NCBI RefSeq assembly: GCF_003660165.1
Contig: NZ_CP032829.1
Location: 1,488,001-1,552,000 of the forward strand
Origin: Sphingomonas paeninsulae
GTDB taxonomy: Bacteria; Pseudomonadota; Alphaproteobacteria; Sphingomonadales; Sphingomonadaceae
Direction: 5' to 3'
DNA: 64,000 nt
The notes under the pieces: generated by a model
The model's input: only the letters and a program-made list of their open reading frames with translations
Told to the model about the DNA's origin: nothing
Database searches by the model: none
Shown: positions 1 to 64,000 of the stretch, piece by piece
How positions within the stretch are numbered: the first letter of the stretch is position 1
Layout of the letters: every line of letters begins with the position of its first letter
Position numbers and translations under genes: made by a program

Positions 1-1
1 G

Positions 2-175
2 GCTCCTGTCGCTGTTGCTGAAACGGTATCTGAAGCGTCGGTTGCCGGCGTTGCTCAGGCAGCGGCACCATCGCCGCGCACGAGCGCTCCTGCGGTTGAG
101 CCAACTGCCGAAGATGGCGAAGCCGAGCGGCCAAAGCGTGGCTGGTGGCAGAGCACGTTCGGCGCGAATAAGTAG
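2..175 (+). CDS. rne: Ribonuclease E/G family protein, C-terminal end (5' partial)
   Basis: An open frame enters from the left edge of the window and ends at TAG 173-175, giving 57 residues. They are rich in Ala, Val and Pro and end in a short basic-aromatic tail (KRGWWQSTFG). That tail, after an Ala/Pro-rich linker, is how RNase E proteins of sphingomonads usually end, and rne commonly lies next to an M48 protease gene in this group. RNase E is the membrane-associated endonuclease of mRNA decay and rRNA processing. The catalytic domain is outside the window, so the identification rests on the tail and the neighbour only. Confidence 0.55.
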   Translation, partial: APVAVAETVSEASVAGVAQAAAPSPRTSAPAVEPTAEDGEAERPKRGWWQSTFGANK

Positions 176-183
176 GAACGGCT

Positions 184-218
184 ATCCCCGCCGCCTCTCG
201 AACGGGGGCGGCGGGGAT
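184..218 (+). terminator. GC-rich hairpin after the rne-like gene
   Basis: A perfect 12-bp inverted repeat (184-195 with 207-218) with an 11-nt loop starts 8 bases after the stop codon of the upstream gene. There is no T-run, so it may be a terminator of the weak type or a 3'-end stabiliser. Confidence 0.5.
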
Positions 219-284
219 GCTGATCGCTGGATGACGCCCCCATCTTCACCCATCGTTCAGCGCGACCGGACGAAAGGGAGCGTC

Positions 285-1631
285 ATGATTGAACGGTTTC
301 TTCGCCGCGCGTTTGCCGTTGCGCTGGTCGTCACGTTGACGGTTCAGCCGGCCTTTGCCCAATCGATTCTGCGCGATGCCGAAACCGAGGCGCTTTTGCA
401 TGAAATGGCGGCGCCCCTGATCGAAGCTGCCGGGCTGCCTGCGAAAAACGTCGACATCATCCTCATCGGCGATCCAGAGATCAACGCGTTCGTCGCGGGG
501 GGGCAGGTTGTCTATATCAATTCAGGCCTGCTGGCGGCGGCGGACAACGCCAATGAAGTTCAGGGCGTCATATCCCACGAACTCGGCCACCTTGCCGCGG
601 GCGATGTCCTGCGCGGGGCCGATGGAGCAAGGATAGCAACCGGCATCTCAATCCTGTCGCTGATCCTTGGCGCGGCAGCGATCGCGGCGGGGGCAGGCGA
701 AGCGGGCGCGGGTATTTTTGCAGCCGGACAGCAAGCCGCAATTGGCAAATATCTGGCTTTCTCAAGGACGCAGGAGTCCGCCGCCGATCAGTCGGGTCGC
801 CGCTATCTCAGTAGTGCCGGAATCAGCGGTAAGGGCATGATCAGCTTTTTCAAAAAGCTGCAGGGGCAGGAATATCGTCTCGCGGTTCAGCAGGACAGTG
901 CTTATGATCGCACCCACCCACTGACCGGCGACCGCATCCAGGTGCTTCAGGAAGCGCTTGAGGCCGATAAGGCGTGGAACAAGCCGACCGACCCGGCCAT
1001 TGAGGCGCGGTTCCAGCGAGTGAAGGCCAAGCTGTTCGGCTTCATCAACGAGCCACGATATACGCTCAATCGCTATCCCGAAACCGACCAGTCGATCCCC
1101 GGCCATTATGCGCGTGCCTACGCCTATCATAAGTCTGCCTATCCCGACCGCGCGGTTGGAGAGGCCGACAAGTTGCTGGCCGCGATCCCTCATGATCCAT
1201 ATTTTGAGGAGTTGAAGGGCCAGATCCTCCTCGAATCAGGTCGCCCGAACGAGGCGCTTTCGGTGCTGCGCGATGCCGTACAGCGAACGAACTATTCGCC
1301 GTTGATCGCGGCATTGTTCGGTCACGCGCTGATCGCCACGGAAAACCCGCGCAACTATGCTGAGGCAAAATCGATCCTGAAATCGGCGATCGCGCGCGAC
1401 AATCAAAACCCCTTTGCCTGGTATCAACTGGGCGTGATTTACAGTCACGAAGGGGACAACGCACGCGCCGCACTGGCGACCGCCGAACGCTTTAACCTGG
1501 AGGGTAACAGGGTTGCCGCACTCGCCAACGCAAAGATGGCGATGGTCGGCATACCGACCGGTTCCCCTGACTGGATTCGCGCGCAGGACATCGCGATGGT
1601 CTCTGAAAGCGGCGGCAAGAAGCGTAAATGA
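285..1631 (+). CDS. Secreted M48 family metalloprotease with TPR region (BepA-like)
   Basis: Translation from ATG 285 (preceded by GGGAG at 276-280) gives 448 residues. Residues 1-26 form a signal peptide ending in AFA-Q. The zinc motif HELGH lies at residues 98-102, inside an M48 peptidase domain of about residues 35-230. The C-terminal half has the helical spacing of tetratricopeptide repeats. This is the architecture of periplasmic BepA/YfgC proteases, which process or degrade stalled outer-membrane proteins such as LptD. The gene overlaps the following DsbA-like gene by 4 bases (ATGA), so the two are probably translationally coupled; both would act on envelope protein folding. The frame stays open upstream to position 15 but that stretch overlaps the rne-like gene. 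Confidence 0.9.
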   Translation: MIERFLRRAFAVALVVTLTVQPAFAQSILRDAETEALLHEMAAPLIEAAGLPAKNVDIILIGDPEINAFVAGGQVVYINSGLLAAADNANEVQGVISHELGHLAAGDVLRGADGARIATGISILSLILGAAAIAAGAGEAGAGIFAAGQQAAIGKYLAFSRTQESAADQSGRRYLSSAGISGKGMISFFKKLQGQEYRLAVQQDSAYDRTHPLTGDRIQVLQEALEADKAWNKPTDPAIEARFQRVKAKLFGFINEPRYTLNRYPETDQSIPGHYARAYAYHKSAYPDRAVGEADKLLAAIPHDPYFEELKGQILLESGRPNEALSVLRDAVQRTNYSPLIAALFGHALIATENPRNYAEAKSILKSAIARDNQNPFAWYQLGVIYSHEGDNARAALATAERFNLEGNRVAALANAKMAMVGIPTGSPDWIRAQDIAMVSESGGKKRK

Positions 1632-2356
1632 TGAAATGGAGTAGTCAAATAGTGATCGGATTCGCAGCTTTGCTGGCAGGAGCCGCCGCGACGGTGGCCG
1701 TGACGACGCACGCACCGGTTTCGACCACCGACAAGGCGGCGATCGAGCGTATCGTGCACGATTACATCATGGAACACCCCGAAATCCTGCCCGAAGCGAT
1801 GGAGCATTTGCGCGATCGGGAGATTGCCAAGGCGGTTGTCGCCAATCGTTCGATGATCGAAACGCCATTTGCCGGCGCGTGGGAAGGGTCGGCGTCCCCC
1901 GACGTCACGCTCGTCGAGTTCTTTGATTATGCCTGTGGATATTGCCGCGCGAGCATTCCGGTTATCGACCGATTGCTGAAGGAAGACCCGAAACTGCGCA
2001 TCGTCTATCGCGAATTCCCCGTGCTGGGGCCGGACAGCGAAGCCGCAGCCAAGGTCAGTCTTGCGGCAGCAAAGGCGGGCAAATACGGCGCATTCCACCG
2101 CGCGCTGTTCGCAGAGGGCAGGCCTGAACCGCACGCCGTTTCACGCGTCGCCCAAAAGCTGGGGATCGATGCCAGTTTCGGCAACAGCCCGGAGGCCACG
2201 CGAGAGGTTGCCAATAATATGGAACTGCAACGCGCGCTGAACCTGACGGGCACGCCCAGTTGGGTGATTGGCGACAAGGTGCTGTCGGGGGCGGTCGGCT
2301 ATGATGCGTTGAAAGCCGCTATCGCCGAAGCGCGCGCCGGGAAAGGCCGGGGCTAA
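1628..2356 (+). CDS. DsbA family thiol:disulfide interchange protein
   Basis: 242 residues with an N-terminal hydrophobic segment (about residues 8-26) that exports or anchors the protein. A thioredoxin fold follows with the redox motif CGYC at residues 103-106 and a TGTPSWVIG segment with the expected cis-proline. Family members oxidise or isomerise cysteines of periplasmic proteins. The ATG at 1628 overlaps the stop of the M48 protease gene (ATGA), and a second ATG follows at once, so the exact start is one of two adjacent codons. The pairing with an envelope protease suggests a shared role in exported-protein quality control. Confidence 0.9.
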   Translation: MMKWSSQIVIGFAALLAGAAATVAVTTHAPVSTTDKAAIERIVHDYIMEHPEILPEAMEHLRDREIAKAVVANRSMIETPFAGAWEGSASPDVTLVEFFDYACGYCRASIPVIDRLLKEDPKLRIVYREFPVLGPDSEAAAKVSLAAAKAGKYGAFHRALFAEGRPEPHAVSRVAQKLGIDASFGNSPEATREVANNMELQRALNLTGTPSWVIGDKVLSGAVGYDALKAAIAEARAGKGRG

Positions 2357-2389
2357 ACCCGGTCGTCCAGGGATATAGTCGTTTGGGTG

Positions 2390-2463
2390 TGGAGCGGGTG
2401 AAGGGAATCGAACCCTCGTCGTAAGCTTGGAAGGCTTCTGCTCTACCATTGAGCTACACCCGC
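2390..2463 (-). tRNA. tRNA-Gly (anticodon UCC)
   Basis: The reverse strand folds as a cloverleaf: acceptor GCGGGTG pairs with CACCCGC, the anticodon loop contains TCC, the T-arm reads GGTTCGATTCC, and CCA is encoded at the 3' end. 74 nt including CCA. Confidence 0.96.
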
Positions 2464-2712
2464 AAGGTGCATCGCAAGATTGCGCGGGAGCCGATTGCCA
2501 TGATCGCGACCCCGCCGTCAACCGAAACGCGGTTTTATTGCTCAGTCGGCCTTTCGAACAGCAAATGTTGCTCGCCGGACGGAGCGCGACACACCTGTCC
2601 TTTGGGCTATGCGGGTCAAACGGAATCCATGTAAGCTGCGGCGGCGACAGTGTGTCGTCGTCGGTCGCGGAAACTTTTTTGCCGCCCTGATGCCACTGCG
2701 TCGCGAGTCACT

Positions 2713-3864
2713 ATGCAATTCAATAATTTCGATATCGACATTTTCCTGCGCGATTACTGGCAAAAGAAGCCGCTGCTGATCAGGAATCCCTGGAAATCCT
2801 GGGCCAATCCGCTCGACCCCGATGAGTTCGCGGGATTAGCCTGTGAGGATGAAGTCGAATCGCGTCTGATCATCCAAACTCGCAAGACGATGAAAGTCGA
2901 ACACGGCCCATTCGCGGAAAAGCGGTTCAGCAAGCTCGGCAAAAAGCCGTGGACGATGTTGGTTCAGGCCGTCGACCATTTCGTGCCGGAGGTTGCCACG
3001 CTTATCGAGCCGTTTCGTTTCATTCCGAACTGGCGCATCGACGATGTGATGGTGAGCTATGCCTCGGACGGCGGGGGCGTAGGTCCGCATTTCGATCAAT
3101 ATGACGTGTTTCTGGTTCAGGGTTTGGGCAAGCGCCGCTGGCAAGTCGGCGCGCTCTGCGATCAGGCAACCGCGTTGTTGCCGAACGACGATCTGCGCCT
3201 GCTTGCCGAGTTTGAGGCAACTGACGAGTGGATATTGGAGCCGGGCGATATTCTGTATGTGCCGCCGCGCATTGCCCACAATGGAGTTGCGGTGGGTGAC
3301 GACTGCATGACCTATTCGGTCGGTTTTCGCGCGCCTGCTCGCAGCGAACTCATCGCGCACTGGTGCGACCAACTGCTTGCGAATTTGCCGGACGATGACC
3401 GGTACGAAGACCCGAATTTACAGCCTCAGAAAAACCCCGGCGAAATAACCGCGAACACCGTCGCGGAACTGCACGCGATGATTACCGCCAAAATGGCCGA
3501 TCGCGATGCGTTCGCGCGCTGGTTCGGGCAGTATAACAGCACCCGCAAAAACCCCGACCTGAGTTGGCAACCGGAAGAGGCCGTCCGCGCCGAGCGATTG
3601 CGCGAATTTATCATCGACGGGATGCCGCTGCGCCGCGACCCGGCCTCGCGTTTCTCGTTTGTGCGGCGACCGGCAAAATCGGTTTGGTTGTTCGTGGACG
3701 GTCAAAGTTTCGAATGCACCAGGGAAACCGCCGCGTTTGCCGAAAAACTCTGTGCGCAGGACCATTTCACCGTCGATCCGAAACTGACCAAATTGGACGC
3801 AGCGATGACTTTGATCGTGCAATTGGTGAGCCAGGGCAGCGTGACGTTCGACCAAGAGGATTAA
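2713..3864 (+). CDS. JmjC/cupin 2-oxoglutarate oxygenase, ribosomal protein L16 arginine hydroxylase-like
   Basis: 383 residues from ATG 2713. The iron ligands of a JmjC cupin are visible: HFD at residues 126-128 (His and Asp) and a second His near 189 in a PPRIAHNG segment. The family (YcfD/RoxA, cupin_4) hydroxylates an arginine of ribosomal protein L16, using O2 and 2-oxoglutarate. The all-alpha C-terminal part (about 215-383) matches the dimerisation and winged-helix region of these enzymes. The frame extends upstream to 2650, but the N-terminus starting FNNFDIDIFL fits the family. It is followed after 2 bases by an rRNA pseudouridine synthase gene, so the pair forms a ribosome-modification unit. 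Confidence 0.88.
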   Translation: MQFNNFDIDIFLRDYWQKKPLLIRNPWKSWANPLDPDEFAGLACEDEVESRLIIQTRKTMKVEHGPFAEKRFSKLGKKPWTMLVQAVDHFVPEVATLIEPFRFIPNWRIDDVMVSYASDGGGVGPHFDQYDVFLVQGLGKRRWQVGALCDQATALLPNDDLRLLAEFEATDEWILEPGDILYVPPRIAHNGVAVGDDCMTYSVGFRAPARSELIAHWCDQLLANLPDDDRYEDPNLQPQKNPGEITANTVAELHAMITAKMADRDAFARWFGQYNSTRKNPDLSWQPEEAVRAERLREFIIDGMPLRRDPASRFSFVRRPAKSVWLFVDGQSFECTRETAAFAEKLCAQDHFTVDPKLTKLDAAMTLIVQLVSQGSVTFDQED

Positions 3865-3866
3865 AT

Positions 3867-4523
3867 GTGATCCTGTTTAACAAGCCGTATGGAGTCCTGT
3901 CGCAATTCACCGATCGCAGTACGGGATCGGCGCGCCAGACGCTGTCGGATTACATCGATTTGCCGGGCGTTTATCCTGCCGGACGGCTCGATCTGGACAG
4001 CGAGGGTCTGTTGCTGCTGACCGACGATGGCAGGATGCAGGCGCGGATTGCCGATCCGAAGTTCAAGATGCCGAAGGCTTATCTGGTGCAAGTCGAAGGC
4101 GAACCGGACGAGGCCAGCCTCGCTTCTCTAAGGCAGGGTGTGAAGCTGAAAGACGGTACGACCCGCCCGGCGGAGGTCGAACGCATCGAGGATCCTGCGC
4201 TTTGGCCGCGCGACCCGCCGGTTCGGTTTCGCAAAAGCGTGCCGGACTGCTGGATCAAGCTGGTGATTCGTGAAGGGCGAAACCGGCAAGTACGCCGGAT
4301 GACGGCGGCAGTCGGCTATCCGACACTCCGGCTGGTACGGTGGAGCATCGGCGACTGGACGATCGACGGAATCCCCCCGGTACATGGCAACAAACACTCC
4401 GCAACTCATAGTTGCGGCTGCTTCTACAACGCGACAGGAAGCGCCGGACCGTTCATGCTCAAAGCCACCGCCTCTGCGACCTTTATGCCATCCACTGCTG
4501 CGGAAAGGATGCCGCCCGCATAG
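3867..4523 (+). CDS. 23S rRNA pseudouridine synthase, RluE-like, with probable 3' frameshift
   Basis: From GTG 3867, 2 bases after the oxygenase stop, the frame encodes LFNKPYGVLSQF and then the RsuA/RluB/E/F catalytic motif GRLD (AGRLDLDSEGLLLL). The conserved EGRNRQVRRM box follows. Such enzymes isomerise one uridine of rRNA. The literal frame runs to 4523 and overlaps the convergent oxidoreductase gene by 100 bases with a tail unlike the family. One extra C in the C6 run at 4374-4379 would give the family-like ending DGIPPGTW and a stop at 4409-4411, just before the convergent gene. The true product is therefore probably about 181 residues; the tail of the literal frame should not be trusted. 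Confidence 0.85.
   Translation: MILFNKPYGVLSQFTDRSTGSARQTLSDYIDLPGVYPAGRLDLDSEGLLLLTDDGRMQARIADPKFKMPKAYLVQVEGEPDEASLASLRQGVKLKDGTTRPAEVERIEDPALWPRDPPVRFRKSVPDCWIKLVIREGRNRQVRRMTAAVGYPTLRLVRWSIGDWTIDGIPPVHGNKHSATHSCGCFYNATGSAGPFMLKATASATFMPSTAAERMPPA
4399..4417. terminator. Hairpin between convergent genes
   Basis: Perfect 8-bp stem CCGCAACT/AGTTGCGG with a 3-nt loop. It lies between the likely true end of the pseudouridine synthase (4411) and the end of the convergent oxidoreductase (4424). On the minus strand it is followed by a T-rich stretch, so it could serve both directions. Confidence 0.55.
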
Positions 4524-6064
4524 CCCGCGCCTTCTCCTGCCGGGAAAAGGCCCGCTGTGTTCAGGCTCTGAAAAGTCTCGCCGCGCGTAAAGCGAACCGG
4601 CGAGGATGTGCGGGTCTCGACACCCGTCAGCAGAACATCGGGGTGATCGTATCCCGGAATCTGACGACCGAATACCGGCAGAGCCTCCCGCATCGCCGTC
4701 ACCGCGAAATCGGGAAGGCATTGCGACAGATCGGTCAGGTGGACGCCGGGCCGATACGATGGAGTCACCTCGCCCAGCGCTTGGGAAGATCGTCCGGCAA
4801 GAAAGTCTCCCAGCTTTTGCGCAGGAGCCTTGTAGGTCGAGCCGCCGGCAACATAGGCCAGCGACTCCCAGTGACGCTGCAATGCGATACCCGCCAGTGG
4901 ATCGCCGGGATAATCGCGCGCCGGGTCGATCGCGACGACCAACCCGGAATTGGCGTTACGTTCGTTGCGTGAATATTGGCTCATGCCATTGGTCGCGACC
5001 CGGCCGACCTCCGATGTCGCCGCGACCACCGTGCCGCCCGGACACATGCAAAAGCTGTAAACCGTGCGGCCGTTCGAACAGTGGTGCGACAAACTATAGT
5101 CCGCCGCACCAAGGATCGAATTGCCCGCGTCGGCACCGAATCTCGCGGTGTCGATCCACGATTGCGGATGTTCGATACGGACGCCGATGGAGAAAGGCTT
5201 GGCCTCGACATACACGCCCGCCGCGTGAAGCATCTCGAACGTGTCGCGCGCGCTATGGCCGATCGCCAACACGACATGATCTGCCTCGATCGTCTCGCCC
5301 GTGTGCAGGTGGAGGCCGCGTATCCGGCGCTCGCCTGTTGAATCGACTGCGATGTCGAGACCATCGACCCGGCTGGAGAATCGATATTCACCGCCAAGCG
5401 ACTCGATCGTTTCGCGCATACTTTCGACCATCGTCACCAGACGGAAGGTGCCGATATGCGGATGCGCCTCGGTGAGTATTTCAGAAGGCGCACCGGCTTT
5501 GACGAACTCGGTCAGCACCTTGCGGTCAAGGTTCCGCTGATCCTTGATCCGACTGTAAAGTTTGCCGTCTGAAAATGTACCGGCACCACCTTCGCCGAAC
5601 TGCACGTTCGATTCGGGGTTCAGCACACCGCGCCGCCAAAGGCCCCAGGTGTCCTTTGTGCGTTCCCGCACGACCTTGCCCCGGTCGAGGATAATCGGAC
5701 GATACCCCATCTGGGCGAGGATCAGCCCTGCAAACAGGCCACAGGGGCCTGCGCCGATCACCACCGGCCGTTTCGACGCCGTACCCTCTGGAGCCTGCGC
5801 GACGAAGCGATAGCGCGTGTCGGGCGTCCGCTGGACATTCCGGTCCTTGGCAAAGCGCGCGAGAGTTGCCGCCTCATCCTTCACATTCACATCGACCGAA
5901 TAGACCAGCAGGATGTTCGCCTTGTCCCGCGCATCATGAGCGCGGCGCGCAACGACATGACGGACCAGTTCACGCGGCGTAATCCGCAGTCGTTTGCAGA
6001 TAGCGGCGGGCAGCGCTTCATCCGCATGATGGAGCGGCAGCGTCAATTCTGTAAGGCGCAACAT
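4424..6064 (-). CDS. NAD(P)/FAD-dependent oxidoreductase (COG2509-type)
   Basis: 546 residues from ATG 6064 (an ATG at 6076 is an alternative). After an approximately 100-residue N-terminal domain, the FAD Rossmann motif VIGAGPCGLFAG is visible. It is followed by the VQFGEGGAGTFSDGKL segment typical of this group of uncharacterised FAD-dependent dehydrogenases. A C-terminal GEGAGYAGGI motif closes the FAD site. The substrate is not known for the family. The gene starts about 60 bases from tRNA-Tyr, which is transcribed in the same direction upstream of it. Confidence 0.85.
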   Translation of the reverse strand: MLRLTELTLPLHHADEALPAAICKRLRITPRELVRHVVARRAHDARDKANILLVYSVDVNVKDEAATLARFAKDRNVQRTPDTRYRFVAQAPEGTASKRPVVIGAGPCGLFAGLILAQMGYRPIILDRGKVVRERTKDTWGLWRRGVLNPESNVQFGEGGAGTFSDGKLYSRIKDQRNLDRKVLTEFVKAGAPSEILTEAHPHIGTFRLVTMVESMRETIESLGGEYRFSSRVDGLDIAVDSTGERRIRGLHLHTGETIEADHVVLAIGHSARDTFEMLHAAGVYVEAKPFSIGVRIEHPQSWIDTARFGADAGNSILGAADYSLSHHCSNGRTVYSFCMCPGGTVVAATSEVGRVATNGMSQYSRNERNANSGLVVAIDPARDYPGDPLAGIALQRHWESLAYVAGGSTYKAPAQKLGDFLAGRSSQALGEVTPSYRPGVHLTDLSQCLPDFAVTAMREALPVFGRQIPGYDHPDVLLTGVETRTSSPVRFTRGETFQSLNTAGLFPAGEGAGYAGGILSAAVDGIKVAEAVALSMNGPALPVAL

Positions 6065-6111
6065 GGCGGCGGCCATAGCGGGTGCGAAAGCGGCGCGCCA
6101 TCGTGGCGGCG

Positions 6112-6140
6112 CCGAAATCGTTTAATGGTGGACAGGGCTG
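6112..6140 (-). repeat. tRNA-Tyr 3' end matching an att-like copy at 33,878
   Basis: These 29 bases span the last part of the tRNA-Tyr T-arm and acceptor and 14 bases downstream of it. The same 29 bases occur once more at 33878-33906, beside a truncated integrase gene. tRNA 3' ends are common integrase targets, so this is a candidate attB. Confidence 0.75.
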
Positions 6141-6211
6141 GATTCGAACCAGCGTACCCTTGCGAGAGCAGATTTACAGTCTGCCGCCTTTAACCACTCG
6201 GCCACCTGTCC
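6126..6211 (-). tRNA. tRNA-Tyr (anticodon GUA)
   Basis: On the reverse strand the acceptor GGACAGG pairs with CCTGTCC, the anticodon GTA sits in a 7-nt loop, a long variable arm follows, and A-CCA is encoded. 86 nt. Its 3' end is duplicated at 33,878. Confidence 0.96.
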
Positions 6212-6291
6212 ACACGCTTTGTAACAAGCGAGCGGGTGCCATTGGCGAAAGCGGGCTTGCCTGTCAACGCGACACCGGCGAAAGAGCCGGA

Positions 6292-7044
6292 ATGAGACGT
6301 GGACATAGACCATCACAGGCTGCCGGGGGGCGTATTCGCTTCTGGGGCCGCCATGCCGTTATCGCGGCCCTTGCCAACCCAGAGCGTGAAGTTCGCAAGC
6401 TGTGGGGCACCCGTGAGGCCGTAGGGGCGCTTGAGGTGCCCTTGCCATCGCTTCTGCCTGTTACGTTTGCTGACGTGGCCGATCTGGGCCGGATGGTGCC
6501 CAGTGACGCACCGCACCAGGGCCTGGTGATCGAGGTCGATCCTCTGGAAGATATCTGGATAGGCGATCTGATCGAACTGGGTCGCGACGACCGGCGGCCA
6601 TTGGTCGTGCTGGATCAGGTGACCGATCCGCATAACGTCGGCGCGGTGTTGCGCTCGGCGGCGGCGTTCAACGCGCTGGGGATTGTGACGCAGGACCGGC
6701 ACGCGCCGCCCGAATCGGGTGCGCTGGCACGTGCAGCATCAGGAGCGCTGGAACTGGTGCCGTGGGTCCGCGTGGTCAATCTGGCACGCGCACTGGAAGA
6801 GATGGCCGAAGCGACCTTCTGGCGAGTCGGGCTGGCCGGTGACGGTCCGGTGGTGATCGGCGAAGCATTCAACGAGGCTAAAGTCGCGCTGGTGCTGGGA
6901 GCAGAGGGCGAGGGGATGCGGCAGAACGTGAAATCGCATTGCGATCTGATCGCGCGCTTGCCGATCAGTCCAAAAGTCGAAAGCCTGAACGTATCGAACG
7001 CAGCGGCAATCGCGCTGTATGCAGAAGCTAACCGGGGGAAATAA
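6292..7044 (+). CDS. rlmB: 23S rRNA (guanosine-2'-O-)-methyltransferase, TrmH/RlmB family
   Basis: 250 residues from ATG 6292. The N-terminal substrate-binding domain (FWGRHAVIAALANP) precedes a SPOUT methyltransferase domain. That domain shows the three family motifs: DPHNVGAVLRSA, LVLGAEGEGMR and a C-terminal VESLNVSNAAAIALY box that forms the trefoil knot and binds S-adenosylmethionine. RlmB methylates the 2'-OH of G2251 of 23S rRNA. The open frame continues upstream across the tRNA-Tyr locus but that part is antisense to the tRNA and not coding. The stop overlaps the ATG of the next lipoprotein gene by one base. Confidence 0.92.
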   Translation: MRRGHRPSQAAGGRIRFWGRHAVIAALANPEREVRKLWGTREAVGALEVPLPSLLPVTFADVADLGRMVPSDAPHQGLVIEVDPLEDIWIGDLIELGRDDRRPLVVLDQVTDPHNVGAVLRSAAAFNALGIVTQDRHAPPESGALARAASGALELVPWVRVVNLARALEEMAEATFWRVGLAGDGPVVIGEAFNEAKVALVLGAEGEGMRQNVKSHCDLIARLPISPKVESLNVSNAAAIALYAEANRGK

Positions 7045-7814
7045 TGGCGAATCGGGATATGGGAGGTTTCGCGCGAATTGCGGCTATTTTGGTCGCGCCG
7101 CTATTGCTGTTTGGATGCCTGCTGACGCCCGGCAAGTTCGTGTCGACCATGACGATCAATGCCGACCGCACTTTCGCGTTCACCTATAAGGGAGAGGTGA
7201 TCGCGCTCGACCCGAGTTCGGCGATGAAGGGATTCGGCGACAAGCCCGGAACTGACGACGATGCAACGCCTCCTGCCAAGGGGACGTCGTCCGACGGCGA
7301 CGATCAGCCTGCGCTGCGTCCGATCGCGGCCACGACGACCAAGGATGCTCCCGAAGAGGACGCCGAGACCAAGAACCGCGCCATCGCAGCCTCGCTGTCA
7401 AAGGAATATGGCTATCGGTCGGTCGTCTATCAGGGGAAAGGCAAGTTCCTGATCGATTATGCGATCACCGGCACGCTGACCCACAATTTCACGTATCCGT
7501 TCAATTCCGACGCAGAGGCGATCTTTCCGTTTGTTGTCATCGAATTGCGGCAGGGCGGCCTCGTCCGCGTGAAGGCGCCGGGCTTTGCAAGCAACGCGAA
7601 CAGCAATGGCGCAGGCGGCATGGGCGCGATGAGCGGCAGCGATCAGGCGTCGAAGTCACTCGACGGCGTATTTACGCTTGATACCAATGCCGAGATCGTG
7701 AGCCAGAACAACGAGGAAGGCGCGAAGATAATTGCAGGGCGCAAGACTATCGTGTGGAAGGCCACCCCGCTGACCAAGGATGCCCCGAGCGCGGTTCTGA
7801 AACTGGCGCGGTAA
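7044..7814 (+). CDS. Putative lipoprotein, function unknown
   Basis: 256 residues. A hydrophobic N-terminus ends in a lipobox-like LLFGC near residue 25, so the mature protein is probably lipidated. The middle (about residues 65-110) is a low-complexity acidic and Thr-rich linker, and the remainder is predicted beta-rich. It starts one base inside the rlmB stop with GGGGGAA upstream, so it is probably co-transcribed with rlmB. I do not recognise a characterised family. Confidence 0.75.
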   Translation: MANRDMGGFARIAAILVAPLLLFGCLLTPGKFVSTMTINADRTFAFTYKGEVIALDPSSAMKGFGDKPGTDDDATPPAKGTSSDGDDQPALRPIAATTTKDAPEEDAETKNRAIAASLSKEYGYRSVVYQGKGKFLIDYAITGTLTHNFTYPFNSDAEAIFPFVVIELRQGGLVRVKAPGFASNANSNGAGGMGAMSGSDQASKSLDGVFTLDTNAEIVSQNNEEGAKIIAGRKTIVWKATPLTKDAPSAVLKLAR

Positions 7815-7878
7815 GTTTCCGCTATTCAACAGGCCGTCCTGCTGGATTTATTTCAGCGTGACGGTCTGTGGGATTAGA

Positions 7879-7980
7879 GCGTTTTCGAACCGGATGGAAT
7901 CATCCGGTGACTCGGAAAACGCGTAAAATCAAAAGACTAGAGCAGCCGAACCGATGCAATCGGATCGGATACTGCTCTAG
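7879..7980. repeat. Two tandem palindromes, dispersed intergenic repeat type
   Basis: Hairpin A pairs GCGTTTTC (7879-7886) with GAAAACGC (7915-7922), with an inner ACCGGATG/CATCCGGT stem. Hairpin B pairs CTAGAGCAG (7937-7945) with CTGCTCTAG (7972-7980), with a nearly perfect inner 10-bp stem. They lie between convergent genes. Paired palindromes of this kind resemble the mosaic intergenic repeats of alphaproteobacteria (RIME-like); they may also terminate both genes. Confidence 0.7.
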
Positions 7981-7990
7981 TTCAGAGCCT

Positions 7991-8662
7991 TCAAAAATCG
8001 ACTTTGTCATAGTCGTCGGGCGGCGCGATTACACCCATCCGTTCGGCGAGCATCGGTCGAAAGCTGGGGCGTGATTTCAGCCCCGAATACCAGTTGCGCG
8101 TTTGTTCGTGGGCGCGCCAGTCAATGCCGCCGAGATAGTCCGCCACCGAAATATGCGCCGCCGCCGTCAGATCGGCGAGGCTGAGCGTCGCGCCAGCCAG
8201 CCAGTTGCGGTGGTCGAGCAGATAGTCCGCATAGTCGAGCATCCCGTTCGCGGCCTTCATCGCTTCGCGCAAGGCACCGGTATCGGGTGATGCACGGTGG
8301 ACGAGGCGCTTCAGCATCCGCTCGTTCATCAACGGGTCGACGACCGCGCCATAGAATTGCTGGTCGAACCATGCGGTCAGCCGACGAATCTCGGCGCGGT
8401 TGATCGCGGTTCCCGAAATCATCGGGGCCTGTTCGACCGTTTCCTCGAAATACTCGCAGATCGCGACCGAATCGATCAGTGTGATGTTCTTCTCGCTCTC
8501 AACCATGACCGGCGTGCGGCCGGCGGGGTTCAGATCGACAAACTCATCCCTCCGCTCCCACGGATGCTCGCGAACGAGTTCATAGCCTACGCCTTTCTCG
8601 CCCAGCAGCAGCCGGACTTTGCGGGAAAAAGGACAGAGCGGGAATTGGTGGATGAGCCACAT
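7991..8662 (-). CDS. Glutathione S-transferase family protein
   Basis: 223 residues. The N-terminal thioredoxin-like domain opens with FPLCPFSRKVRLLLGEKG, giving a CPFS motif in the glutathione site, and contains the NPAGRTPVM cis-proline loop. The helical C-terminal domain follows from about residue 85. GSTs conjugate glutathione to electrophiles or act as thiol-dependent reductases; the substrate cannot be inferred. It reads in the same direction as gltB upstream but begins 34 bases after the gltB stop, so co-transcription is possible. Confidence 0.88.
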   Translation of the reverse strand: MWLIHQFPLCPFSRKVRLLLGEKGVGYELVREHPWERRDEFVDLNPAGRTPVMVESEKNITLIDSVAICEYFEETVEQAPMISGTAINRAEIRRLTAWFDQQFYGAVVDPLMNERMLKRLVHRASPDTGALREAMKAANGMLDYADYLLDHRNWLAGATLSLADLTAAAHISVADYLGGIDWRAHEQTRNWYSGLKSRPSFRPMLAERMGVIAPPDDYDKVDF

Positions 8663-8696
8663 GGGCGGCCAGCTTTAACGCGACCGCCGCGAAATG

Positions 8697-11600
8697 CTAC
8701 TCCGCGGCAACCGCAATTTCCGTATCATCGAGTGGGGAAGCCAGTCGCGTCAGCATTTCCTTCGGACAGACCTGCCAGAACGACCCGCGCCACCGCTCCC
8801 AATCGTCCAGAATCGCATTCGACCATTTGCTGTCGGTTGCGATTGCATGTTCGGCGATCAGGCCGCGTACCTTGGTTTCCCAATAGGTCGATGACAGCCG
8901 TTGCCAGACGATGCTGTCGCCATTGGCACGGCGCGTGAACGATCCGTCCTGGTCCAGCACGAATGCCATGCCGCCTGACATCCCCGCGCCGAAGTTCTCT
9001 CCGACGGTGCCGAGGATGACCGCAGCGCCGCCGGTCATATATTCGCAGCCATTGGCTCCACAGCCTTCGACTACGACATCGGCACCCGAGTTGCGGACGG
9101 CGAATCGTTCGCCCGCGCGACCTGCGGCAAACAATTTACCCGACGTCGCGCCGTACAGAACGGTGTTGCCGATGATCGTGTTGTGCTGGCTTTCGAGTGG
9201 GCTGGAAACCATCGGGCGCACCGTGATGATGCCGCCTGAAAGCCCCTTGCCGACGTAATCGTTCGCGTCGCCGAACACCTGAAGCGTGATGCCTTTGCAC
9301 AGGAACGCGCCAAGCGACTGGCCTGCGCTGCCCCGCAAACGGACTTCGACATGGCCGTCGTTCAGCGCACTCATGCCATAAAGTGCCGTGATTTCGGCGG
9401 ACAGCCGCGTGCCGACCGCGCGGTGCGTGTTGCGGACGGTATAGGTGAGCTGCATCTTTTCACGCCGCTCGAACACGGGCTTCGCATCGCGGAGGATTTG
9501 CGCGTCGAGGCTGTCGGGAACCTCGTTGCGATTGCCTTCGACATTATAGCGCCGCTGATCGTCTTCGGCATCGACCTTCGCAAGGATCGGGTTGAGATCG
9601 AGATCGTCGAGATGTTCGGCACCACGGCTGACCTGACGCAGCAATTCAGTGCGGCCGATCACTTCGTCGAGCGACTTCACGCCCAGTCGCGCAAGAATTT
9701 CGCGCACTTCCTCGGCGATGAAGGTCATCAGGTTGATGACTTTCTCGGGCGTACCGGTGAATTTCTTGCGAAGGCGCTCATCCTGAACGCAAATACCGAC
9801 CGGACAAGTGTTCGAATGGCACTGACGCACCATGATGCACCCCATTGCAACGAGGCTGAGCGTGCCGATTCCGAACTCCTCGGCACCCAAAATCGCAGCA
9901 ATAACAATGTCTCGCCCGGTTTTCAGGCCACCGTCAGTGCGCAACTTCACCCGGTGACGAAGACCGTTGAGGGTCAGCACTTGATTAACCTCGGACAGAC
10001 CCATTTCCCACGGCGTACCTGCATATTTGATACTGGTTTGCGGTGAAGCGCCGGTGCCGCCGACATGGCCCGCGATCAAGATGACGTCGGCATGAGCCTT
10101 TGCCACACCAGCCGCGACGGTCCCGATGCCCGCCGAACTGACGAGCTTTACACAAACCCGTGCGCGGCGGTTGATCTGTTTCAGATCGTAGATGAGCTGC
10201 GCCAGATCCTCGATCGAATAAATGTCGTGATGCGGCGGCGGGGAGATCAACGAGACGCCGGGTGTAGCGTGGCGCAGCTTGGCGATGAACTCGGTGACCT
10301 TGAAACCCGGAAGCTGGCCGCCCTCGCCGGGCTTTGCGCCCTGTGCGACCTTGATCTCGATTTCCTCGCAAGCACCCAGATATTCGGCGGTGACGCCGAA
10401 ACGTCCGCTGGCGATCTGCTTGATCGACGAGTTGGCATTGTCGCCATTGGGATAGGGTTTGAAGCGTTCGGACGATTCGCCGCCTTCGCCTGACACGGCT
10501 TTCGCGCCGATCCGGTTCATCGCGATGGCGAGCGTTTCATGTGCCTCGGGACTGAGTGCGCCGAGCGACATTCCCGGAGTTACGAAGCGTTTGCGGATTT
10601 CGGTAATCGCCTCGACATTGTCGATCGCGACCGCTTCCTTGGCATAATTGAATTCGAGCAGATCGCGCAGATAGACCGGCGGCAAATCGCGGACACCGCG
10701 CGCGAATTGCAAATAGGTCGAGTAACTGTCGGTGCCGACTGCGGTTTGCAGCAGGTGCATCAGTTGCGCGGAATAGGCATGAGCCTCTCCGCCCGCACGC
10801 TGGCGATAGAAGCCACCGATCGGAAGGGTCGCAACTGCGGCGTCGAACGCTTCTTCATGCCGTTCCGCCGCGTTGACATAGAGCGAAGCATAGCCTTCAC
10901 CGGAAATCTTTGCAGGCATTCCGGGGAACAAATCGTTGACCAGCGCCCGGCTCAATCCAACGGCTTCAAAGTTGTAGCCGCCGCGATAGGAGGAGATCAC
11001 AGCGATCCCCATTTTCGACATGATCTTTAACAAGCCATCGCCGATTGCGGTCTGGTGACGCTTCAACAATGTTTCGAGCGTCGTGTCGCCGAACAGACCA
11101 CGCGCATGGCGATCCGCAATGGCGGCTTCAGACAAATAAGCGTTTACCGTGGTCGCGCCCACACCGATCAGCACGGCAAAATAGTGCGTGTCCAGGCATT
11201 CGGCCGAACGCACGTTTACGCTCGCATACGACCGCAATCCCTTGCGAACGAGGTGGGTGTGTACGGCAGCGGTGGCGATGACCATCTGGATTGCCAGCCG
11301 GTCTTCGGAAACATGCTCGTCGGTCAGGAAGATTTCGCTCTTCCCTTCACGAACCGCCTGTTCGGCGTCGGCCCGGACGCGGGCTATGGCGGCGCGCAGA
11401 CCCTCTTGCCCCGAACCGAATTCATAGGTGCAGTCGATTTCGGCAACGGCTGGACCGAAATGTTCTTTCAGACGCAGCCATTCGCCACTGGTCAGCACTG
11501 GCGTATCCAGCACCAGCACCTGATCGCGCCCCGAATCCTGATCGAGAATGTTGGCGAGGTTTCCGAACCGCGTCTTCAGACTCATTACCTGCCGCTCACG

Positions 11601-13244
11601 TAGCGAATCGATCGGCGGATTGGTGACCTGGCTGAAATTCTGGCGGAAGAACTGGCTGATCAGGCGTGGCTTGTCGGAGATCACGGCGAGCGGCGTATCG
11701 TCGCCCATCGACCCGATGGCTTCCTTGCCGTCCTCTGCCATTGGCGACAGGATAAGCTCCATGTCCTCCATCGTTTGTCCGGCGGCAACCTGACGACGGA
11801 TCAGCGCGGCGCGCGGATAATAGGCGACCTGTTCCTCAGCTTCGGGCAAGTCCGCAAACGTCAGAAAGTCACCGACCATGTCGGCATAAGGAGCCTCGGC
11901 AGCAAGCCGGTCCTTGATCGCGCGATCATCGTAGAGTTTGCCCTCTTCCAGATCGACGGCAATCATCTGGCCGGGGCCGAGCGCTCCCTTTGAAATCACA
12001 GTCGCTTCGGGAACGACGACCATCCCGGCCTCGGACCCGACGATCAGCAGATCATCGTTGGTGATCGTGAAACGCAGCGGCCGCAAAGCATTGCGGTCCA
12101 GCCCAGCCACTGCCCAGCGACCATCGGTCATGGCGAGAGCGGCGGGACCGTCCCACGGTTCCATCACGCTCGCAAGATATTCGTACATGCTGGCATGTTC
12201 GGGCGGCATGTCATGCTTGTCCTGCCACGCTTCGGGCACGAGCATGGTCTTGGCAGTCGGCGCATCGCGGCCCGAACGGGCGATCGTCTCGAACACAGCG
12301 TCCAGCGCAGCGGTGTCTGAGGCACCCGCTGGAATCACTGGCTTTATATCTTCGGAATGTTCGCCGAACGCGAGACTCGCCATGCGAATCTCATGGCTTT
12401 TCATCCAGTTCTTGTTGCCTCGGATCGTGTTGATTTCGCCGTTATGGGCCAGACAACGAAACGGCTGCGCCAACCACCACTGCGGAAACGTGTTGGTCGA
12501 ATAACGCTGATGAAAAATTGCAACGCGCGACGTGAAGCGTTCATCGCAAAGATCGGGATAGAATACCGACAGGCTCTCAGCGAGGAAAAGCCCTTTATAA
12601 ACAATCGACCGGCACGACAGAGAGCAGATGTAGAAGCCCGCAATCTGGGCCTCGATCACCTTCTTTTCGATGCGGCGACGAACGAGATACAGCGTTTTTT
12701 CGAACTCAACGATATCGGTGGTCGATGCGTTCGGCCCCGCGATCATGATCTGCTCGATTTCCGGCCGCGTCGCCTGTGCCTTTTGGCCGATAACCGACAC
12801 ATCGACAGGAACCTGACGCCAGCCATAGATCGCAAACCCGGCGTCGATGATTTCGCTCTCTACGATCGTGCGGCAGTTTTCCTGCGCACTAAGGTCAGTG
12901 CGCGGCAGAAAAACCATGCCAACGCCGAGCCAGCTATTGTCGATGGGTTTGTGGCCCGACGCGACAATGGCATCGGCAAAAAACGGCATCGGCAGATCGA
13001 CGTGGATGCCCGCGCCATCACCCGTTTTGCCATCGGCATCGACGGCTCCGCGATGCCAGACTGCCTTCAGCGCATCGATCGCGGACGCCACGACGCGGCG
13101 GCTTGCGCGGCCATCGGTTGCTGCGACCAGTCCGACGCCACAGGCATCGGATTCAAAATCGGGGCGATACATTCCGACACGTGCAATGCGTTCGCGCTCG
13201 GATTCGGTGTGGGCGACATCGGCGGCTGCGGATTCAATGCTCAT
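8697..13244 (-). CDS. gltB: Glutamate synthase (NADPH) large subunit
   Basis: 1515 residues, the normal size for the alpha subunit. The catalytic cysteine of the Ntn-type glutaminase domain is C35 (ACGVG), which becomes N-terminal after propeptide cleavage. The FMN synthase domain follows, with the cysteines of the 3Fe-4S cluster in CIMVRQCHSNTCPVGIC. The C-terminal GXGXG beta-helix contains repeats such as VVVEGCGANGCEYMTGG. With GltD it transfers the amide of glutamine to 2-oxoglutarate. The ATG overlaps the stop of the DUF2059 gene by 4 bases (ATGA), so translation is probably coupled. Confidence 0.97.
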   Translation of the reverse strand: MSIESAAADVAHTESERERIARVGMYRPDFESDACGVGLVAATDGRASRRVVASAIDALKAVWHRGAVDADGKTGDGAGIHVDLPMPFFADAIVASGHKPIDNSWLGVGMVFLPRTDLSAQENCRTIVESEIIDAGFAIYGWRQVPVDVSVIGQKAQATRPEIEQIMIAGPNASTTDIVEFEKTLYLVRRRIEKKVIEAQIAGFYICSLSCRSIVYKGLFLAESLSVFYPDLCDERFTSRVAIFHQRYSTNTFPQWWLAQPFRCLAHNGEINTIRGNKNWMKSHEIRMASLAFGEHSEDIKPVIPAGASDTAALDAVFETIARSGRDAPTAKTMLVPEAWQDKHDMPPEHASMYEYLASVMEPWDGPAALAMTDGRWAVAGLDRNALRPLRFTITNDDLLIVGSEAGMVVVPEATVISKGALGPGQMIAVDLEEGKLYDDRAIKDRLAAEAPYADMVGDFLTFADLPEAEEQVAYYPRAALIRRQVAAGQTMEDMELILSPMAEDGKEAIGSMGDDTPLAVISDKPRLISQFFRQNFSQVTNPPIDSLRERQVMSLKTRFGNLANILDQDSGRDQVLVLDTPVLTSGEWLRLKEHFGPAVAEIDCTYEFGSGQEGLRAAIARVRADAEQAVREGKSEIFLTDEHVSEDRLAIQMVIATAAVHTHLVRKGLRSYASVNVRSAECLDTHYFAVLIGVGATTVNAYLSEAAIADRHARGLFGDTTLETLLKRHQTAIGDGLLKIMSKMGIAVISSYRGGYNFEAVGLSRALVNDLFPGMPAKISGEGYASLYVNAAERHEEAFDAAVATLPIGGFYRQRAGGEAHAYSAQLMHLLQTAVGTDSYSTYLQFARGVRDLPPVYLRDLLEFNYAKEAVAIDNVEAITEIRKRFVTPGMSLGALSPEAHETLAIAMNRIGAKAVSGEGGESSERFKPYPNGDNANSSIKQIASGRFGVTAEYLGACEEIEIKVAQGAKPGEGGQLPGFKVTEFIAKLRHATPGVSLISPPPHHDIYSIEDLAQLIYDLKQINRRARVCVKLVSSAGIGTVAAGVAKAHADVILIAGHVGGTGASPQTSIKYAGTPWEMGLSEVNQVLTLNGLRHRVKLRTDGGLKTGRDIVIAAILGAEEFGIGTLSLVAMGCIMVRQCHSNTCPVGICVQDERLRKKFTGTPEKVINLMTFIAEEVREILARLGVKSLDEVIGRTELLRQVSRGAEHLDDLDLNPILAKVDAEDDQRRYNVEGNRNEVPDSLDAQILRDAKPVFERREKMQLTYTVRNTHRAVGTRLSAEITALYGMSALNDGHVEVRLRGSAGQSLGAFLCKGITLQVFGDANDYVGKGLSGGIITVRPMVSSPLESQHNTIIGNTVLYGATSGKLFAAGRAGERFAVRNSGADVVVEGCGANGCEYMTGGAAVILGTVGENFGAGMSGGMAFVLDQDGSFTRRANGDSIVWQRLSSTYWETKVRGLIAEHAIATDSKWSNAILDDWERWRGSFWQVCPKEMLTRLASPLDDTEIAVAAE

Positions 13245-13957
13245 TTGTTCATCTTTCCGGGGTCAATCCCGAGCAGCTTGGCAAGCTGATTTCGTTCATT
13301 GGGGGTCAACTGGTCATACGTCTTCGGTTTCGGCAGACCCTCGGTCGCCTTTACGGCTCTGCTGAGGATATCTGGCATGGCGCGCATCATCTCGGGCATC
13401 ATCGCCTGAATTTTCGTCATGACAGCGGGGTCGGTCATTAAGAACATCTGCTGAGACGCATAATCTTTACCAGTCGGAGTGCCGAAAAAAGCGGTGATTT
13501 CGTGAAGCTGGATTGGCGTGAAATGACCTGTGTAAGCCTCGGCAAGTCCCTGACGGATCGCAGGTTCCTGTTTTTCCATAACGTTCGTCAGTTCGGCGAA
13601 CATTCCGTTCATCATGAGACGCATACGATCCCGATAAGCAGGATCGAGTATCTCCATGATCTCGCCCATCGTCGTCTTGTCGATACGGGCCAAGGTCGTT
13701 TGATCGACGCCCGCAACCTTTGCAAATTCGCGAATTGGCATGGTGCCAATTTGATCGGACATGCCGCTCATGATTTGCTGCAATGACCCAGTCATCAGCT
13801 TTCGATAAGAGCCGACGGGAAAAACCTTAGCCACGATCTCAAGCGCTTCGGGGGACGCCGTAATTTTAGGATTTACCTGAGCGGTGACGGGGGCAGCAGT
13901 AACGACCGAAGGCAGAGCGTAAGCCAGAATCGATAGAAATTTCAGGGTGGTTTTCAC
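13241..13957 (-). CDS. DUF2059-type secreted protein within the glt operon
   Basis: 238 residues from GTG 13957. The start is chosen because it forms a GTGA overlap with the gltD stop and is followed directly by a signal peptide (KTTLKFLSILAYALPSVVTA). The mature part is helical and contains a segment like LAEAYTGHFTPIQLHEITAFFGTPTGKD split over two lines here only in description; its FxTPxQL-x-E-x-x-x-F-pattern is that of DUF2059 proteins, whose function is unknown. An ATG further upstream in frame lies inside gltD and is unlikely. Placement between gltD and gltB, coupled at both ends, is unusual because an exported protein has no obvious role in glutamate synthesis. Confidence 0.8.
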   Translation of the reverse strand: MKTTLKFLSILAYALPSVVTAAPVTAQVNPKITASPEALEIVAKVFPVGSYRKLMTGSLQQIMSGMSDQIGTMPIREFAKVAGVDQTTLARIDKTTMGEIMEILDPAYRDRMRLMMNGMFAELTNVMEKQEPAIRQGLAEAYTGHFTPIQLHEITAFFGTPTGKDYASQQMFLMTDPAVMTKIQAMMPEMMRAMPDILSRAVKATEGLPKPKTYDQLTPNERNQLAKLLGIDPGKMNK

Positions 13958-15396
13958 GCCGCCTTCCTCGTTGCCGCCGCCTTTTGCTTCAAATACCGGT
14001 GCATATGATCGCTGACGTCGCGGCCATCGCGGATCGCCCATACGACGAGGCTCGCCCCGCGCACGATGTCGCCGGCTGCAAACACGCCATCAAGGCTGGT
14101 CTGCATGGTCTTGTGATCGACGCGCAATGTGCCCCAGCGGGTTACGCCGAGGTCGGCCGAGCCGAACATCTTGGGCAAATCTTCTGCGTCGAAACCAAGC
14201 GCCTTGATTACAAGATCTGCTTCGAGGCGGAACTCGCTTCCCGGATCGGCCTCTGGCGCGCGGCGACCGGTTGCATCGGGTGTGCCGAGGCGCATTTTGG
14301 CAACGCGGACACCCGCAACCTGCTCGGTTCCGTCGAATGCCTCGGGTGCGGAGAGCCAGACGAATTCGACGCCTTCTTCTTCTGCGTTGGCCACTTCTCG
14401 CTGCGATCCCGGCATATTGGCGCGGTCGCGACGGTACAGGCATTTTACCGATTTCGCGCCTTGGCGAACGGCAGTTCGGACGCAATCCATCGCGGTGTCG
14501 CCACCACCGATAACGACGACATTCTTGCCCGCCGCGTTTAATCCACCGTCGTCGAATTCGGGCACAGCGTCGCCAAAGCCCTTGCGGTTCGATGCGATCA
14601 GAAAATCAAGCGATTCCACGACACCGGGAGCGCCGACACCGGGAGCCTTGATCCCCCGCGCCTTGTAAACACCGGTTGCTATTAAGATGGCATCATGTTT
14701 CGCGCGCAACTCATCGAGTTTCGCATCGCGGCCGACCTCGAAGTTTTCATGGATTACGATGCCGCCTGCCTTCAGTCGGTCGACCCGCCGCATGACGACG
14801 TGCTTTTCCAGTTTGAAGCCGGGAATGCCATAGGTGAGCAGGCCACCCGCCCGGTCGTGCCGGTCGTAAACATGCACGTCATAGCCTGCGACCCGCATAT
14901 ATTCGGCGGTCGCGAGGCCGGCTGGCCCTGCGCCGATAATACCGATCGACTGGCCCCGTGACGGGCCGGGAACGATAGGCTCAACCCAACCCTCTTCCCA
15001 AGCGGTGTCGGTGATGAACTTTTCGACCGAGCCGATGGTGACCGCGCCGTGACCTGAAAACTCGATGACACAATTGCCTTCGCAAAGGCGATCCTGCGGA
15101 CAGATTCGCCCGCATATTTCGGGCATCGTCGAGGTGCTGTTCGACAGTTCATAGGCTTCGCGCAGCCGTCCTTCGGCCGTCAGTCGCAGCCAGTCCGGAA
15201 TATGATTGTGGAGCGGGCAATGCACCGAGCAATAGGGAACGCCGCACTGTGAACAGCGCGCGGATTGCTCCTCGGCATTCGGCACCGCATATTTTTCGGC
15301 GATTTCACGGAAGTCTTCCGCACGCAAAGGGGCGCTGCGTTTTTCAGGGTAAACCTGCGCTGCATCTACAAACTTCAACATCGGGTTATCGGCCAT
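13954..15396 (-). CDS. gltD: Glutamate synthase (NADPH) small subunit
   Basis: 480 residues. Two cysteine clusters for 4Fe-4S centres are visible near the N-terminus (CSQCGVPYC-x3-C and CGRIC-x5-C-x3-C). An FAD motif (IIGAGPAGLATAEYMR) and an NADPH motif (VIGGGDTAMD) follow. GltD oxidises NADPH and passes electrons to GltB. It is the first gene of the gltD-DUF2059-gltB operon, with 4-base overlaps at both junctions; 151 bases upstream separate it from uppP and should hold the promoter. No operator could be identified. Confidence 0.96.
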   Translation of the reverse strand: MADNPMLKFVDAAQVYPEKRSAPLRAEDFREIAEKYAVPNAEEQSARCSQCGVPYCSVHCPLHNHIPDWLRLTAEGRLREAYELSNSTSTMPEICGRICPQDRLCEGNCVIEFSGHGAVTIGSVEKFITDTAWEEGWVEPIVPGPSRGQSIGIIGAGPAGLATAEYMRVAGYDVHVYDRHDRAGGLLTYGIPGFKLEKHVVMRRVDRLKAGGIVIHENFEVGRDAKLDELRAKHDAILIATGVYKARGIKAPGVGAPGVVESLDFLIASNRKGFGDAVPEFDDGGLNAAGKNVVVIGGGDTAMDCVRTAVRQGAKSVKCLYRRDRANMPGSQREVANAEEEGVEFVWLSAPEAFDGTEQVAGVRVAKMRLGTPDATGRRAPEADPGSEFRLEADLVIKALGFDAEDLPKMFGSADLGVTRWGTLRVDHKTMQTSLDGVFAAGDIVRGASLVVWAIRDGRDVSDHMHRYLKQKAAATRKAA

Positions 15397-15547
15397 GTGC
15401 CCTCCACACCGCCAATTGACTCATTTTGACACTGGAGTCACGCAAAATCCCGCAAATAGTTCAGCTATGCTGACCTAATAACTCGCCAAATCACGCTTGA
15501 TCGTTCATTTCATCCAGTTAAGCGCCCGAGATTATACCGATACGGAC

Positions 15548-16344
15548 CTACTTTTGCAGCAGCCAGATCAAGGCGATCGTTCCAACCACGATTCGATACC
15601 ATGCAAATGGTGCAAATCCGTGCCGGGTTACGATCGTCAGAAAGGCTCGAATGACGACAATCGCTACAATGAACGAAACTACAAACCCAATGCCGATCGC
15701 CGTCCAGTCGTTGCTGCTGGCGACGTGCCGGGACTCCCACAGTTCTTTCGCGCTCGCGGCGATCATGACCGGGACGGCTAGAAAGAAGCTATATTCAGCG
15801 GCAGTCTTGCGATCGACGCCAAGCGACAGTCCGCCCATGATCGTGGCTCCTGAGCGACTGACGCCCGGAATCATCGATAAACACTGAGCGAAGCCAACGC
15901 CGAGCGCAGTCTTCCACGGCATCGTCTCGACGCTGGTGACAGTGACACGCTTGGCCATTCGCTCGATGATGAGGATAGCGATCCCCCAACGATCAGCGCA
16001 ACGGCTACGATTACGGGCTTTTCGAGCATGGCCTTGATCGCTTTGTAGGCGAGGGCACCAATCACCAACGCCGGCAGAAAACCAAGAAAGATATTACGCG
16101 TGAAGGCAATTGCGCCTTGATCGCGCCGCATCAGACCGCCAGCTACTGCCGTAAATCGCCCGAAATAGAGCACGACCACCGCCAGAATCGCCCCCAGCTG
16201 GATAACGATATCGAATGTTCCCGACTGGCTTCCCCGAAAACCGAGCAACTCACCTGCAAGGATCAGATGGCCGGTCGATGAGACGGGCAGGAATTCGGTA
16301 AGCCCTTCGACAATGCCGAGAATAATAATCGTTAACAGCGACAT
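15548..16344 (-). pseudogene. uppP: Undecaprenyl-diphosphatase, frameshifted as sequenced
   Basis: The N-terminal part reads from ATG 16344 ([19 protein letters not shown], the family's first active-site motif) to ALIVGG, then loses the frame. The rest (MAKRVTV..., with the second motif [10 protein letters not shown]) continues to 15548 in another frame. One missing base in the C5 run at 15983-15987 (G on the coding strand) accounts for it; restoring it gives 265 residues, the normal length, with the sequence [13 protein letters not shown] across the junction. UppP (BacA) is the membrane phosphatase that recycles the undecaprenyl carrier of peptidoglycan synthesis. A sequencing indel is more likely than a real null. 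ATG 16344 overlaps the stop of the NDUFA9-like gene. Confidence 0.9.
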
Positions 16345-17276
16345 CAGGCGGTTTTTCCAGCAAAGCGACCATGACGGCGATACTGGACGAGCCAACCATC
16401 CGCTACCGCTTCGAGCGGCGTCGGGGGAATGCCCATCGCTTGCAATCCATTGGTTCCGGTCACAACATTATCCGACTGCAGCATCAGCCACTGATCCTTC
16501 GTCATTGGGGCGCCCGGCAGCCAACCGATCGTGCGCACCATCAGATGTGAAATCGCATCGGGCATTTCTATCAATGGCGCTCCCCGCCCGATCGCAGACC
16601 CTATCCAGCGATTGAGTTCGGTCATCGACAAAATCTCTGGGCCACCGATGTCATAGGTTTTGCCCGAATACAGCGTGGGATCGGCAAGCGCCGCAACCAC
16701 TGCTTTGGCGACGTCCCCGACGTAAATGGGCTGAAATTTCACGGCACCCCGAATAACCGGCACCACTGGAAGCGCCCGAATCAGGTCGGCAAAGCGATTG
16801 ACGAACTGATCTTCGCGTCCAAACACAATCGACGGGCGCAAGATCGTTGCGGCCGGGAAAGCGGCGCAAACCGCATCCTCTCCCTCGCCTTTCGACCGCC
16901 CATAGGCCGACTGACTCTTCGGGTCGGCACCGATAGCCGATATGTGGACAAGCGATTTCACGCCAGCGCCAGCCGCAGCAGTCGCGACATTGCGAGCGCC
17001 ATCCACGTGGAAACCCTGGAAGTCGCCTTTCAATATGCCGACGAGATTAACGACGGCGTCGGTTCCCGCGACGGCGCGGGTAATGGTGTCGGCTTTGCGA
17101 ACATCCCCGGACGCAAACTGAATCTGGCCAAGGCCGCTCTGTGTTTTAAGGAACCAGCCGTCGCGGCCGTCGCGGGCCACGACGCGAACGCGCGCGCCTT
17201 CTTGCAGTAGAGCCTGAACGACATAGCGGCCCAGAAAGCCGCTGCCGCCGATCACGCAAACCAAACGGTCTTTCAT
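16344..17276 (-). CDS. Complex I NDUFA9-like NAD(P)-binding protein
   Basis: 310 residues from ATG 17276. The atypical SDR nucleotide motif [10 protein letters not shown] is at residues 10-19, followed by the VNLVGIL and YGRSKGEGE segments (Y and K of the SDR triad region). In alphaproteobacteria this family is annotated by its similarity to the NDUFA9 accessory subunit of mitochondrial complex I. It may bind NADPH in an assembly or quinone-related role; direct evidence is lacking here. The TGATG junction with uppP indicates one transcript. Confidence 0.87.
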
Positions 17277-17388
17277 CGTCAATGCCTCTTCAAATGTTCC
17301 GATCGCCCTACTCGCGACGCCCGCGCATTGACAAGGCCTCGAACCCACCGCTAAGCGCGCCGCCTACCTTGTTGTATTCGATCTCTGT

Positions 17389-17475
17389 GCCCAGATGGCG
17401 GAATTGGTAGACGCACCAGCTTCAGGTGCTGGCGATCGCAAGGTCGTGGAGGTTCGAGTCCTCTTCTGGGCACCA
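17389..17475 (+). tRNA. tRNA-Leu (anticodon CAG), integration target
   Basis: Acceptor GCCCAGA pairs with TCTGGGC, anticodon CAG sits in the loop CTTCAGGTG, a class II variable arm follows, and A-CCA is encoded. 87 nt. Its 3' end is repeated at 24,607 and 37,028, which marks it as the attachment site of the island that follows. Confidence 0.96.
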
Positions 17476-17481
17476 AGAGAC
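17454..17481 (+). repeat. attL: tRNA-Leu 3' end plus 6 bases
   Basis: 28 bases from the T-loop through the CCA end and AGAGAC beyond it. The identical 28 bases are found at 37028-37055, and the central 18 (17458-17475) also at 24607-24624. This arrangement is what two tandem integrations into one tRNA gene produce. Confidence 0.88.
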
Positions 17482-17538
17482 ACCTAAGCACTTGAAACTG
17501 CTTAGAAACGGCTGATAACCGTCCTTCTAGTTTGCTCC

Positions 17539-17562
17539 GACGATACAAAGTGCCGCTACAAA
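17539..17562 (+). repeat. Inner direct repeat of element 1, left copy
   Basis: The motif GACGATACAAAG-nn-CCGCTACA recurs at 24522-24545 with three differences in 24 bases. Both copies lie about 60 bases inside the att copies and in the same orientation, as expected for integrase arm-binding sites. Confidence 0.55.
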
Positions 17563-17569
17563 CGGCCCG

Positions 17570-19386
17570 TTGGAGAATGACAATGAGAGCAGCGGCTGTG
17601 AAGTATCTCCAACGCCACCCGTAGCGGGTAGACTTATTTTCAGGCGAGCATTTCCAGATAGATTGCGCCCGTTCATCCCCGGCAACCCCCGCGAGCTAGT
17701 CCGTACTCTTGACGCAAAGCTCATAGGCGAGCCGGGAGCGTTGGACCGCTACACGGCTGCAATGGATGAATACGCACGGCTGGCAACACTCGCCGCCAAG
17801 GCTTTCGTCGATCTCTTCGACCCTCTCGACAACCCGACGATAGCCTATCTCGCTGAGACATTCCGAGCCGAAAGCCTAGCTGGCGACGAAGCGGGACGTT
17901 GGGATACAGATGAGCGCGAGCTACACGCCACCCTCGCCAAGACACCGGGCATTACCTCTCGGTTCAAAGGCGAGGAACGCCAGCGTTGGTCCATCAAGCG
18001 ACGGGAGACGCTAGAGGCATCGGAAGCCCACAACGCCTCCCTAATCGCTACAGGGGATATGGAAGGCATACGGGAGCTATGGGCTTGGGAAGCTAACGAG
18101 TTCGCTACAGCGCGAGGTTATCGCTTCGACACAAGCGCCCCCGCCTTCGACACCCTATGCCGCGCGATTGCTGAGGCATCCCTTTCCGCCAGCCGTGACG
18201 CCTTCGCTCGCCTCGACGGCCAAACAGTCCCCACGCCTCAAGAGTCTGAGAAGCCCACACGGCTGGCAAGTCCCCCGCCCGTCGCCAGCAGCAACGCCTC
18301 CTTTGAACAGATTGTAGAAGAGGTAATCACCAACACCCGCATAGGGACCGGCAACGCTACAATGGAGACCACCCGCACGGCCCTACGCTACTTCCGTGAG
18401 GCATACGGGAAGGACATTGCACCACCAGCGATCACACGCAGCCATGTCTCCGATTGGTTAGACTTGCTCGCTCAACGACCCTCAAGGCTTCCCAAGAGCG
18501 ACCTTCGTTTGACCCTCGCTGCATTGGCTGAGAAATACGCAGACCAGCCGCAAGTCCCCCGGCTCAAGGGCAAGACCATCAATCAGAGCCTCAATGCCCT
18601 CTCAGCCGTATGGCGCAAGGGACAAGCAATAGGGAAAATCAGAGACGGCGATAACAACCCCTTCGCCCGTCATATCGTTAAGGTCGCCCCCGCTCCCGAA
18701 AGCCCCAAAGAGTTCAGCATTGCCGAGCTACAGACAATCTTTGCGCTTCCCATATTCACGGCTGGAGAACGACCCCAAGGCGGCAAGGGGGGCGCTTCCT
18801 ACTGGATACCCTGCTACTGCTATGGACCGGCGCACGTCCTGAGGAAATCGCCCAACTTACCGTATCCGATGTACGCCACAACCCCGCTACAGACCGTTGG
18901 CTGCTACGGATCACAGACGAGGGACCCCACGCTCATAAAGGCGCTAGGAGCCTCAAGACCTCACGTTCCGGTACTGGACGCCGTGAGTTCCCCATACCGC
19001 CGCACCTGCTTGCGATGGGCCTCCTAGCGTATATCGACGCCCTGAAGGCATCAGGTGAAACAGCCATGTTCCCGGACCTCCGCGTCAAAGGAGCGCGTGG
19101 CACATTGTTCCCTGGGTATGGAGAATGGTGGGGACGTTACCTAAAGGCTCACAACGCTTTCCCCCAAGGTGAAGGACGCAAACAGTCGCGTGAGTTCCGC
19201 CATCATTGGACAACGGCTGGACGCCGCTCTGGACTGAGCGAGAGCGCCCTTGAATATATCCAAGGCCACAGCACGGCAAACAAATCAGCAAACGCAGGGT
19301 ACGGCCAACGCGCCCCGTTAGGTTACGAGATAGACAAGCTGGAGTTTGCAGGACTGGACCTGAGTGACGTGAGGCCGTGGTGTTGA
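17570..19386 (+). pseudogene. int: Tyrosine site-specific integrase of element 1, frameshifted as sequenced
   Basis: The frame opens at TTG 17570, close behind tRNA-Leu. It contains a long N-terminal region, a core-binding domain (about residues 230-320), then the beginning of the catalytic domain. It shifts near 18809-18811: one missing C in ATACCC would give the expected IPLLLLWTGARPEEIAQL segment with the catalytic Arg. From there to 19386 the other frame carries the C-terminal motifs, including RHHWTTAGRRSG and YIQGHSTANKS ending in the AGYG tyrosine region. The repaired protein would have about 605 residues. It probably catalysed insertion of element 1 at the tRNA. It may be functional if the indel is a sequencing error. 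Confidence 0.85.
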
Positions 19387-19510
19387 TCCCGAGTGTTTGA
19401 ACGCTGAGTCCATTCGTGCGATGGGATTACCCCTGTATGTCAACTTTTACAGTTCGTTTCACTAAGCCATTGATTAAGTTCAATGCAATCAATCCTAAAG
19501 GTTTCCCTAG

Positions 19511-20269
19511 TTGCCCGACGCCAGCGCCACATACCAATGGACAACGACACCGCTCAGCATCGCGACCATAAGAGTTGAGAGAGAACTACAGGGCCGCGTA
19601 AAGACAGATGAAGTCACCGTGCGTCGCTATGCCGACGATATGGCGAAGGGCGACACTTTCCCCTCGATCCAAGTCGCGAAAGTCAAGCGCAGCTATTACG
19701 TGGTTGACGGTTTCCACCGACTAGAGGCCGCTCGCTCCCTAGGCCATCAAACGATTGTGGCTGACGTTTCAACAATGACGCAGACCGAAGCGACAATGTT
19801 TGCGATCAACAGCAATCGAACGCACGGCCTCACCCCCAAGCCAGCTGACAAGCGCCGCTCTTTCAGCCTCTACGTTGCGACTGGACTACACCTGTTACCC
19901 AATGGCCGCCTTAAGTCGTCCCGCATGATAGCAGATGAACTGAGCAATCTCGTCTCACACACCTCAGTCCGAAAGTACCTCAAGGCCGAAGGTGTTCACG
20001 TCGCCGACCTTCACGACGATGATACCGAATACAAGGCTTGGGATCACGGTCAGGACGACATGAGCGACGAAGAGAAGGAGGACGAGGCTCTGGGGCTGAT
20101 ACGCCACCTTTGGACCCTCTTCGAGACGACAGAGGACCGAAAGCACCAAGAGGTTATCCGAAATGCCCTAGGCCCGTTGTATGAGCGCATGGGGCAAGAG
20201 TTGGAAGGAACAGATTACGCTCCGATACTCAACGCCACCTTCAGCCGTGCAGACACTCTAGAAATCTGA
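19511..20269 (+). CDS. ParB/sulfiredoxin-fold domain protein
   Basis: 252 residues if read from TTG 19511; no ATG is available before residue 44. Residues 15-100 match the ParB N-terminal domain, with the motif VVDGFHRLEAARSLG (G-x-H-R). A helix-turn-helix-like stretch (about 130-165, RMIADELSNLVSHTSVRKYL) follows. The C-terminal part is acidic and helical with no known domain. There is no parA beside it, so a role in partition is unlikely; stand-alone ParB-like proteins on integrative elements often act as regulators or, in some families, nucleases. Function is inferred only. Confidence 0.75.
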   Translation: MPDASATYQWTTTPLSIATIRVERELQGRVKTDEVTVRRYADDMAKGDTFPSIQVAKVKRSYYVVDGFHRLEAARSLGHQTIVADVSTMTQTEATMFAINSNRTHGLTPKPADKRRSFSLYVATGLHLLPNGRLKSSRMIADELSNLVSHTSVRKYLKAEGVHVADLHDDDTEYKAWDHGQDDMSDEEKEDEALGLIRHLWTLFETTEDRKHQEVIRNALGPLYERMGQELEGTDYAPILNATFSRADTLEI

Positions 20270-20447
20270 CAGAGGAGTTCCTGCCTACTCAGGACCCCCG
20301 TAGCGGAGGGTAGCAACCCAAAGGCCAAGGCCCTCCGCCGTAACGTCCTAAGCCGCTAGCGGGACTTTCGTAAGCGCCAAATCTCCCCCACATATCGGCG
20401 ATCCGTGATCTGAGTATGCTTAGCCTCCTCATGTGAGGGGAAGCTTG

Positions 20448-20855
20448 GTGTCAGGTATCGAAACAACATTCGAAACGACTTTCGAAAGCAAGGGTGGCCG
20501 CCGTCCTCAACGGATGGACGTGATCCCGGCGGGTGCGGCACGCCGGATGTGGGCACCCGACGCCAAGGCGCGGATCGTCGAGGAGAGTTTTGTCGCTGGT
20601 GCCAATATCGCGGCGATCGCGCGCGCCAACGACCTTTTACCCCAGCAGCTTTATGCGTGGCGGCACACAGTGTTGAAGGCGCGTGAGATGGCGTTTGTGC
20701 CGGTGGTTGTTGACGAGCCCGGCCCGCCGCTGTCGTCCGTATCAACCGTCGCAGAGGTTATCATCCATGCGGGGACGATGACGATCCACGTTCCTGATAA
20801 TGTCACGGTCGCGCATATCGAGCGCGTTCTTACTGCGATGAGGCAGATGACGTGA
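20448..20855 (+). CDS. tnpA: IS66 family accessory protein TnpA
   Basis: 135 residues from GTG 20448, which has AGGGGAAG 4 bases upstream; a GTG at 20433 is an alternative. The N-terminal helix-turn-helix (WAPDAKARIVEESF, then IARANDLLPQQLYAWR) is that of the IS3/IS66 orfA-type DNA-binding proteins. It is needed with TnpB for transposition of IS66 elements. The stop overlaps the GTG of tnpB (GTGA). Confidence 0.9.
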   Translation: MSGIETTFETTFESKGGRRPQRMDVIPAGAARRMWAPDAKARIVEESFVAGANIAAIARANDLLPQQLYAWRHTVLKAREMAFVPVVVDEPGPPLSSVSTVAEVIIHAGTMTIHVPDNVTVAHIERVLTAMRQMT

Positions 20856-21205
20856 TCCTCCCACCGGGACCACTCAAGGTGATGGTTGCGACCAAGCCGG
20901 TCGACTTCAGGAAGGGAGCCGTCAGCCTTGCAGCGCTCGTCGAGAATGAGCTTGGCCTCAAGCCGTTCTCGGGCGTGGCATATATCTTCCGGTCGAAGCG
21001 CGCGAACCGGATCAAGCTGCTGGTCTGGGACGGCACGGGCCTGGTGCTGGTGAGCAAGGTTCTCCAGACCGGCGGCTTCTGCTGGCCGCGAGCTGGCGAC
21101 GGCGTGATGCGGCTGACGCCAAGCCAGGCATCGGCGTTGTTCGAGGGTCTGCAATGGACCCGAATGCATGAGGTCCGGGTGCAGAAACCGCAGGTTGCGC
21201 AGTAG
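20852..21205 (+). CDS. tnpB: IS66 family accessory protein TnpB
   Basis: 117 residues from GTG 20852, coupled to tnpA by a 4-base overlap. The family signature is clear: KPVDFRKGAVSLAALV at the N-terminus and the KRANRIKLLVWDGTGLVL segment in the middle. The biochemical role of IS66 TnpB (Orf2) is still poorly defined, but it is required for transposition. Confidence 0.95.
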   Translation: MILPPGPLKVMVATKPVDFRKGAVSLAALVENELGLKPFSGVAYIFRSKRANRIKLLVWDGTGLVLVSKVLQTGGFCWPRAGDGVMRLTPSQASALFEGLQWTRMHEVRVQKPQVAQ

Positions 21206-21273
21206 GTCGCACGCCTGAATCTGCTCGTCGAAATGACGGTTGCGACGCCGGAAAAACATGCCAGAAATAGTCC

Positions 21274-22836
21274 ATGTCTGCGAGCGAAGCCGACCTTCCC
21301 GACGATGTCGTGGTCCTCAAGGCGATGGTGATCGCGGGGCTCGAACGCGAGGCGCGGATGCAGCATCTGCTCGATCAGCTGAAGCGGGCAACGTTCGGCA
21401 AACGCTCTGAAAAGCTCAGCGCCGATCAACTGGCACTGGCGCTCGAGGACATCGAAGTTGCGCAGGCCGAGTTGCTGGCGCTCGCCGAGCAGTCGCCGGT
21501 CGGGCCGAAGGCCGAGAAGAAGCGCAAGGAAACGACCGAACGTGCTTCGCTGCCAGCACATCTGCCCCGGATCCGCGAAGTAATCATGCCGGTTGAAACC
21601 GAATGTCCGTGCTGCGGCGGTGCGCTGCACTGTATTGATGAGGATGTCGCCAGTCGGCTCGATGTCATCCCCGTCCGGTATCGGGTGATCGTAACGGTGC
21701 GTCCGAAGATGGCGTGCCGCACATGCAGCGACGGCGTGTTCCAGGCCCCTGCACCAAAGCATGTCGTGCCGGGCGGCCTTCCAACCGAGGCGCTGCTCGC
21801 CGACGTGATCGTCAGGAAATACGCCGACCATGGTCCGTTTTACCGGCAGGCACAGGCACTGCGTCGCCAGGGCATCCAGATCGATCGCGGTACGATGTGC
21901 AACTGGTCGGGGCGTAGTGCCGCGTGGCTCGGGCGGATCACCCGGCGCATGAAGGCTGAACTGCTGTCGGGCGACCGGCTCTTTGTCGATGAGACCACTG
22001 CGCGGGTGCTGGCACCGGGCACGGGCAAGACAAAGACCGGCTATTTATGGGCGATCGCCCGCGACGACCGTGCTCATGGCGGGACCGATCCGCCGGCCGT
22101 GGTCTACAGCTACATGCCGGGGCGCGGCAAAGTCTGGGCCGCGCAGTTGCTCGGCAGCTATCACGGCATCGTCCAGTGCGACGGTTATGGGGCTTATAAG
22201 CATATCGAGGCCTCCGATCGTGCCGGTGGCGCGGGAAAGCTCGCCTTTTGTTGGGCGCACGTGCGGCGCGGCTTCTTCGACGCGACAAAAGGCGGCAACG
22301 CACCGGTGGCCGATGAGGCGCTGCGCCAGATCGCCCGTCTGTACGCCATCGAGGCCAAAATCCGGGGATCAGACCACGAGCATCGCCGCGCAATCCGTCG
22401 GGCTGAATCCGCACCTCTGGTCACGGCGATGAAGCTCTGGATGAAAGACATGCTGCCCAGGCTACCAAGAGGCTCCGGAACGGCAGGCGCAATCGGCTAT
22501 GCGCTCAATCACTGGAATGGCCTCAATCGCTTCCTCGACGACGGTCGCATCGAGCTCGACAACAATACCGTCGAGCGTTCGATGCGACCGATAGCTCTGC
22601 AGAGAAAAAATGCGCTTTTTGCTGGGCACGACCTCGGTGCCGAAAACTGGGCCATCATCGCCAGCCTCGTGGAAACCTGCAAGCTCAACGCCATCGATCC
22701 GCAAGCCTATCTGACTGACGTTCTTGGCCGCATCATCCACCGCAGCGACGGCGACCCCATCGATGATCTGCTGCCGTATAACTGGACCGACAGCCGCACC
22801 GCGAACCTGCCTAACGTCACCGCGCAAGCCGCATAA
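21274..22836 (+). CDS. tnpC: IS66 family transposase TnpC
   Basis: 520 residues, full length. An N-terminal leucine-rich coiled region precedes a zinc-finger-like pair (CPCCG and CRTC). The DDE catalytic domain shows its acidic residues in LFVDETTARVL, VQCDGYGAYKH and NNTVERSMRP. The frame is intact, so transposition activity is plausible. Confidence 0.96.
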   Translation: MSASEADLPDDVVVLKAMVIAGLEREARMQHLLDQLKRATFGKRSEKLSADQLALALEDIEVAQAELLALAEQSPVGPKAEKKRKETTERASLPAHLPRIREVIMPVETECPCCGGALHCIDEDVASRLDVIPVRYRVIVTVRPKMACRTCSDGVFQAPAPKHVVPGGLPTEALLADVIVRKYADHGPFYRQAQALRRQGIQIDRGTMCNWSGRSAAWLGRITRRMKAELLSGDRLFVDETTARVLAPGTGKTKTGYLWAIARDDRAHGGTDPPAVVYSYMPGRGKVWAAQLLGSYHGIVQCDGYGAYKHIEASDRAGGAGKLAFCWAHVRRGFFDATKGGNAPVADEALRQIARLYAIEAKIRGSDHEHRRAIRRAESAPLVTAMKLWMKDMLPRLPRGSGTAGAIGYALNHWNGLNRFLDDGRIELDNNTVERSMRPIALQRKNALFAGHDLGAENWAIIASLVETCKLNAIDPQAYLTDVLGRIIHRSDGDPIDDLLPYNWTDSRTANLPNVTAQAA

Positions 22837-22875
22837 CCAAACCCCGTGGGGATGATTTAGCGCTTACGGACTTTC

Positions 22876-23317
22876 AGGGCCACCATACGGTTATACGCCT
22901 CCGTCAACTGTAGGTCGCTGACGACCACACGGTGCAGCTTGGGAACCTCAAGCCCTTAAGTTTCCAACTGAGAAAATACATGAACTCCTACGTCCATAGT
23001 ATCCAAGGTCACGGCCTCAATACCATCGACACGCGAGTCAATATCATAAGACATACATAGCTCGCTCCTATTGGCGTAAGCGCCGTCGCCATTAGGTCAT
23101 AGCAACCTCAGTGGATCAAGAAGATTAAACTCCATAATAGACGATGGTCATCAATCGGAAACAGTCTAATATCATGTAGGATACTACAGACTATTTATCG
23201 TTACAGACAATAGTCCAACCACAGACTGGCCGAAATTATATCGGACATATCGTCCAACACTATCTGATGCATGCGAAATAATATTGCGCGAGATAACATA
23301 AGTTGTTCGGCCTTAGA
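22876..23317. other. Non-coding stretch downstream of IS66
   Basis: About 440 bases that are visibly more AT-rich than the surroundings. No convincing gene was found. The hexamer ACAGAC recurs three times at 17-18-base spacing (23186, 23203, 23221). These could be recombinase subsites, but that is only a suggestion. Confidence 0.4.
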
Positions 23318-23971
23318 TTAAGCCAAGACTCTCGCCACCTGAGTTGCCGTCCACTCCCCGCCCCTCCGTGTCTGCACGCCACGTTCATTCAACCTACGCG
23401 CAATGCCACCAAGGCTCACGATACCTTCCGCCTTCACGTCCTCTACAGCCACCCGGACACGATCATTAAATTGTCCCGCAGCCCTTTGACGCGCCTCCAG
23501 CCCCAAAGACGGATCGACCTTAACGCCGTTCGCCCTCCAGCCCCCAAGGATCACGCCACGCGCCTTCGCAGCAGCCAACGCCGCCTTCGTCCGGTCAGAG
23601 ATACGCTTGCGCTCGTTTTCATCAACGGCAGCGATAATGTGTATCGTCATGCGTGAGGCGTCAGGCATATCACAGGCGGTAAACTCGACACCTGCGTCCA
23701 TAAGCTGAGATACAAAGGCGACATTGCGAGCAAGCCGGTCCAGCTTCGCCACAAGCAGCTTAGCCCCCGTCAGCCGTGCATGGGCCAACGCCTTCGCCAA
23801 CTCAGGGCGATCATTGCGCTTCCCACTCTCCATCTCACGGTAAAGAGGAACTAGCAGCCGGTCCCCCGCGCCCATGAAGCGCCGTATAGCTTCCTCTTGT
23901 GCCTCCAGCCCCAAGCCCGAACGCCCCTGCTCCGCAGTCGATACCCGGATATAGCCAACATAATCAGTCAT
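23318..23971 (-). CDS. Serine recombinase (resolvase/invertase family)
   Basis: 217 residues. The catalytic serine is S11 in VGYIRVST, and further resolvase motifs include KLDRLARNVAFVSQLM and the ENERKRISDRTKAAL helix E region. A C-terminal helix-turn-helix (IARRLNERGVQTRRGGEWTA) reads DNA. Size and layout are those of small resolvases or invertases. It is the last gene of element 1 and may resolve cointegrates or invert a segment; no res site was identified. Confidence 0.92.
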   Translation of the reverse strand: MTDYVGYIRVSTAEQGRSGLGLEAQEEAIRRFMGAGDRLLVPLYREMESGKRNDRPELAKALAHARLTGAKLLVAKLDRLARNVAFVSQLMDAGVEFTACDMPDASRMTIHIIAAVDENERKRISDRTKAALAAAKARGVILGGWRANGVKVDPSLGLEARQRAAGQFNDRVRVAVEDVKAEGIVSLGGIARRLNERGVQTRRGGEWTATQVARVLA

Positions 23972-24606
23972 CGCGCATATCTCTTACGTTTCAAGCATCG
24001 GTCATTGACTGAAATGTAACAGGCTAGGCAAGCCAATGCTACCGCCAATTCGCCTCCCCATTCAGCACCCCTAATGGCGCACAGATATCAGAGTAAATTA
24101 GAAACACAGACTGACGCCGCATCCTTAGTCCTTGGCTCTTTCGTCGACCAAGATAAGCGATAGGAGTAATGAACGGGTCCCCTATCATTTGGGGCGTAAT
24201 AGTTTCTTTTGGCTCTCAGGGCTGCTTCAAAATCACCGCTTAAACCAACGCCCACAGTTGTTAAGCGTAGCGCCCGTCTCTCAGCAGCATTGAGCGGTCC
24301 CCGAGTTAATCAGGTATCGCCCGACCAATAATGATAACTGCCACCATAAAAATAATAAACCAAACAGGTATGAACATTTCAGCGCCCCCCGATTATCCTG
24401 TGCTCTAACTCTAAGGGCAACATGGAAGGAAACAATGACAATGACTTTATTGGCAGGGAGCCAGCACACGACCAGCACAGAGCTATGGTTCGAGTCCTAA
24501 ACGCGGACTCACATGCTTGCAGACGATACAAAGCACCGCTACAGAACACCCACCGAGCAAGCTAGAATATGACGCAAATCTGCCGTTTATTCGTCCACAT
24601 GGCCCC
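23972..24606. other. Non-coding right end of element 1
   Basis: About 630 bases between the recombinase and the middle att copy, without a convincing gene. It contains the right inner direct repeat (24522-24545) and a 12-base match to the tRNA-Leu T-arm (GGTTCGAGTCCT at 24487-24498) that could be a worn att remnant or chance. Confidence 0.45.
24522..24545 (+). repeat. Inner direct repeat of element 1, right copy
   Basis: Counterpart of 17539-17562, with 21 of 24 bases identical and in the same orientation, about 60 bases inside the att copy at 24607. Confidence 0.55.
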
Positions 24607-24624
24607 GTCCTCTTCTGGGCACCA
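24607..24624 (+). repeat. Middle att copy (tRNA-Leu 3' end)
   Basis: 18 bases GTCCTCTTCTGGGCACCA, identical to 17458-17475 and to part of 37028-37055. It separates element 1 from element 2. Confidence 0.88.
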
Positions 24625-24871
24625 GAGAAACTTTTCAAAACATCCCAAAACTATCGACAAAACGGCAGAAATCTGCCATTTTATCCTTGTTCTTGTCCAA
24701 GGTTGTTTCAACAGATTTCAGCAAATCCCGCAAAAAACGGGCCATAAATTGGGCCACAAAACGGGCCATCTTGGCCTTATCGTTTTTCGATGGCCCGTTT
24801 TACGGGAATCGAAGCTGCTGAGTTCATCGAATCCGCCCCGCTCAAGAATGTTTTGGATGGGAGAAAAGGTC

Positions 24872-26083
24872 ATGCCTTTGACTGATTCACAGATTCGTAG
24901 GCTCAAACCACGGGACCGAACTTATAAATGCACTGATGGGTATGGCCTTTATCTGGAGGTCAGTCCGAGTGGATCAAAACTCTGACGTTTTAAGTACACT
25001 CACCTCGGTAAAGAAAAGCGCATCGCCCTGGGGCGGTATCCTGAAATCGGACTGGCGGCGGCTCGACGAAAACGATATGAGGCTAAACTTAAATTAGCGG
25101 ATGGCAATGATCCACTTGCTGAGCGCAAGCAGGAAAAGCTGTTAGCGTTGTACAAGGCTGCCAACAGCTTTGGGGACGTCGCGCGCGAATATATCAAAAA
25201 AATGAGCGCTGAAGGTAAGGCTGAGGCGGCGACGACCAAGGCCAACTGGCTTCTCGAGCAGTTGAATCCGATGGCGAACCGGGCAATCGCAGATCTCAAG
25301 CCGGTGGAAGTGCTGGCCACCCTCAAACGCATTGAAGCTAAGGGCAAATATGAAACGGCACGCCGCGCACGCTCGTTCGCGAGCCGCGTTTTTCGCTACG
25401 GGGTAGCGACCGGTCGAGCCGAAAATGACCCTACGGCGATATTACGTGGAGCATTAATCACGCCCAAGGTCAAACACCACGGTGCTCTTCTTGATCCGAC
25501 GGCGGTGGGCGATCTTCTCAGGGCGATTGACGGCTATTCGGGCCATTTGGTCACGCGAATAGCACTGAGGGTGTCGCCTCACCTCATGGCCCGGCCGGGT
25601 GAACTCCGACAGGCTAAGTGGAATGAATTCGATCTGGCTAACGCGGTCTGGAAAATTCCTGCCGAGCGCATGAAGATGCGTAAGCCGCATACGGTGCCGC
25701 TCTCGCGACAGGTCAAGACGGATCTTGAAGAATTATTCGCTCTCACCGGACCAACGGGATTCGTATTCCCGGCTTTTCACACCTCGCTCCGCCCGCTTAG
25801 CGAAAACACGATCAACCAGTGCTTTCGACGCATGGGTTACGGCGTGGGCGAGATTACGGCTCACGGTTTGCGAAGCACAGCGTCAACATTGCTTAACGAA
25901 AGCGGGAAATGGAGCGCCGATGCCATCGAGCGATCACTCGCACACGCCGACCACGATGCCGTCCGAGGCATCTACAATCGTGGTCATTATTGGGAGGAAC
26001 GCGTCGCCATGCATCAATGGTGGAGCGATTATTTGAGCGACCTTAGAGACAACGCGAAACGCGACCAACATCTGGATTCCTAA
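24872..26083 (+). pseudogene. int: P4-type tyrosine integrase of element 2, nonsense codon at residue 38
   Basis: Reading from ATG 24872 gives the DUF4102-type N-terminus (LTDSQIRRLKPRDRTYK, DGYGLYLEVSPSGSKL). It stops at TGA 24983-24985, where the family has Trp (SKLWRFKY). The same frame continues without further breaks to 26083, so the repaired protein would have 403 residues. The core-binding domain and catalytic motifs are present: ARPGELRQAKW (Arg), HGLRSTASTLLNE (His-x-x-Arg) and LAHADHDAVRGIYNR (His, Tyr). A TGG to TGA change explains the stop. The gene lies directly inside the middle att copy, so it is the element 2 integrase, now probably dead. Confidence 0.88.
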
Positions 26084-26164
26084 ATGGCTACTAGACCCCG
26101 TCCTTGCAAAGCCAATTCTTGCGACCTGCCCTCTACGATTGACATGAACCCCGTTGATCAGCCG

Positions 26165-26977
26165 CGCAGCTGGTGAAGGCATACGTCAAGCGCGGCAAAA
26201 ACGACGCAGCGCCGAGGCCCTGTGTGAGGCGATGAGTCGCCCCACCATGCGGTTCGTGCCGGTGAAGACGGCCGATCAGTACGCCGTGCTAATGCTGATG
26301 GGTGTGCGTGACCGGTTGATCCGCAACCAGACGCAGCTCTCGAACGCAATCCGTGGCTTTGCTGCAGAGTTCGGCGTAACGGCCGCCAGGGGTATCGATC
26401 ATCTGAGTCGATTGCTCGATCGGCTACAAGCCGACAACGGTCTTCCTTTATTGGCCCGCGAATTGTTCGCGACGCACGCAACGGAATATAATCAGCTCCA
26501 GACAAAGATCGCTGAGGTCGATGCCAAGCAGGCGGCCTGGCAGAAGACCGAGCCACGCTGCCATCGCCTGGCGAAGATCCCGGCATAGCCGCAATCGGCG
26601 CCGCCTTGCTCGTGATGAAGACCCCCGCACCGGAGAGGTTCGCCTCGGGGCGCCAGTTCGCTGCCTGGATCGGGCTGACGCCTAAAGATCACTCCACTGC
26701 GGGCAAGGTCAGGCATGGCGGCATTACCCGCGCAGGCGACGAGAGTTTGCGCAGCGTCCTCGTGACGGGCGCCACAGCCGTCGTCAGGCACGTCGCAGCG
26801 GGCACCAGCAAGAACGCTTTCGCGCCTTGGGTTGAACAGTTGCTCAGGCGCAAGGCGCCCAAGCTCGTCGCCGTTGCCCTTGCCAACAAGATGGCTCGCA
26901 TAGCTTGGAAGCTGATGGTCAGCGGCCAAAGCTACGCTGGCAAGGCTACACCGGTCGAGATGGCCGTCGCCGCATAG
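26165..26977 (+). pseudogene. IS110 family transposase remnant
   Basis: The N-terminal RuvC-like half is largely missing. The remainder begins at QLVKAYVKRGKNDA, loses frame there, and resumes as EALCEAMSRPTMRFVPVKT. It shifts again near 26582, where one missing G would restore KIPGIAAIGAALLVMKTP. The last part contains the transposase_20 motif GRQFAAWIGLTPKDHSTAGK. Non-coding 3' sequence of the element seems to continue to about 27,230. It is a dead fragment between the integrase and an IS91 piece. Confidence 0.85.
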
Positions 26978-27242
26978 AGATCAGCCAGCGTGGGGAGCAA
27001 AGAGATGCAACCGCGCTGAGCCGATGCCAGAACTTGCAAGGGAAAAGCAGATGGTGTGATCGATCGATCCCGACGTAGGAAAATCCGGTAGCCCCAATGG
27101 CCTTCGAGGTCGCACACTTGGCTGGAACCGACGTCGCGGAAACCATCTTCCAGCGTTCATTCGAGCGCGAAAAAAGGCCGGACATATGGAAGCAAGCGAT
27201 CTGATCAAATCAATGCCCAGACCTTGTAAGTGGGGGTCGTCC

Positions 27243-27676
27243 ACATATGGGGATCGGCACTGACCCCCCACCCCCCACGTGCACATGATCGTGCCGGGCG
27301 GTGGCATTGCTCCGGATGGCACGCGCTGGATATCCTCGCGTCCCGCCTTCCTCCTGCCGGTGCGCGTGCTGGGCAAGCTGTTCCGCCGTCTGTTCCTTAC
27401 CCGATTGCTGGCGCTCTACGGCGCGGACAAGTTACGTTTTTACGGCAGCATGGCGCATTGGTCCGATCGTCGCGCCTTCTTGCGTCACATTGCGCCGGTC
27501 AGAAAAAAGCCATGGGTTGTCTATGCCAAGCCGCCCTTCGCTGGCCCCAAAGCGGTGCTGGCGTACCTGTCGCGCTATACCCACCGGGTCGCCATCTCGA
27601 GCCGACGCCTGATCGCCTTCGACGAGGCCGGCGTCACCTTTCGCTTCAAGGATTACCGCCGCGACGGGCCTGAATG
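27243..27676 (+). pseudogene. IS91 family transposase fragment
   Basis: The readable part begins GSALTPHP and, after one extra C in the run near 27,271, continues HMIVPGGGIAPDGTRWISSRP. It then reads LAYLSRYTHRVAISSRRL and FRFKDYRRDG, all typical of the C-terminal half of IS91-type (HUH/Y2) transposases. The N-terminal catalytic part is missing. It ends abruptly at 27,676, where an IS5-type end begins. Confidence 0.82.
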
Positions 27677-27682
27677 TCAAAG

Positions 27683-27752
27683 GGCTTTGTTGCGCAATTG
27701 GGTTTGGTGGATTCCCCGACGAATCGAGAGCTTTAGGGGGCGACTATGCCCA
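27683..27752 (+). repeat. IS5-type insertion sequence end (remnant)
   Basis: About 70 bases starting GGCTTTGTTGCGCAATTGGG. They match, with a few changes, the outer end of the IS5 remnant at 33533-33602 in inverted orientation. Nothing of the transposase remains beyond the first codons. Together the two ends bracket the four-gene cassette. Confidence 0.75.
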
Positions 27753-27906
27753 TGGGCGAGCCCAAAGGGCCTCAGGCCGGCGGTGGGACTTTCCACCTCG
27801 AACGTTGGCACAAGCGCACGCAGCGGATGCAGGCGTGGAACGCCGATGTCATCTCGCTAACGGTACAAGGCTTCATGTTCGGTCGCACACGGCGAGCAGG
27901 TCTCCT

Positions 27907-28341
27907 TCAGCGCCTTCGCCTCTGATCACGCGATTGGGCGAACGAAAATCGCTGATGCAGCAGATAGCTTGTTACGACGGGGCTTATCACGCCGATCGCA
28001 TGGCCCACGGTTTCGTCGTGCCAAACAAAGCCGGCGGCCGGGAAGACGCACCGCACGAGGCCGACGCTGACTATCCAGACCTGGCCGAAGGAGATCGCAT
28101 TCACCATCGTGAAACGCAAAAACTGCGTCGATACCGACCGCTCCGAAAGGTCGAAAACGAGAAACCGCATGAGGACGAAAGCCATGGTCATTCCGACCAA
28201 ATAGGACAGGGCAACCGCTGCCTCGAAGGTCATGGCAAAACTCAACAGCCAGCGTGCGCCGATGTTGGCGCCGGCCGCGATCCCCCCCACGGCTATAAAG
28301 CGCGCGAAGCGCCGGGGCTCAAAGCGGACATGCGGGCTCAT
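27907..28341 (-). CDS. GtrA family membrane protein (Rv3789-like position)
   Basis: 144 residues from ATG 28341, with four predicted membrane helices (about residues 12-32, 36-56, 73-93 and 108-128). The GtrA start RFARFIAVGGIAAGANI and the end SYLLHQRFSF are typical. GtrA proteins move or present polyprenyl-linked sugars; in mycobacteria the gene before dprE1 (Rv3789) is of this family. Here it is the last gene of a cassette that also holds DprE1- and DprE2-like enzymes. It starts 23 bases after the DprE2-like stop. Confidence 0.85.
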   Translation of the reverse strand: MSPHVRFEPRRFARFIAVGGIAAGANIGARWLLSFAMTFEAAVALSYLVGMTMAFVLMRFLVFDLSERSVSTQFLRFTMVNAISFGQVWIVSVGLVRCVFPAAGFVWHDETVGHAIGVISPVVTSYLLHQRFSFAQSRDQRRRR

Positions 28342-28364
28342 GCGCAGTTCGACCCGAACGGGAT

Positions 28365-29126
28365 TTAAAAGGACGTGCGGTGGAATACCCAACGGGGTAA
28401 TCCGCGCACCGCCACCATGATGGGCTGCCAGAACCAAGGCGTGTAAAGCACCGGGCGACCTGAAGCGATCGCCTCGAAAATATCCTTGGCGACCCGATCC
28501 GGGGTCGCCCAAAGCACGCCCCTCCGGTCCAAATGTGCGGTCAGTTTCGTCACGACGAAGCCGGGCCGGATATCCACGACGCTTACACCGGCAGCATGCA
28601 AACTGTGGCGCAGCCCTTCCAGAAAACGGTGCAGCCCACCTTTCGCGGCACCATAGATGTAGTTGCTTTTGCGCCCGCGATCGCCTGCGACCGACGTAAT
28701 TGCCGCAATCGTCCCGCTTCCTTGCGCTTTGCAGCGGCGAGCGATTTCACCCAGCAGAAGGGCCGGGCTGACGAAGTTCACGATCAGGGCGGCTTCGGCC
28801 GCAGCCGGATTCTGCTCGGCCGCCGGCTGATCCGGCTGTATCGCGTAGGCGATAAGGGCAACGTCGATCCCGTCAAATCGCTCCCATGCCGCCTGCACGA
28901 CGCCGGGCAGGGCCGCCACCTGGCCAAAATCCGCCTTTTGCACGGCAATCCGTGCGGCGCCGCGCTCAGCCAAGTCCGCCGCCAGCGCCGACAGAGCTGC
29001 GTCGTCACGTCCGACGAGCACCAACAGGTCGCCGGCTTGGGCGCAAAGCCTGGCGACGGCCATCGCGATATCGGAGGCAGCGCCGAAGATCGCGACGGTT
29101 CGACCGGAGGAGGGAGAGGAGACCAT
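28365..29126 (-). CDS. SDR oxidoreductase, DprE2-like (decaprenylphosphoryl-2-keto-pentose reductase)
   Basis: 253 residues. The nucleotide motif is FGAASDIAMAVA (residues 14-25), a variant also typical of DprE2-type SDRs. The catalytic residues are S145 (ITSVAG), Y158 and K162 (YGAAKGG). The C-terminus has a hydrophobic segment of about 20 residues near 225-245, as in enzymes acting on lipid-linked sugars. In mycobacteria DprE2 reduces the 2-keto intermediate made by DprE1 to decaprenylphosphoryl-arabinose with NADH. The gene starts 12 bases after the DprE1-like stop, which supports a joint pathway. A different SDR substrate cannot be excluded. Confidence 0.82.
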   Translation of the reverse strand: MVSSPSSGRTVAIFGAASDIAMAVARLCAQAGDLLVLVGRDDAALSALAADLAERGAARIAVQKADFGQVAALPGVVQAAWERFDGIDVALIAYAIQPDQPAAEQNPAAAEAALIVNFVSPALLLGEIARRCKAQGSGTIAAITSVAGDRGRKSNYIYGAAKGGLHRFLEGLRHSLHAAGVSVVDIRPGFVVTKLTAHLDRRGVLWATPDRVAKDIFEAIASGRPVLYTPWFWQPIMVAVRGLPRWVFHRTSF

Positions 29127-29138
29127 GGCGGCAGCTTC

Positions 29139-30548
29139 CTATCTTGTTGCTGATGTCAAAGCGAGCCGCTGAGCCAACGCCGATGAAAAACCGGGATCGA
29201 TGTGCTCGATGAACGTGCCGACCTGAGGATAGCCCTGACGCAATGATGCCGCCGACATCGCTGCATCCTTAGCCGGGTATATTCGGCCGCCGGCCTGCAT
29301 CACGACATGTTCCAATTGTGCCAAGAACCGGCGTGTCGGGGGGCCGCGATTGGGAATATCGAGCGCGAGGGAGGTCCCCCTCATCGGAAAGGACATCAGG
29401 CCGGGAGATGGAACGTCGCCAAATGTCTTGAGCCCGGTGATAAATGAGCCCTGGACCGAACGAGCGGTCAAGCGGAGTAGATCGGCGACAGCGTCACGCG
29501 CGGCAGGGGGCGGGACCACACACTGGAACTGAAAGAAGCCCTTTGGCCCATACACCCGGTTCCAGTCGGCAATGGCATCGAGCGGGAAGAACACGTTTTC
29601 ATAGCTGCCGGTGTTGCTGGACCGGCTTCGAAAACTGGACTTGCGCCAATAAGCGGCGTTGAACGCCCACACGGTGAACGGACGGATCAGCGAAATCGGT
29701 GGCATCGGTGGAAGGGCGATGCGCGGCTGAAGCGCAGGTGGCCACGCCGCGCAGCCTGGAATGCGACGGGCACGAGAGAAGATGCCCCGGCCAAGGCTGC
29801 GCCCTTTCGCGAAGCTGTCGATCCAGGCGGCAGTGTAATCCCAATACGCGTCCGACTCGGCAGCGAGGGAAAAAAACTCGTCGAGATTGTTGAAGCGGAT
29901 ATCCTCCGCTTCGACAGCCAAGCCCTGAACCCGCTGCAGCTGGATCGTCGCGTTCAGGATAAACCCAGTCAGGCCGATGCCCCCGATCGTGGCCGCGAAG
30001 AGGTCGGCATTTTCGTTCTGGGAGCAGATCCAACGTGTCCCGTCGCTGCGCGCCAGTTCAAGCGCCGACACATGGCGGCCGAATGTGCCGAGCCGGTGTT
30101 GATTCTTGCCATGCACATCGTTGGCGATTGCGCCGCCGACAGTTGCGAAACGCGTCCCGGGTACTACCGGCAGAAACCAGCCGCCGTTGTCGGCTTCCGG
30201 CTGGCAGAGGATTGCCAGGATATCGGCGAGCCGCACCCCCGCCTCGCACGTCAGAACGCCCGTCTGCCCGTCGAAGCTAATAATACGGTCTAGCCCCCGG
30301 CAATCGATCAGCCTGCCGCCCGGATTTAGCGGCGCATCGCCGTAGGATCGCCCGCACCCGTAAGCCAGAACCGACGGCGAGCGTGCTACAATCTCAGCCG
30401 CGAGCGCCTGCGACGTCGGATTGGAGACCAGATGGCGCGCTCGCACTGTCCTTCCCCAAGAAAGATAGTCGTCCCTCCAAAGTTCGCTCACAAAGAATCC
30501 ATCTTGAGTAGAAAAAGCAAAATTTGCTGAAAATTCTCGGAGCTTCAT
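29139..30548 (-). CDS. FAD-dependent oxidase, DprE1-like (decaprenylphosphoryl-ribose 2-oxidase)
   Basis: 469 residues from ATG 30548; an ATG at 30569 would add seven. The VAO-type FAD domain carries CGRSYGDAPLNPGG (residues 65-78) and VVPGTRFATVGGAIANDVHG followed by KN. The latter matches the DprE1 FAD-binding stretch, with His at about residue 146. The catalytic Lys region IYPAKDA (K427) corresponds to K418 of the mycobacterial enzyme. The position of the mycobacterial benzothiazinone target Cys387 is Ala395 here (SLALDIP). DprE1 oxidises the 2'-OH of polyprenylphosphoryl-ribose. Neighbouring DprE2, GtrA and GT-C genes point to an arabinose-type donor pathway. Residue equivalences are from memory of the mycobacterial protein. 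Confidence 0.87.
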   Translation of the reverse strand: MKLREFSANFAFSTQDGFFVSELWRDDYLSWGRTVRARHLVSNPTSQALAAEIVARSPSVLAYGCGRSYGDAPLNPGGRLIDCRGLDRIISFDGQTGVLTCEAGVRLADILAILCQPEADNGGWFLPVVPGTRFATVGGAIANDVHGKNQHRLGTFGRHVSALELARSDGTRWICSQNENADLFAATIGGIGLTGFILNATIQLQRVQGLAVEAEDIRFNNLDEFFSLAAESDAYWDYTAAWIDSFAKGRSLGRGIFSRARRIPGCAAWPPALQPRIALPPMPPISLIRPFTVWAFNAAYWRKSSFRSRSSNTGSYENVFFPLDAIADWNRVYGPKGFFQFQCVVPPPAARDAVADLLRLTARSVQGSFITGLKTFGDVPSPGLMSFPMRGTSLALDIPNRGPPTRRFLAQLEHVVMQAGGRIYPAKDAAMSAASLRQGYPQVGTFIEHIDPGFSSALAQRLALTSATR

Positions 30549-30716
30549 GCCCGGATACTTTGGACGCATCCCAGTCTAAAGAACTCTTCGGATGATTCAA
30601 TCTGCAATAATTTGTCCAGCCACGCTCGAACGTCGGTTTTTCGTAGCCAGGCGAATATGCGAGCCGTAGGGCTGCCAGCGGACATTCCTAGGAGGACCGG
30701 TTTTCACAATCGAAGA

Positions 30717-32390
30717 TCAAGGACGCCGGTCCCGATAGAGCACAGAAATCGCGCCGAATGTCGCTAATAAATGGAAATTATGGCGAATATAATCGTCCAA
30801 CAGCACGACGCCGCTGCTTTGTGCGCTGGCATTCGGCTCGCTGATATTGTCCCACTGCGATTCCAGCACGACATAATTTGGATGGTTGCGTTTGAGTTCG
30901 TCAATCATCTCTCGCTGTATTTCCACAGAATTTTGTAAACCCGGATCAAATTGATGCCACTTCGTCGCAGATCGGAGGTCCGCGAGGAAGTATAGCGCGA
31001 TGTCATTGATGAGGATCTTGTCGTGCCGGCCAAGGCCCACATAAAGATACTCTCCGGGCACGGTGTGTGCCTGCAGAAATTCAAGCGTGCGCAGATGGTC
31101 TTGGTCTATCGAAAAGCATCCGAAGCGCTGGACTCCGGTTAAGGAGCTGCATGATATCCGGAGGGATTGTGACGGCAAGCCAGGAATTGACCGCGCTGCG
31201 TCCACTACGATGGTGCGGAACCTATGGCTTGCTTCCACTACGTTGCTCGCGAATAAACTTAGCGTGATACATATGGTCAAAACGAGGGCTGCGAGCGATC
31301 CTGCGCGAAGAATCCCCCGCTGCGCCTCCAGTCTAGCGGAAGCGACGCCCGTGAGCACAAGAGCGGTGATGATCGCCATCGACATTTGAATGGCGCCGAC
31401 ACGGACGAAACCCTTCGCGAAATAAAGTAGGGTTAAGGCGATGAGTACGATCTGCACCCCTAGGCCCGCACCTGCCGCCGATCCTTCATCGTGGTTCTGC
31501 CGATTGCGATGGCCGAATGCCAGCGTGGCAGAGGCGGTCGTAGCAAGAAGCAGGGGGAGGTAAACAACGCCGGCAAAGGGATCGTGGGCGACCTGTCGCA
31601 ATCCAGGGAAGGGCAACGATCGCGTGGTGTAATAATATTTCGATGGATAGGTGACGATATCTAACACCAGATCGCCCATGGCTCCGTGAAGGATGAATGC
31701 AACGATCAGCGGCACGGCGACGGATGCGAACCCCGCTGAGAACAGCCCGACGCAACGTACGATGTTGCGCACCCGTTGGCGGGCTGACGCCGGCTGAATA
31801 GCGGCATGCAAGCCCAGTAAGGCGGCCATGACCGCTGCGGTGAAGATGCCGATGTCGTATCGGAATAAAAAGCCCACGCCGATACAGGCACCAGCGGCAA
31901 GCAAAGACCACACCGGTCGTCGGGCGTTCAATACTGGTAGCAGGCATAGCAGACCAGTGAGAACTGCGGCGAGGGCGGGAAAGACAGGGTAGCCGTAGAA
32001 TCCAAAGAATTCAAACCAGACCATGCAGGCGGCGGCGGTCCAGAGGCCCGACCGTATCGATCGAGTGGACCGTGCGACGATAAGGAAGATGATCGCGACC
32101 GACAGGGATCTTGTGAAGCCATCCCAGAGCCGTTCGACCAGGACCGATGGGGAGAACAGCTTGAAAAGCGCGGCAAGAGTATAAAACTGGCCGGGTCCGT
32201 AATTCGAATAGAAATCGCGGTGTATGAGGTCTCCATCCATGACCCGGCGCGCGCCGAAGAGGATATTGCCCTCGTCATACAGGCCGATTGCCGCGCTCAT
32301 AGAAATTTCTTGATAGGTAAGGCTTGCCAAAAAACATCCAGAAAATAAGATGATTTGTACGCACAGGCGTTGGCCCGCAGATTTTGTCAT
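30717..32390 (-). CDS. Multi-spanning GT-C type glycosyltransferase candidate
   Basis: 557 residues with about ten predicted membrane helices and a C-terminal soluble region of roughly 150 residues. Just after the first helix comes LYDEGNILFGARRV (acidic pair D39-E40) and then HRDFYSNYGPGQFY. An acidic motif in the first outer loop is the mark of GT-C enzymes (ArnT, PMT and arabinosyltransferase types) that use polyprenyl-phosphate sugars. The gene is first in the cassette, 148 bases ahead of the DprE1-like gene. A transferase using the donor made by DprE1/E2 is a reasonable inference; the acceptor is unknown. Confidence 0.75.
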   Translation of the reverse strand: MTKSAGQRLCVQIILFSGCFLASLTYQEISMSAAIGLYDEGNILFGARRVMDGDLIHRDFYSNYGPGQFYTLAALFKLFSPSVLVERLWDGFTRSLSVAIIFLIVARSTRSIRSGLWTAAACMVWFEFFGFYGYPVFPALAAVLTGLLCLLPVLNARRPVWSLLAAGACIGVGFLFRYDIGIFTAAVMAALLGLHAAIQPASARQRVRNIVRCVGLFSAGFASVAVPLIVAFILHGAMGDLVLDIVTYPSKYYYTTRSLPFPGLRQVAHDPFAGVVYLPLLLATTASATLAFGHRNRQNHDEGSAAGAGLGVQIVLIALTLLYFAKGFVRVGAIQMSMAIITALVLTGVASARLEAQRGILRAGSLAALVLTICITLSLFASNVVEASHRFRTIVVDAARSIPGLPSQSLRISCSSLTGVQRFGCFSIDQDHLRTLEFLQAHTVPGEYLYVGLGRHDKILINDIALYFLADLRSATKWHQFDPGLQNSVEIQREMIDELKRNHPNYVVLESQWDNISEPNASAQSSGVVLLDDYIRHNFHLLATFGAISVLYRDRRP

Positions 32391-32555
32391 GCTCTTCCTT
32401 CAATAACGCCTGGTGCATCTGTGCGAAGTGGTCGTCCCTTGGTGCCCGCCCGTAATCATGCTATCTTCCGATAGAACTTTTTCAAGCATGAGGCGGATCG
32501 AGGCGAGAAGACGAAATCCTAGCAGTTAGACGTTGTCAGCGGTAGAGTCCGGAGC

Positions 32556-33602
32556 GGCTTTGTTGCACAACTTTGAATGGGCGTGATGCAGCCTTTATTT
32601 CAGATTACTACGCGATCCGAACGGTATTGGGCGTGCCGCTTTGCGAGAAGCGGTTGAGGATTGCAGCACGGACTTTGAGCTCGGTTATCTGACGATCGAA
32701 GGTTCGTGCCATGACGCGCTGACCAAGCAGCTTGAAGCAGGGCATTTTCGTTCGACAAGACTGCGTCGATGATAACCGCTCCATTCCTTTCAGATGGTGC
32801 GTCCCTACCTTTTGATCGCACGCAGCGTTTCATTACGGGCAGCCGCGCGGGGTCCATCCTCCTTCCATGGTCGTCCGTTGCGGCGGACCAGAATGACCGC
32901 ATGAGCACCGCGCGCAGCTATTGCGGCATGGCACTTTTGGGTGTCGTACGCGCCGTCCCCACCGACACGGCTGATTTGTTTATCGTCCGCAATCTGCGCC
33001 AACAGATCAGGGAGGACAGGCGCATCGCCAATCGCGTTGCTGGTGACTTCAATGGCCCGGATATCAAGCGTCTCTGCGTCGATCCCGATGTGCACCTTGC
33101 GCCACTGGCGACGATAAGAGGCGCCATGCTTGCGTGTCTTCCATTCCCCTTCACCCATCATCTTGATGCCGGTGCTGTCGACCAGAAGATGTAGACCGCC
33201 CGAACTGGGGCGACCGCCAAGCGCCGCCGGCAGCGTCGTCTGACGCCGACACAACGTTGTATAATCCGGCACTTGGCCAGTCCAAATCAGCCAGCTTGAG
33301 CAAACTCACTACCAATCCCGTCGCCTGCCGCAGCGGCAGGTTGAACAGCGCCTTCAGCGTCAGGCAGCGCTCGATCGCGCTGCCCGAGAAACGAACAGGG
33401 CGTCCCGGACGACCCATGGCGCAGATAACCACAGCATATCCGGATCAAACCAAACATCCAGAGAACCACGCTGCTTCAGTGCCACGTTATACGCAGCCCA
33501 GTTCGTCGTGCGATACTTCGGTAAGGCGGGCTTGGGCATAGCCGCCCCCTAAAGCTCTCAATTCGCCAGGGGAATCCCCAAACCCAATTGCGCAACAAAG
33601 CC
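32556..33602 (-). mobile_element. IS5 family insertion sequence, degenerate
   Basis: About 1.05 kb with inverted ends sharing GGCTTTGTTGC (32556 on the plus strand, 33602 on the minus strand). It contains a broken transposase gene read on the minus strand. No target duplication is obvious. It forms the right border of the arabinose-type cassette, with a matching end at 27683. Confidence 0.82.
32608..33539 (-). pseudogene. IS5 family transposase pseudogene
   Basis: Starts MPKPALPKYRTTNWAAYN at 33539 and would end NTVRIA at 32608. The reading frame changes near 33,416 (a missing C in GCGCC), near 33,278 (an extra A) and near 32,750. A TGG to TGA change lies in the GRTIW segment. The central part is clear: HLLVDSTGIKMMGEGEW, the DDE motif region, and VGGDGAYDT. 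Mutations of several kinds show that this copy is truly decayed. Confidence 0.85.
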
Positions 33603-33877
33603 TACGGTTTGGCCGACAGCCAGTCGGCTTTCGGTCAGTCATATCTGTTCCGAGCCGTCATTTTCGAACAACTAGAATGACCGGTGTTTGATTGGAAGCC
33701 GCCATTCGAGGGCGCATAGCGGGTGACCGAAATGTCCCCAACCTCGGCCTTTTACTGGCCTGCCGGTAGGCCAGTAAAAGGCATAAGGACACATCTGGGG
33801 GCACTGAAGGGGGCATCGGTCGATTTAATGCGAAATTAGATTAAGTTTTTCAATTAACTAATCCTTTAATAGGATAG
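33603..33877. other. Spacer with a perfect 15-bp hairpin
   Basis: No gene seen. A perfect inverted repeat pairs 33747-33761 with 33768-33782 (GCCTTTTACTGGCCT arm, 6-nt loop). It is too symmetric to be chance and has no T-run; it may be a protein-binding site or an old terminator. Confidence 0.55.
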
Positions 33878-33906
33878 CAGCCCTGTCCACCATTAAACGA
33901 TTTCGG
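33878..33906 (+). repeat. Stray copy of the tRNA-Tyr 3' end (att-like)
   Basis: 29 bases identical to the reverse strand of 6112-6140: the end of tRNA-Tyr including CCA plus 14 bases beyond it. It lies 142 bases upstream of a truncated integrase gene and there is no tRNA body here. It is probably an att half-site of an element that once used tRNA-Tyr. Confidence 0.82.
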
Positions 33907-33985
33907 GACGTCCCAAAACGTCCTGAAACCCTTGATTTTCTGCCGCTTTTCGGCAATAAATGATCTCACGAATTTCCTTGAAACG

Positions 33986-34019
33986 CCACCCAATACCCCC
34001 ACTCTGGGGTATTGGGTGG
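33986..34019. repeat. 14-bp palindrome upstream of integrase 3
   Basis: CCACCCAATACCCC pairs perfectly with GGGGTATTGGGTGG across a 6-nt loop. Two further GGGGTATCGG motifs follow at about 34,020 and 34,040. Repeated motifs between an att site and an integrase gene are typical of integrase or excisionase binding sites. Confidence 0.6.
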
Positions 34020-34048
34020 GGGTATCGGGCCAGAATTTGGGGGTATCG

Positions 34049-34921
34049 GTGCTTACTGATGCAATCGTCCGAAATGCCAAGCGTCGCGACAAGCCGTACA
34101 AGCTGTTCGATGGGGGTGGGCTTCATCTTCTGGTGGCGCCCTCGGGTCATCGTTCATGGCGCCTGAAATATCGAATGGCCGGCAGGGAGCATGTCCTTGT
34201 CTTTGGGGCCTATCCCGACATTACCCTCGCCACGGCGCGGACATTGCGCGAAAATGCACGTGAGCAGCTTCGCAATCATCAGCATCCTGGCGTCGAAGCC
34301 AAAAAGCAGAAGGCTCGCGCCATGGCGTCCTACGATGCCACCTTCGAGCGCTGTGCGCGCAGTTGGTTTGCGCTCCAAATCGGTCGCTGGACAGGACAGC
34401 ACGCAAGAAACGTCATCGAGAGTTTGGAGACCGACATCTTCCCGATGCTCGGCAAGATACCGATTACCGAAATCGATGAACCAATGGTTCTTGAAGCACT
34501 TCGCGCCATCGAACGGCGTGGCGCCATAGAAACTGCTCACCGGATTCGCCAGCGGATGTCCGCTGTGTTCGTGCACGGCATCGCCGAGGGCATCGGCACA
34601 CGCGATCCCGCAGCTGTCATCACAAAGGCGTTGCGACGCGTGCCCAAGGCCAAACCCCGGCCAGCGTTGCTTACGATCGAGGCACTGCAGGATATGATGG
34701 CCAAGACGGAAGATCGCGCGGGTGCGCCACTGACGAAGCTCGCTTCACGGTTTACCGGGCTGACGGCGCAACGACCAAGTATGATCCGCGGGGCCGCTTG
34801 GTACGAAATAGAGGATGTCGATTGGGATGCGCCTGATGGCGCAGCCGCGCGCACGACCGCGACACCATCAACACCGCTGCAAGCAGCATGGGCGAGGCGG
34901 TCCGCCGCATCGATGCCATGA
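34049..34921 (+). pseudogene. int: P4-type integrase 3, catalytic domain truncated
   Basis: From GTG 34049 the DUF4102 N-terminus is intact (VLTDAIVRNAKRRDKPYKLF, GGGLHLLVAPSGHRSW). The core-binding domain follows, up to AQRPSMIRGAAWYEIEDVDW at about 34,840. There the sequence switches to an unrelated gene fragment (DUF6118-like), and the frame ends at 34921 without the His, second Arg or Tyr of the active site. It cannot be active. Its position beside a tRNA-Tyr 3'-end copy indicates that its element targeted tRNA-Tyr. Confidence 0.85.
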
Positions 34922-35217
34922 TCGCGCGAAACCGGACAGTCGCCGAGCAGGAGAAGGAGCTGAATCACAATCGCGTTGCCTTTCTGGTCGCCGGGATGGT
35001 GTTCTTTGCGATCGTGCCAGGTGCAATCGCGCGCTCGCTCCCCGTGAGCTGGGCCGTTCCCGAGCGGATCGCTGCCCGTATGCTGGGGCTCACGATGTGG
35101 CATGCAGGTGAAGACATGATGGGCAAGTATGATCCTGACGCCTGGAATGCGATCGCGAAACGTGAACAGGAACGGGCGGCAACGCTCTCCGCGAACAAGC
35201 AAGCGGACAAACAGTAG
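34849..35217 (+). pseudogene. DUF6118-like protein, C-terminal fragment
   Basis: The homologous part begins RDTINTAASSMGEAVRRID, joined directly to the broken integrase. It continues through EQEKELNHNRVAFLVAG and a hydrophobic membrane segment to the stop at 35217. I recognise this as the C-terminal membrane-spanning part of DUF6118 proteins, found on plasmids and mobile elements of sphingomonads; function unknown. An ATG at 34888 could still start a 109-residue product. Confidence 0.65.
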
Positions 35218-35349
35218 GGCAGCTACGCGCCCCTTTGTCGTCGCTCAAGGTCGCCAGTGCCGTTTCCGGCACCTGCCATTTGAACAACTGATCGGACGGC
35301 TCGGGCTGGAACTAAGCGGACGCATCCGGCGGCGAGCTCGAGGGGCAGC

Positions 35350-35541
35350 TTGCGCCGTGAGCAGACATTGGTAGCGTCTAGCCTTGCCGAGGGCCTCGCC
35401 GCGTGCCGGATCGTCTATCGAGGGTCGCTCGCGACGGTGGATTCCGGCAGTGCCGCGAAATATCTGGCGAGCCGCATTGCGCGCCTGCGTAAAAAGAAAG
35501 AAGCAGGGCTGGTCTTTCTGCTAATGCGTAAAGATGACTGA
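35350..35541 (+). CDS. Small ORF overlapping the Lit-like gene
   Basis: 63 residues from TTG 35350; the frame is open from about 35,284 with no ATG. The C-terminus is basic (ARLRKKKEAGLVFLLMRKDD). Its stop overlaps the ATG of the Lit-like peptidase gene by 8 bases, so translational coupling is likely. No family is recognised. It could be a regulator or partner of the peptidase, but the start is uncertain and it may be the tail of a longer damaged gene. Confidence 0.45.
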   Translation: MRREQTLVASSLAEGLAACRIVYRGSLATVDSGSAAKYLASRIARLRKKKEAGLVFLLMRKDD

Positions 35542-36396
35542 TGCCGAGACACTCACCAGCGCTTTCGCAGCACTGCTACGCGAGAGCCCTTTTCGGATTG
35601 CGCTTGAGCGGCAGGATGAACTTTCCAGGTTATGGATGGGGTCGCCTGGACTTTCGATACAGCACCGGGCCATGCCAATTTCACGGCTCGGGTCGGCGAA
35701 AAGAGTATCGGGGCGGCCCATTCCGCGCTCCTGAGCCTATGGGCGGTTGCCGCGTCCGTGCGCGTGCTGATGGTCCTCATGAACACAGCGGCGGATCTTG
35801 AGCTCGACGAAGTGACTATCAGTCCTGGCGGCGCGGGATCGGAGGTGGTCGAGTTCAAGCATGCCGCCATCGCGTTGATCCAGGATCCGCTCGCGAGCTG
35901 GCCTAGGGAACTGTCCGCGCCTGACCCGGACGCCGAAGCGAATAGCGAGGATGGTCTCGCGAACAATCTGTTCCTTGGCGCTGCTAGCTTTGTCATCCTC
36001 CACGAATGTGCGCACATCGCATTGAAGCACCGCCACGATTCAAATACGAGGCGTGACGACGAGCTTGAGGCCGACGATTGGGCGGTCCGCTGGATCCTTG
36101 ATCGCGCTCAGGATCATCTGGAGCGTGAATTCCGGATCCTCGCGATCTGCATCGGATTTCTCTGGATCGGCTTGATCAACGAAGTCCGGGGCACAGGCTC
36201 AACCCACCCGCCGGCGGCACGCCGCCTTGAAAAAAGCTTTGAGAAGTTTGACGATGCCCCGGATGACAGCATCGCCTTGGAGGTGAGCTCCTATGCGCTG
36301 AAAGCTTTTTTCGATCCGTCCACGGCCTTGCCCCGACCCGCCCACGGGCGGGAGGCATTCATCGACCAGCTGATCGCCTATACACGTTTGACGTAG
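35534..36396 (+). pseudogene. Lit-like zinc peptidase (peptidase U49 type), frameshifted as sequenced
   Basis: ATG 35534 starts MTDAETLTSAFAALLRESPF and the frame is lost after RQDELSR. One missing G near 35,628 would join it to the frame reading VMDGVAWTFDT, which runs to 36396, giving 287 residues. The zinc motif is HECAH (about residues 157-161 of the joined protein), followed by ELEAD with the likely third ligand. Length, motif position and the surrounding FVILHECAHIALKH resemble E. coli Lit. That phage-exclusion protease cleaves EF-Tu when activated by phage T4. Location on an integrative element fits a defence role; activation and target here are unknown. Confidence 0.72.
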
Positions 36397-37027
36397 TGCG
36401 CAGCAGTCGATCCGCCTCGACACGATATTCATCAACGGGGGGTGGCAGCTTGGACACCGAGAACGACGGCGGCACGCTCCATCTTGTGCTCTAGGTCCTT
36501 CAGGAAATCGTATGAAAGAACTGCGCCGTCGGGCTGATCTCGCACGTGCCTCTCGCGCAGCAGGCAGTGCCAAACGGATTCCCGATCGGAAGACCGTGGA
36601 CTGCAGGCGCGTGGAACGAAGGGGGGCATGAACACTGACGCGGGCGCTTGCGTCCGGCGGCTTCTGTCCGATTTAGACGTTCGCATACACCTGATGAACG
36701 GCAATAGCTGGGCGACTGCGGCCACGCGATCAAATCCCGATAAGGTCAGGTTACCGCTATATAGCACTGCAGACCCGATGTTCCGGCATCGACCAACTGC
36801 TGGTACAAAATCGGGGATGCCATAACCATCCAGAAGTGCATCCTGTACAAAAAACAATGAGGCTGTCAGTTGATTCGGCGGAGCCGTTTTGCTACTGTTT
36901 GGCACGTCTTGAAGGTGTTTTGGTACTCGAACCATACCCGGAAAAGTGCCGATGGGCCACAAAACGGGCCACGCCGAAAACCGCCGTAAGATGTTGTTTT
37001 AAATATCAAAATCTTGCTAAAAGTTAT
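36397..37027. other. Right end of element 2 without a convincing gene
   Basis: About 630 bases. Several open frames exist on both strands but none shows family features. The GGGCCACAAAACGGGCCA motif at about 36,955 matches one near 24,752 at the other end of the element and may be an integrase arm site. Confidence 0.5.
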
Positions 37028-37055
37028 CGAGTCCTCTTCTGGGCACCAAGAGACC
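37028..37055 (+). repeat. attR: 28-base copy of the tRNA-Leu 3' end
   Basis: Identical to 17454-17481. It marks the right boundary of the tandem integrative elements. Confidence 0.88.
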
Positions 37056-37214
37056 ACAACTCCCTGAAATCACAGGTAAATCGTCCACTGGACGATCGCA
37101 AAAGCGTCTTTGTTACACAGACCTGCTACACAATCCGGCTCCATCATCACCGCTAATCTCCGGGAATGCCTCGGGAAACGGTTCGGTGGGCTGCTATGGG
37201 ATTTGCCGAAAGGC

Positions 37215-37420
37215 ATGCTTCTTCGAGGCCGCCAGTTCTATTACCGACATACGATTCCTATTGAGGTTCGACGACTGACAGCGCGTGCGGAGATCTGGCG
37301 GTCGCTGCGAACAGACAGTTTGAAATCGGCCCTTCGATGGCTTCCTATCGTCGCGTCGCGGATCGAAGCTGAAACCGAATCGGCTCGATCCGAAGCTGGC
37401 CTGACTGTCGATCATACGTT
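37215..37420 (+). pseudogene. N-terminal fragment of a DUF6538-type integrase
   Basis: The segment MLLRGRQFYYRHTIPIEVRR followed by IWRSLRTDSLKSALRWLPIV is typical of the DUF6538 N-terminal domain of some tyrosine recombinases. Homology ends near 37,410 and no catalytic domain follows. It lies just outside attR, so it belongs to an older insertion. Confidence 0.6.
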
Positions 37421-37684
37421 TTCCAACCGTCGCCTGACGATCTGCAAACTTGATGACACATTCGACGGTCTGTCGAGTATGCGGGCGAACGCCAATCGAT
37501 TGCCGAAATCGCGCACCAGTTTGGATTTACAATCAGCGGGCAATTCTCACGCGCATTTCGCGCGCGCTTCGCTGTTGCACCGCGCGACGCTCGGTTTGAG
37601 TTCGATCGACAATCCGACCGGATGTTTGGCGACCATGGTTTGAGGGGACATTTTGCAGAGTTGGTGCCGCAGCCTGAGGTCTAA
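37421..37684 (+). pseudogene. AraC family regulator, C-terminal fragment
   Basis: In the frame ending at TAA 37682-37684, the stretch IRRSVEYAGERQSIAEIAHQ and then FGFTISGQFSRAFRARF is the second helix-turn-helix of an AraC-type DNA-binding domain. The frame is closed upstream by a stop at 37454-37456, so only the tail of the gene remains, next to an integrase fragment. Confidence 0.65.
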
Positions 37685-37873
37685 TGCAGACGCAAAGGTT
37701 TGAATTGTTCGTCTGCTTCTGAAATTGATCGTCCTGACAAATGTACGATTGCTATGGGTGTAAAGCTGCCGGATGTTCGCGGCTCGAGCGTGGCTCATCG
37801 GGTCGCTAGCCTTGTCCTTCGCCTGTCCCAAAATTGCTTGACCGCCCCAGTCCCAAGTGGTGGAACGCGTGTT

Positions 37874-38548
37874 GTGAGCGAAGATCATTCCAGTCCCAAC
37901 AGCACGGCACAGTCTACAGCTGATGGAAGGGTGGAAGAACGCGCTGCGGAATCAGCGGCAATTCGGCGGCGGTGGATCACCCTAGGAGAAGTGCTGGCAG
38001 TCATAGCCGTGGCCATTTCCGCGCTGACATTGTGGACCAACTGGAGCGAACGAAGCGACAGCAAAGCTGTACAGAACGCGGATGCGCAGCGCGCCTCGGC
38101 TCATGCCACCACGCTGGTGCTGATGGTAGCCAACACCGGGAAACAAACGCTCGCTTTGAAGCCGGCCTCGGCCGAACAAACGGTGCAAAGTCAAAAAATC
38201 CTTTTTCCATCCTCGCTTGGTACGGTGCCTGCGGAAACCGCAGGCGAGCCGCGGCTCGAGGCTGTATGGTTCGAGCACGCCCTCGAAAAAGCGCGCAAGG
38301 TGGCCCATCTCCCTGACAATAGTCGCGGCGATGAGCGGCTGCCGGTCGTCGTCGTTACTCGCTTTCTGGTGAATGGGGAGCCGCATGAAGATATCGCATT
38401 ATACGACATCGGCTACACGATCTCGGGCCGGTTCCTCAGCGGTCACAGCGTGGCACTGCGCGGCCTCTCGCTAGTCTCTAAAGTAAAGAGCGGTGACGCC
38501 CAGGCAAAGCTTGATGCGCGCTGGCGGGAAATGTTTCCGTCGAAGTGA
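37874..38548 (+). CDS. Hypothetical single-pass membrane protein
   Basis: 224 residues from GTG 37874; the frame is open further upstream but that part is unlike a protein. A charged N-terminus is followed by one membrane segment (about residues 37-56, LGEVLAVIAVAISALTLW), then a soluble domain of about 165 residues that includes ATTLVLMVANTGKQTLALKP. No characterised family is recognised. It lies among gene remnants between the island and the core region, yet has a clean frame with normal codon use. Confidence 0.6.
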   Translation: MSEDHSSPNSTAQSTADGRVEERAAESAAIRRRWITLGEVLAVIAVAISALTLWTNWSERSDSKAVQNADAQRASAHATTLVLMVANTGKQTLALKPASAEQTVQSQKILFPSSLGTVPAETAGEPRLEAVWFEHALEKARKVAHLPDNSRGDERLPVVVVTRFLVNGEPHEDIALYDIGYTISGRFLSGHSVALRGLSLVSKVKSGDAQAKLDARWREMFPSK

Positions 38549-39050
38549 TCTCAAACCATTCGTCCATTATTGATGGTATGGAACTTTCCCTCCTCGTGGG
38601 TGACGGAGTGGTGTAATCCGAGCATTCGGGCACGGGCTCATCTGGTCGGTATAAACCAGCATCAGGATCGAAACTGAACCGGCGGATGAAATTGCATTTT
38701 GCGTCGAGTTGCCTACGCAATTCCGGCCACCATTGCTCCATCGCTGCCGCCATTCAACGTGCAGCCGAATGGACGTCCGCTTTTGGGAGCCGCTCCGATC
38801 GCACAAAACGACTGCTTGTCGGCGCATTGTTGCGGAAGAGCGATGCCAGCAAACGACCGGTTCTAGGAACGATGCAATCGACTTCGAAGGTCTGCGAGTG
38901 ATCGATATATGCCATTACAGTCCATCGGTCGCCGAACGGCCGGTCTTGAGCAGCATCAATAACGATCTGGATGACGTGGTGCGCGGTACTCCTGTTCAGA
39001 TTCATCTCATAGTATTGATCTCGACGATTTGAGATTGTTGTTGTGACCGG
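38549..39050. other. Stretch without a convincing gene
   Basis: About 500 bases. Short open frames on both strands overlap each other and show no recognisable features; the minus-strand frames could be decayed coding sequence. Confidence 0.4.
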
Positions 39051-39578
39051 TCAGTGGTGATTGCCTCCACGTCCATGACCACCACCGCCATGACCACCAC
39101 CGCCATGACCACCACCGCCATGACCACCGCCGCCATGACCACCGCCGCCATGACCACCGCCGCCATGACCACCGCCTGCATGGCTGCCGCCTCTATAACC
39201 CCCGCCCGCATGGCCGCCACCACCACGATAGCCGCCACCATAACCATTCCGGCCATGACCGCCACGCGCCCAGCCATGCCAACCCTCCCGGCCGCCCCAG
39301 CCATAGCCGCGCCTGCCCGAGTAACCGCACCAATAGTAGCCCGGGCCGTTCCAGCCGAAGTCATACCAGCAATAGTTACGCTGGCCCCAGAAGAACTGCG
39401 CTTGTTGAAACAGCGGCTGACCATTCGGCGTGTATACGCCGGAACTGAGCTTGGCGGGTGCCAACCCGATGTCACCGGTTATCCATTCCTGTGCCGGACT
39501 GGCCGACGCACTGCTGGTAATGACGGAGAGGCTTGCAGCAGCCACCGCCGCGCCGATCACGAGGGAAAGAATACGCAT
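39051..39578 (-). CDS. Secreted Gly/His-rich repeat protein
   Basis: 175 residues from ATG 39578. A signal peptide (RILSLVIGAAVAAASLSVI) ends at an ASA cleavage site. A short domain rich in Trp, Tyr and Cys follows (residues about 50-90, with NYCWYDFGWNGPGYYWC), then a Gly/Arg region and a run of HGGGG-type pentapeptides at the C-terminus. Such proteins are exported, possibly surface or metal-binding because of the regularly spaced His residues. No enzymatic domain is present. Confidence 0.8.
   Translation of the reverse strand: MRILSLVIGAAVAAASLSVITSSASASPAQEWITGDIGLAPAKLSSGVYTPNGQPLFQQAQFFWGQRNYCWYDFGWNGPGYYWCGYSGRRGYGWGGREGWHGWARGGHGRNGYGGGYRGGGGHAGGGYRGGSHAGGGHGGGGHGGGGHGGGGHGGGGHGGGGHGGGGHGRGGNHH
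39073..39177. repeat. 15-bp tandem repeat, 7 units, coding
   Basis: Seven consecutive 15-base units (CCATGACCACCACCG or a one-base variant) encode the His-Gly pentapeptides at the C-terminus of the secreted protein. The three left units differ from the right ones at one position, so the array expanded recently. Confidence 0.9.
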
Positions 39579-39884
39579 GGCGTCGTTCCTAGGGCAGCGT
39601 AAATTCGCCGCTGACAATAGAACACAGGACAACTCGTTCCGTTCCCTGGTGGAGCAGGTGACGTTCGCCCGATCAAGCGGTGACGCCCGCAGTGGCTCCC
39701 TGTGCCGTGGAAGAACGCACGCGCCCGCGCAGTCCGATGAGTGGCCGAAGCCAGCCGATCTCGTCTCTGCCGGCGTGGCGTTATATCATCGATCCGATGG
39801 TGCTGACGCCGCGCGAAGTACTGAAGTAACTATGACTTAGTTTCAATAGTTTACTAGGATGACAGCCCTGTTTCCACCATTGTT

Positions 39885-40448
39885 TCAAGATCCGCGGAGC
39901 GACCGGCGGCGCAGTGCGGCGCGCGTGCAAAGGATGGATATCAGAGCAAAAGCCATCACGACGAAAATGATCGTTGCTGTAGAATGAGGAAGATAACGTT
40001 CGAGGGTGGTCCCGAACATATAACCGATGGTGACGAAGATCGGCCCCCAAATCGCCGACGCGACAATGGTTAACGGAACGAAGCGCCATGCGGATACCTG
40101 CGAGGATCCGATGGCTACGGGGGCGATGGCGCGCAGGCCGTAAGCAAAGCGGAACAACAGGATGAACATCGTGGGACGTCGCTCGATAAGGTCGATCGCG
40201 TCGGCAAAGGCAGGGCGTCGACTGAGGCGGGCCACCCATCGGTCGTCGCGAAAGTAGCGTGCCAGGAAAAACCAGAACTGATCGACTGTGCATGATCCCA
40301 GGCTGGCAGCGATCATGACCTGCCAAAGTGGAAGCGCCGCGCGATGAGCAAGAATGCCGCCTGCCAGGGCGAACGGTTCGCCCTCAATGCCCGATCCCGC
40401 AAAGACGGCGAACAGACCATAATGGGCGAGAAGATCGTTGACGGTCAC
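39885..40448 (-). CDS. DedA family membrane protein
   Basis: 187 residues from GTG 40448. The DedA (SNARE-associated) pattern is visible: IEGEPFALAGG near residue 22-31, and FRFAYGLRAIAPVAIGSS at about residues 98-115 with the conserved Arg and Gly residues. Four or five membrane helices are predicted. DedA proteins are now linked to recycling of undecaprenyl phosphate or of phospholipids across the membrane. It is divergent from the OsmC gene, with about 90 bases between the start codons. Confidence 0.87.
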   Translation of the reverse strand: MTVNDLLAHYGLFAVFAGSGIEGEPFALAGGILAHRAALPLWQVMIAASLGSCTVDQFWFFLARYFRDDRWVARLSRRPAFADAIDLIERRPTMFILLFRFAYGLRAIAPVAIGSSQVSAWRFVPLTIVASAIWGPIFVTIGYMFGTTLERYLPHSTATIIFVVMAFALISILCTRAALRRRSLRGS

Positions 40449-40539
40449 TGATGGATCAACGCCGGTTTGCCGAAGTGGTGCCCTTGCTGCTGCTATTCCC
40501 CACCCTACATCCGGGGCTTACCATCAAGGAGGACTCTCG

Positions 40540-40965
40540 ATGACAACCCGCACTGCCACCGCGCGCTACGAAGGTTTTGGCAAGACCGGCAAGGGACAGC
40601 TGGATTCGCAGTCGGGCGTGCTGGCCGCGACTCCCTATAGTTTCAACACGCGGTTCGGTGACGAAAAGGGTACCAATCCCGAGGAGTTGATCGCTGCGGC
40701 CCATGCTGGCTGTTTCACGATGGCGCTGTCGTTCGCGCTGGCAGGTGCCGGGTTTACGGAGGGAACGCTGGAGACGACGGCGTCGGTTAAGCTCGATCAG
40801 GACGGCGCGGGTTTCAAGATTTCGCGGTCCGACCTCGATCTGAAAGCCAATATCCCCGGTATCGATATCGAACAGTTCGCGGCACTCGCAGCGGATGCTA
40901 AGGCGAATTGTCCGGTTTCGAAACTGCTGAATGCTGAAGTCTCGCTGACGCATCATCTTGCCTGA
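40540..40965 (+). CDS. OsmC family peroxiredoxin
   Basis: 141 residues from ATG 40540, which has an AAGGAGG ribosome site 7 bases upstream. The two conserved cysteines of OsmC/Ohr proteins are C58 (HAGCFTMAL) and C124 (ANCPVSKLL). The proteins reduce organic hydroperoxides with thiols. Length and motif order fit OsmC rather than Ohr. The open frame extends further upstream, but the strong ribosome site decides the start. Confidence 0.93.
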   Translation: MTTRTATARYEGFGKTGKGQLDSQSGVLAATPYSFNTRFGDEKGTNPEELIAAAHAGCFTMALSFALAGAGFTEGTLETTASVKLDQDGAGFKISRSDLDLKANIPGIDIEQFAALAADAKANCPVSKLLNAEVSLTHHLA

Positions 40966-40981
40966 TTAGCACGTTGCTGGG

Positions 40982-42151
40982 TCAAACGGCCTCTGCCGCT
41001 GCCGCGGCGGAGGCCCATGCCCATTGAAAATTATACCCACCGAGCCAGCCTGTCACATCGACAGCTTCGCCGATAGCGAACAGGCGGGCAATAGATTTCG
41101 CCTCCATCGTGCGCTGTGACAATGTTGCGGTGTCGATGCCGCCGAGGGTGACTTCGGCCTTTGCATAACCCTCTGTTCCGTTAGGTTTAAAACACCAGTC
41201 GTTGAGTTGGTGGGCGGCCTCGATAAGGCGGCGATCGGCTTGGTCGGCCAATGTTCCTGTAACGCTCAGGCGTTCGGCCAGTTCGCCTGCCAGTCGCGCA
41301 GGGAGGTGGTCATTCAGGATGCTGCGGACGGTAGCTTTAGGACGTGCGCGCTTTGCTTCGATCATCGTCGTGCTTGCATCAATGCCGGGCAGGAAGTCGA
41401 TGCCAATCGCCTCGCCATGTCGCCAATATGAGCTGATCTGGAGGATAGCCGGGCCGCTAAGCCCTCGGTGAGTGAACAGGCTGGCTTCTTCGAAGACCGT
41501 CTTTCCACAGCGCACCCGGGTCGGAGCGGCGACACCTGACAGTTCGCGAAACAACACGTCCTCGCCGCCAAGCGTCAGGGGAACGAGGGCCGGGCGAGGC
41601 TCTATGATTTTGAGGCCAAACTTGCGTGCCAGATCATAGGCAAAACTGGTTGCGCCCATTTTGGGGATGCTGGGTCCGCCGGTCGCGATGACCAGCGACG
41701 GGGCGTGGCGAACAACGCCGCCGACCGTGACCGCGAACTTTCCATCCGAATGCGAGACGTCCGTGATTGGTTCGCCGAGGTTCAGCGTCACTGAATCGGG
41801 CATTTCTTCCAGCAACATCGCGACGATTTGCCGGGCGGAACCGTCGCAGAACAATTGGCCCAGTGTCTTTTCGTGCCAGGTAATGCCATATCCATCGACC
41901 AATGCGATGAAATCCTGTGGCGAGTAGCGACCCAGCGCGGATTTCGCGAAATGGGGATTTGCGGAGAGAAAACGTTCGGGCACGGTACCCGAATTGGTGA
42001 AATTGCATCGTCCGCCGCCGGAGATCAGGATCTTTTTGCCCGGTTCGTCCGCATGGTCGATCAGCAGGATGCGCCGTTCGCGTTGCCCAGCCTTTGCCGC
42101 ACACATCAGGCCTGCCGCGCCGGCACCAAGGATAATCGCATCATAATTCAT
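40982..42151 (-). CDS. NAD(P)/FAD-dependent oxidoreductase, HI0933/YhiN family
   Basis: 389 residues from ATG 42151; an upstream in-frame ATG at 42184 is possible. The FAD motif ILGAGAAGLMCA is at the N-terminus, followed by the family marker KKILISGGGRCNFTNS. A C-terminal GWLGGYNFQWAWASA segment closes the fold. The family is widespread and its physiological substrate is unknown. It is convergent with the OsmC gene (16 bases apart). Confidence 0.9.
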   Translation of the reverse strand: MNYDAIILGAGAAGLMCAAKAGQRERRILLIDHADEPGKKILISGGGRCNFTNSGTVPERFLSANPHFAKSALGRYSPQDFIALVDGYGITWHEKTLGQLFCDGSARQIVAMLLEEMPDSVTLNLGEPITDVSHSDGKFAVTVGGVVRHAPSLVIATGGPSIPKMGATSFAYDLARKFGLKIIEPRPALVPLTLGGEDVLFRELSGVAAPTRVRCGKTVFEEASLFTHRGLSGPAILQISSYWRHGEAIGIDFLPGIDASTTMIEAKRARPKATVRSILNDHLPARLAGELAERLSVTGTLADQADRRLIEAAHQLNDWCFKPNGTEGYAKAEVTLGGIDTATLSQRTMEAKSIARLFAIGEAVDVTGWLGGYNFQWAWASAAAAAEAV

Positions 42152-42236
42152 TCCGCTCCATAGCGCGGGGTGAAAGTCAGGCAACCAACGATCGTTCTGT
42201 GTGTTATGATACCGTAACGATAAAGGAGGATCTGAA

Positions 42237-42650
42237 ATGCGGACGATGTTATTGGGCGCGCTGGCTGCGGCAACGGCGCTGACCGGTTGCGCGGGCGACG
42301 GCTATGACCACCCCGGTTATGCTTCTGGTAACAATTATCGGCAGTATGATTACAACCGTCCCGACCCCCAATATAACGGATATTATGCCGATCGTTATTA
42401 CCGCGACGGCCCGAACTATCGCGAACGCCGACTCGGCCGCAACGATCGCGTTTATCGCGGGCAGAACGGCCAATATTACTGTCGTCGCAACGATGGCACG
42501 ACCGGTTTGATCGTCGGTGGCGTTGGCGGCGCGGTTCTGGGCGGCATCATCGCACCGGGCGGATCATCGACGCTGGGCGCTCTGTTGGGTGCGGCTGGCG
42601 GTGCGTTAGCCGGGCAGGCAATCGACAAAGACGGCGCACGCTGTAAATAA
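42237..42650 (+). CDS. Glycine zipper 2TM domain lipoprotein
   Basis: 137 residues from ATG 42237 with AAAGGAGG upstream. A lipobox ALTGC ends the signal peptide at C18. The middle is rich in Tyr, Asn and Arg. The C-terminal part (residues about 90-130, GLIVGGVGGAVLGGII and LGALLGAAGGALAGQAID) is a glycine zipper of two membrane-inserting helices. Such proteins (for example RcnB-adjacent and PcpY-like lipoproteins) sit in the outer membrane; the role is unknown. Confidence 0.85.
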   Translation: MRTMLLGALAAATALTGCAGDGYDHPGYASGNNYRQYDYNRPDPQYNGYYADRYYRDGPNYRERRLGRNDRVYRGQNGQYYCRRNDGTTGLIVGGVGGAVLGGIIAPGGSSTLGALLGAAGGALAGQAIDKDGARCK

Positions 42651-42662
42651 CGCGTAGGCGTC

Positions 42663-42692
42663 CGGGTGCGATACTTTGCTATTTCGCACCCG
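42663..42692 (+). terminator. Hairpin after the glycine zipper gene
   Basis: Perfect 9-bp stem CGGGTGCGA/TCGCACCCG with a 12-nt loop, 12 bases after the stop codon. No T-run follows. Confidence 0.55.
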
Positions 42693-42837
42693 AGCGCTTA
42701 TATAGGCTGCGCTGACGTCGCTCGCGACGGATAACGACGGGTCTAACGGCCTCCTTTGTCCCTATCTTGCTTCACGACGCCGGGATGTGCCGCACTTGGT
42801 ATATGCCCGTCATACAATGGGCCAAAGGATTACCCAT

Positions 42838-43044
42838 ATGATCACCGGAACAGTCAAATTTTTCAATGCCGACAAGGGTTATGGCTTTATCGCTCCTGAA
42901 GGCGGCGGCGGCGATGCATTCGTGCATATCTCGGCCGTAGAACGTGCCGGTCTCCGCACGCTCGATAAGGATCAGCGCGTTTCGTACGAGCTGGAAACGG
43001 ACAAGCGTGGCAAGACCTCGGCTGTCAACATTCAGGCTGCCTAA
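42838..43044 (+). CDS. Cold shock protein, CspA family
   Basis: 68 residues from ATG 42838; the frame is open upstream but the family starts at MITGTVKFFN. The RNA-binding motifs RNP1 (KGYGFI) and RNP2 (DAFVHI) are present. CspA-type proteins melt RNA structure. About 145 bases of leader separate it from the preceding terminator, consistent with the long leaders of csp mRNAs. Confidence 0.95.
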   Translation: MITGTVKFFNADKGYGFIAPEGGGGDAFVHISAVERAGLRTLDKDQRVSYELETDKRGKTSAVNIQAA

Positions 43045-43083
43045 CAGCAGACTGCCGGTTTGCCTTTAAGGCGAATTGATACT

Positions 43084-43119
43084 GGCGGGCGTTCTATCCT
43101 GAACGTCCGCCATTATTTT
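43084..43119 (+). terminator. Rho-independent terminator of the cold shock gene
   Basis: 11-bp stem (43084-43094 with 43101-43111, one G-U pair), 6-nt loop, followed by ATTATTTT. Confidence 0.8.
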
Positions 43120-43142
43120 AACTCAAGCCTGCGGAGAGTCTG

Positions 43143-43337
43143 ATGTCGCCATTGCAGTTTTATCGCGATCAGGCTGTCCGCTCTCATGCTGAAGCTGATG
43201 CGGCGACGCTGGATAATGTCCGCGTCCGCTGCACACGTGCCGCCATTGCCTGGGAAGAAATGGCCGAGCGCATTTCCCGGACCGACGCGATGCGCGCCGA
43301 ACGCGAAGCGGTGACTGCAGCGCGCACTGAACTTTAG
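43143..43337 (+). CDS. Small hypothetical protein
   Basis: 64 residues from ATG 43143 with a GGAGAG ribosome site. The sequence is mostly helical and rich in Ala, Arg and Glu, with regular spacing such as ARTEL and AIAWEEMAERI. It resembles small conserved hypothetical proteins found near cold shock genes in sphingomonads; no function is known. Confidence 0.65.
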   Translation: MSPLQFYRDQAVRSHAEADAATLDNVRVRCTRAAIAWEEMAERISRTDAMRAEREAVTAARTEL

Positions 43338-43405
43338 ACTGGTTTCGTCATTTCCGCAGATGCATCCAATTGGATGGTATCAGGGGCGATTCGGGCGGTT
43401 AAACC

Positions 43406-43888
43406 TTAGTTGCTGCCGCCGCCGCTTTCAGGGTTATCCTGGCTGGCAGCGCCTGGGGTTGATGATCCGACCGTGCCGATGTTTCCGAACACTTCAGAGA
43501 AGAAGCTGCGATGACGGCCAAGCGTCGGGGTCTTGTCCTTGATAGGACTGATCGACGCGATCTTTTCGACGCCGGTCTTGTCGATGGCGACGACATTACC
43601 CGCTGCGTCGAAACGGACGTGCAAAACCGTCTGCGAAACCGGCTTAGGTTGCGAAAACGCGAGCTGCTTGGTTTCGCGCGAAACATAATACCAGTCCCTG
43701 GCGTCGAACTGACCCCCGAACGTCGGGCGACCCAGCGTCTTTTCGACCGAACCACGATTATCGATGCCGGGCTGAATGCCGGAGACCAAAGTCTGGTCGA
43801 CAATGTAACCCTGATGGCCGCGGACACGCGCACAACCGGTCGCGGCGAGCGCGGTTCCGATCAGGAGAAGGCTGGCGATACGCTTCAT
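43406..43888 (-). CDS. bamE: Outer membrane protein assembly factor BamE-like lipoprotein
   Basis: 160 residues from ATG 43888. A lipobox LAATGC puts the lipidated cysteine at residue 19. The SmpA/OmlA domain follows, with VSGIQPGIDNRGSVEKTLG and DWYYVSRETKQLAF, the family's core. BamE is a lipoprotein of the Bam complex that inserts outer-membrane beta barrels. The C-terminal 40 residues are a Ser/Gly-rich extension. It is divergent from the complex III chaperone gene. Confidence 0.9.
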   Translation of the reverse strand: MKRIASLLLIGTALAATGCARVRGHQGYIVDQTLVSGIQPGIDNRGSVEKTLGRPTFGGQFDARDWYYVSRETKQLAFSQPKPVSQTVLHVRFDAAGNVVAIDKTGVEKIASISPIKDKTPTLGRHRSFFSEVFGNIGTVGSSTPGAASQDNPESGGGSN

Positions 43889-43989
43889 GGAATACTCTAC
43901 CGACAAGAGGCTGTAAAAATATCGCGCGTTGCATGGCGCGCCTTGCCGTCCAATATGCGAGGGAGGGCGTCACGGCAAGCGGAGCAGTC

Positions 43990-44490
43990 ATGAGTTTGAT
44001 CGACAGAGTATTGGGAAGAACGCCCGCAACTGACATGGGACCGCTCTATACGGCGATCGTTTCAGAGGCGCGGTTGCCTACATGGTATCGGCACGGAGGC
44101 GTGCCGGACACGCTGGACGGGCGATTCGACATGATCTCGCTGGTCCTGTCGCTGGTCCTTCTGCGACTGGAGAGCGAGGACGTGCGTGGCCGTTTGCCAT
44201 CGGCACGGCTGACCGAAAAGTTCGTCAGCGACATGGATGGTCAGCTTCGGGAAACCGGCTTTGGCGATCTGGTCGTCGGCAAACAGGTCGGATTTGCGAT
44301 GGGTGCACTCGGGGGCCGGCTCGGCGCGTATCGAACTGGGGCGGACGATGCGGCACTGGTGCGAAATCTTTGGCGGGGCGAGGCTCCGTCGGATGCAGCC
44401 TTGGCCGTTACACGGGGGCTGGTCGATTCGCTGCAGGCCAGGCTTGCTGGCAAATCGTTCGAGGATTTGATGGCGGGAAATATCGCATGA
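43990..44490 (+). CDS. Ubiquinol-cytochrome c chaperone family protein (CBP3/UQCC1-like)
   Basis: 166 residues from ATG 43990. The segment LPTWYRHGGVPDTLDGRFDM followed by ISLVLSLVLLRL is the hallmark of the family, which in mitochondria helps cytochrome b assembly of complex III. In alphaproteobacteria it commonly sits before a DUF177 gene, as here; the stop overlaps the ATG of that gene (ATGA). Confidence 0.88.
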   Translation: MSLIDRVLGRTPATDMGPLYTAIVSEARLPTWYRHGGVPDTLDGRFDMISLVLSLVLLRLESEDVRGRLPSARLTEKFVSDMDGQLRETGFGDLVVGKQVGFAMGALGGRLGAYRTGADDAALVRNLWRGEAPSDAALAVTRGLVDSLQARLAGKSFEDLMAGNIA

Positions 44491-45035
44491 TCGAGCCGGT
44501 TCCCGAATTTTCGCGGCGGGTGCTGTTGGACCGCATCGGATCGTCGCCTTTTTCCGACAAGATTAAGGCGAATGCCGATGAACGTGCGGCATTGGCCAAG
44601 CGATTCGGATGGATCGAGCTCGATACGCTAACCGCCGATTTCGTTTTGACCGAGCGGGCTGGGGGTGTCGATGTCGAAGGGCAGTTTCGGGCCACGCTCA
44701 GTCAGCCTTGTGTCGTTACGGGCGATCCGGTGTCGGCGGATATCGATCAGAAATTCAAGGTTCGCTTCGTCGACCCTGCGATCTTGGCGAGTGGCGAGGA
44801 GGACGAGGTCGAGCTTTCGGAAAATGACCTCGACGTAATGGAGACCGATGACGGCGCGATCGATCTGGGTGAGGCTGTTGCCCAGACGCTGGCGCTGGCC
44901 GTTGACCCATTTCCCCGGTCGGAGGCTGCGAGTGCGCGGTTGAAAGAGGCTGGTATCGTGGCCGAGGGTGAAGAACACACCGGCCCATTCGCCGGACTGA
45001 AGGGACTATTTGGCGAGAAGAGCGCTACCGAGTAG
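44487..45035 (+). CDS. DUF177 (YceD-like) protein
   Basis: 182 residues from ATG 44487, coupled to the preceding gene. The family pattern is visible: FSRRVLLDRIG at the start, QCV-type cysteine in LSQPCVVTGDPV, and DLGEAVAQTLALAVDPFPR. YceD/DUF177 proteins are linked to 23S rRNA metabolism and are often co-transcribed with rpmF. Here rpmF is 11 kb away. The last 30 bases overlap the convergent dipeptidase gene. Confidence 0.9.
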   Translation: MIEPVPEFSRRVLLDRIGSSPFSDKIKANADERAALAKRFGWIELDTLTADFVLTERAGGVDVEGQFRATLSQPCVVTGDPVSADIDQKFKVRFVDPAILASGEEDEVELSENDLDVMETDDGAIDLGEAVAQTLALAVDPFPRSEAASARLKEAGIVAEGEEHTGPFAGLKGLFGEKSATE

Positions 45036-46171
45036 CCGCAGCGTGTTGCCGCCCATCACCTTGGCGATTTCGACGTCGGTGAACCCGACGTTGACCATCG
45101 CCTGAGTTATCCCATCCAGTCGCGTCGTGTCGAAGCGGGTAGTTACCGCGCCATCGAAATCGCTGCCCAGCCTCACATGGTCGATGCCAACGAGATTGCG
45201 GACGTGGGTAATGGCCCGGACGATACCGGCGGCGGACGTGTCGCACACCGCCGCGTCCCAGTAACCGATGCCGACGATTCCGCCGGTGCGCGCGACGCCC
45301 TTGATCTCATTATCGGTCAGGTTGCGGTTGACCTTACACGTTGCCTGCACGCCGCCGTGGCTGGACACGACGGGGCGTTGGGCAAGGCGGAGGATGTCGC
45401 TGACCGTTGTGTGGCTGGCGTGGGCGATATCGACGATCATGCCCTTTGCCTCCATCGCGCGCATGACGTGTAGGCCGAAGGGGGTGATGCCGTATTTGTC
45501 GAGACCGTGCATCGATCCGGCGAGATCATTATCGAAGAAGTGAGTGAGGCTCGCCATGCGAAAACCGGCTGCATAAAGGCGATCGAGATTGCCGAAATTG
45601 CCCTCGAGATTGTGAAGCCCCTCGACCGAAAGCATTGCTCCGGTGACGTTTTTGCCCGCTGCACGATCGGTCAGCAGGCGCGAGATATCCGCACGCGACC
45701 GCACAATGCGAAGTTTGCCGTCCGATTCGGCTCTGCGCGTCGTAGCTTTTCAGCGTGCCACAGTGAGCGCTCGATCAGGGAGTTCCACGTTCGAATCGGC
45801 TGGCCCTGCGCCACGACGAGCGAAGTGATATTGTCGGTGCCGCTGCCGTTCGAATCATAGTTCTGATTTTTGGGTGTCTTTGTGACCGAAGACAGGATTT
45901 GCAGCGCGACATTGCCCTGTTCGAGGCGAGGGAGATCGACCTGACCCTGGTTCGCACGAACGTCAAAGTCGCGACTCCATAACAAAGTATCGGCGTGCAT
46001 ATCCGCAATCTGGAGCGATTTGTGGAGTGCGGCGACGCGTGGGCTGAATATGGACGGCGCTGGTCCTTCGACTTTGTTCATCGACCGTTCGATGATGCCC
46101 GGCACAAGGCTGAAGAACGCGATCGCAATGATGCCAAGCGCCAAAGCGAACCAGCCCTGAAAACGCTGCAC
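45006..46171 (-). pseudogene. Membrane dipeptidase (peptidase M19), frameshifted as sequenced
   Basis: The N-terminal part (from ATG 46171) has a membrane anchor or signal segment (ALALGIIAIAFFSLVPGI) and the zinc motif ADMHADTL. The frame is lost after KLRRAE. One missing G (plus strand C near 45,731) would give RRAEAESDGKLRIVRSRADI and a single 388-residue protein. The downstream part contains VDIAHAS, SHGG and LGSDFDG, the remaining M19 metal and substrate motifs. M19 enzymes split dipeptides, often with D-residues. A sequencing indel is more likely than real loss. Confidence 0.88.
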
Positions 46172-46193
46172 GTCTTTCCCCTTCAGAGAGATT

Positions 46194-46649
46194 TCAGTCT
46201 TTTCGTTCCAGAGTCACAAAGTCGTGGGTATCGTGTGTCTCGCGTGCGGTTTCCTGCCATTCGGGACCGAAATCCTGCAGCATCGTATCGCCAGCGGGCG
46301 AAAGATGGACTTCGGTAAGTTCGATGCGGTCGGCGTTGGGGAGCAACAGGCGATAGATTTCCGCACCGCCAATTATGGCAACGTCATCGCCAGCAAGCGC
46401 GAGTGCTTCTGTAACGTCATGTACTGTTTCTGCTTCGAGCGCGGACCATTTTGTGTCGCGCGTCAAAACGATGTGGCGGCGGCCCGGCAACAGCCCCGGC
46501 AAGCTCTCGAACGTCTTGCGACCCATGATCATCGGTTTACCCATCGTCAGCGCCTTGAAGCGCTTAAGATCGGCGGGGATGTGCCAGGGCATTTTGCCAT
46601 CCAGACCGATGACGCCGTTGTCCGCACGTGCGACGATGAGGGCGATCAA
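46194..46649 (-). CDS. folA: Dihydrofolate reductase
   Basis: 151 residues. Hallmarks: [20 protein letters not shown] with the catalytic Asp27, then MGRKTFESL and the NADPH-binding IIGGAEIY. It regenerates tetrahydrofolate used up by thymidylate synthase. The ATG overlaps the thyA stop by 4 bases (ATGA), so thyA and folA are translationally coupled. Confidence 0.96.
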
Positions 46650-47440
46650 ACCGCGACCTCTGCCTTGATGTGCGGATAGGCCTCATAACCTTCGATCGCA
46701 AAGTCTTCGTAATTATAGCTGTCGATGCTGTCGGCGCGACGGTTGATCACCAGCTTCGGCAGCGGCTTCGGTTCGCGGGTCAGTTGCAGGCGGGCCTGAT
46801 CGAGATGGTTCGAATAGAGGTGTGTGTCGCCGCCGGTCCAGATGAATTCACCGACGTCCAGTCCGCACTGGTCGGCTAGCAAGTGCGTCAGCAGCGCGTA
46901 GCTGGCGATGTTGAATGGCACCCCCAGGAAGACATCCCCCGAACGCTGATACAGTTGCAGCGACAGTTTCCCGTTCGCGACCCATGTTTGAAATAAACAG
47001 TGGCACGGCGCGAGCGCCATCTTTCCAATCTCGCCGGGGTTCCATGCGGTAACTATCTGGCGACGCGAGGCCGGGTTGTTCTTGATCTGGTCGATCAGCC
47101 CCGCGATCTGGTCGATATGGCTGCCATCGGCCGTTTCCCAGTCCCGCCATTGCTTGCCGTAAACTGGGCCGAGGTCGCCGTTTTCGTCAGCCCACTCGTC
47201 CCAGATGCCAACACGGTTTTCGGTCAGCCATTTGGTATTCGTGTCGCCGCGCAAAAACCACAGAAGTTCGATGAAGATCGACCGAATGTGAACCTTCTTC
47301 GTCGTGATGAGCGGGAAGCCCTGCGCCAGATCGAAGCGCATCTGATAGCCGAACGTGCTGATCGTGCCGACACCGGTGCGATCGGCTTGCGGTACGCCGA
47401 TGTCGAGGATGTGGCGGAGCAGGTCGAGATACTGGCGCAC
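46646..47440 (-). CDS. thyA: Thymidylate synthase
   Basis: 264 residues, the same length as the E. coli enzyme. The catalytic cysteine is C146 ([10 protein letters not shown]); [11 protein letters not shown] near residues 21-31 and [13 protein letters not shown] are further conserved boxes. It methylates dUMP with methylene-tetrahydrofolate. It begins one base after the lysK stop and runs into folA. Confidence 0.97.
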
Positions 47441-49000
47441 TTATTTTCCCAAGGCTTCGGCGATCAGTTTACGCGAAGGTTCGACCCCGTAAAGGGCAAT
47501 GAAGCTGCCCATGCGCGGGCCTTGGCTGGAACCGAGCAGAGTCTCGTAAAGCGCCTTAAACCAATCGCGTAGGTTCTCGAATCCGCCTTCGTTGCCGATG
47601 GCGTAGACGATGTTCTGGATCGCGGTGGCGTCTGCATCGGCGGGGAGCAGGGCAAGCTCATGGTCAAGGCGGTCGAGGGCGGCGACCTCGACGCCTTCGG
47701 GCGCGCGGCGTTTCAGGGTCGGGGCGACGTAATCGCGGTTATAGGCGAGTGCGTGACCGATCAGCGCGTCCAGTTCGGGGGTGACACCGCCTTCAACATA
47801 ATTGCGAAGATAAGAGTGTACCTGATCGGCGGTCGCCTGCGCGCCGAGGACGCCGACAAGGTTCAGCAACAGGCCGAACGTAACCGGGGGTACTGTTTCG
47901 GGCGTCTTACCATCGTGGATATGGTGGACTGGATTGCCAAGTTTCTGTTCAATGGGCTGGGCAGCGTAATTGCCGCGAAACTGGAAATACTCATCTACCG
48001 CCCGCGGTATGACGCCGATGTGAAGCTGCTTGGCCTTCTTCGGTTCGCGATAGGCGAAGAAAGACAGGCTTTCCTGCGTGCCATAATCGAGCCACTGGTC
48101 GAGGGTTAGGCCATTGCCCTTCGACTTCGAAATTTTCTCTCCCTTTTCGTCGAGGAAGAGTTCGTAGATCAGCGATTCGGGCGGCCGAGCACCGAGGACG
48201 CGGGCGATCTTACCGCTCTGGATGCCGCTATCGGTCAGATCCTTGCCGAACATTTCATAATCGACTCCAAGTGCAACCCAGCGCATCGCCCAGTCAACTT
48301 TCCATTGCAGCTTTGCCTTGCCGCCGAGGATGGATTGCGTGACGATATCGCCGCCGTCTTCGAAGCGGATCGTGCCGGCGTCTGCGTCTATGACTTCGAC
48401 GGGGATTTGCAGAACGACACCGGTCTTTTCGCTGATCGGCAGGACGGGGGAATATGTGGCCGCACGTTCCTTGCGGAGAGTGGGGAGCATGACGGCCATG
48501 ATAGCGTCATAATTGCGCAGGACGTTGCGCAGCGCATCGTCGAACGCGCCGGATTCATATTGCGAGGACGAGGACATGAATTCGTACTGGAAGCCGAAGC
48601 GGTCGAGGAAGTCGCGGAGCATCGCATTGTTGTGGCGCGCGAAACTTTCGAACTTTTCGAACGGATCGGGGATGCGTGACAGGGGCTTGCCGAGGTGTTC
48701 GGTGAGCATCGCCTGATTGGGCACATTGTCCGGCACTTTTCGCAGGCCGTCTAGGTCGTCTGAAAATGCGATGAGGCGCGTGGGCGCATCCGACAACGCG
48801 TGGAAGGCGTTGCGGATCATGGTTGTGCGCAGGACTTCGTTGAACGTGCCGATGTGGGGCAGGCCCGACGGGCCGTAGCCGGTTTCGAACAGGACAGGCG
48901 CGCCGTTTGGTTTTCCGTCGGGATAACGCTTCAGCAGCTTGCGAGCCTCTTCATAGGGCCATGCTTTGGAGGCAAGTGCGGAGGCGCGTAGGTCGGACAA
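47441..49000 (-). CDS. lysK: Lysyl-tRNA synthetase, class I
   Basis: 519 residues if started at TTG 49000, which has an AAAGAG site and gives the family-like N-terminus SDLRASALASKAWPYEEARK. An ATG start at 49078 exists but lies inside a repeat element and adds 26 residues of repeat-encoded sequence (NPSTSSGRT). Class I signatures are present: PHIG in SGLPHIGTFNE and KISKSKGNG in place of KMSKS. It charges tRNA-Lys; this class I enzyme replaces LysS in many alphaproteobacteria. thyA follows directly. Confidence 0.95.
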   Translation of the reverse strand: MSDLRASALASKAWPYEEARKLLKRYPDGKPNGAPVLFETGYGPSGLPHIGTFNEVLRTTMIRNAFHALSDAPTRLIAFSDDLDGLRKVPDNVPNQAMLTEHLGKPLSRIPDPFEKFESFARHNNAMLRDFLDRFGFQYEFMSSSSQYESGAFDDALRNVLRNYDAIMAVMLPTLRKERAATYSPVLPISEKTGVVLQIPVEVIDADAGTIRFEDGGDIVTQSILGGKAKLQWKVDWAMRWVALGVDYEMFGKDLTDSGIQSGKIARVLGARPPESLIYELFLDEKGEKISKSKGNGLTLDQWLDYGTQESLSFFAYREPKKAKQLHIGVIPRAVDEYFQFRGNYAAQPIEQKLGNPVHHIHDGKTPETVPPVTFGLLLNLVGVLGAQATADQVHSYLRNYVEGGVTPELDALIGHALAYNRDYVAPTLKRRAPEGVEVAALDRLDHELALLPADADATAIQNIVYAIGNEGGFENLRDWFKALYETLLGSSQGPRMGSFIALYGVEPSRKLIAEALGK

Positions 49001-49029
49001 TTGTTGCTCTTTCGTTCTCAGGAAGTTAG

Positions 49030-49130
49030 AAAATACCGTTCGCCCTGAGCTTGTCGAAGGGTTGCCCTCCTCTTTCACGATTGCGCAACGAAGGACAATC
49101 CTTCGACAAGCTCAGGATGAACGGTATTTT
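49030..49130. repeat. 101-bp inverted repeat between divergent genes
   Basis: A 31-base arm (49030-49060) pairs with 49100-49130 at 29 of 31 positions around a 39-base centre. The core CCTGAGCTTGTCGAAGG is a dispersed motif of sphingomonad genomes. A second, diverged copy lies at 62998-63067. This copy supplies the ATG of the helicase gene and an alternative ATG for lysK. Confidence 0.9.
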
Positions 49131-51858
49131 GAATTTGCTGCCCTATCCAGCGCTCTACGCAAGTCACGGCGGCATCTGGATCGCAGACGAGCGCGGAACG
49201 CGCGGCGTCGGGCGGGGCGAGGCGATCTCGCGGGCAGGCGAAACGCCGATGATCCTGCTGAACGCGCCGTCGGTCGGACAGCGGCTGGGTTATCCTGAAT
49301 TGTCGGGGCTGGACCTGCTGGAATTGTTCGCGTTCGTGCATCCGGCGAGGTTCATGGTGCCGACGGTCAAGGGGCTGGCGGACACTTTGGGGCTGGCGGT
49401 GCCCGTCGATGAGGGCGCTTCGGCAGAGCTGCTGCGGGAAGCGGCGGCGGCTTTGATGGCACGGATGGCCGGGGATTGGTCGGAGCGCGAAGGCGCGTGG
49501 ACTTCCGCGCAGACTCTTTCCCGCCTTCGTTGGACGTGGGCGCCGATCGTGGTGAAGGCGATTCCGCAGCCGAAGAGTGCCGAACGGTGGCTGTTTTCGA
49601 AATTGCCGGAATGGGAGGAGAGGCCGCCGCGTAATCCGCCGAGGCCGGTGTCGATAACGCCGGAGGCTGCGCGCGAGCGACTGGACGGGCTGACAGGGGC
49701 AGGCCGGGAAACGCGCGCCGGTCAACGCGCCTATACCGAGGCGGCGGCGCTGGCTTTTGCGCCACGCACGCGGCGGGACGAGCCGAATATGTTGCTGGCC
49801 GAGGCGGGGACAGGGATCGGCAAGACGCTTGCGTATCTGTCTCCGGCTTCGCTGTGGGCGCGGCAGGCGGGTGGGGCGGTTTGGATTTCGACATTCACCA
49901 AAGCGTTGCAGCGACAGTTGGACTTCGAAACGCGGCGACTGTTTCCCGATGCTACCGAACGCGCCGAGCGGGTTGTCGTGCGCAAGGGGCGTGAGAATTA
50001 CCTGTGCCTGCTGAACCTTGAGGATGCGCTGCAAGGCGGGTTTTCGGGACGAGCGGCGATACTGGCGCAACTGGTCGCGCGCTGGGCGGCGTTCAGCCGC
50101 GATGGCGATATGGTCGGCGGCGATCTGCCCGGCTGGCTGAGTATTTTGTTCAGGCGCAATGGGTCGACCGTGCTGACCGACCGGCGCGGCGAGTGTATTT
50201 ATGCTGGTTGTCCGCATTATCGGCGCTGTTTCATAGAACGCGCGTCGCGGGCGAGCGCAGATGCTGACATCGTTATCGCCAACCATGCGTTGGTGATGAT
50301 TAACGCAGCCCGAGGCCGCGAAATGGCGAACCGCCCGAGTCGCATCGTGTTCGATGAAGGCCATCACATTTTTGACGCCGCCGATTCGGTTTTTGCCGCC
50401 GCGCTGACGGGACAGGAGGCTATTGAGCTGCGGCGCTGGATCATCGGACCGGAGGGCACGTCGCGCGGGCGGCGGCGTGGACTGGCGGCACGGCTGGCCG
50501 ATGTGGCCAGTTACGATGCAGAGGGTGGAGCGGCAATCGTGGCGGCGGGTCATGCGGCGCAGATGTTGCCCGGTGACGGCTGGTTGCAGCGGATTGGCGA
50601 AGGTGCGCCGTTCGGGGCGATCGAGGCGCTGCTCGGCGCGATTCGCGGGACAGTCTATGCGCGGTCGGAGACGGAAGACGCGGGTTACGGATTGGAAACC
50701 GAAGCGGCTGAACTGGACGGCCCTTTGGTCGAGGCTGCCGCTGCGGGTGCGGCTGCGCTGGATGCTTTGTTGCGGCCACTAATTTCGCTCGGACGGCGGC
50801 TGGAGGCGGTGCTGGAGGATGGGCCGGACTGGCTCGATGGCCCGGCGCGTGCGCGGATCGAGGGGGCGATTGCGAGCCTTGGCTGGCGGCGCGACACGGT
50901 TGCGGCGTGGCTGGCAATGCTGTCGCGCATGGGCGGACCTTCCGATCCTGATTTCGTGGATTGGCTGGCAGTCAACCGAATCGACGGGCGCGATTTCGAT
51001 GTTGGACTGCACCGGCACTGGCTCGACCCGACCAAGCCGTTTGCCGAAGCGGCGCTGAAACCGGCGCATTCGGTGATCGTGACGTCTGCGACATTACGAG
51101 GTGGCGATGGCGCGCGAGGTGGCTGGCACAGTGCGGAGGCCCGGACAGGAGCAGCGCATCTGAGCGCCGGGGCGACCCATTTTTCTGCCGTCAGTCCGTT
51201 CGATTACGCCAAACAGGCTCAAGTGCTGGTCGTGACGGATGTGAAGCGCGGCGATGTCGGGCAACTCGCCAACGCTTACGCGCGGTTGATCGCGGCGTCC
51301 GGGGGCGGGACGTTGGGGCTGTTTACAGCGATTCGGCGGTTGCGGACGGTTCATGCGCGCATTGCCGACCGTTTGGCGCGTGATGGGCTGGCGCTTTATG
51401 CCCAGCACGTCGACTCGATCGACACGGGAACGCTGGTCGACATCTTCCGGGATGATCCGCGTGCGAGTTTGCTCGGCACCGACGCGTTGAGGGACGGGGT
51501 GGATGTTCCTGGCGATTCGCTGCGGACGGTGATTTTGGAGGGCGTGCCGTGGCCCCGTCCGACGGTGCTCCATGCGGCGCGGCGAGCGGCGGGTGGCGGG
51601 TCGGCATATGACGACGGCATCGTGCGGGCGCGACTGGCGCAGGCGTTCGGGCGGTTGATCCGGCGGGCCGATGATCGCGGCAGTTTCGTTATGTTGAGCG
51701 CGGCTATGCCCTCGCGGTTATTGTCAGCATTTCCTGATGGCACCCCGATTTCGCGGGTTACGCTGGATGAGGCGGTGGCCCGGGTGGCGGCTTCGGTTGC
51801 TGAGGTGCGGCTGGCAGATGGCATATCGCTTAGCCAGCGCGCAGAACTCCATGAATGA
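49117..51858 (+). CDS. ATP-dependent DNA helicase, DinG/XPD type
   Basis: 913 residues from ATG 49117; this ATG is inside the repeat, and TTG at 49132 is an alternative. An N-terminal region of about 190 residues precedes the helicase core. Walker A is EAGTGIGKT and the DEAH box reads VFDEGHH. Four cysteines between them (C-LLN and ECIYAGC-x5-C) would bind a 4Fe-4S cluster. The C-terminal RecA domain includes TDALRDGVDVPGD and RLAQAFGRLIRR. The class unwinds 5'-3' DNA, including R-loops and G-quadruplexes. Alphaproteobacterial members of this length are usually annotated DinG-like. Confidence 0.9.
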   Translation: MNGILNLLPYPALYASHGGIWIADERGTRGVGRGEAISRAGETPMILLNAPSVGQRLGYPELSGLDLLELFAFVHPARFMVPTVKGLADTLGLAVPVDEGASAELLREAAAALMARMAGDWSEREGAWTSAQTLSRLRWTWAPIVVKAIPQPKSAERWLFSKLPEWEERPPRNPPRPVSITPEAARERLDGLTGAGRETRAGQRAYTEAAALAFAPRTRRDEPNMLLAEAGTGIGKTLAYLSPASLWARQAGGAVWISTFTKALQRQLDFETRRLFPDATERAERVVVRKGRENYLCLLNLEDALQGGFSGRAAILAQLVARWAAFSRDGDMVGGDLPGWLSILFRRNGSTVLTDRRGECIYAGCPHYRRCFIERASRASADADIVIANHALVMINAARGREMANRPSRIVFDEGHHIFDAADSVFAAALTGQEAIELRRWIIGPEGTSRGRRRGLAARLADVASYDAEGGAAIVAAGHAAQMLPGDGWLQRIGEGAPFGAIEALLGAIRGTVYARSETEDAGYGLETEAAELDGPLVEAAAAGAAALDALLRPLISLGRRLEAVLEDGPDWLDGPARARIEGAIASLGWRRDTVAAWLAMLSRMGGPSDPDFVDWLAVNRIDGRDFDVGLHRHWLDPTKPFAEAALKPAHSVIVTSATLRGGDGARGGWHSAEARTGAAHLSAGATHFSAVSPFDYAKQAQVLVVTDVKRGDVGQLANAYARLIAASGGGTLGLFTAIRRLRTVHARIADRLARDGLALYAQHVDSIDTGTLVDIFRDDPRASLLGTDALRDGVDVPGDSLRTVILEGVPWPRPTVLHAARRAAGGGSAYDDGIVRARLAQAFGRLIRRADDRGSFVMLSAAMPSRLLSAFPDGTPISRVTLDEAVARVAASVAEVRLADGISLSQRAELHE

Positions 51859-51953
51859 GTGGGGCTGGATATAGACAGGAAATTTATGCATCAGCCCAAT
51901 TATATAGCCGCGCGAATACGGGCAATTTACCCAAGACTTGGGACAGTTCACAC

Positions 51954-52352
51954 ATGCTTCACCACATTTCTCTTGGCGTATCCGACATCGAACATTCGGC
52001 GGCATTTTACGATGCCGTGCTTGCGCCGCTCGGGTATGTCCGTGTCTGGGACGACATAGTCCCCGGAGGTGCTGACCAAGCGGTCGGGTACGGAATTGCA
52101 GGTGGCGGCGATAAGCTGTCTATCAAATCACGTCCTGAAGGCCAGCTACCGCCGGGGCCGGGCTTTCATCTCGCTTTTGCCGCTCCAAACCATCAAGGGG
52201 TCACTGAATTTTACAAGGCTGCGCTGGTCCAGGGAGGCCGCGATAATGGCGAACCTGGCTTACGGCCCGACTATGGTCCACATTATTACGCTGCTTTTGT
52301 CGTGGACCCGGACGGACACCATATCGAAGCCGTTTTCAATTCATCCGAATGA
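51954..52352 (+). CDS. VOC family protein (glyoxalase/bleomycin resistance fold)
   Basis: 132 residues from ATG 51954. It begins LHHISLGVSDIEHSAAFYDA and ends YYAAFVVDPDGHHIEAVF, the paired beta-alpha-beta-beta-beta modules of VOC proteins, with His and Glu metal ligands. The substrate cannot be told from sequence. Confidence 0.9.
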   Translation: MLHHISLGVSDIEHSAAFYDAVLAPLGYVRVWDDIVPGGADQAVGYGIAGGGDKLSIKSRPEGQLPPGPGFHLAFAAPNHQGVTEFYKAALVQGGRDNGEPGLRPDYGPHYYAAFVVDPDGHHIEAVFNSSE

Positions 52353-52404
52353 TCCGGATGAGGTATCTTCCAACCGTAATGACTTTGCGGCACAACCGCC
52401 CAAG

Positions 52405-52944
52405 ATGAAGACACTCACACTTTTGCGTCACGCCAAATCGGGCTGGGACGATCCCGTAGCGCGTGATTTCGACCGCGGCCTGAATGACCGAGGCAAACGC
52501 GGTGCCAAATTGGTGGGTGAACATATGCGCAAGCTGGGGCTGGTATTCGATGCCGTTGTGTCGTCCCCTGCGGTGCGCTGTGTCGATACACTGGATGGTA
52601 TTTGGGAAGGTTATGGCACGGTTCTGCATCCGGTGTGGGACCGGCGCGTGTATCTGGCTTCGGGGGCGACTTTGCTCGATGTCGTTCATGAATTTCCCGA
52701 TGTCGACCACGTACTGATGTGCGGACATAATCCGGGGCTGGAGGATCTGATCCTCATGTTGGTCCCCGATGGGCCTGACAATCCGTTTCGCGATGAGGTC
52801 GAGGAAAAGCTGCCGACTGCCAGTGTTGCCGAATTGCAGATCGACGTCACGCATTGGGCCGATGTCAAAGCCAATAGTGCAAAGTTTTCGCAGCTTGTCC
52901 GTCCGCGCGATCTGAGTATCGACCTTGGGCCGGCAAGCCGTTGA
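52405..52944 (+). CDS. Histidine phosphatase family protein, SixA-like
   Basis: 179 residues from ATG 52405. The phosphatase motif LLRHAKSGWDD has the catalytic His in RHA, and MCGHNPGLEDL holds the second His. The layout is that of SixA, which removes phosphate from phospho-His proteins. The stop overlaps the TTG of the acetyltransferase gene (TTGA), so both belong to one transcript. Confidence 0.9.
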   Translation: MKTLTLLRHAKSGWDDPVARDFDRGLNDRGKRGAKLVGEHMRKLGLVFDAVVSSPAVRCVDTLDGIWEGYGTVLHPVWDRRVYLASGATLLDVVHEFPDVDHVLMCGHNPGLEDLILMLVPDGPDNPFRDEVEEKLPTASVAELQIDVTHWADVKANSAKFSQLVRPRDLSIDLGPASR

Positions 52945-53453
52945 AACTGCGGACTGCGACGGTCGCCGACGCACGGGCGCTTGCACTGATTGGCCCCGCC
53001 ACCTTCCTCGAAACATTTGCCAATGATCATCCCGGCGAAGCCTTGGTTGCTTTCACCGAAACGCATCATTCGGCGGCATATTACGAGGCATTGCTGACAG
53101 AGCCGACGACTTCAGCGTGGATTGTCGAACATGAGGCCGGTGCGCCTATCGGTTACGCGATTCTGGTCCCGGCGAGCCTACCCGGCAGCGATCCTGAAAC
53201 TGATGCCGAGTTGAAACGCATCTATATGTTTTCGAAGTGGCAGGGCGCAGGGTTCGGGCGTGCGCTAATCGAGGCTGTCGAAGAAGAGGCCATCAAGCGC
53301 GGGGCAAAGCGCCTGGTGCTGAGCGTTTATACCAAAAACGAAAAGGCCATTCGGTTTTACGAAGCGCGTGGCTATGAAATGGTCGGACGCACGATGTTCC
53401 CGGGATTTCCCGAGACTTTTTCGGATTTCGTAATGGCAAAGACGCTCCGCTAA
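52941..53453 (+). CDS. GNAT family N-acetyltransferase
   Basis: 170 residues from TTG 52941, chosen because it overlaps the preceding stop by 4 bases and gives the usual N-terminus KLRTATVADARALA. The acetyl-CoA motif reads QGAGFGRALIEAVEEEA, and the C-terminal SVYTKNEKAIRFYEARGYE is typical. The acyl acceptor is unknown. Its last 4 bases overlap the convergent MerR gene. Confidence 0.9.
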   Translation: MKLRTATVADARALALIGPATFLETFANDHPGEALVAFTETHHSAAYYEALLTEPTTSAWIVEHEAGAPIGYAILVPASLPGSDPETDAELKRIYMFSKWQGAGFGRALIEAVEEEAIKRGAKRLVLSVYTKNEKAIRFYEARGYEMVGRTMFPGFPETFSDFVMAKTLR

Positions 53454-53821
53454 GCGGTCAGTGCCGCTGCAAGTTGATCGCGAATTTTCGTCAGGCTGGC
53501 CAGCACGTCGGGCGACATCGACGGTGTTTTCGCTTTCACCTCGGTCAGCTTTGCAGCAGGCACGACAGGGGCTCCACCACCCCCGGCGAGCAATTTCTGC
53601 ACGCCCTTGATCGTGAAACCATCATTGGTCAGCGCCTGATGTATCCGGCGGGCGAGTGCAACGTCTTCGGGACGATAATACCGACGGTTGCCCGCGCGAG
53701 TCAGCGGACGAAGTTGGGGAAACCGCGTTTCCCAGTAACGCAGGATATGCTGCGGCACTCCAAGCTCAGCGGAAAGTTCGCCGATCGTCAGGAATGCGCC
53801 TTCGCTTTTACCGTCGGTCAA
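53450..53821 (-). CDS. MerR family transcriptional regulator
   Basis: 123 residues. The winged helix-turn-helix is TIGELSAELGVPQHILRYWE followed by RRYYRPEDV. The short C-terminal part has no cysteines, so metal sensing is unlikely. In alphaproteobacteria this gene regularly follows ihfA in the plsX-fabH cluster; its targets are unknown. Confidence 0.9.
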   Translation of the reverse strand: MTDGKSEGAFLTIGELSAELGVPQHILRYWETRFPQLRPLTRAGNRRYYRPEDVALARRIHQALTNDGFTIKGVQKLLAGGGGAPVVPAAKLTEVKAKTPSMSPDVLASLTKIRDQLAAALTA

Positions 53822-53848
53822 ACTGCGTGGCGTCCTCTGCCTTTTACC

Positions 53849-54148
53849 TCAGCCCTTCTTGGCGATACGATCACGCATCATCTGACTGGCCCGAAAGGTC
53901 AAGACTCGGCGCGGCGCGATTGCCACTTCGACGCCTGTTTTGGGATTCCGGCCGATACGTTCGCCCTTGTCGCGCAGGACGAAGCTGCCGAAACCCGAAA
54001 TCTTCACGTTGTTGCCCGCAGACAATGCCTCGCAAACATGGCGCAATATGCCTTCAACCATGTTTGAAGAATCAGCGCGGCTAAGGCCGACGTGCCGATG
54101 GAGCGATTCGGCGAGATCCGCCCGGGTTAAAGTTCCCGCGTCAGGCAT
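53849..54148 (-). CDS. ihfA: Integration host factor subunit alpha
   Basis: 99 residues. The HU/IHF fold is clear: [32 protein letters not shown] and the DNA-intercalating arm [23 protein letters not shown] bends DNA and is used in site-specific recombination, replication and transcription. It lies 90 bases after fabH and 27 before merR on the same strand. Confidence 0.95.
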
Positions 54149-54238
54149 GTATGATTCCTCGTAAATTGTCCCGAAAATCCGTAGGTTCGGGAATTTTGTA
54201 TTTTATCGGACAAAGCTAAAACGTCAATCGGGACTAAG

Positions 54239-55219
54239 TTACCAGCGGAGTATCGCGGCACCCCATGTAAAACCGCCGCCCATCGCCTCTAGAACAACGA
54301 TGTCTCCTGCCTTGATCCGTCCATCGCGGACTGCAACGTCGAGCGCAAGCGGCACGGATGCTGCAGAAGTGTTTGCATGTTCTGTTACGGTAACGACAAC
54401 CTTGTCGGGTGAAAGCCCAAGTTTGCGCGCCGTCGCGTCGAGGATGCGGGCGTTCGCCTGATGCGGGACCAGCCAATCGATGTCGGCAGTCGTCAGGCCC
54501 GCAAGTTCAAGCACTTCGCCCATGACCGAGGCCAGATTGGTAACCGCGTGGCGAAACACTTCGCGCCCCTTCATGCGAAGTTTTCCAACTGTGCCGGTCG
54601 TCGAAGGACCGCCATCGACATAGAGAAGTTCGTTATGGCGACCGTCGGCGTGAAGTTTGGTTGCGAGAACGCCGCGCGCGTCTTTTGATTGACCGTCACT
54701 TGGGCCCTCTACGGAGCCAAGTACGACTGCGCCCGCGCCATCGCCAAACAGGACGCAGGTGCCGCGATCTTCCCAGTCGAGAATGCGGCTGAATGTTTCC
54801 GATCCGATAACCAGTGCGTTGTAGGCCGATCCTGCGCGAATCATGCTTTCGGCAACCGACATGGCGTAGAGAAAGCCGGAACAAACCGCCGCCACATCGA
54901 AGGCGACGCAATCGTTGATTCCCAGCATCGCCTGTACTTTGGTCGCGCTGGCAGGAAACGTCTGGTCGGGCGTTGCCGTCGCCAAAACGATCAAGTCGAT
55001 TTCAGAAGCCGCGATGCCTGCGGCTTCGAGCGCGCGTCGGGCCGCGTCCGCAGCAAGCGTGGCGGTCGTTTCGCCTTCGCCTGCAATATAGCGCGACCGG
55101 ATGCCGGTGCGCTCGATGATCCACTCGTCGGTCGTATCGACGGTTTCGGCGAGTTCGGTGTTGGTGACGCGCCGTACGGGCAGAGCCGATCCGGTGCCGA
55201 GTATTGCAGCGCGTTTCAT
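54239..55219 (-). CDS. fabH: 3-oxoacyl-ACP synthase III
   Basis: 326 residues. The catalytic triad is C113 ([10 protein letters not shown]), H253 (VPHQANARI) and N283 (EHANTSAAS), at the expected spacing. FabH starts fatty-acid synthesis by joining acetyl-CoA to malonyl-ACP. The ATG overlaps the plsX stop (ATGA). Confidence 0.97.
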
Positions 55220-56316
55220 TCGTTGGCTGCCTTTGGAGCGGCGGCATTAGCCGCCGTCAGCGCGCGATAGGCGGTAAAGTGGGCAAGATCGTCGGTGATG
55301 CGCCGCGTGATGTCGTTCGAAACCAGCTTTGCCGCGACACCGATCGCGTTCGCCACCCCCTTGTCCGACGCGCTGCCATGGCTCTTTACGACGACACCGT
55401 TCAGCCCAAGGAAAACCGCCCCGTTGTGATTGTTTGGATCGAGATGCGTGCGCAGCAACTCGGTCGCTGGGCGAGAGATGAGGAAACCCATCTTCGACCG
55501 GAACGAACTGCGGAAGCTGCGTTTCAGCAGATCGGTTACGAACCGCGCCGTACCTTCGATGGTCTTGAGCGCGATATTCCCTGAAAATCCATCGGTGACG
55601 ACGACGTCGGTATCGCCGGTCGAAATCTTGTCACCCTCGACAAATCCTTCGAAGGCCATTTGCAGGTCGGTCGCTTGGCGCAGCAATGCGGCGGCGGCGC
55701 GAACTTCGTCGGTCCCTTTCAGGTCTTCGGTACCGATGTTCAACAGGCGGACGCGGGGGCGTTCCAGCCCCATTGCAATGCGCGCATAGGCCGCCCCCAT
55801 GACCGCGAACTCAACCAGATTGCGTGTGTCGCATTCGGTGTTCGCACCCAGATCGAGCATGACATGGTCGTTGCTGCCAAGGCTGGGGAGTAATGCCGCA
55901 AGGGCAGGACGGTCGATGCCGGGCATGGTGCGCAACGACAACTTTGCCATCGCCATCAGCGCGCCGGTGTTGCCAGCCGAGACTGCAGCGCCCGCCTTGC
56001 CGGTTTTCACAGCATCGATCGCTATACCCATCGAGGTCGTTTTGGCACGGCGGATCGCTTGCGCGGGCTTGTCGCTGCCACCGATCACGTCGGGAGCATG
56101 AGCGATTTCGCTGACGGTGGCGAGATTGGGGTGTTTCAGCAACCCGGCGCGGATTGCTGTTTCGTCGCCGACCAACAGAAACGTCAGGCCCGGCCAGCGA
56201 CTGCGCGCGAGTGCAGCACCGGCAAGCATGACTGCCAGCCCTTCGTCCCCGCCCATCGCATCGATGGCCAGTTTCGGGCTGATCGTGCCGATGGCGGGCC
56301 CTGGGCCTTCAGTCAA
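55216..56316 (-). CDS. plsX: Phosphate acyltransferase PlsX
   Basis: 366 residues. The family motifs [20 protein letters not shown] and [14 protein letters not shown] are visible. PlsX turns acyl-ACP into acyl-phosphate for phospholipid synthesis. It follows rpmF by 29 bases and is coupled to fabH, the conserved rpmF-plsX-fabH order. Confidence 0.97.
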
Positions 56317-56345
56317 AGCAGCGCCCCCGCGTAAAAGTTCTTGGT

Positions 56346-56525
56346 TCAGCCTGCGACCGAAAGAATTTCGCGGCCATTATAGTGACCACACGAATCGCAG
56401 AGGTTATGCGGACGCTTCAGCTCGCCGCAATTCGGGCATTCCTGAAACGACGCGACGGTCAGCGAATCGTGGCTCCGGCGCATATTGCGCTTCGAAGGCG
56501 TTGTTTTTCTTTTTGGAACGGCCAT
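56346..56525 (-). CDS. rpmF: 50S ribosomal protein L32
   Basis: 59 residues from ATG 56525, starting [20 protein letters not shown]. Two CxxC pairs (CPNCG and CDSCG) form the zinc ribbon of the zinc-binding (C+) type. It heads the plsX-fabH cluster. Confidence 0.95.
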
Positions 56526-56729
56526 GCGGCACCTGTCTCAACTGTAAAATTCAATAATAAAGGGGGATAAATCGTCCGGCCATTGCCCGGCAACCCGATA
56601 GACGGGCCGCGAATGATGGCGGCCAATCTCTCCCGCTTGCGAGCGATGGGCCTATAGCGATTCTTCGCTGTCTTGCAAGGCAAAGGCGGGCATGCGAGTG
56701 GACCGCAACGAAAAATGGGGGAGAATGTC

Positions 56730-57152
56730 ATGATTTTACCGGTTACTTTGACAGCGGCGGGTGCGGCAGCGCTGATCAATCTGTGGTTGGCGATTCGTGT
56801 CGGACAGAAGCGTAAGTCGGAACAGGTCTCTGTCGGTGACGGTGGTAAGGAACCGCTGATCGCGCGGATGCGGGCACAGGCCAATTTCATCGAATATACG
56901 CCGATCGTGCTGATCCTGTTCGCCGTGATCGAGCTTGCATCGGGAACGTCGCTGACGCTCTGGATCACGATGGCGGTATTCCTGATGGGCCGCGTCGCTC
57001 ACCCATTCGGCATGGATGGATGGATGCCTGGGCGCATGATCGGAACCCTGACGACTTTTGCCATAATGCTCGGGCTGGCAATCTATGCGATCGCCATTCC
57101 CTACATGGCCCCTGCTCATGTCGTACCGACGGAAATGCTGTTGCAGGGTTAA
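56730..57152 (+). CDS. MAPEG family membrane protein
   Basis: 140 residues from ATG 56730 with GGGGGAG upstream; ATG 56715 is an alternative. Four membrane helices are predicted. The motif RMRAQANFIEYTPIVLIL (Arg, Asn and Glu-Tyr) is the MAPEG signature between helices 1 and 2, and GRVAHPFGMDGWMPGR follows helix 3. Members are glutathione-dependent or eicosanoid-type membrane enzymes; the bacterial role is unclear. It is divergent from rpmF. Confidence 0.92.
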   Translation: MILPVTLTAAGAAALINLWLAIRVGQKRKSEQVSVGDGGKEPLIARMRAQANFIEYTPIVLILFAVIELASGTSLTLWITMAVFLMGRVAHPFGMDGWMPGRMIGTLTTFAIMLGLAIYAIAIPYMAPAHVVPTEMLLQG

Positions 57153-57155
57153 CGC

Positions 57156-57818
57156 CTAACTAAGCGCGAGCACCTTGTCCGCGACATAGGGATTGCTCGC
57201 CCGCTCATGAGCGAAAGTGGACATCGCGCCGTGGCCCGGCACGAACGCAGTGTCCCCGCCGAGCGGCCAAAGGCGCGTGACGATGGCGTCGAGCAGGTCC
57301 TGGTGATTGCCCATCGGAAAATCCGTACGCCCGATCGAACCCTGGAACAGCACGTCACCCACCATTGCCACTTTTGATTCGGGGTGATGAAAAATGACAT
57401 GGCCGGGCGTGTGACCGGGGCAGTGATAGACGTCGAGCGTCAGATTACCCACCGTGATCTGATCGCCATTGTCGAGCCAGCGGTCCGGTTCAAAAACGCG
57501 ACCGGCAACGCCATATTGCTTGCCGTCATCGTCGAGCCGTGAAATCCAGAATCGGTCGGCCTCGTGCGGGCCTTCGATCTTTACACCGAGTTCTTTCGCC
57601 AGCGTCCCCGCTTCTCCGCAATGGTCGATATGGCCGTGTGTGATCAGGATCTTTTCGATCGTGACGCCGTGCTGTTCGGCTGCACGTTTCAGCTTTGGAA
57701 GGTCGCCGCCGGGATCCACGAATGCGCCGCGCATCGTTTGTGTGCACCAGAACAAGGTACAATTCTGCTGGAGCGGGGTCACAGGCACGATTGTCGCGCG
57801 GAGGGGGGCTTCTGTCAT
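57156..57818 (-). CDS. MBL fold metallo-hydrolase, YcbL/glyoxalase II-like
   Basis: 220 residues from ATG 57818. The binuclear metal motif is THGHIDHCG (H61, H63, D65, H66), with further ligands in HCPGHTPGH and MVGDVLF and a late VPGHGAMS. It fits the type II glyoxalase-like YcbL group, which hydrolyses glutathione thioesters. Its stop is 3 bases from the end of the convergent MAPEG gene. Confidence 0.9.
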   Translation of the reverse strand: MTEAPLRATIVPVTPLQQNCTLFWCTQTMRGAFVDPGGDLPKLKRAAEQHGVTIEKILITHGHIDHCGEAGTLAKELGVKIEGPHEADRFWISRLDDDGKQYGVAGRVFEPDRWLDNGDQITVGNLTLDVYHCPGHTPGHVIFHHPESKVAMVGDVLFQGSIGRTDFPMGNHQDLLDAIVTRLWPLGGDTAFVPGHGAMSTFAHERASNPYVADKVLALS

Positions 57819-58022
57819 GGAAGCGGAAATGGCGTGGTGGCGGCCCCTATGCAAGCCCACACCCTTTCGTTTCGCTCCCACCACGCATTCGGCACGCTTT
57901 AACCATGAGGTGAACTGAAAGCCGGATGGGTCGCACTGCTGCGGGGTCGCGGAACGGGTGATGTTGAGGCTAGTTACAAGGCGTCGACAAATCTACTGTC
58001 GCAGTAACAACGGACTGATTTC

Positions 58023-58301
58023 ATGACAAAAATATTCATCGCCTTGTTGGCTGCAGTTGCGCTGCCCGGTGCTGCTCTTGCTCAGGCAACGACGGGTTCA
58101 ACCCCTTCAACCATGGGTGCGACGGGCGCGCCTAGCGGCACGACGACCGGCACCGCACCGACCGATACGACGTCACCAACGGAGACTTCGCCATCGGCTC
58201 CAACCGACAGCGCAACGACGTCAGCGCCGACGGATACAAAGTCGCCAACGGACTCTACTTCGACTGCGACGACTGGCAAGCACAAGCACAAGCCACACTG
58301 A
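58023..58301 (+). CDS. Secreted Thr/Ser/Pro-rich protein
   Basis: 92 residues. A signal peptide (KIFIALLAAVALPGAALAQ) is followed by about 65 residues made almost only of Thr, Ser, Pro, Ala and Asp, ending in a Lys/His-rich tail (GKHKHKPH). No folded domain is expected. It is followed by a clear terminator. Confidence 0.72.
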   Translation: MTKIFIALLAAVALPGAALAQATTGSTPSTMGATGAPSGTTTGTAPTDTTSPTETSPSAPTDSATTSAPTDTKSPTDSTSTATTGKHKHKPH

Positions 58302-58319
58302 TCGGTTGATTCGGAACGG

Positions 58320-58352
58320 GGCTCCGCACTTTCGGGTGCAGAGCCCTTTTTG
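58320..58352 (+). terminator. Rho-independent terminator
   Basis: Stem GGGCTC/GAGCCC with an inner GCAC/GTGC stem, followed by TTTTT at 58348-58352. It ends the transcript of the secreted protein gene, facing the purA end. Confidence 0.85.
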
Positions 58353-58369
58353 TGCCGGAAACCGAGCGA

Positions 58370-59656
58370 TCAGTCGCTGAACGGATCGCGGACAAGAATG
58401 GTGTCCTCGCGTTCGGGTGACGTCGATACCAGCGCGACAGGGCACTCGATCAGCTCTTCGACACGTTTGATATATTTGATCGCTTGAGCGGGCAGTTCGG
58501 ACCAGGTGCGCGCACCGGCAGTCGACTGCGACCAGCCCTCTATCTCTTCATAGATTGGTTCGACCGCTGCCTGATCGATGGCGTGAGGTGGCAAATAGTC
58601 GTAGGTTTTGCCGTTTAGTTTATAGCCAATGCAGATTTTCAGCATCTCGAAACCGTCGAGTACGTCGAGCTTGGTCAGCGCGATTCCGGTCGTGCCGCTG
58701 ATAGAGGCGGACTGGCGAACCAGAACCGCGTCGAACCAGCCACACCGACGCTTGCGCCCGGTTATGGTGCCGAATTCATGGCCGCGTTCACCGAGCCGCT
58801 GTCCGGTTTCATCGTCGAGTTCGGTAGGGAAGGGGCCTGCGCCGACACGCGTGGTATAGGCTTTCACAATACCGAGCACGAACCCTGCGGCAGAGGGGCC
58901 GAGGCCCGAACCGCTGGCTGCTGTTCCCGACACGGTGTTAGACGAGGTAACGAAGGGGTAAGTGCCGTGATCGACGTCGAGCAGCATCCCCTGAGCGCCT
59001 TCGAACAGGATGCGTTTGCCTGCTTTCCGGGCTGCATTGAGTTCGACCCAGACGGGCTTTGCAAAAGGCAGGATGGCGGGGGCGATTTCTTCGAGAGCCT
59101 TCATCAGGCGGTCGCGATCGATCGAGGGCTCGCCGAAACCGGCACGCAGGGCGTCGTGGTGGGCGCAAAGCCGGTCGATCTGTGGGGCAAGCGCGTCGAG
59201 ATGGGCGAGGTCGCAAACGCGAATCGCACGACGTCCGACCTTGTCTTCGTAAGCTGGGCCGATACCCCGCCGTGTGGTGCCGATCTTGAAGGCGCTCGCA
59301 TCTTCGCGCAGGCCATCAAGGTCGCGGTGGAAGGGCAGGATCAGCGGACAGGTTTCGGCGATGTGCAGATTGTCCGGCGTGATGGTGACGCCCTGTGCTG
59401 CAAGTTTGGTGACTTCTTCACGGAAATGCCACGGGTCGAGAACGACGCCATTGCCGATAACCGACAGGGTGCCGCGCACGATGCCGGATGGCAGCAGACT
59501 CAGTTTATAGACTGCGCCGTCGACGACGAGCGTGTGTCCGGCATTGTGACCGCCTTGAAAGCGGACGACGACATCGGCGCGACTGGCGAGCCAGTCGACG
59601 ATCTTGCCCTTGCCTTCATCGCCCCATTGCGCGCCGATTACGGTGACGTTGGCCAC
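58370..59656 (-). CDS. purA: Adenylosuccinate synthetase
   Basis: 428 residues. GDEGKGK at residues 12-18 holds the catalytic Asp13 and GTP loop; His41 lies in GGHNAGHT. The late [15 protein letters not shown] box is also present. PurA joins IMP and aspartate, using GTP, on the way to AMP. It shares the strand with hisZ, but a small gene on the other strand lies between them. Confidence 0.97.
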
Positions 59657-59843
59657 AGGCTCTCCGTGTTTTGCTAAAGTGAAACTCGCGTGCGTCCGTA
59701 TTGATACGGGGGCGGCGCGTCCAATTTTTTTGCTCGATTAAAAGAAAACACGTTCATCGCGGGGCAAAACTTCTGCGACTAAGTGCAGTACTAACGGGGT
59801 TTTGCGGGTGAGCTTGGGGCGCTCGTGATCGAAGGAAACAGCA

Positions 59844-60218
59844 ATGCGTAAGTTGATTTTTGTGATGGCGATGGCCGTCGGAACAGTGGCTCAGGCGCAG
59901 GATGCGCCGCGTCCGATGATGTCGCCTGCGTGCCGTACCGAAATACAGAACCTCTGTCCGCAGACCGGCGACCGCGATGCGCGGCGGTCATGCATGATGG
60001 CAAAGCATGATTCGTTGTCGCCTAAGTGCAAGGACGAAATGACGGCAATGATGAAGGCTCGTCAAGCGCGTGGCGGCGGACATGGAGGCGGTTGGGGTGG
60101 ACCACAGGGCGGCGGTCAGGGCGGGGGCGGTCCAGATGGCGGACCCCCACATGGTGATATGGGCGGCATGAATGGTGGCGGTGATCAGGCTCCTGAAGGT
60201 CAGCCTCAGCCCCAGTAA
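59844..60218 (+). CDS. Secreted Cys-containing, Gly-rich protein
   Basis: 124 residues from ATG 59844 with GAAGGAAA upstream. A signal peptide ends in AQAQ. The following domain (residues about 28-65) has four spaced cysteines in the pattern ACRTEIQNLCPQTGDRDAR then SCMMAKHDSLSPKC, like the cysteine-rich repeat of eukaryotic GLG1 proteins that occurs in many proteobacterial secreted proteins. The C-terminal half is Gly/Pro/Gln-rich and disordered. It is encoded opposite to, and between, hisZ and purA. Confidence 0.75.
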   Translation: MRKLIFVMAMAVGTVAQAQDAPRPMMSPACRTEIQNLCPQTGDRDARRSCMMAKHDSLSPKCKDEMTAMMKARQARGGGHGGGWGGPQGGGQGGGGPDGGPPHGDMGGMNGGGDQAPEGQPQPQ

Positions 60219-60233
60219 ACCTGCTACGGTAAA

Positions 60234-61340
60234 CTAGAGCAGCACCGCCTTGCCATTGGTGAGGCGGTGGCTGCAGCCGAGCTTCGCTGCGTCGCAATCT
60301 GCGTCGAGGGCTGCGATGGTGCGATATCCTTCGTTGCGGAATTGCGCCGCGAGTACCGGCGGGATTCCCAATGGCACGAACAAAGTTGGAGCATTGGCCG
60401 GAATCGGCGATTCGAGTAACGCATCGGGATAGAGTGAAAAGCCGGTTGCCGGTTCCTCCGACCCATCGGGACCGACGATCACATAGCTGCCACCGCGTCC
60501 AATTTCGCCCGAGATATTTTCGGCGAACAGCGAAAATCCGAACCAGCTTTGATATTCGAAACCGTGGCGTTCGGTCGGGTCTATGGTGACGCGTGCGGCA
60601 TCACCGATCGCTTCGGCAACGGCGGCGATACCGTCGATTCGTGAAGTGAGCAGACCGGCATGATTGAAGGCGCGGAGCTTCTCGATGGACTCGGTCACCG
60701 GGCCGGTAGTCGCCATCAGGGGTAGCCAGTCGGAGAATCCAGCGGCGATGAGTGCCCCTGCATCCTTCATGTCGAGAAGCGTTTTCAGCTTTGCGATGTC
60801 TTCGACGGCCAAGACGCGGCCTGCCAGGGTTTCGACCAGATCGGGTAAAGTGAGATCGACCGTAACCGATTCGACACCGGTTGCACGAAGAGCCTCGACC
60901 GCCACTTGCACGATTTCACAAGCTGCGGCGACCGAATCGCGGCCGATCAGTTCGGCACCGACCTGCATGATCTCACGCGCTGGGGCGAGTTGCGACGCGC
61001 GCAGCTTAAGGATGGGGCCGCCATATGCCAGACGAAGTGGACGCGGGGCGCTAGCGAGGCGCGTAGAAGCTATACGGCCTATCTGAATCGTGATGTCGGG
61101 GCGAAGCGCGAGCGTACGTTGAGAGACAGGGTCGACGAACCGCAGCGTATCCTTTGCCCGGCCTTCCATCAGCCGTCCGGTCAACCCTTCCTCGAATTCG
61201 ACAAGGGGCGGCGACACCAGATCATAGCCATGCGTTGCGATGGTATCGAGCAAGGCCCGCGCGATGCGCGTTTGTGCCGCCGCCTCGGGCGGCAGACGGT
61301 CGCGCAATCCTTCGGGAAGGAGGCCGTGTGGAATGGTCAT
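60234..61340 (-). CDS. hisZ: ATP phosphoribosyltransferase regulatory subunit
   Basis: 368 residues from ATG 61340; the frame is open upstream but the N-terminus TIPHGLLPEGLRDRLPPEAA is the family start. The protein is a class II histidyl-tRNA synthetase paralogue (FVDPVSQRTLALRPDITIQI, RLAYGGPILK). It lacks tRNA-charging function and serves as regulator of short-form HisG. In sphingomonads it regularly lies between serA and purA. Confidence 0.93.
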   Translation of the reverse strand: MTIPHGLLPEGLRDRLPPEAAAQTRIARALLDTIATHGYDLVSPPLVEFEEGLTGRLMEGRAKDTLRFVDPVSQRTLALRPDITIQIGRIASTRLASAPRPLRLAYGGPILKLRASQLAPAREIMQVGAELIGRDSVAAACEIVQVAVEALRATGVESVTVDLTLPDLVETLAGRVLAVEDIAKLKTLLDMKDAGALIAAGFSDWLPLMATTGPVTESIEKLRAFNHAGLLTSRIDGIAAVAEAIGDAARVTIDPTERHGFEYQSWFGFSLFAENISGEIGRGGSYVIVGPDGSEEPATGFSLYPDALLESPIPANAPTLFVPLGIPPVLAAQFRNEGYRTIAALDADCDAAKLGCSHRLTNGKAVLL

Positions 61341-61356
61341 GCTCGTAATCTCCCAA

Positions 61357-61380
61357 CCCCCCTCCCCGAAGCGAGGGGGG
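61357..61380. terminator. GC-rich hairpin between serA and hisZ
   Basis: CCCCCCTC pairs with GAGGGGGG around an 8-nt loop (CCCGAAGC). It may attenuate transcription from serA into hisZ or be a dispersed repeat; no T-run is present. Confidence 0.5.
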
Positions 61381-61390
61381 AGAGTCATAT

Positions 61391-62968
61391 TCAGAACTTC
61401 AGTGCTTTGACCGTCTTTACGCCGGGCAGTTTGCACAGCGCCCATAGCACTGGTTCCGGGATAGGCGAATCAATGGACAGCAACAGCACAGCTTCGCTGC
61501 CGCTGCCGCGACGGCCAAGATGGAAGGTGCCGATGTTGATGCCGGCATCGCCAAGCGACGAACCGAGACGTCCGATGAAGCCCGGCGCGTCCTCGTTGAC
61601 GATGTAGAGCATGTTGCCTGCGAGATCGGCTTCGACCTTGATGCCAAAGATTTCGACGAGGCGCGGTGCGGCGTTACCGAACAACGTGCCCGCGACCGAC
61701 TTTTCACCTTCTTCGGTCTGGACCGAGACGCGGATCAGCGTGTGATAGTCACCTTCGCGGTCATGACGCACTTCGCGCACGTCGAGGCCGCGTTCTTTTG
61801 CAAGGAACGGCGCGTTGACCATGTTCACCGTGTCCGAATAACGGCTCATCAGACCGGCAAGAACCGCACCGGTGATGGGCTTTATATTCAGTTCGGCGGC
61901 AGCACCTTCGACTTCGATCGAAATCTTGGTGAGGTTGTCATGCGCCAACTGGCCGATCAGCGAACCGAGACGTTCGGCGAGCGCCATGTACGGTTTCAGC
62001 TTGGGCGCTTCTTCCGCGCTGAGGCTCGGCATGTTAAGCGCGTTGGTGACGCCGCCATCCAGCAGGAAGTCGGACAGCTGTTCGGCAACCTGGATCGCGA
62101 CATTGACCTGAGCTTCCGAAGTGGATGCGCCAAGGTGTGGTGTCGAGATGAAGTTCGGGGTGTTGAACAGTGGCGAATTGGTCGCTGGTTCCTCGACGAA
62201 CACGTCGAGGGCAGCGCCGCCGACCTGACCCGAATCGAGAGCCTCCTTAAGAGCAACTTCATCGACCAGACCACCGCGTGCGCAGTTGATGATGCGAACG
62301 CCCTTCTTGGTCTTGGCGATGTTCTCACGGCTCAGGATGTTGCGCGTCTGGTCCGTCAGTGGCGTGTGCAGCGTGATGAAGTCGGCGCGGGCGAGCAATT
62401 CGTCCAGCGTGACCTTCTCTACGCCCATGTCGATGGCGCGTTCAGGCGTCAGGAATGGATCGTATGCGACGACCTTCATCTTGATGCCGCGCGCGCGTTC
62501 GGCGACGATCGACCCGATGTTACCCGCACCGATCAGGCCGAGCGTCTTGGACGTCAGTTCGACACCCATGAAGCGGTTCTTTTCCCACTTGCCGGCTTGT
62601 GTCGAAGCATCGGCTTCGGGAAGCTGGCGGGCGAGTGCGAACATCAGTGCGATGGCATGTTCGGCGGTCGTGATCGAGTTGCCGAATGGCGTGTTCATCA
62701 CGACGATACCGGCGGCCGAAGCGGACGGGATATCGACGTTATCAACGCCGATGCCCGCGCGACCCACAACTTTCAGGTTGGTCGCGGCGGCGATAATTTC
62801 CTTGGTGACTTTCGTTGCCGACCGGATAGCGAGGCCGTCATATTCACCAATGATTGCAATCAGTTCTTCTTTGGTCTTGCCGGTGATTTCATCGACCTGA
62901 ATGCCGCGTGCACGAAAAATCTCGGCAGCTTTTGGATCCATTTTGTCGGAAATCAGAACTTTTACCAT
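61391..62968 (-). CDS. serA: D-3-phosphoglycerate dehydrogenase
   Basis: 525 residues, the long form. Substrate and NAD domains show GAGNIG at residues 147-152, NCARGGLVDE and TPHLGAST (catalytic His). The intervening allosteric substrate-binding domain and a C-terminal ACT domain (VNEDAPGFIGRLGSSLG) follow, so feedback control by serine is likely. It starts serine synthesis; serC lies upstream on the same strand. Confidence 0.97.
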   Translation of the reverse strand: MVKVLISDKMDPKAAEIFRARGIQVDEITGKTKEELIAIIGEYDGLAIRSATKVTKEIIAAATNLKVVGRAGIGVDNVDIPSASAAGIVVMNTPFGNSITTAEHAIALMFALARQLPEADASTQAGKWEKNRFMGVELTSKTLGLIGAGNIGSIVAERARGIKMKVVAYDPFLTPERAIDMGVEKVTLDELLARADFITLHTPLTDQTRNILSRENIAKTKKGVRIINCARGGLVDEVALKEALDSGQVGGAALDVFVEEPATNSPLFNTPNFISTPHLGASTSEAQVNVAIQVAEQLSDFLLDGGVTNALNMPSLSAEEAPKLKPYMALAERLGSLIGQLAHDNLTKISIEVEGAAAELNIKPITGAVLAGLMSRYSDTVNMVNAPFLAKERGLDVREVRHDREGDYHTLIRVSVQTEEGEKSVAGTLFGNAAPRLVEIFGIKVEADLAGNMLYIVNEDAPGFIGRLGSSLGDAGINIGTFHLGRRGSGSEAVLLLSIDSPIPEPVLWALCKLPGVKTVKALKF

Positions 62969-62997
62969 TTAAGTGATCCTTTTAAAATCCGATCAGG

Positions 62998-63067
62998 CTG
63001 AGCTTGTCGAAGCCTTGCCCTTTTTCTCGCGACGTGAGCGAGAAGGGCAGCCCTTCGACAAGCTCAG
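62998..63067. repeat. Second copy of the inverted repeat, between serC and serA
   Basis: CTGAGCTTGTCGAAG (62998-63012) pairs with CTTCGACAAGCTCAG (63053-63067), with an inner stem TTCTCGC/GCGAGAA. It shares its core with the repeat at 49030-49130. A long hairpin here could modulate serC to serA read-through. Confidence 0.85.
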
Positions 63068-63098
63068 GGGAAGCGGGTTTATAGTCTCGAAAGCGGGT

Positions 63099-64000
63099 TT
63101 ATGGTTTGACTTGGGTCCATGCCCAGTCGAGCCACGGTCCGAGTGCCACGACATCGGCGGTGTCGACAGTTGCGCCACACCAGATCCGCAGGCCCGGAGG
63201 GGCATCGCGATAACCGGCAATGTCATAGGCCGCGTGTTCTGCTTCGAGCAGCGCAGCGAACTTCTTGACGAGCGCTTCGTCGGCATTTTCGACTGTCAGG
63301 CACACGCTGGTGGTCGAACGCGCGGCCGGATCGACCGCGAGATGACCGAGCCACGGGCGGTCGGCAACGATCTTGTCGAGCGCCGCCGCATTGGCATTGC
63401 TGCGACCCATCAGACCGCTGAGGCCACCGAGATCCTTTGCCCATTCGAGTGCGAAGATCACGTCTTCGACGGCAAGCATCGATGGCGTGTTGATCGTCTC
63501 ACCCTTGAACACGCCTTCGGTCAGCTTGCCCTTGGAAACCAGACGGAAGACCTTTGGCAGCGGCCAGGCTGGGGTATAGCTTTCGAGGCGTTCGACGGCG
63601 CGGGGGCCGAGGATGATGACGCCGTGCGCGCCTTCGCCGCCAAGGACTTTCTGCCACGAGAAGGTCGTGACATCGAGCTTGTCCCACGGCAGGTCGTAGG
63701 CGAAAACCGCGCTGGTTGCGTCGGCAAAGGTCAGTCCTTCGCGCGTGTCAGAAATCCAGTCACCATCGGGAACGCGAACGCCCGACGTCGTGCCGTTCCA
63801 TGTGAACAGGACATCGTTGCTTTGGTCGATGGTCGAAAGGTCGGGCAGTTGGCCGTAATCGGCGCGAACGATGGTGGGATCGATTTTGAGCTGTTTGACG
63901 GCGTCGGTAACCCAGCCTTCGCCAAAGCTTTCCCACGCAACTGTGGTGACGGGCCGAGCGCCCAGCATCGTCCACATCGCCATTTCAAAGGCACCGGTGT
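63099..64000 (-). CDS. serC: Phosphoserine aminotransferase (5' part outside the window)
   Basis: About 300 residues are visible; the frame runs out of the window at 64000 and the start is missing. The PLP lysine is in [16 protein letters not shown], and [12 protein letters not shown] and [13 protein letters not shown] precede it. SerC makes phosphoserine from phosphohydroxypyruvate. With serA it forms the serine operon. Confidence 0.95.

Follow-up and report, generated by a model that had tools for sequence, protein, structure and literature searches.

A DprE1/DprE2-type gene cassette on a tRNA-Leu island of Sphingomonas paeninsulae, in a genome where homology searches found no polyprenyl-phosphoribose synthase

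A mobile island integrated at a tRNA-Leu gene of Sphingomonas paeninsulae carries a cassette of four genes: a DprE1-type oxidase, a DprE2-type reductase, a GtrA-family membrane protein and a probable GT-C glycosyltransferase. Homology searches of the whole genome found no polyprenyl-phosphoribose synthase, the enzyme whose gene accompanies DprE1 in most other genomes that have it. We consider the cassette to be, probably, an acquired part of a three-component system for arabinofuranose, as known from Gram-negative bacteria, that is without its first enzyme, and that is either silent or dependent on supply from outside. The features below are numbered from the first letter of the window, by which we mean the whole 64-kb stretch of DNA analysed.

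17389-17475, plus strand: tRNA-Leu (CAG), island attachment site; att repeat at 17454-17481
24607-24624, plus strand: partial att copy, matching 18 bases at the 3' end of the tRNA-Leu gene
25148-26083, plus strand: tyrosine integrase
27683-27752, minus strand: solitary outer end of an IS5-like element, 70 bp, inverted relative to 33533-33602 (93% identity)
27907-28341, minus strand: GtrA-family small membrane protein, candidate polyprenyl-phosphate-sugar flippase
28365-29126, minus strand: DprE2-type short-chain dehydrogenase (SDR), predicted 2-keto reductase half of the epimerase
29139-30491, minus strand: DprE1-type FAD oxidase, predicted oxidase half of the epimerase
30492-30716, no strand: junction between the DprE1-type gene and the GT-C gene, 225 bp, low GC (0.47)
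30717-32390, minus strand: multi-spanning membrane protein, probable GT-C glycosyltransferase
32556-33602, minus strand: relic of an IS5-family insertion sequence
33932-34921, plus strand: second integrase reading frame
37027-37054, plus strand: 28-bp exact copy of 17454-17481, likely right boundary of the island

The tRNA-Leu island and the flanks of the cassette

The location in a tRNA-Leu island, part of the original prediction, is borne out. The att sequence comprises the final 22 tRNA bases and six more, and recurs exactly at 37027-37054. The tRNA 3' end is directly repeated and an integrase is present, the two marks by which we recognised an island. The integrase at 25148-26083 matches Phage_integrase (5e-20) and Phage_int_M (1.1e-25) in Pfam, and a piece of its arm domain lies in a separate reading frame at 24569-24985 (Arm-DNA-bind_3, 4.6e-5, below cut-off). 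The second integrase frame matches Phage_int_M and Arm-DNA-bind_3 only, its catalytic domain being unmatched. The partial att copy at 24607-24624 is possibly the inner boundary of tandem elements.

DNA similarity to two genomes of the same genus ends at the tRNA (17475, G004) or just past it (about 17500, G001). An empty site was sought in 19.0 kb of G004 and 4.2 kb of G001, and neither showed one: the sequence past the tRNA in G004 matches nothing in the window, with some 18.7 kb where the right-hand junction was sought showing no match to the window, and that in G001 matches only a stretch of integrase, at 69% (window 25800-26029).

The island is rich in insertion sequences, and the bounds of the cassette (27683 and 33602) are the two copies of the inverted 70-bp IS end. 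In the IS5 relic the transposase matches (Pfam DDE_Tnp_1 and DDE_Tnp_1_5) are split over two frames; IS5-annotated plasmid matches stand at 64-68% among the matches listed, and no other full copy of the element was found in the genome. A composite transposon was not accepted because the outside flanks (AAG against TACGG) form no target-site duplication.

Identity of the four genes

All four reading frames are open and lie on the minus strand where the original prediction had placed them, in the order GT-C, DprE1-type, DprE2-type, GtrA, each matching its Pfam family; only the start of the DprE1-type gene needed correction. The open frame there, of 476 residues, reaches up to 30569; the original prediction had given 29139-30548. 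Among 45 matches in other genomes, 42 start at residue 27 or later of the 476-residue frame, the remaining three starting at residues 9, 19 and 20. Residue 27 is a GTG at 30491, which falls within one codon of the aligned Agrobacterium start. For these reasons the gene more likely comprises 29139-30491.

By sequence, the oxidase and the SDR are of DprE1 and DprE2 type, as had been proposed. The oxidase contains FAD_binding_4 (PF01565, 58.6 bits), and its best match among solved structures in the PDB is DprE1 (7.7e-69, residues 36-471), the next structure that is not DprE1 reaching only 4.7e-12. In a tree it pairs (100/99) with the DprE1 of Aquabacter, which at 57% is also the most similar protein found and whose gene adjoins one for a HAD-UbiA synthase; the two fall in a starred set of four, of which the three other than ours all come with a fused synthase. 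Residues invariant across five aligned enzymes linked to phosphoribose synthases are kept. The SDR (PF00106, 103.8 bits) has DprE2 as its best PDB match (1.2e-29; next structure 3.8e-14), and S145, Y158, K162 and N117 are invariant in an alignment of six sequences.

Both proteins match the corresponding NCBI equivalog models below cut-off, and the exact substrate of the pair may therefore differ from the one named: NF053785 (DprE1) gave 8.8e-102 and 341.6 bits against a cut-off of 500, and NF053786 (DprE2) gave 173.9 bits against 250. The best NCBI model for the SDR was the family model NF005489 (259.1 of 267 bits).

Membership of the GtrA family (PF04138, 55.1 bits, 1e-14) is likewise upheld, and on this ground a gene for the flippase component of a three-component system appears to be present. 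The protein is 52% identical to the GtrA of an Agrobacterium DprE1 locus, and three further GtrA genes lie elsewhere in the genome.

The assignment of the fourth protein as a GT-C transferase holds as probable: its PMT_2 match (PF13231) is barely over the cut-off (26.4 against 26.1 bits), and a simple scan gives 10 hydrophobic spans. Its sole relative found, at 32% identity, is encoded on an Agrobacterium salinitolerans plasmid in a locus that also holds a synthase, DprE1, DprE2 and GtrA; the window supplies a second member of a GT-C-like lineage tied to DprE1 loci. Against solved structures the protein gave two matches only (E 0.36 and 0.95) and a profile of the pair gave none; a single-sequence fold model was too poor for fold comparison (mean pLDDT 40.8). 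When the pair was compared with three other large proteins encoded next to DprE1 loci, only one match stood out, and it was short and weak (36 columns, E 1.7e-4); the remaining two (E about 0.2) carried no weight. A phage origin found no support, with no relative in 50,697 phage records and three pattern matches in viral contigs, none of them confirmed.

The GT-C gene has a GC content of 0.55 and the other three genes of 0.60-0.64, a difference which means that the four may not share one origin. It is possible, if on balance doubtful, that two unrelated pieces, GT-C and DprE1-DprE2-GtrA, were joined by insertion sequences; such an origin is compatible with the fragment reading. The 225-bp low-GC junction that separates the pieces, the IS ends on both sides and the abundance of IS on the island are all in keeping with it. 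The Agrobacterium plasmid, however, has its GT-C gene near the DprE1 locus and likewise lower in GC (0.45 against 0.49-0.57), and the gap is therefore no proof of separate origin. No close copies of the cassette were found with which to run a selection test. Promoter-like sites number four (shuffle mean 1.8) and terminator-like sites 12 (5.4); these counts were not used as evidence.

The search for a polyprenyl-phosphoribose synthase

The original prediction held that no UbiA-type prenyltransferase lies in the window, and the profile search of the 64 kb agrees. It also suggested a transferable decoration of a surface glycan or lipid, and named the absence of a synthase from the whole genome among the results that would refute it. 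The genome search found none; arabinose decoration of this strain by the cassette is accordingly not supported, and the identity of the enzymes is left untouched. The genome comprises three contigs and is rated 100% complete. Its only two PF01040 genes encode the 4-hydroxybenzoate prenyltransferase of ubiquinone synthesis, UbiA, which scores 312.5 bits against a cut-off of 275.45, and heme O synthase, with 324.2 bits against 246. A synthase profile found nothing better in the whole genome than the ubiquinone ubiA (34.7 bits), and the NCBI phosphoribosyltransferase model NF008978 nothing above 12.7 bits; with that model the fused Agrobacterium and Aquabacter synthases reach 125.6 and 139.1 bits. 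A six-frame, unfiltered profile search of the window for a remnant gave a best E of 0.11 (20218-20355); the sole match touching the cassette had an E of about 7, and there was no trace in 30492-30716, the position equivalent to that at which relatives hold the synthase gene. By these homology searches, then, the synthase component of a three-component system was not found, and the cassette is probably without substrate here.

This lack is unusual. A DprE1 homologue is present in 46 of 385 genomes of the same class, our own included, and on 63 plasmid records, Rhizobium accounting for 34. Apart from our own, 47 genomes gave a DprE1 match, and 43 of them encode a synthase, every best match scoring at least 108.9 bits. 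In 38 of these 43 it lies on the DprE1 contig within 4.1 kb (37 within 1.2 kb, one at 4.0 kb). Pairs resembling DprE1/DprE2 without a synthase do exist, for two genomes (G244 and G286) hold distant ones, at about 30% identity, and no synthase was found there. A Granulicella plasmid was dropped as a further synthase-less case when a wider search placed a synthase about 8 kb off on the same plasmid.

In a full system the synthase turns PRPP into polyprenyl-phospho-ribofuranose; DprE1 oxidises and DprE2 reduces C2 of the ribose, giving polyprenyl-phospho-arabinofuranose; a flippase moves this lipid to the other side of the membrane; and there, in the periplasm, a GT-C enzyme transfers the arabinose to a glycan or protein of the surface. 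In the cassette the last four functions appear to be present with intact frames, and the synthase may have been lost or may never have arrived, its usual place being taken by the GT-C gene and the low-GC junction. The cassette would then be silent, or would work only with a synthase provided by another replicon. The gene identities, the linkage of synthase and DprE1 elsewhere, the grouping of the oxidase with DprE1 proteins that come with a synthase, the negative searches of this genome, the complete locus around the GT-C relative and the precedent of the pathway outlined in PMC11127046 argue for this reading; the scores below the equivalog cut-offs, the GC split, the pairs of G244 and G286 and the four intact reading frames, since a cassette long dead need not have retained them, argue against it.

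The intact frames, in a gene set that otherwise matches complete loci, are also what a working arabinose decoration would lead one to expect, with a synthase that is not recognisably UbiA-type or that resides on a replicon which the assembly lacks. A Sphingomonadaceae plasmid that carries a synthase and, in the 19.4 kb examined, no DprE1-like gene lends this some substance; with a three-contig genome rated 100% complete, three negative homology searches, and a UbiA-type, mostly adjacent synthase in 43 of 47 comparison genomes, we regard it as unlikely. It seems improbable, too, that the pair epimerises some other lipid-linked sugar (for example a product of the GtrB/dolichol-phosphate-mannose type) which GtrA and GT-C export and transfer. 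The failure to find a synthase and the scores below the equivalog cut-offs would fit, and the three further GtrA genes make other polyprenyl-phosphate sugars likely; on the other side, DprE1 lies within a clade linked to phosphoribose synthases and keeps its invariant residues, and the GT-C relative sits in a synthase-bearing locus. Improbable as well is a plug-in that travels without a donor synthase, turning lipid-linked ribose made by a host or plasmid synthase into lipid-linked arabinose, attaching this by its own transferase and so switching the recipient's surface sugar, for which the Sphingomonadaceae plasmid would be the kind of partner needed.

On the fragment reading, a tRNA island bears part of a known arabinose-decoration pathway, and a DprE1/DprE2 pair alone is no proof of surface arabinose. 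If such modules recombine with separately carried synthases, changes of surface sugar could arise from two mobile pieces rather than one.

Comparison with known systems

The likeness to the mycobacterial locus is correct as far as the homology of the enzymes goes; the novelty it implied was set too high, since DprE1/E2 pentofuranose systems are already known in Gram-negative bacteria and DprE1 homologues lie on the 63 plasmid records. A 2024 paper (PMC11127046) describes such systems with DprE1/E2 serving arabinofuranose, and published work also covers pilin arabinosylation (PMC12369383) and the genes for arabinosylation in Azorhizobium, an alphaproteobacterium (PMC2443382). As far as titles and abstracts show, literature searches on sphingomonad arabinofuranose and on DprE1 in Gram-negatives and its transfer, and others on polyprenyl phosphoribose with GT-C, TfpW, and DprE1 with pilin, returned nothing closer.

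With the three-component pentofuranose systems (prototype Citrobacter youngae O1/O2, GT136) the cassette shares an epimerase, a flippase candidate and a probable GT-C in one locus, and the arabinofuranose versions are outlined as carrying DprE1/E2 homologues (PMC11127046); it differs in that the defining synthase was not found in this genome and that its flippase candidate is of GtrA rather than MATE type. The pilin locus of Pseudomonas paraeruginosa (PSPA7_6245-6251, TfpW) is, by the published outline, likewise island-borne arabinofuranose synthesis with a GT-C, but contains ubiA and has type IV pilin as acceptor; one strain in that study has a disrupted ubiA, which parallels the gene not found here (PMC12369383).

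Agrobacterium plasmid pDG3-1a (NZ_CP074394.1) shares DprE1, DprE2, GtrA and the sole GT-C relative. It has, in addition, a HAD-UbiA synthase, an epimerase and an FAD enzyme that our cassette is without; its gene order differs, and its GT-C gene, about 2.5 kb away from GtrA, runs opposite to the operon. The mycobacterial Rv3789-dprE1-dprE2 pathway shares the DprE1/DprE2 homology and, reportedly, a putative flippase that is a small membrane protein; it differs in that mycobacteria have the synthase and Emb/Aft transferases. We take Rv3789 to be GtrA-like, and noeC is presumably the synthase gene of Azorhizobium. The noeCHOP genes of that alphaproteobacterium are outlined in PMC2443382 as D-arabinose precursor genes likened to the mycobacterial ones; they differ from the cassette in being part of a nod operon and serving Nod-factor arabinosylation.

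Gene content of the cassette

The cassette comprises four genes:

30717-32390, minus strand, multi-spanning membrane protein (probable GT-C)
29139-30491, minus strand, FAD oxidase (DprE1-type), by the likelier GTG start; frame open to 30569
28365-29126, minus strand, SDR (DprE2-type)
27907-28341, minus strand, GtrA protein

In a search of solved structures the oxidase (residues 36-471) matched DprE1 at 7.7e-69, where structures other than DprE1 began at 4.7e-12, and the SDR matched DprE2 at 1.2e-29, with the next structure at 3.8e-14. These best matches bear out the original prediction that the two are DprE1-like and DprE2-like. Under NCBIfam models that lack a proteobacterial control, the DprE1 model is the oxidase's top match (341.6 bits, under the 500-bit cut-off) and the DprE2 model the SDR's second (173.9 bits, under 250); the SDR's top match is SDR family NF005489 (259.1 bits against a cut-off of 267).

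The DprE1 gene had been placed at 29139-30548; the frame is open there, but the likelier start is GTG 30491. The alignment with Agrobacterium DprE1 opens at residue 7 of that protein and window base 30476, which puts the Agrobacterium start no more than one codon from this GTG. In 42 of 45 matches from other same-class genomes, the alignment to the longer frame starts no earlier than residue 27, the exceptions being G263 (residue 20), G348 (residue 9) and G433 (residue 19). With the GTG start, the gap between GT-C and DprE1 is 225 bp (GC 0.47); gap and edges gave zero DNA matches among 72,556 plasmid records.

The GT-C protein scores 26.4 bits against Pfam PMT_2 (cut-off 26.1) and shows 10 spans in a hydropathy scan. 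Its sole relative found, 32% identical over 536 columns, is encoded by plasmid pDG3-1a of Agrobacterium salinitolerans, approximately 2.5 kb from the GtrA of a full DprE1 locus. None was detected in 384 other same-class genomes at 1e-15 or in 58 relatives at 1e-5, searches that score few first-look candidates, so that distant relatives may be missed; phage and viral-contig searches likewise found none. The GC-content of GT-C is 0.55, versus 0.60-0.64 in DprE1, DprE2 and GtrA, and in the Agrobacterium locus it is likewise lower (0.45 versus 0.49-0.57).

The polyprenyl-phosphoribose synthase

The prenyltransferase had been noted as absent from the window, and indeed no trace of a synthase gene was found within it. 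The search of the genome (3 contigs, completeness rating 100%) with PF01040, a synthase profile and NF008978 did not find one elsewhere. PF01040 recovered two genes only: at 312.5 bits a 4-hydroxybenzoate octaprenyltransferase (ubiA), for which the cut-off is 275.45, and at 324.2 bits a heme O synthase, for which it is 246. The profile of the fused synthase (HAD-UbiA) gave that same ubiA as its top match (34.7 bits), followed by a HAD-like frame (14.9 bits). NF008978, the NCBI decaprenyl-phosphate phosphoribosyltransferase model, reached a maximum of 12.7 bits against a cut-off of 207, a cut-off passed in one of 14 control genomes. Two fused synthases, from Agrobacterium and Aquabacter, also fall short of it (125.6 and 139.1 bits), and score 532 and 544 bits under the fused UbiA model NF006088.

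Relatives with DprE1 typically carry the synthase. A first set of eight DprE1 loci came from Aquabacter, a Bdellovibrionaceae MAG, two same-family genomes and four plasmids (Agrobacterium, a Rhodobacteraceae strain, Tateyamaria and Burkholderia). In all eight, a UbiA-type synthase homologue sits upstream and stops at most 0.5 kb from DprE1 (in G007 the retrieved stretch starts inside the synthase gene). DprE1 matches at E ≤1e-40 occur in 46 of 385 same-class genomes (taken as Alphaproteobacteria), the window's own included; the other 45 and two same-family genomes were searched with a five-sequence HAD-UbiA profile (E ≤1e-10). The synthase is present in 43 of these 47, each best match scoring at least 108.9 bits (in G266 in two pieces). 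It shares a contig with DprE1 in 38, at a distance of up to 0.5 kb in 29, up to 1.2 kb in 37 and 4.0 kb in one (G418); in five (G427, G225, G396, G348 and G231) it is on another contig.

The profile found no synthase in four. G355 and G433 have a lone DprE1-like gene (35-36% identity) with no adjoining DprE2 match. Distant DprE1/DprE2-like pairs (DprE1 part 30-32% identity) are seen in G244 (locus L067, 5557-7649) and G286 (locus L068, 5299-7223), with no phosphoribose synthase found genome-wide.

A maximum-likelihood tree was built from 42 DprE1 sequences. Besides the window's own, these came from 33 of the 45 other same-class genomes (29 with loci recovered and the four in which no synthase was found), from two genomes of the same family and from four plasmids, with two further sequences added. 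The window's DprE1 pairs with that of Aquabacter (support 100/99) within a starred set of four, whose three other members all have the fused synthase; in the next starred set (n = 18) the fused form occurs in 15 and a stand-alone form in 2. The lost partner of the cassette was thus probably of the fused type.

The tRNA-Leu island

Besides the cassette, the island and the stretch just past its right-hand att site contain:

21274-22836, IS66 transposase
24569-26083, integrase split over two ORFs, after the partial att site
26606-26977, IS110-type transposase piece
27279-27860, Y2-type transposase frame
33932-34921, second integrase frame, no catalytic-domain match
37110-37643, DUF6538 fragment (presumably integrase-linked), after the right-hand att site

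The tRNA-Leu 3' end (17454-17481) has an exact copy at 37027-37054 and a partial copy at 24607-24624. DNA similarity to same-genus genomes spans the tRNA and then ends, at 17475 in G004 and near 17500 in G001. Together, the exact repeat, the integrase genes and this boundary uphold the placement of the cassette in a tRNA-Leu island. Repeated att sites with integrase genes and fragments extend across 17454-37643, which suggests several elements integrated in tandem. Past the tRNA, approximately 18.7 kb of G004 has no match to the window, with neither right flank nor empty site found; in G001 the sole match is an integrase stretch (69%), again with no empty site found. In six same-genus genomes, no DprE1-like match was stronger than 3.8e-6, and GT-C matched nothing at 1e-5.

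Insertion sequences are abundant in the island. An IS5-like relic (32556-33602) borders the cassette on one side, and on the other stands a solitary 70-bp repeat of the relic's outer end (27683-27752); because no target-site duplication was seen, a composite transposon is not claimed. Transposase matches in the relic are split between two frames, which may reflect either damage or a programmed frameshift. Three ORFs after the tRNA (17570-20269) match nothing in Pfam or PADLOC; the last of them (19511-20269) looks ParB-like by eye. The island also encodes a Lit-like protease (phage exclusion) at 35632-36396 (PADLOC Lit 5e-26; Pfam Peptidase_U49 1e-12). With possible surface decoration, it may give the island a phage-defence side.

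Comparison with known systems

Published work describes systems of polyprenyl-phosphoribose synthase, flippase and GT-C enzyme, of which the arabinofuranose-containing cases carry DprE1/E2 homologues (PMC11127046); noeCHOP of Azorhizobium (PMC2443382); a pilus arabinofuranose locus within a genomic island, ubiA being broken in one strain (PMC12369383); and TfpW-type pilin glycosylation that evades pilus-specific phages (PMC11841053).

The synthase occurs on three plasmids whose hosts are Sphingomonadaceae strains of Arabidopsis leaves, and the one 19.4-kb stretch examined, from CP099620.1, holds no DprE1-like gene; an outside supply of lipid-linked ribose is therefore conceivable but unproven. 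The CP099620.1 HAD-UbiA synthase (locus L100, 8974-10440) adjoins large unnamed proteins.

To work like an arabinofuranose system, the cassette would have to be supplied with lipid-linked ribose. It fails the comparison on the synthase, but shares with such systems the epimerase, a flippase candidate and a probable transferase, and by these it belongs to the arabinofuranose kind.
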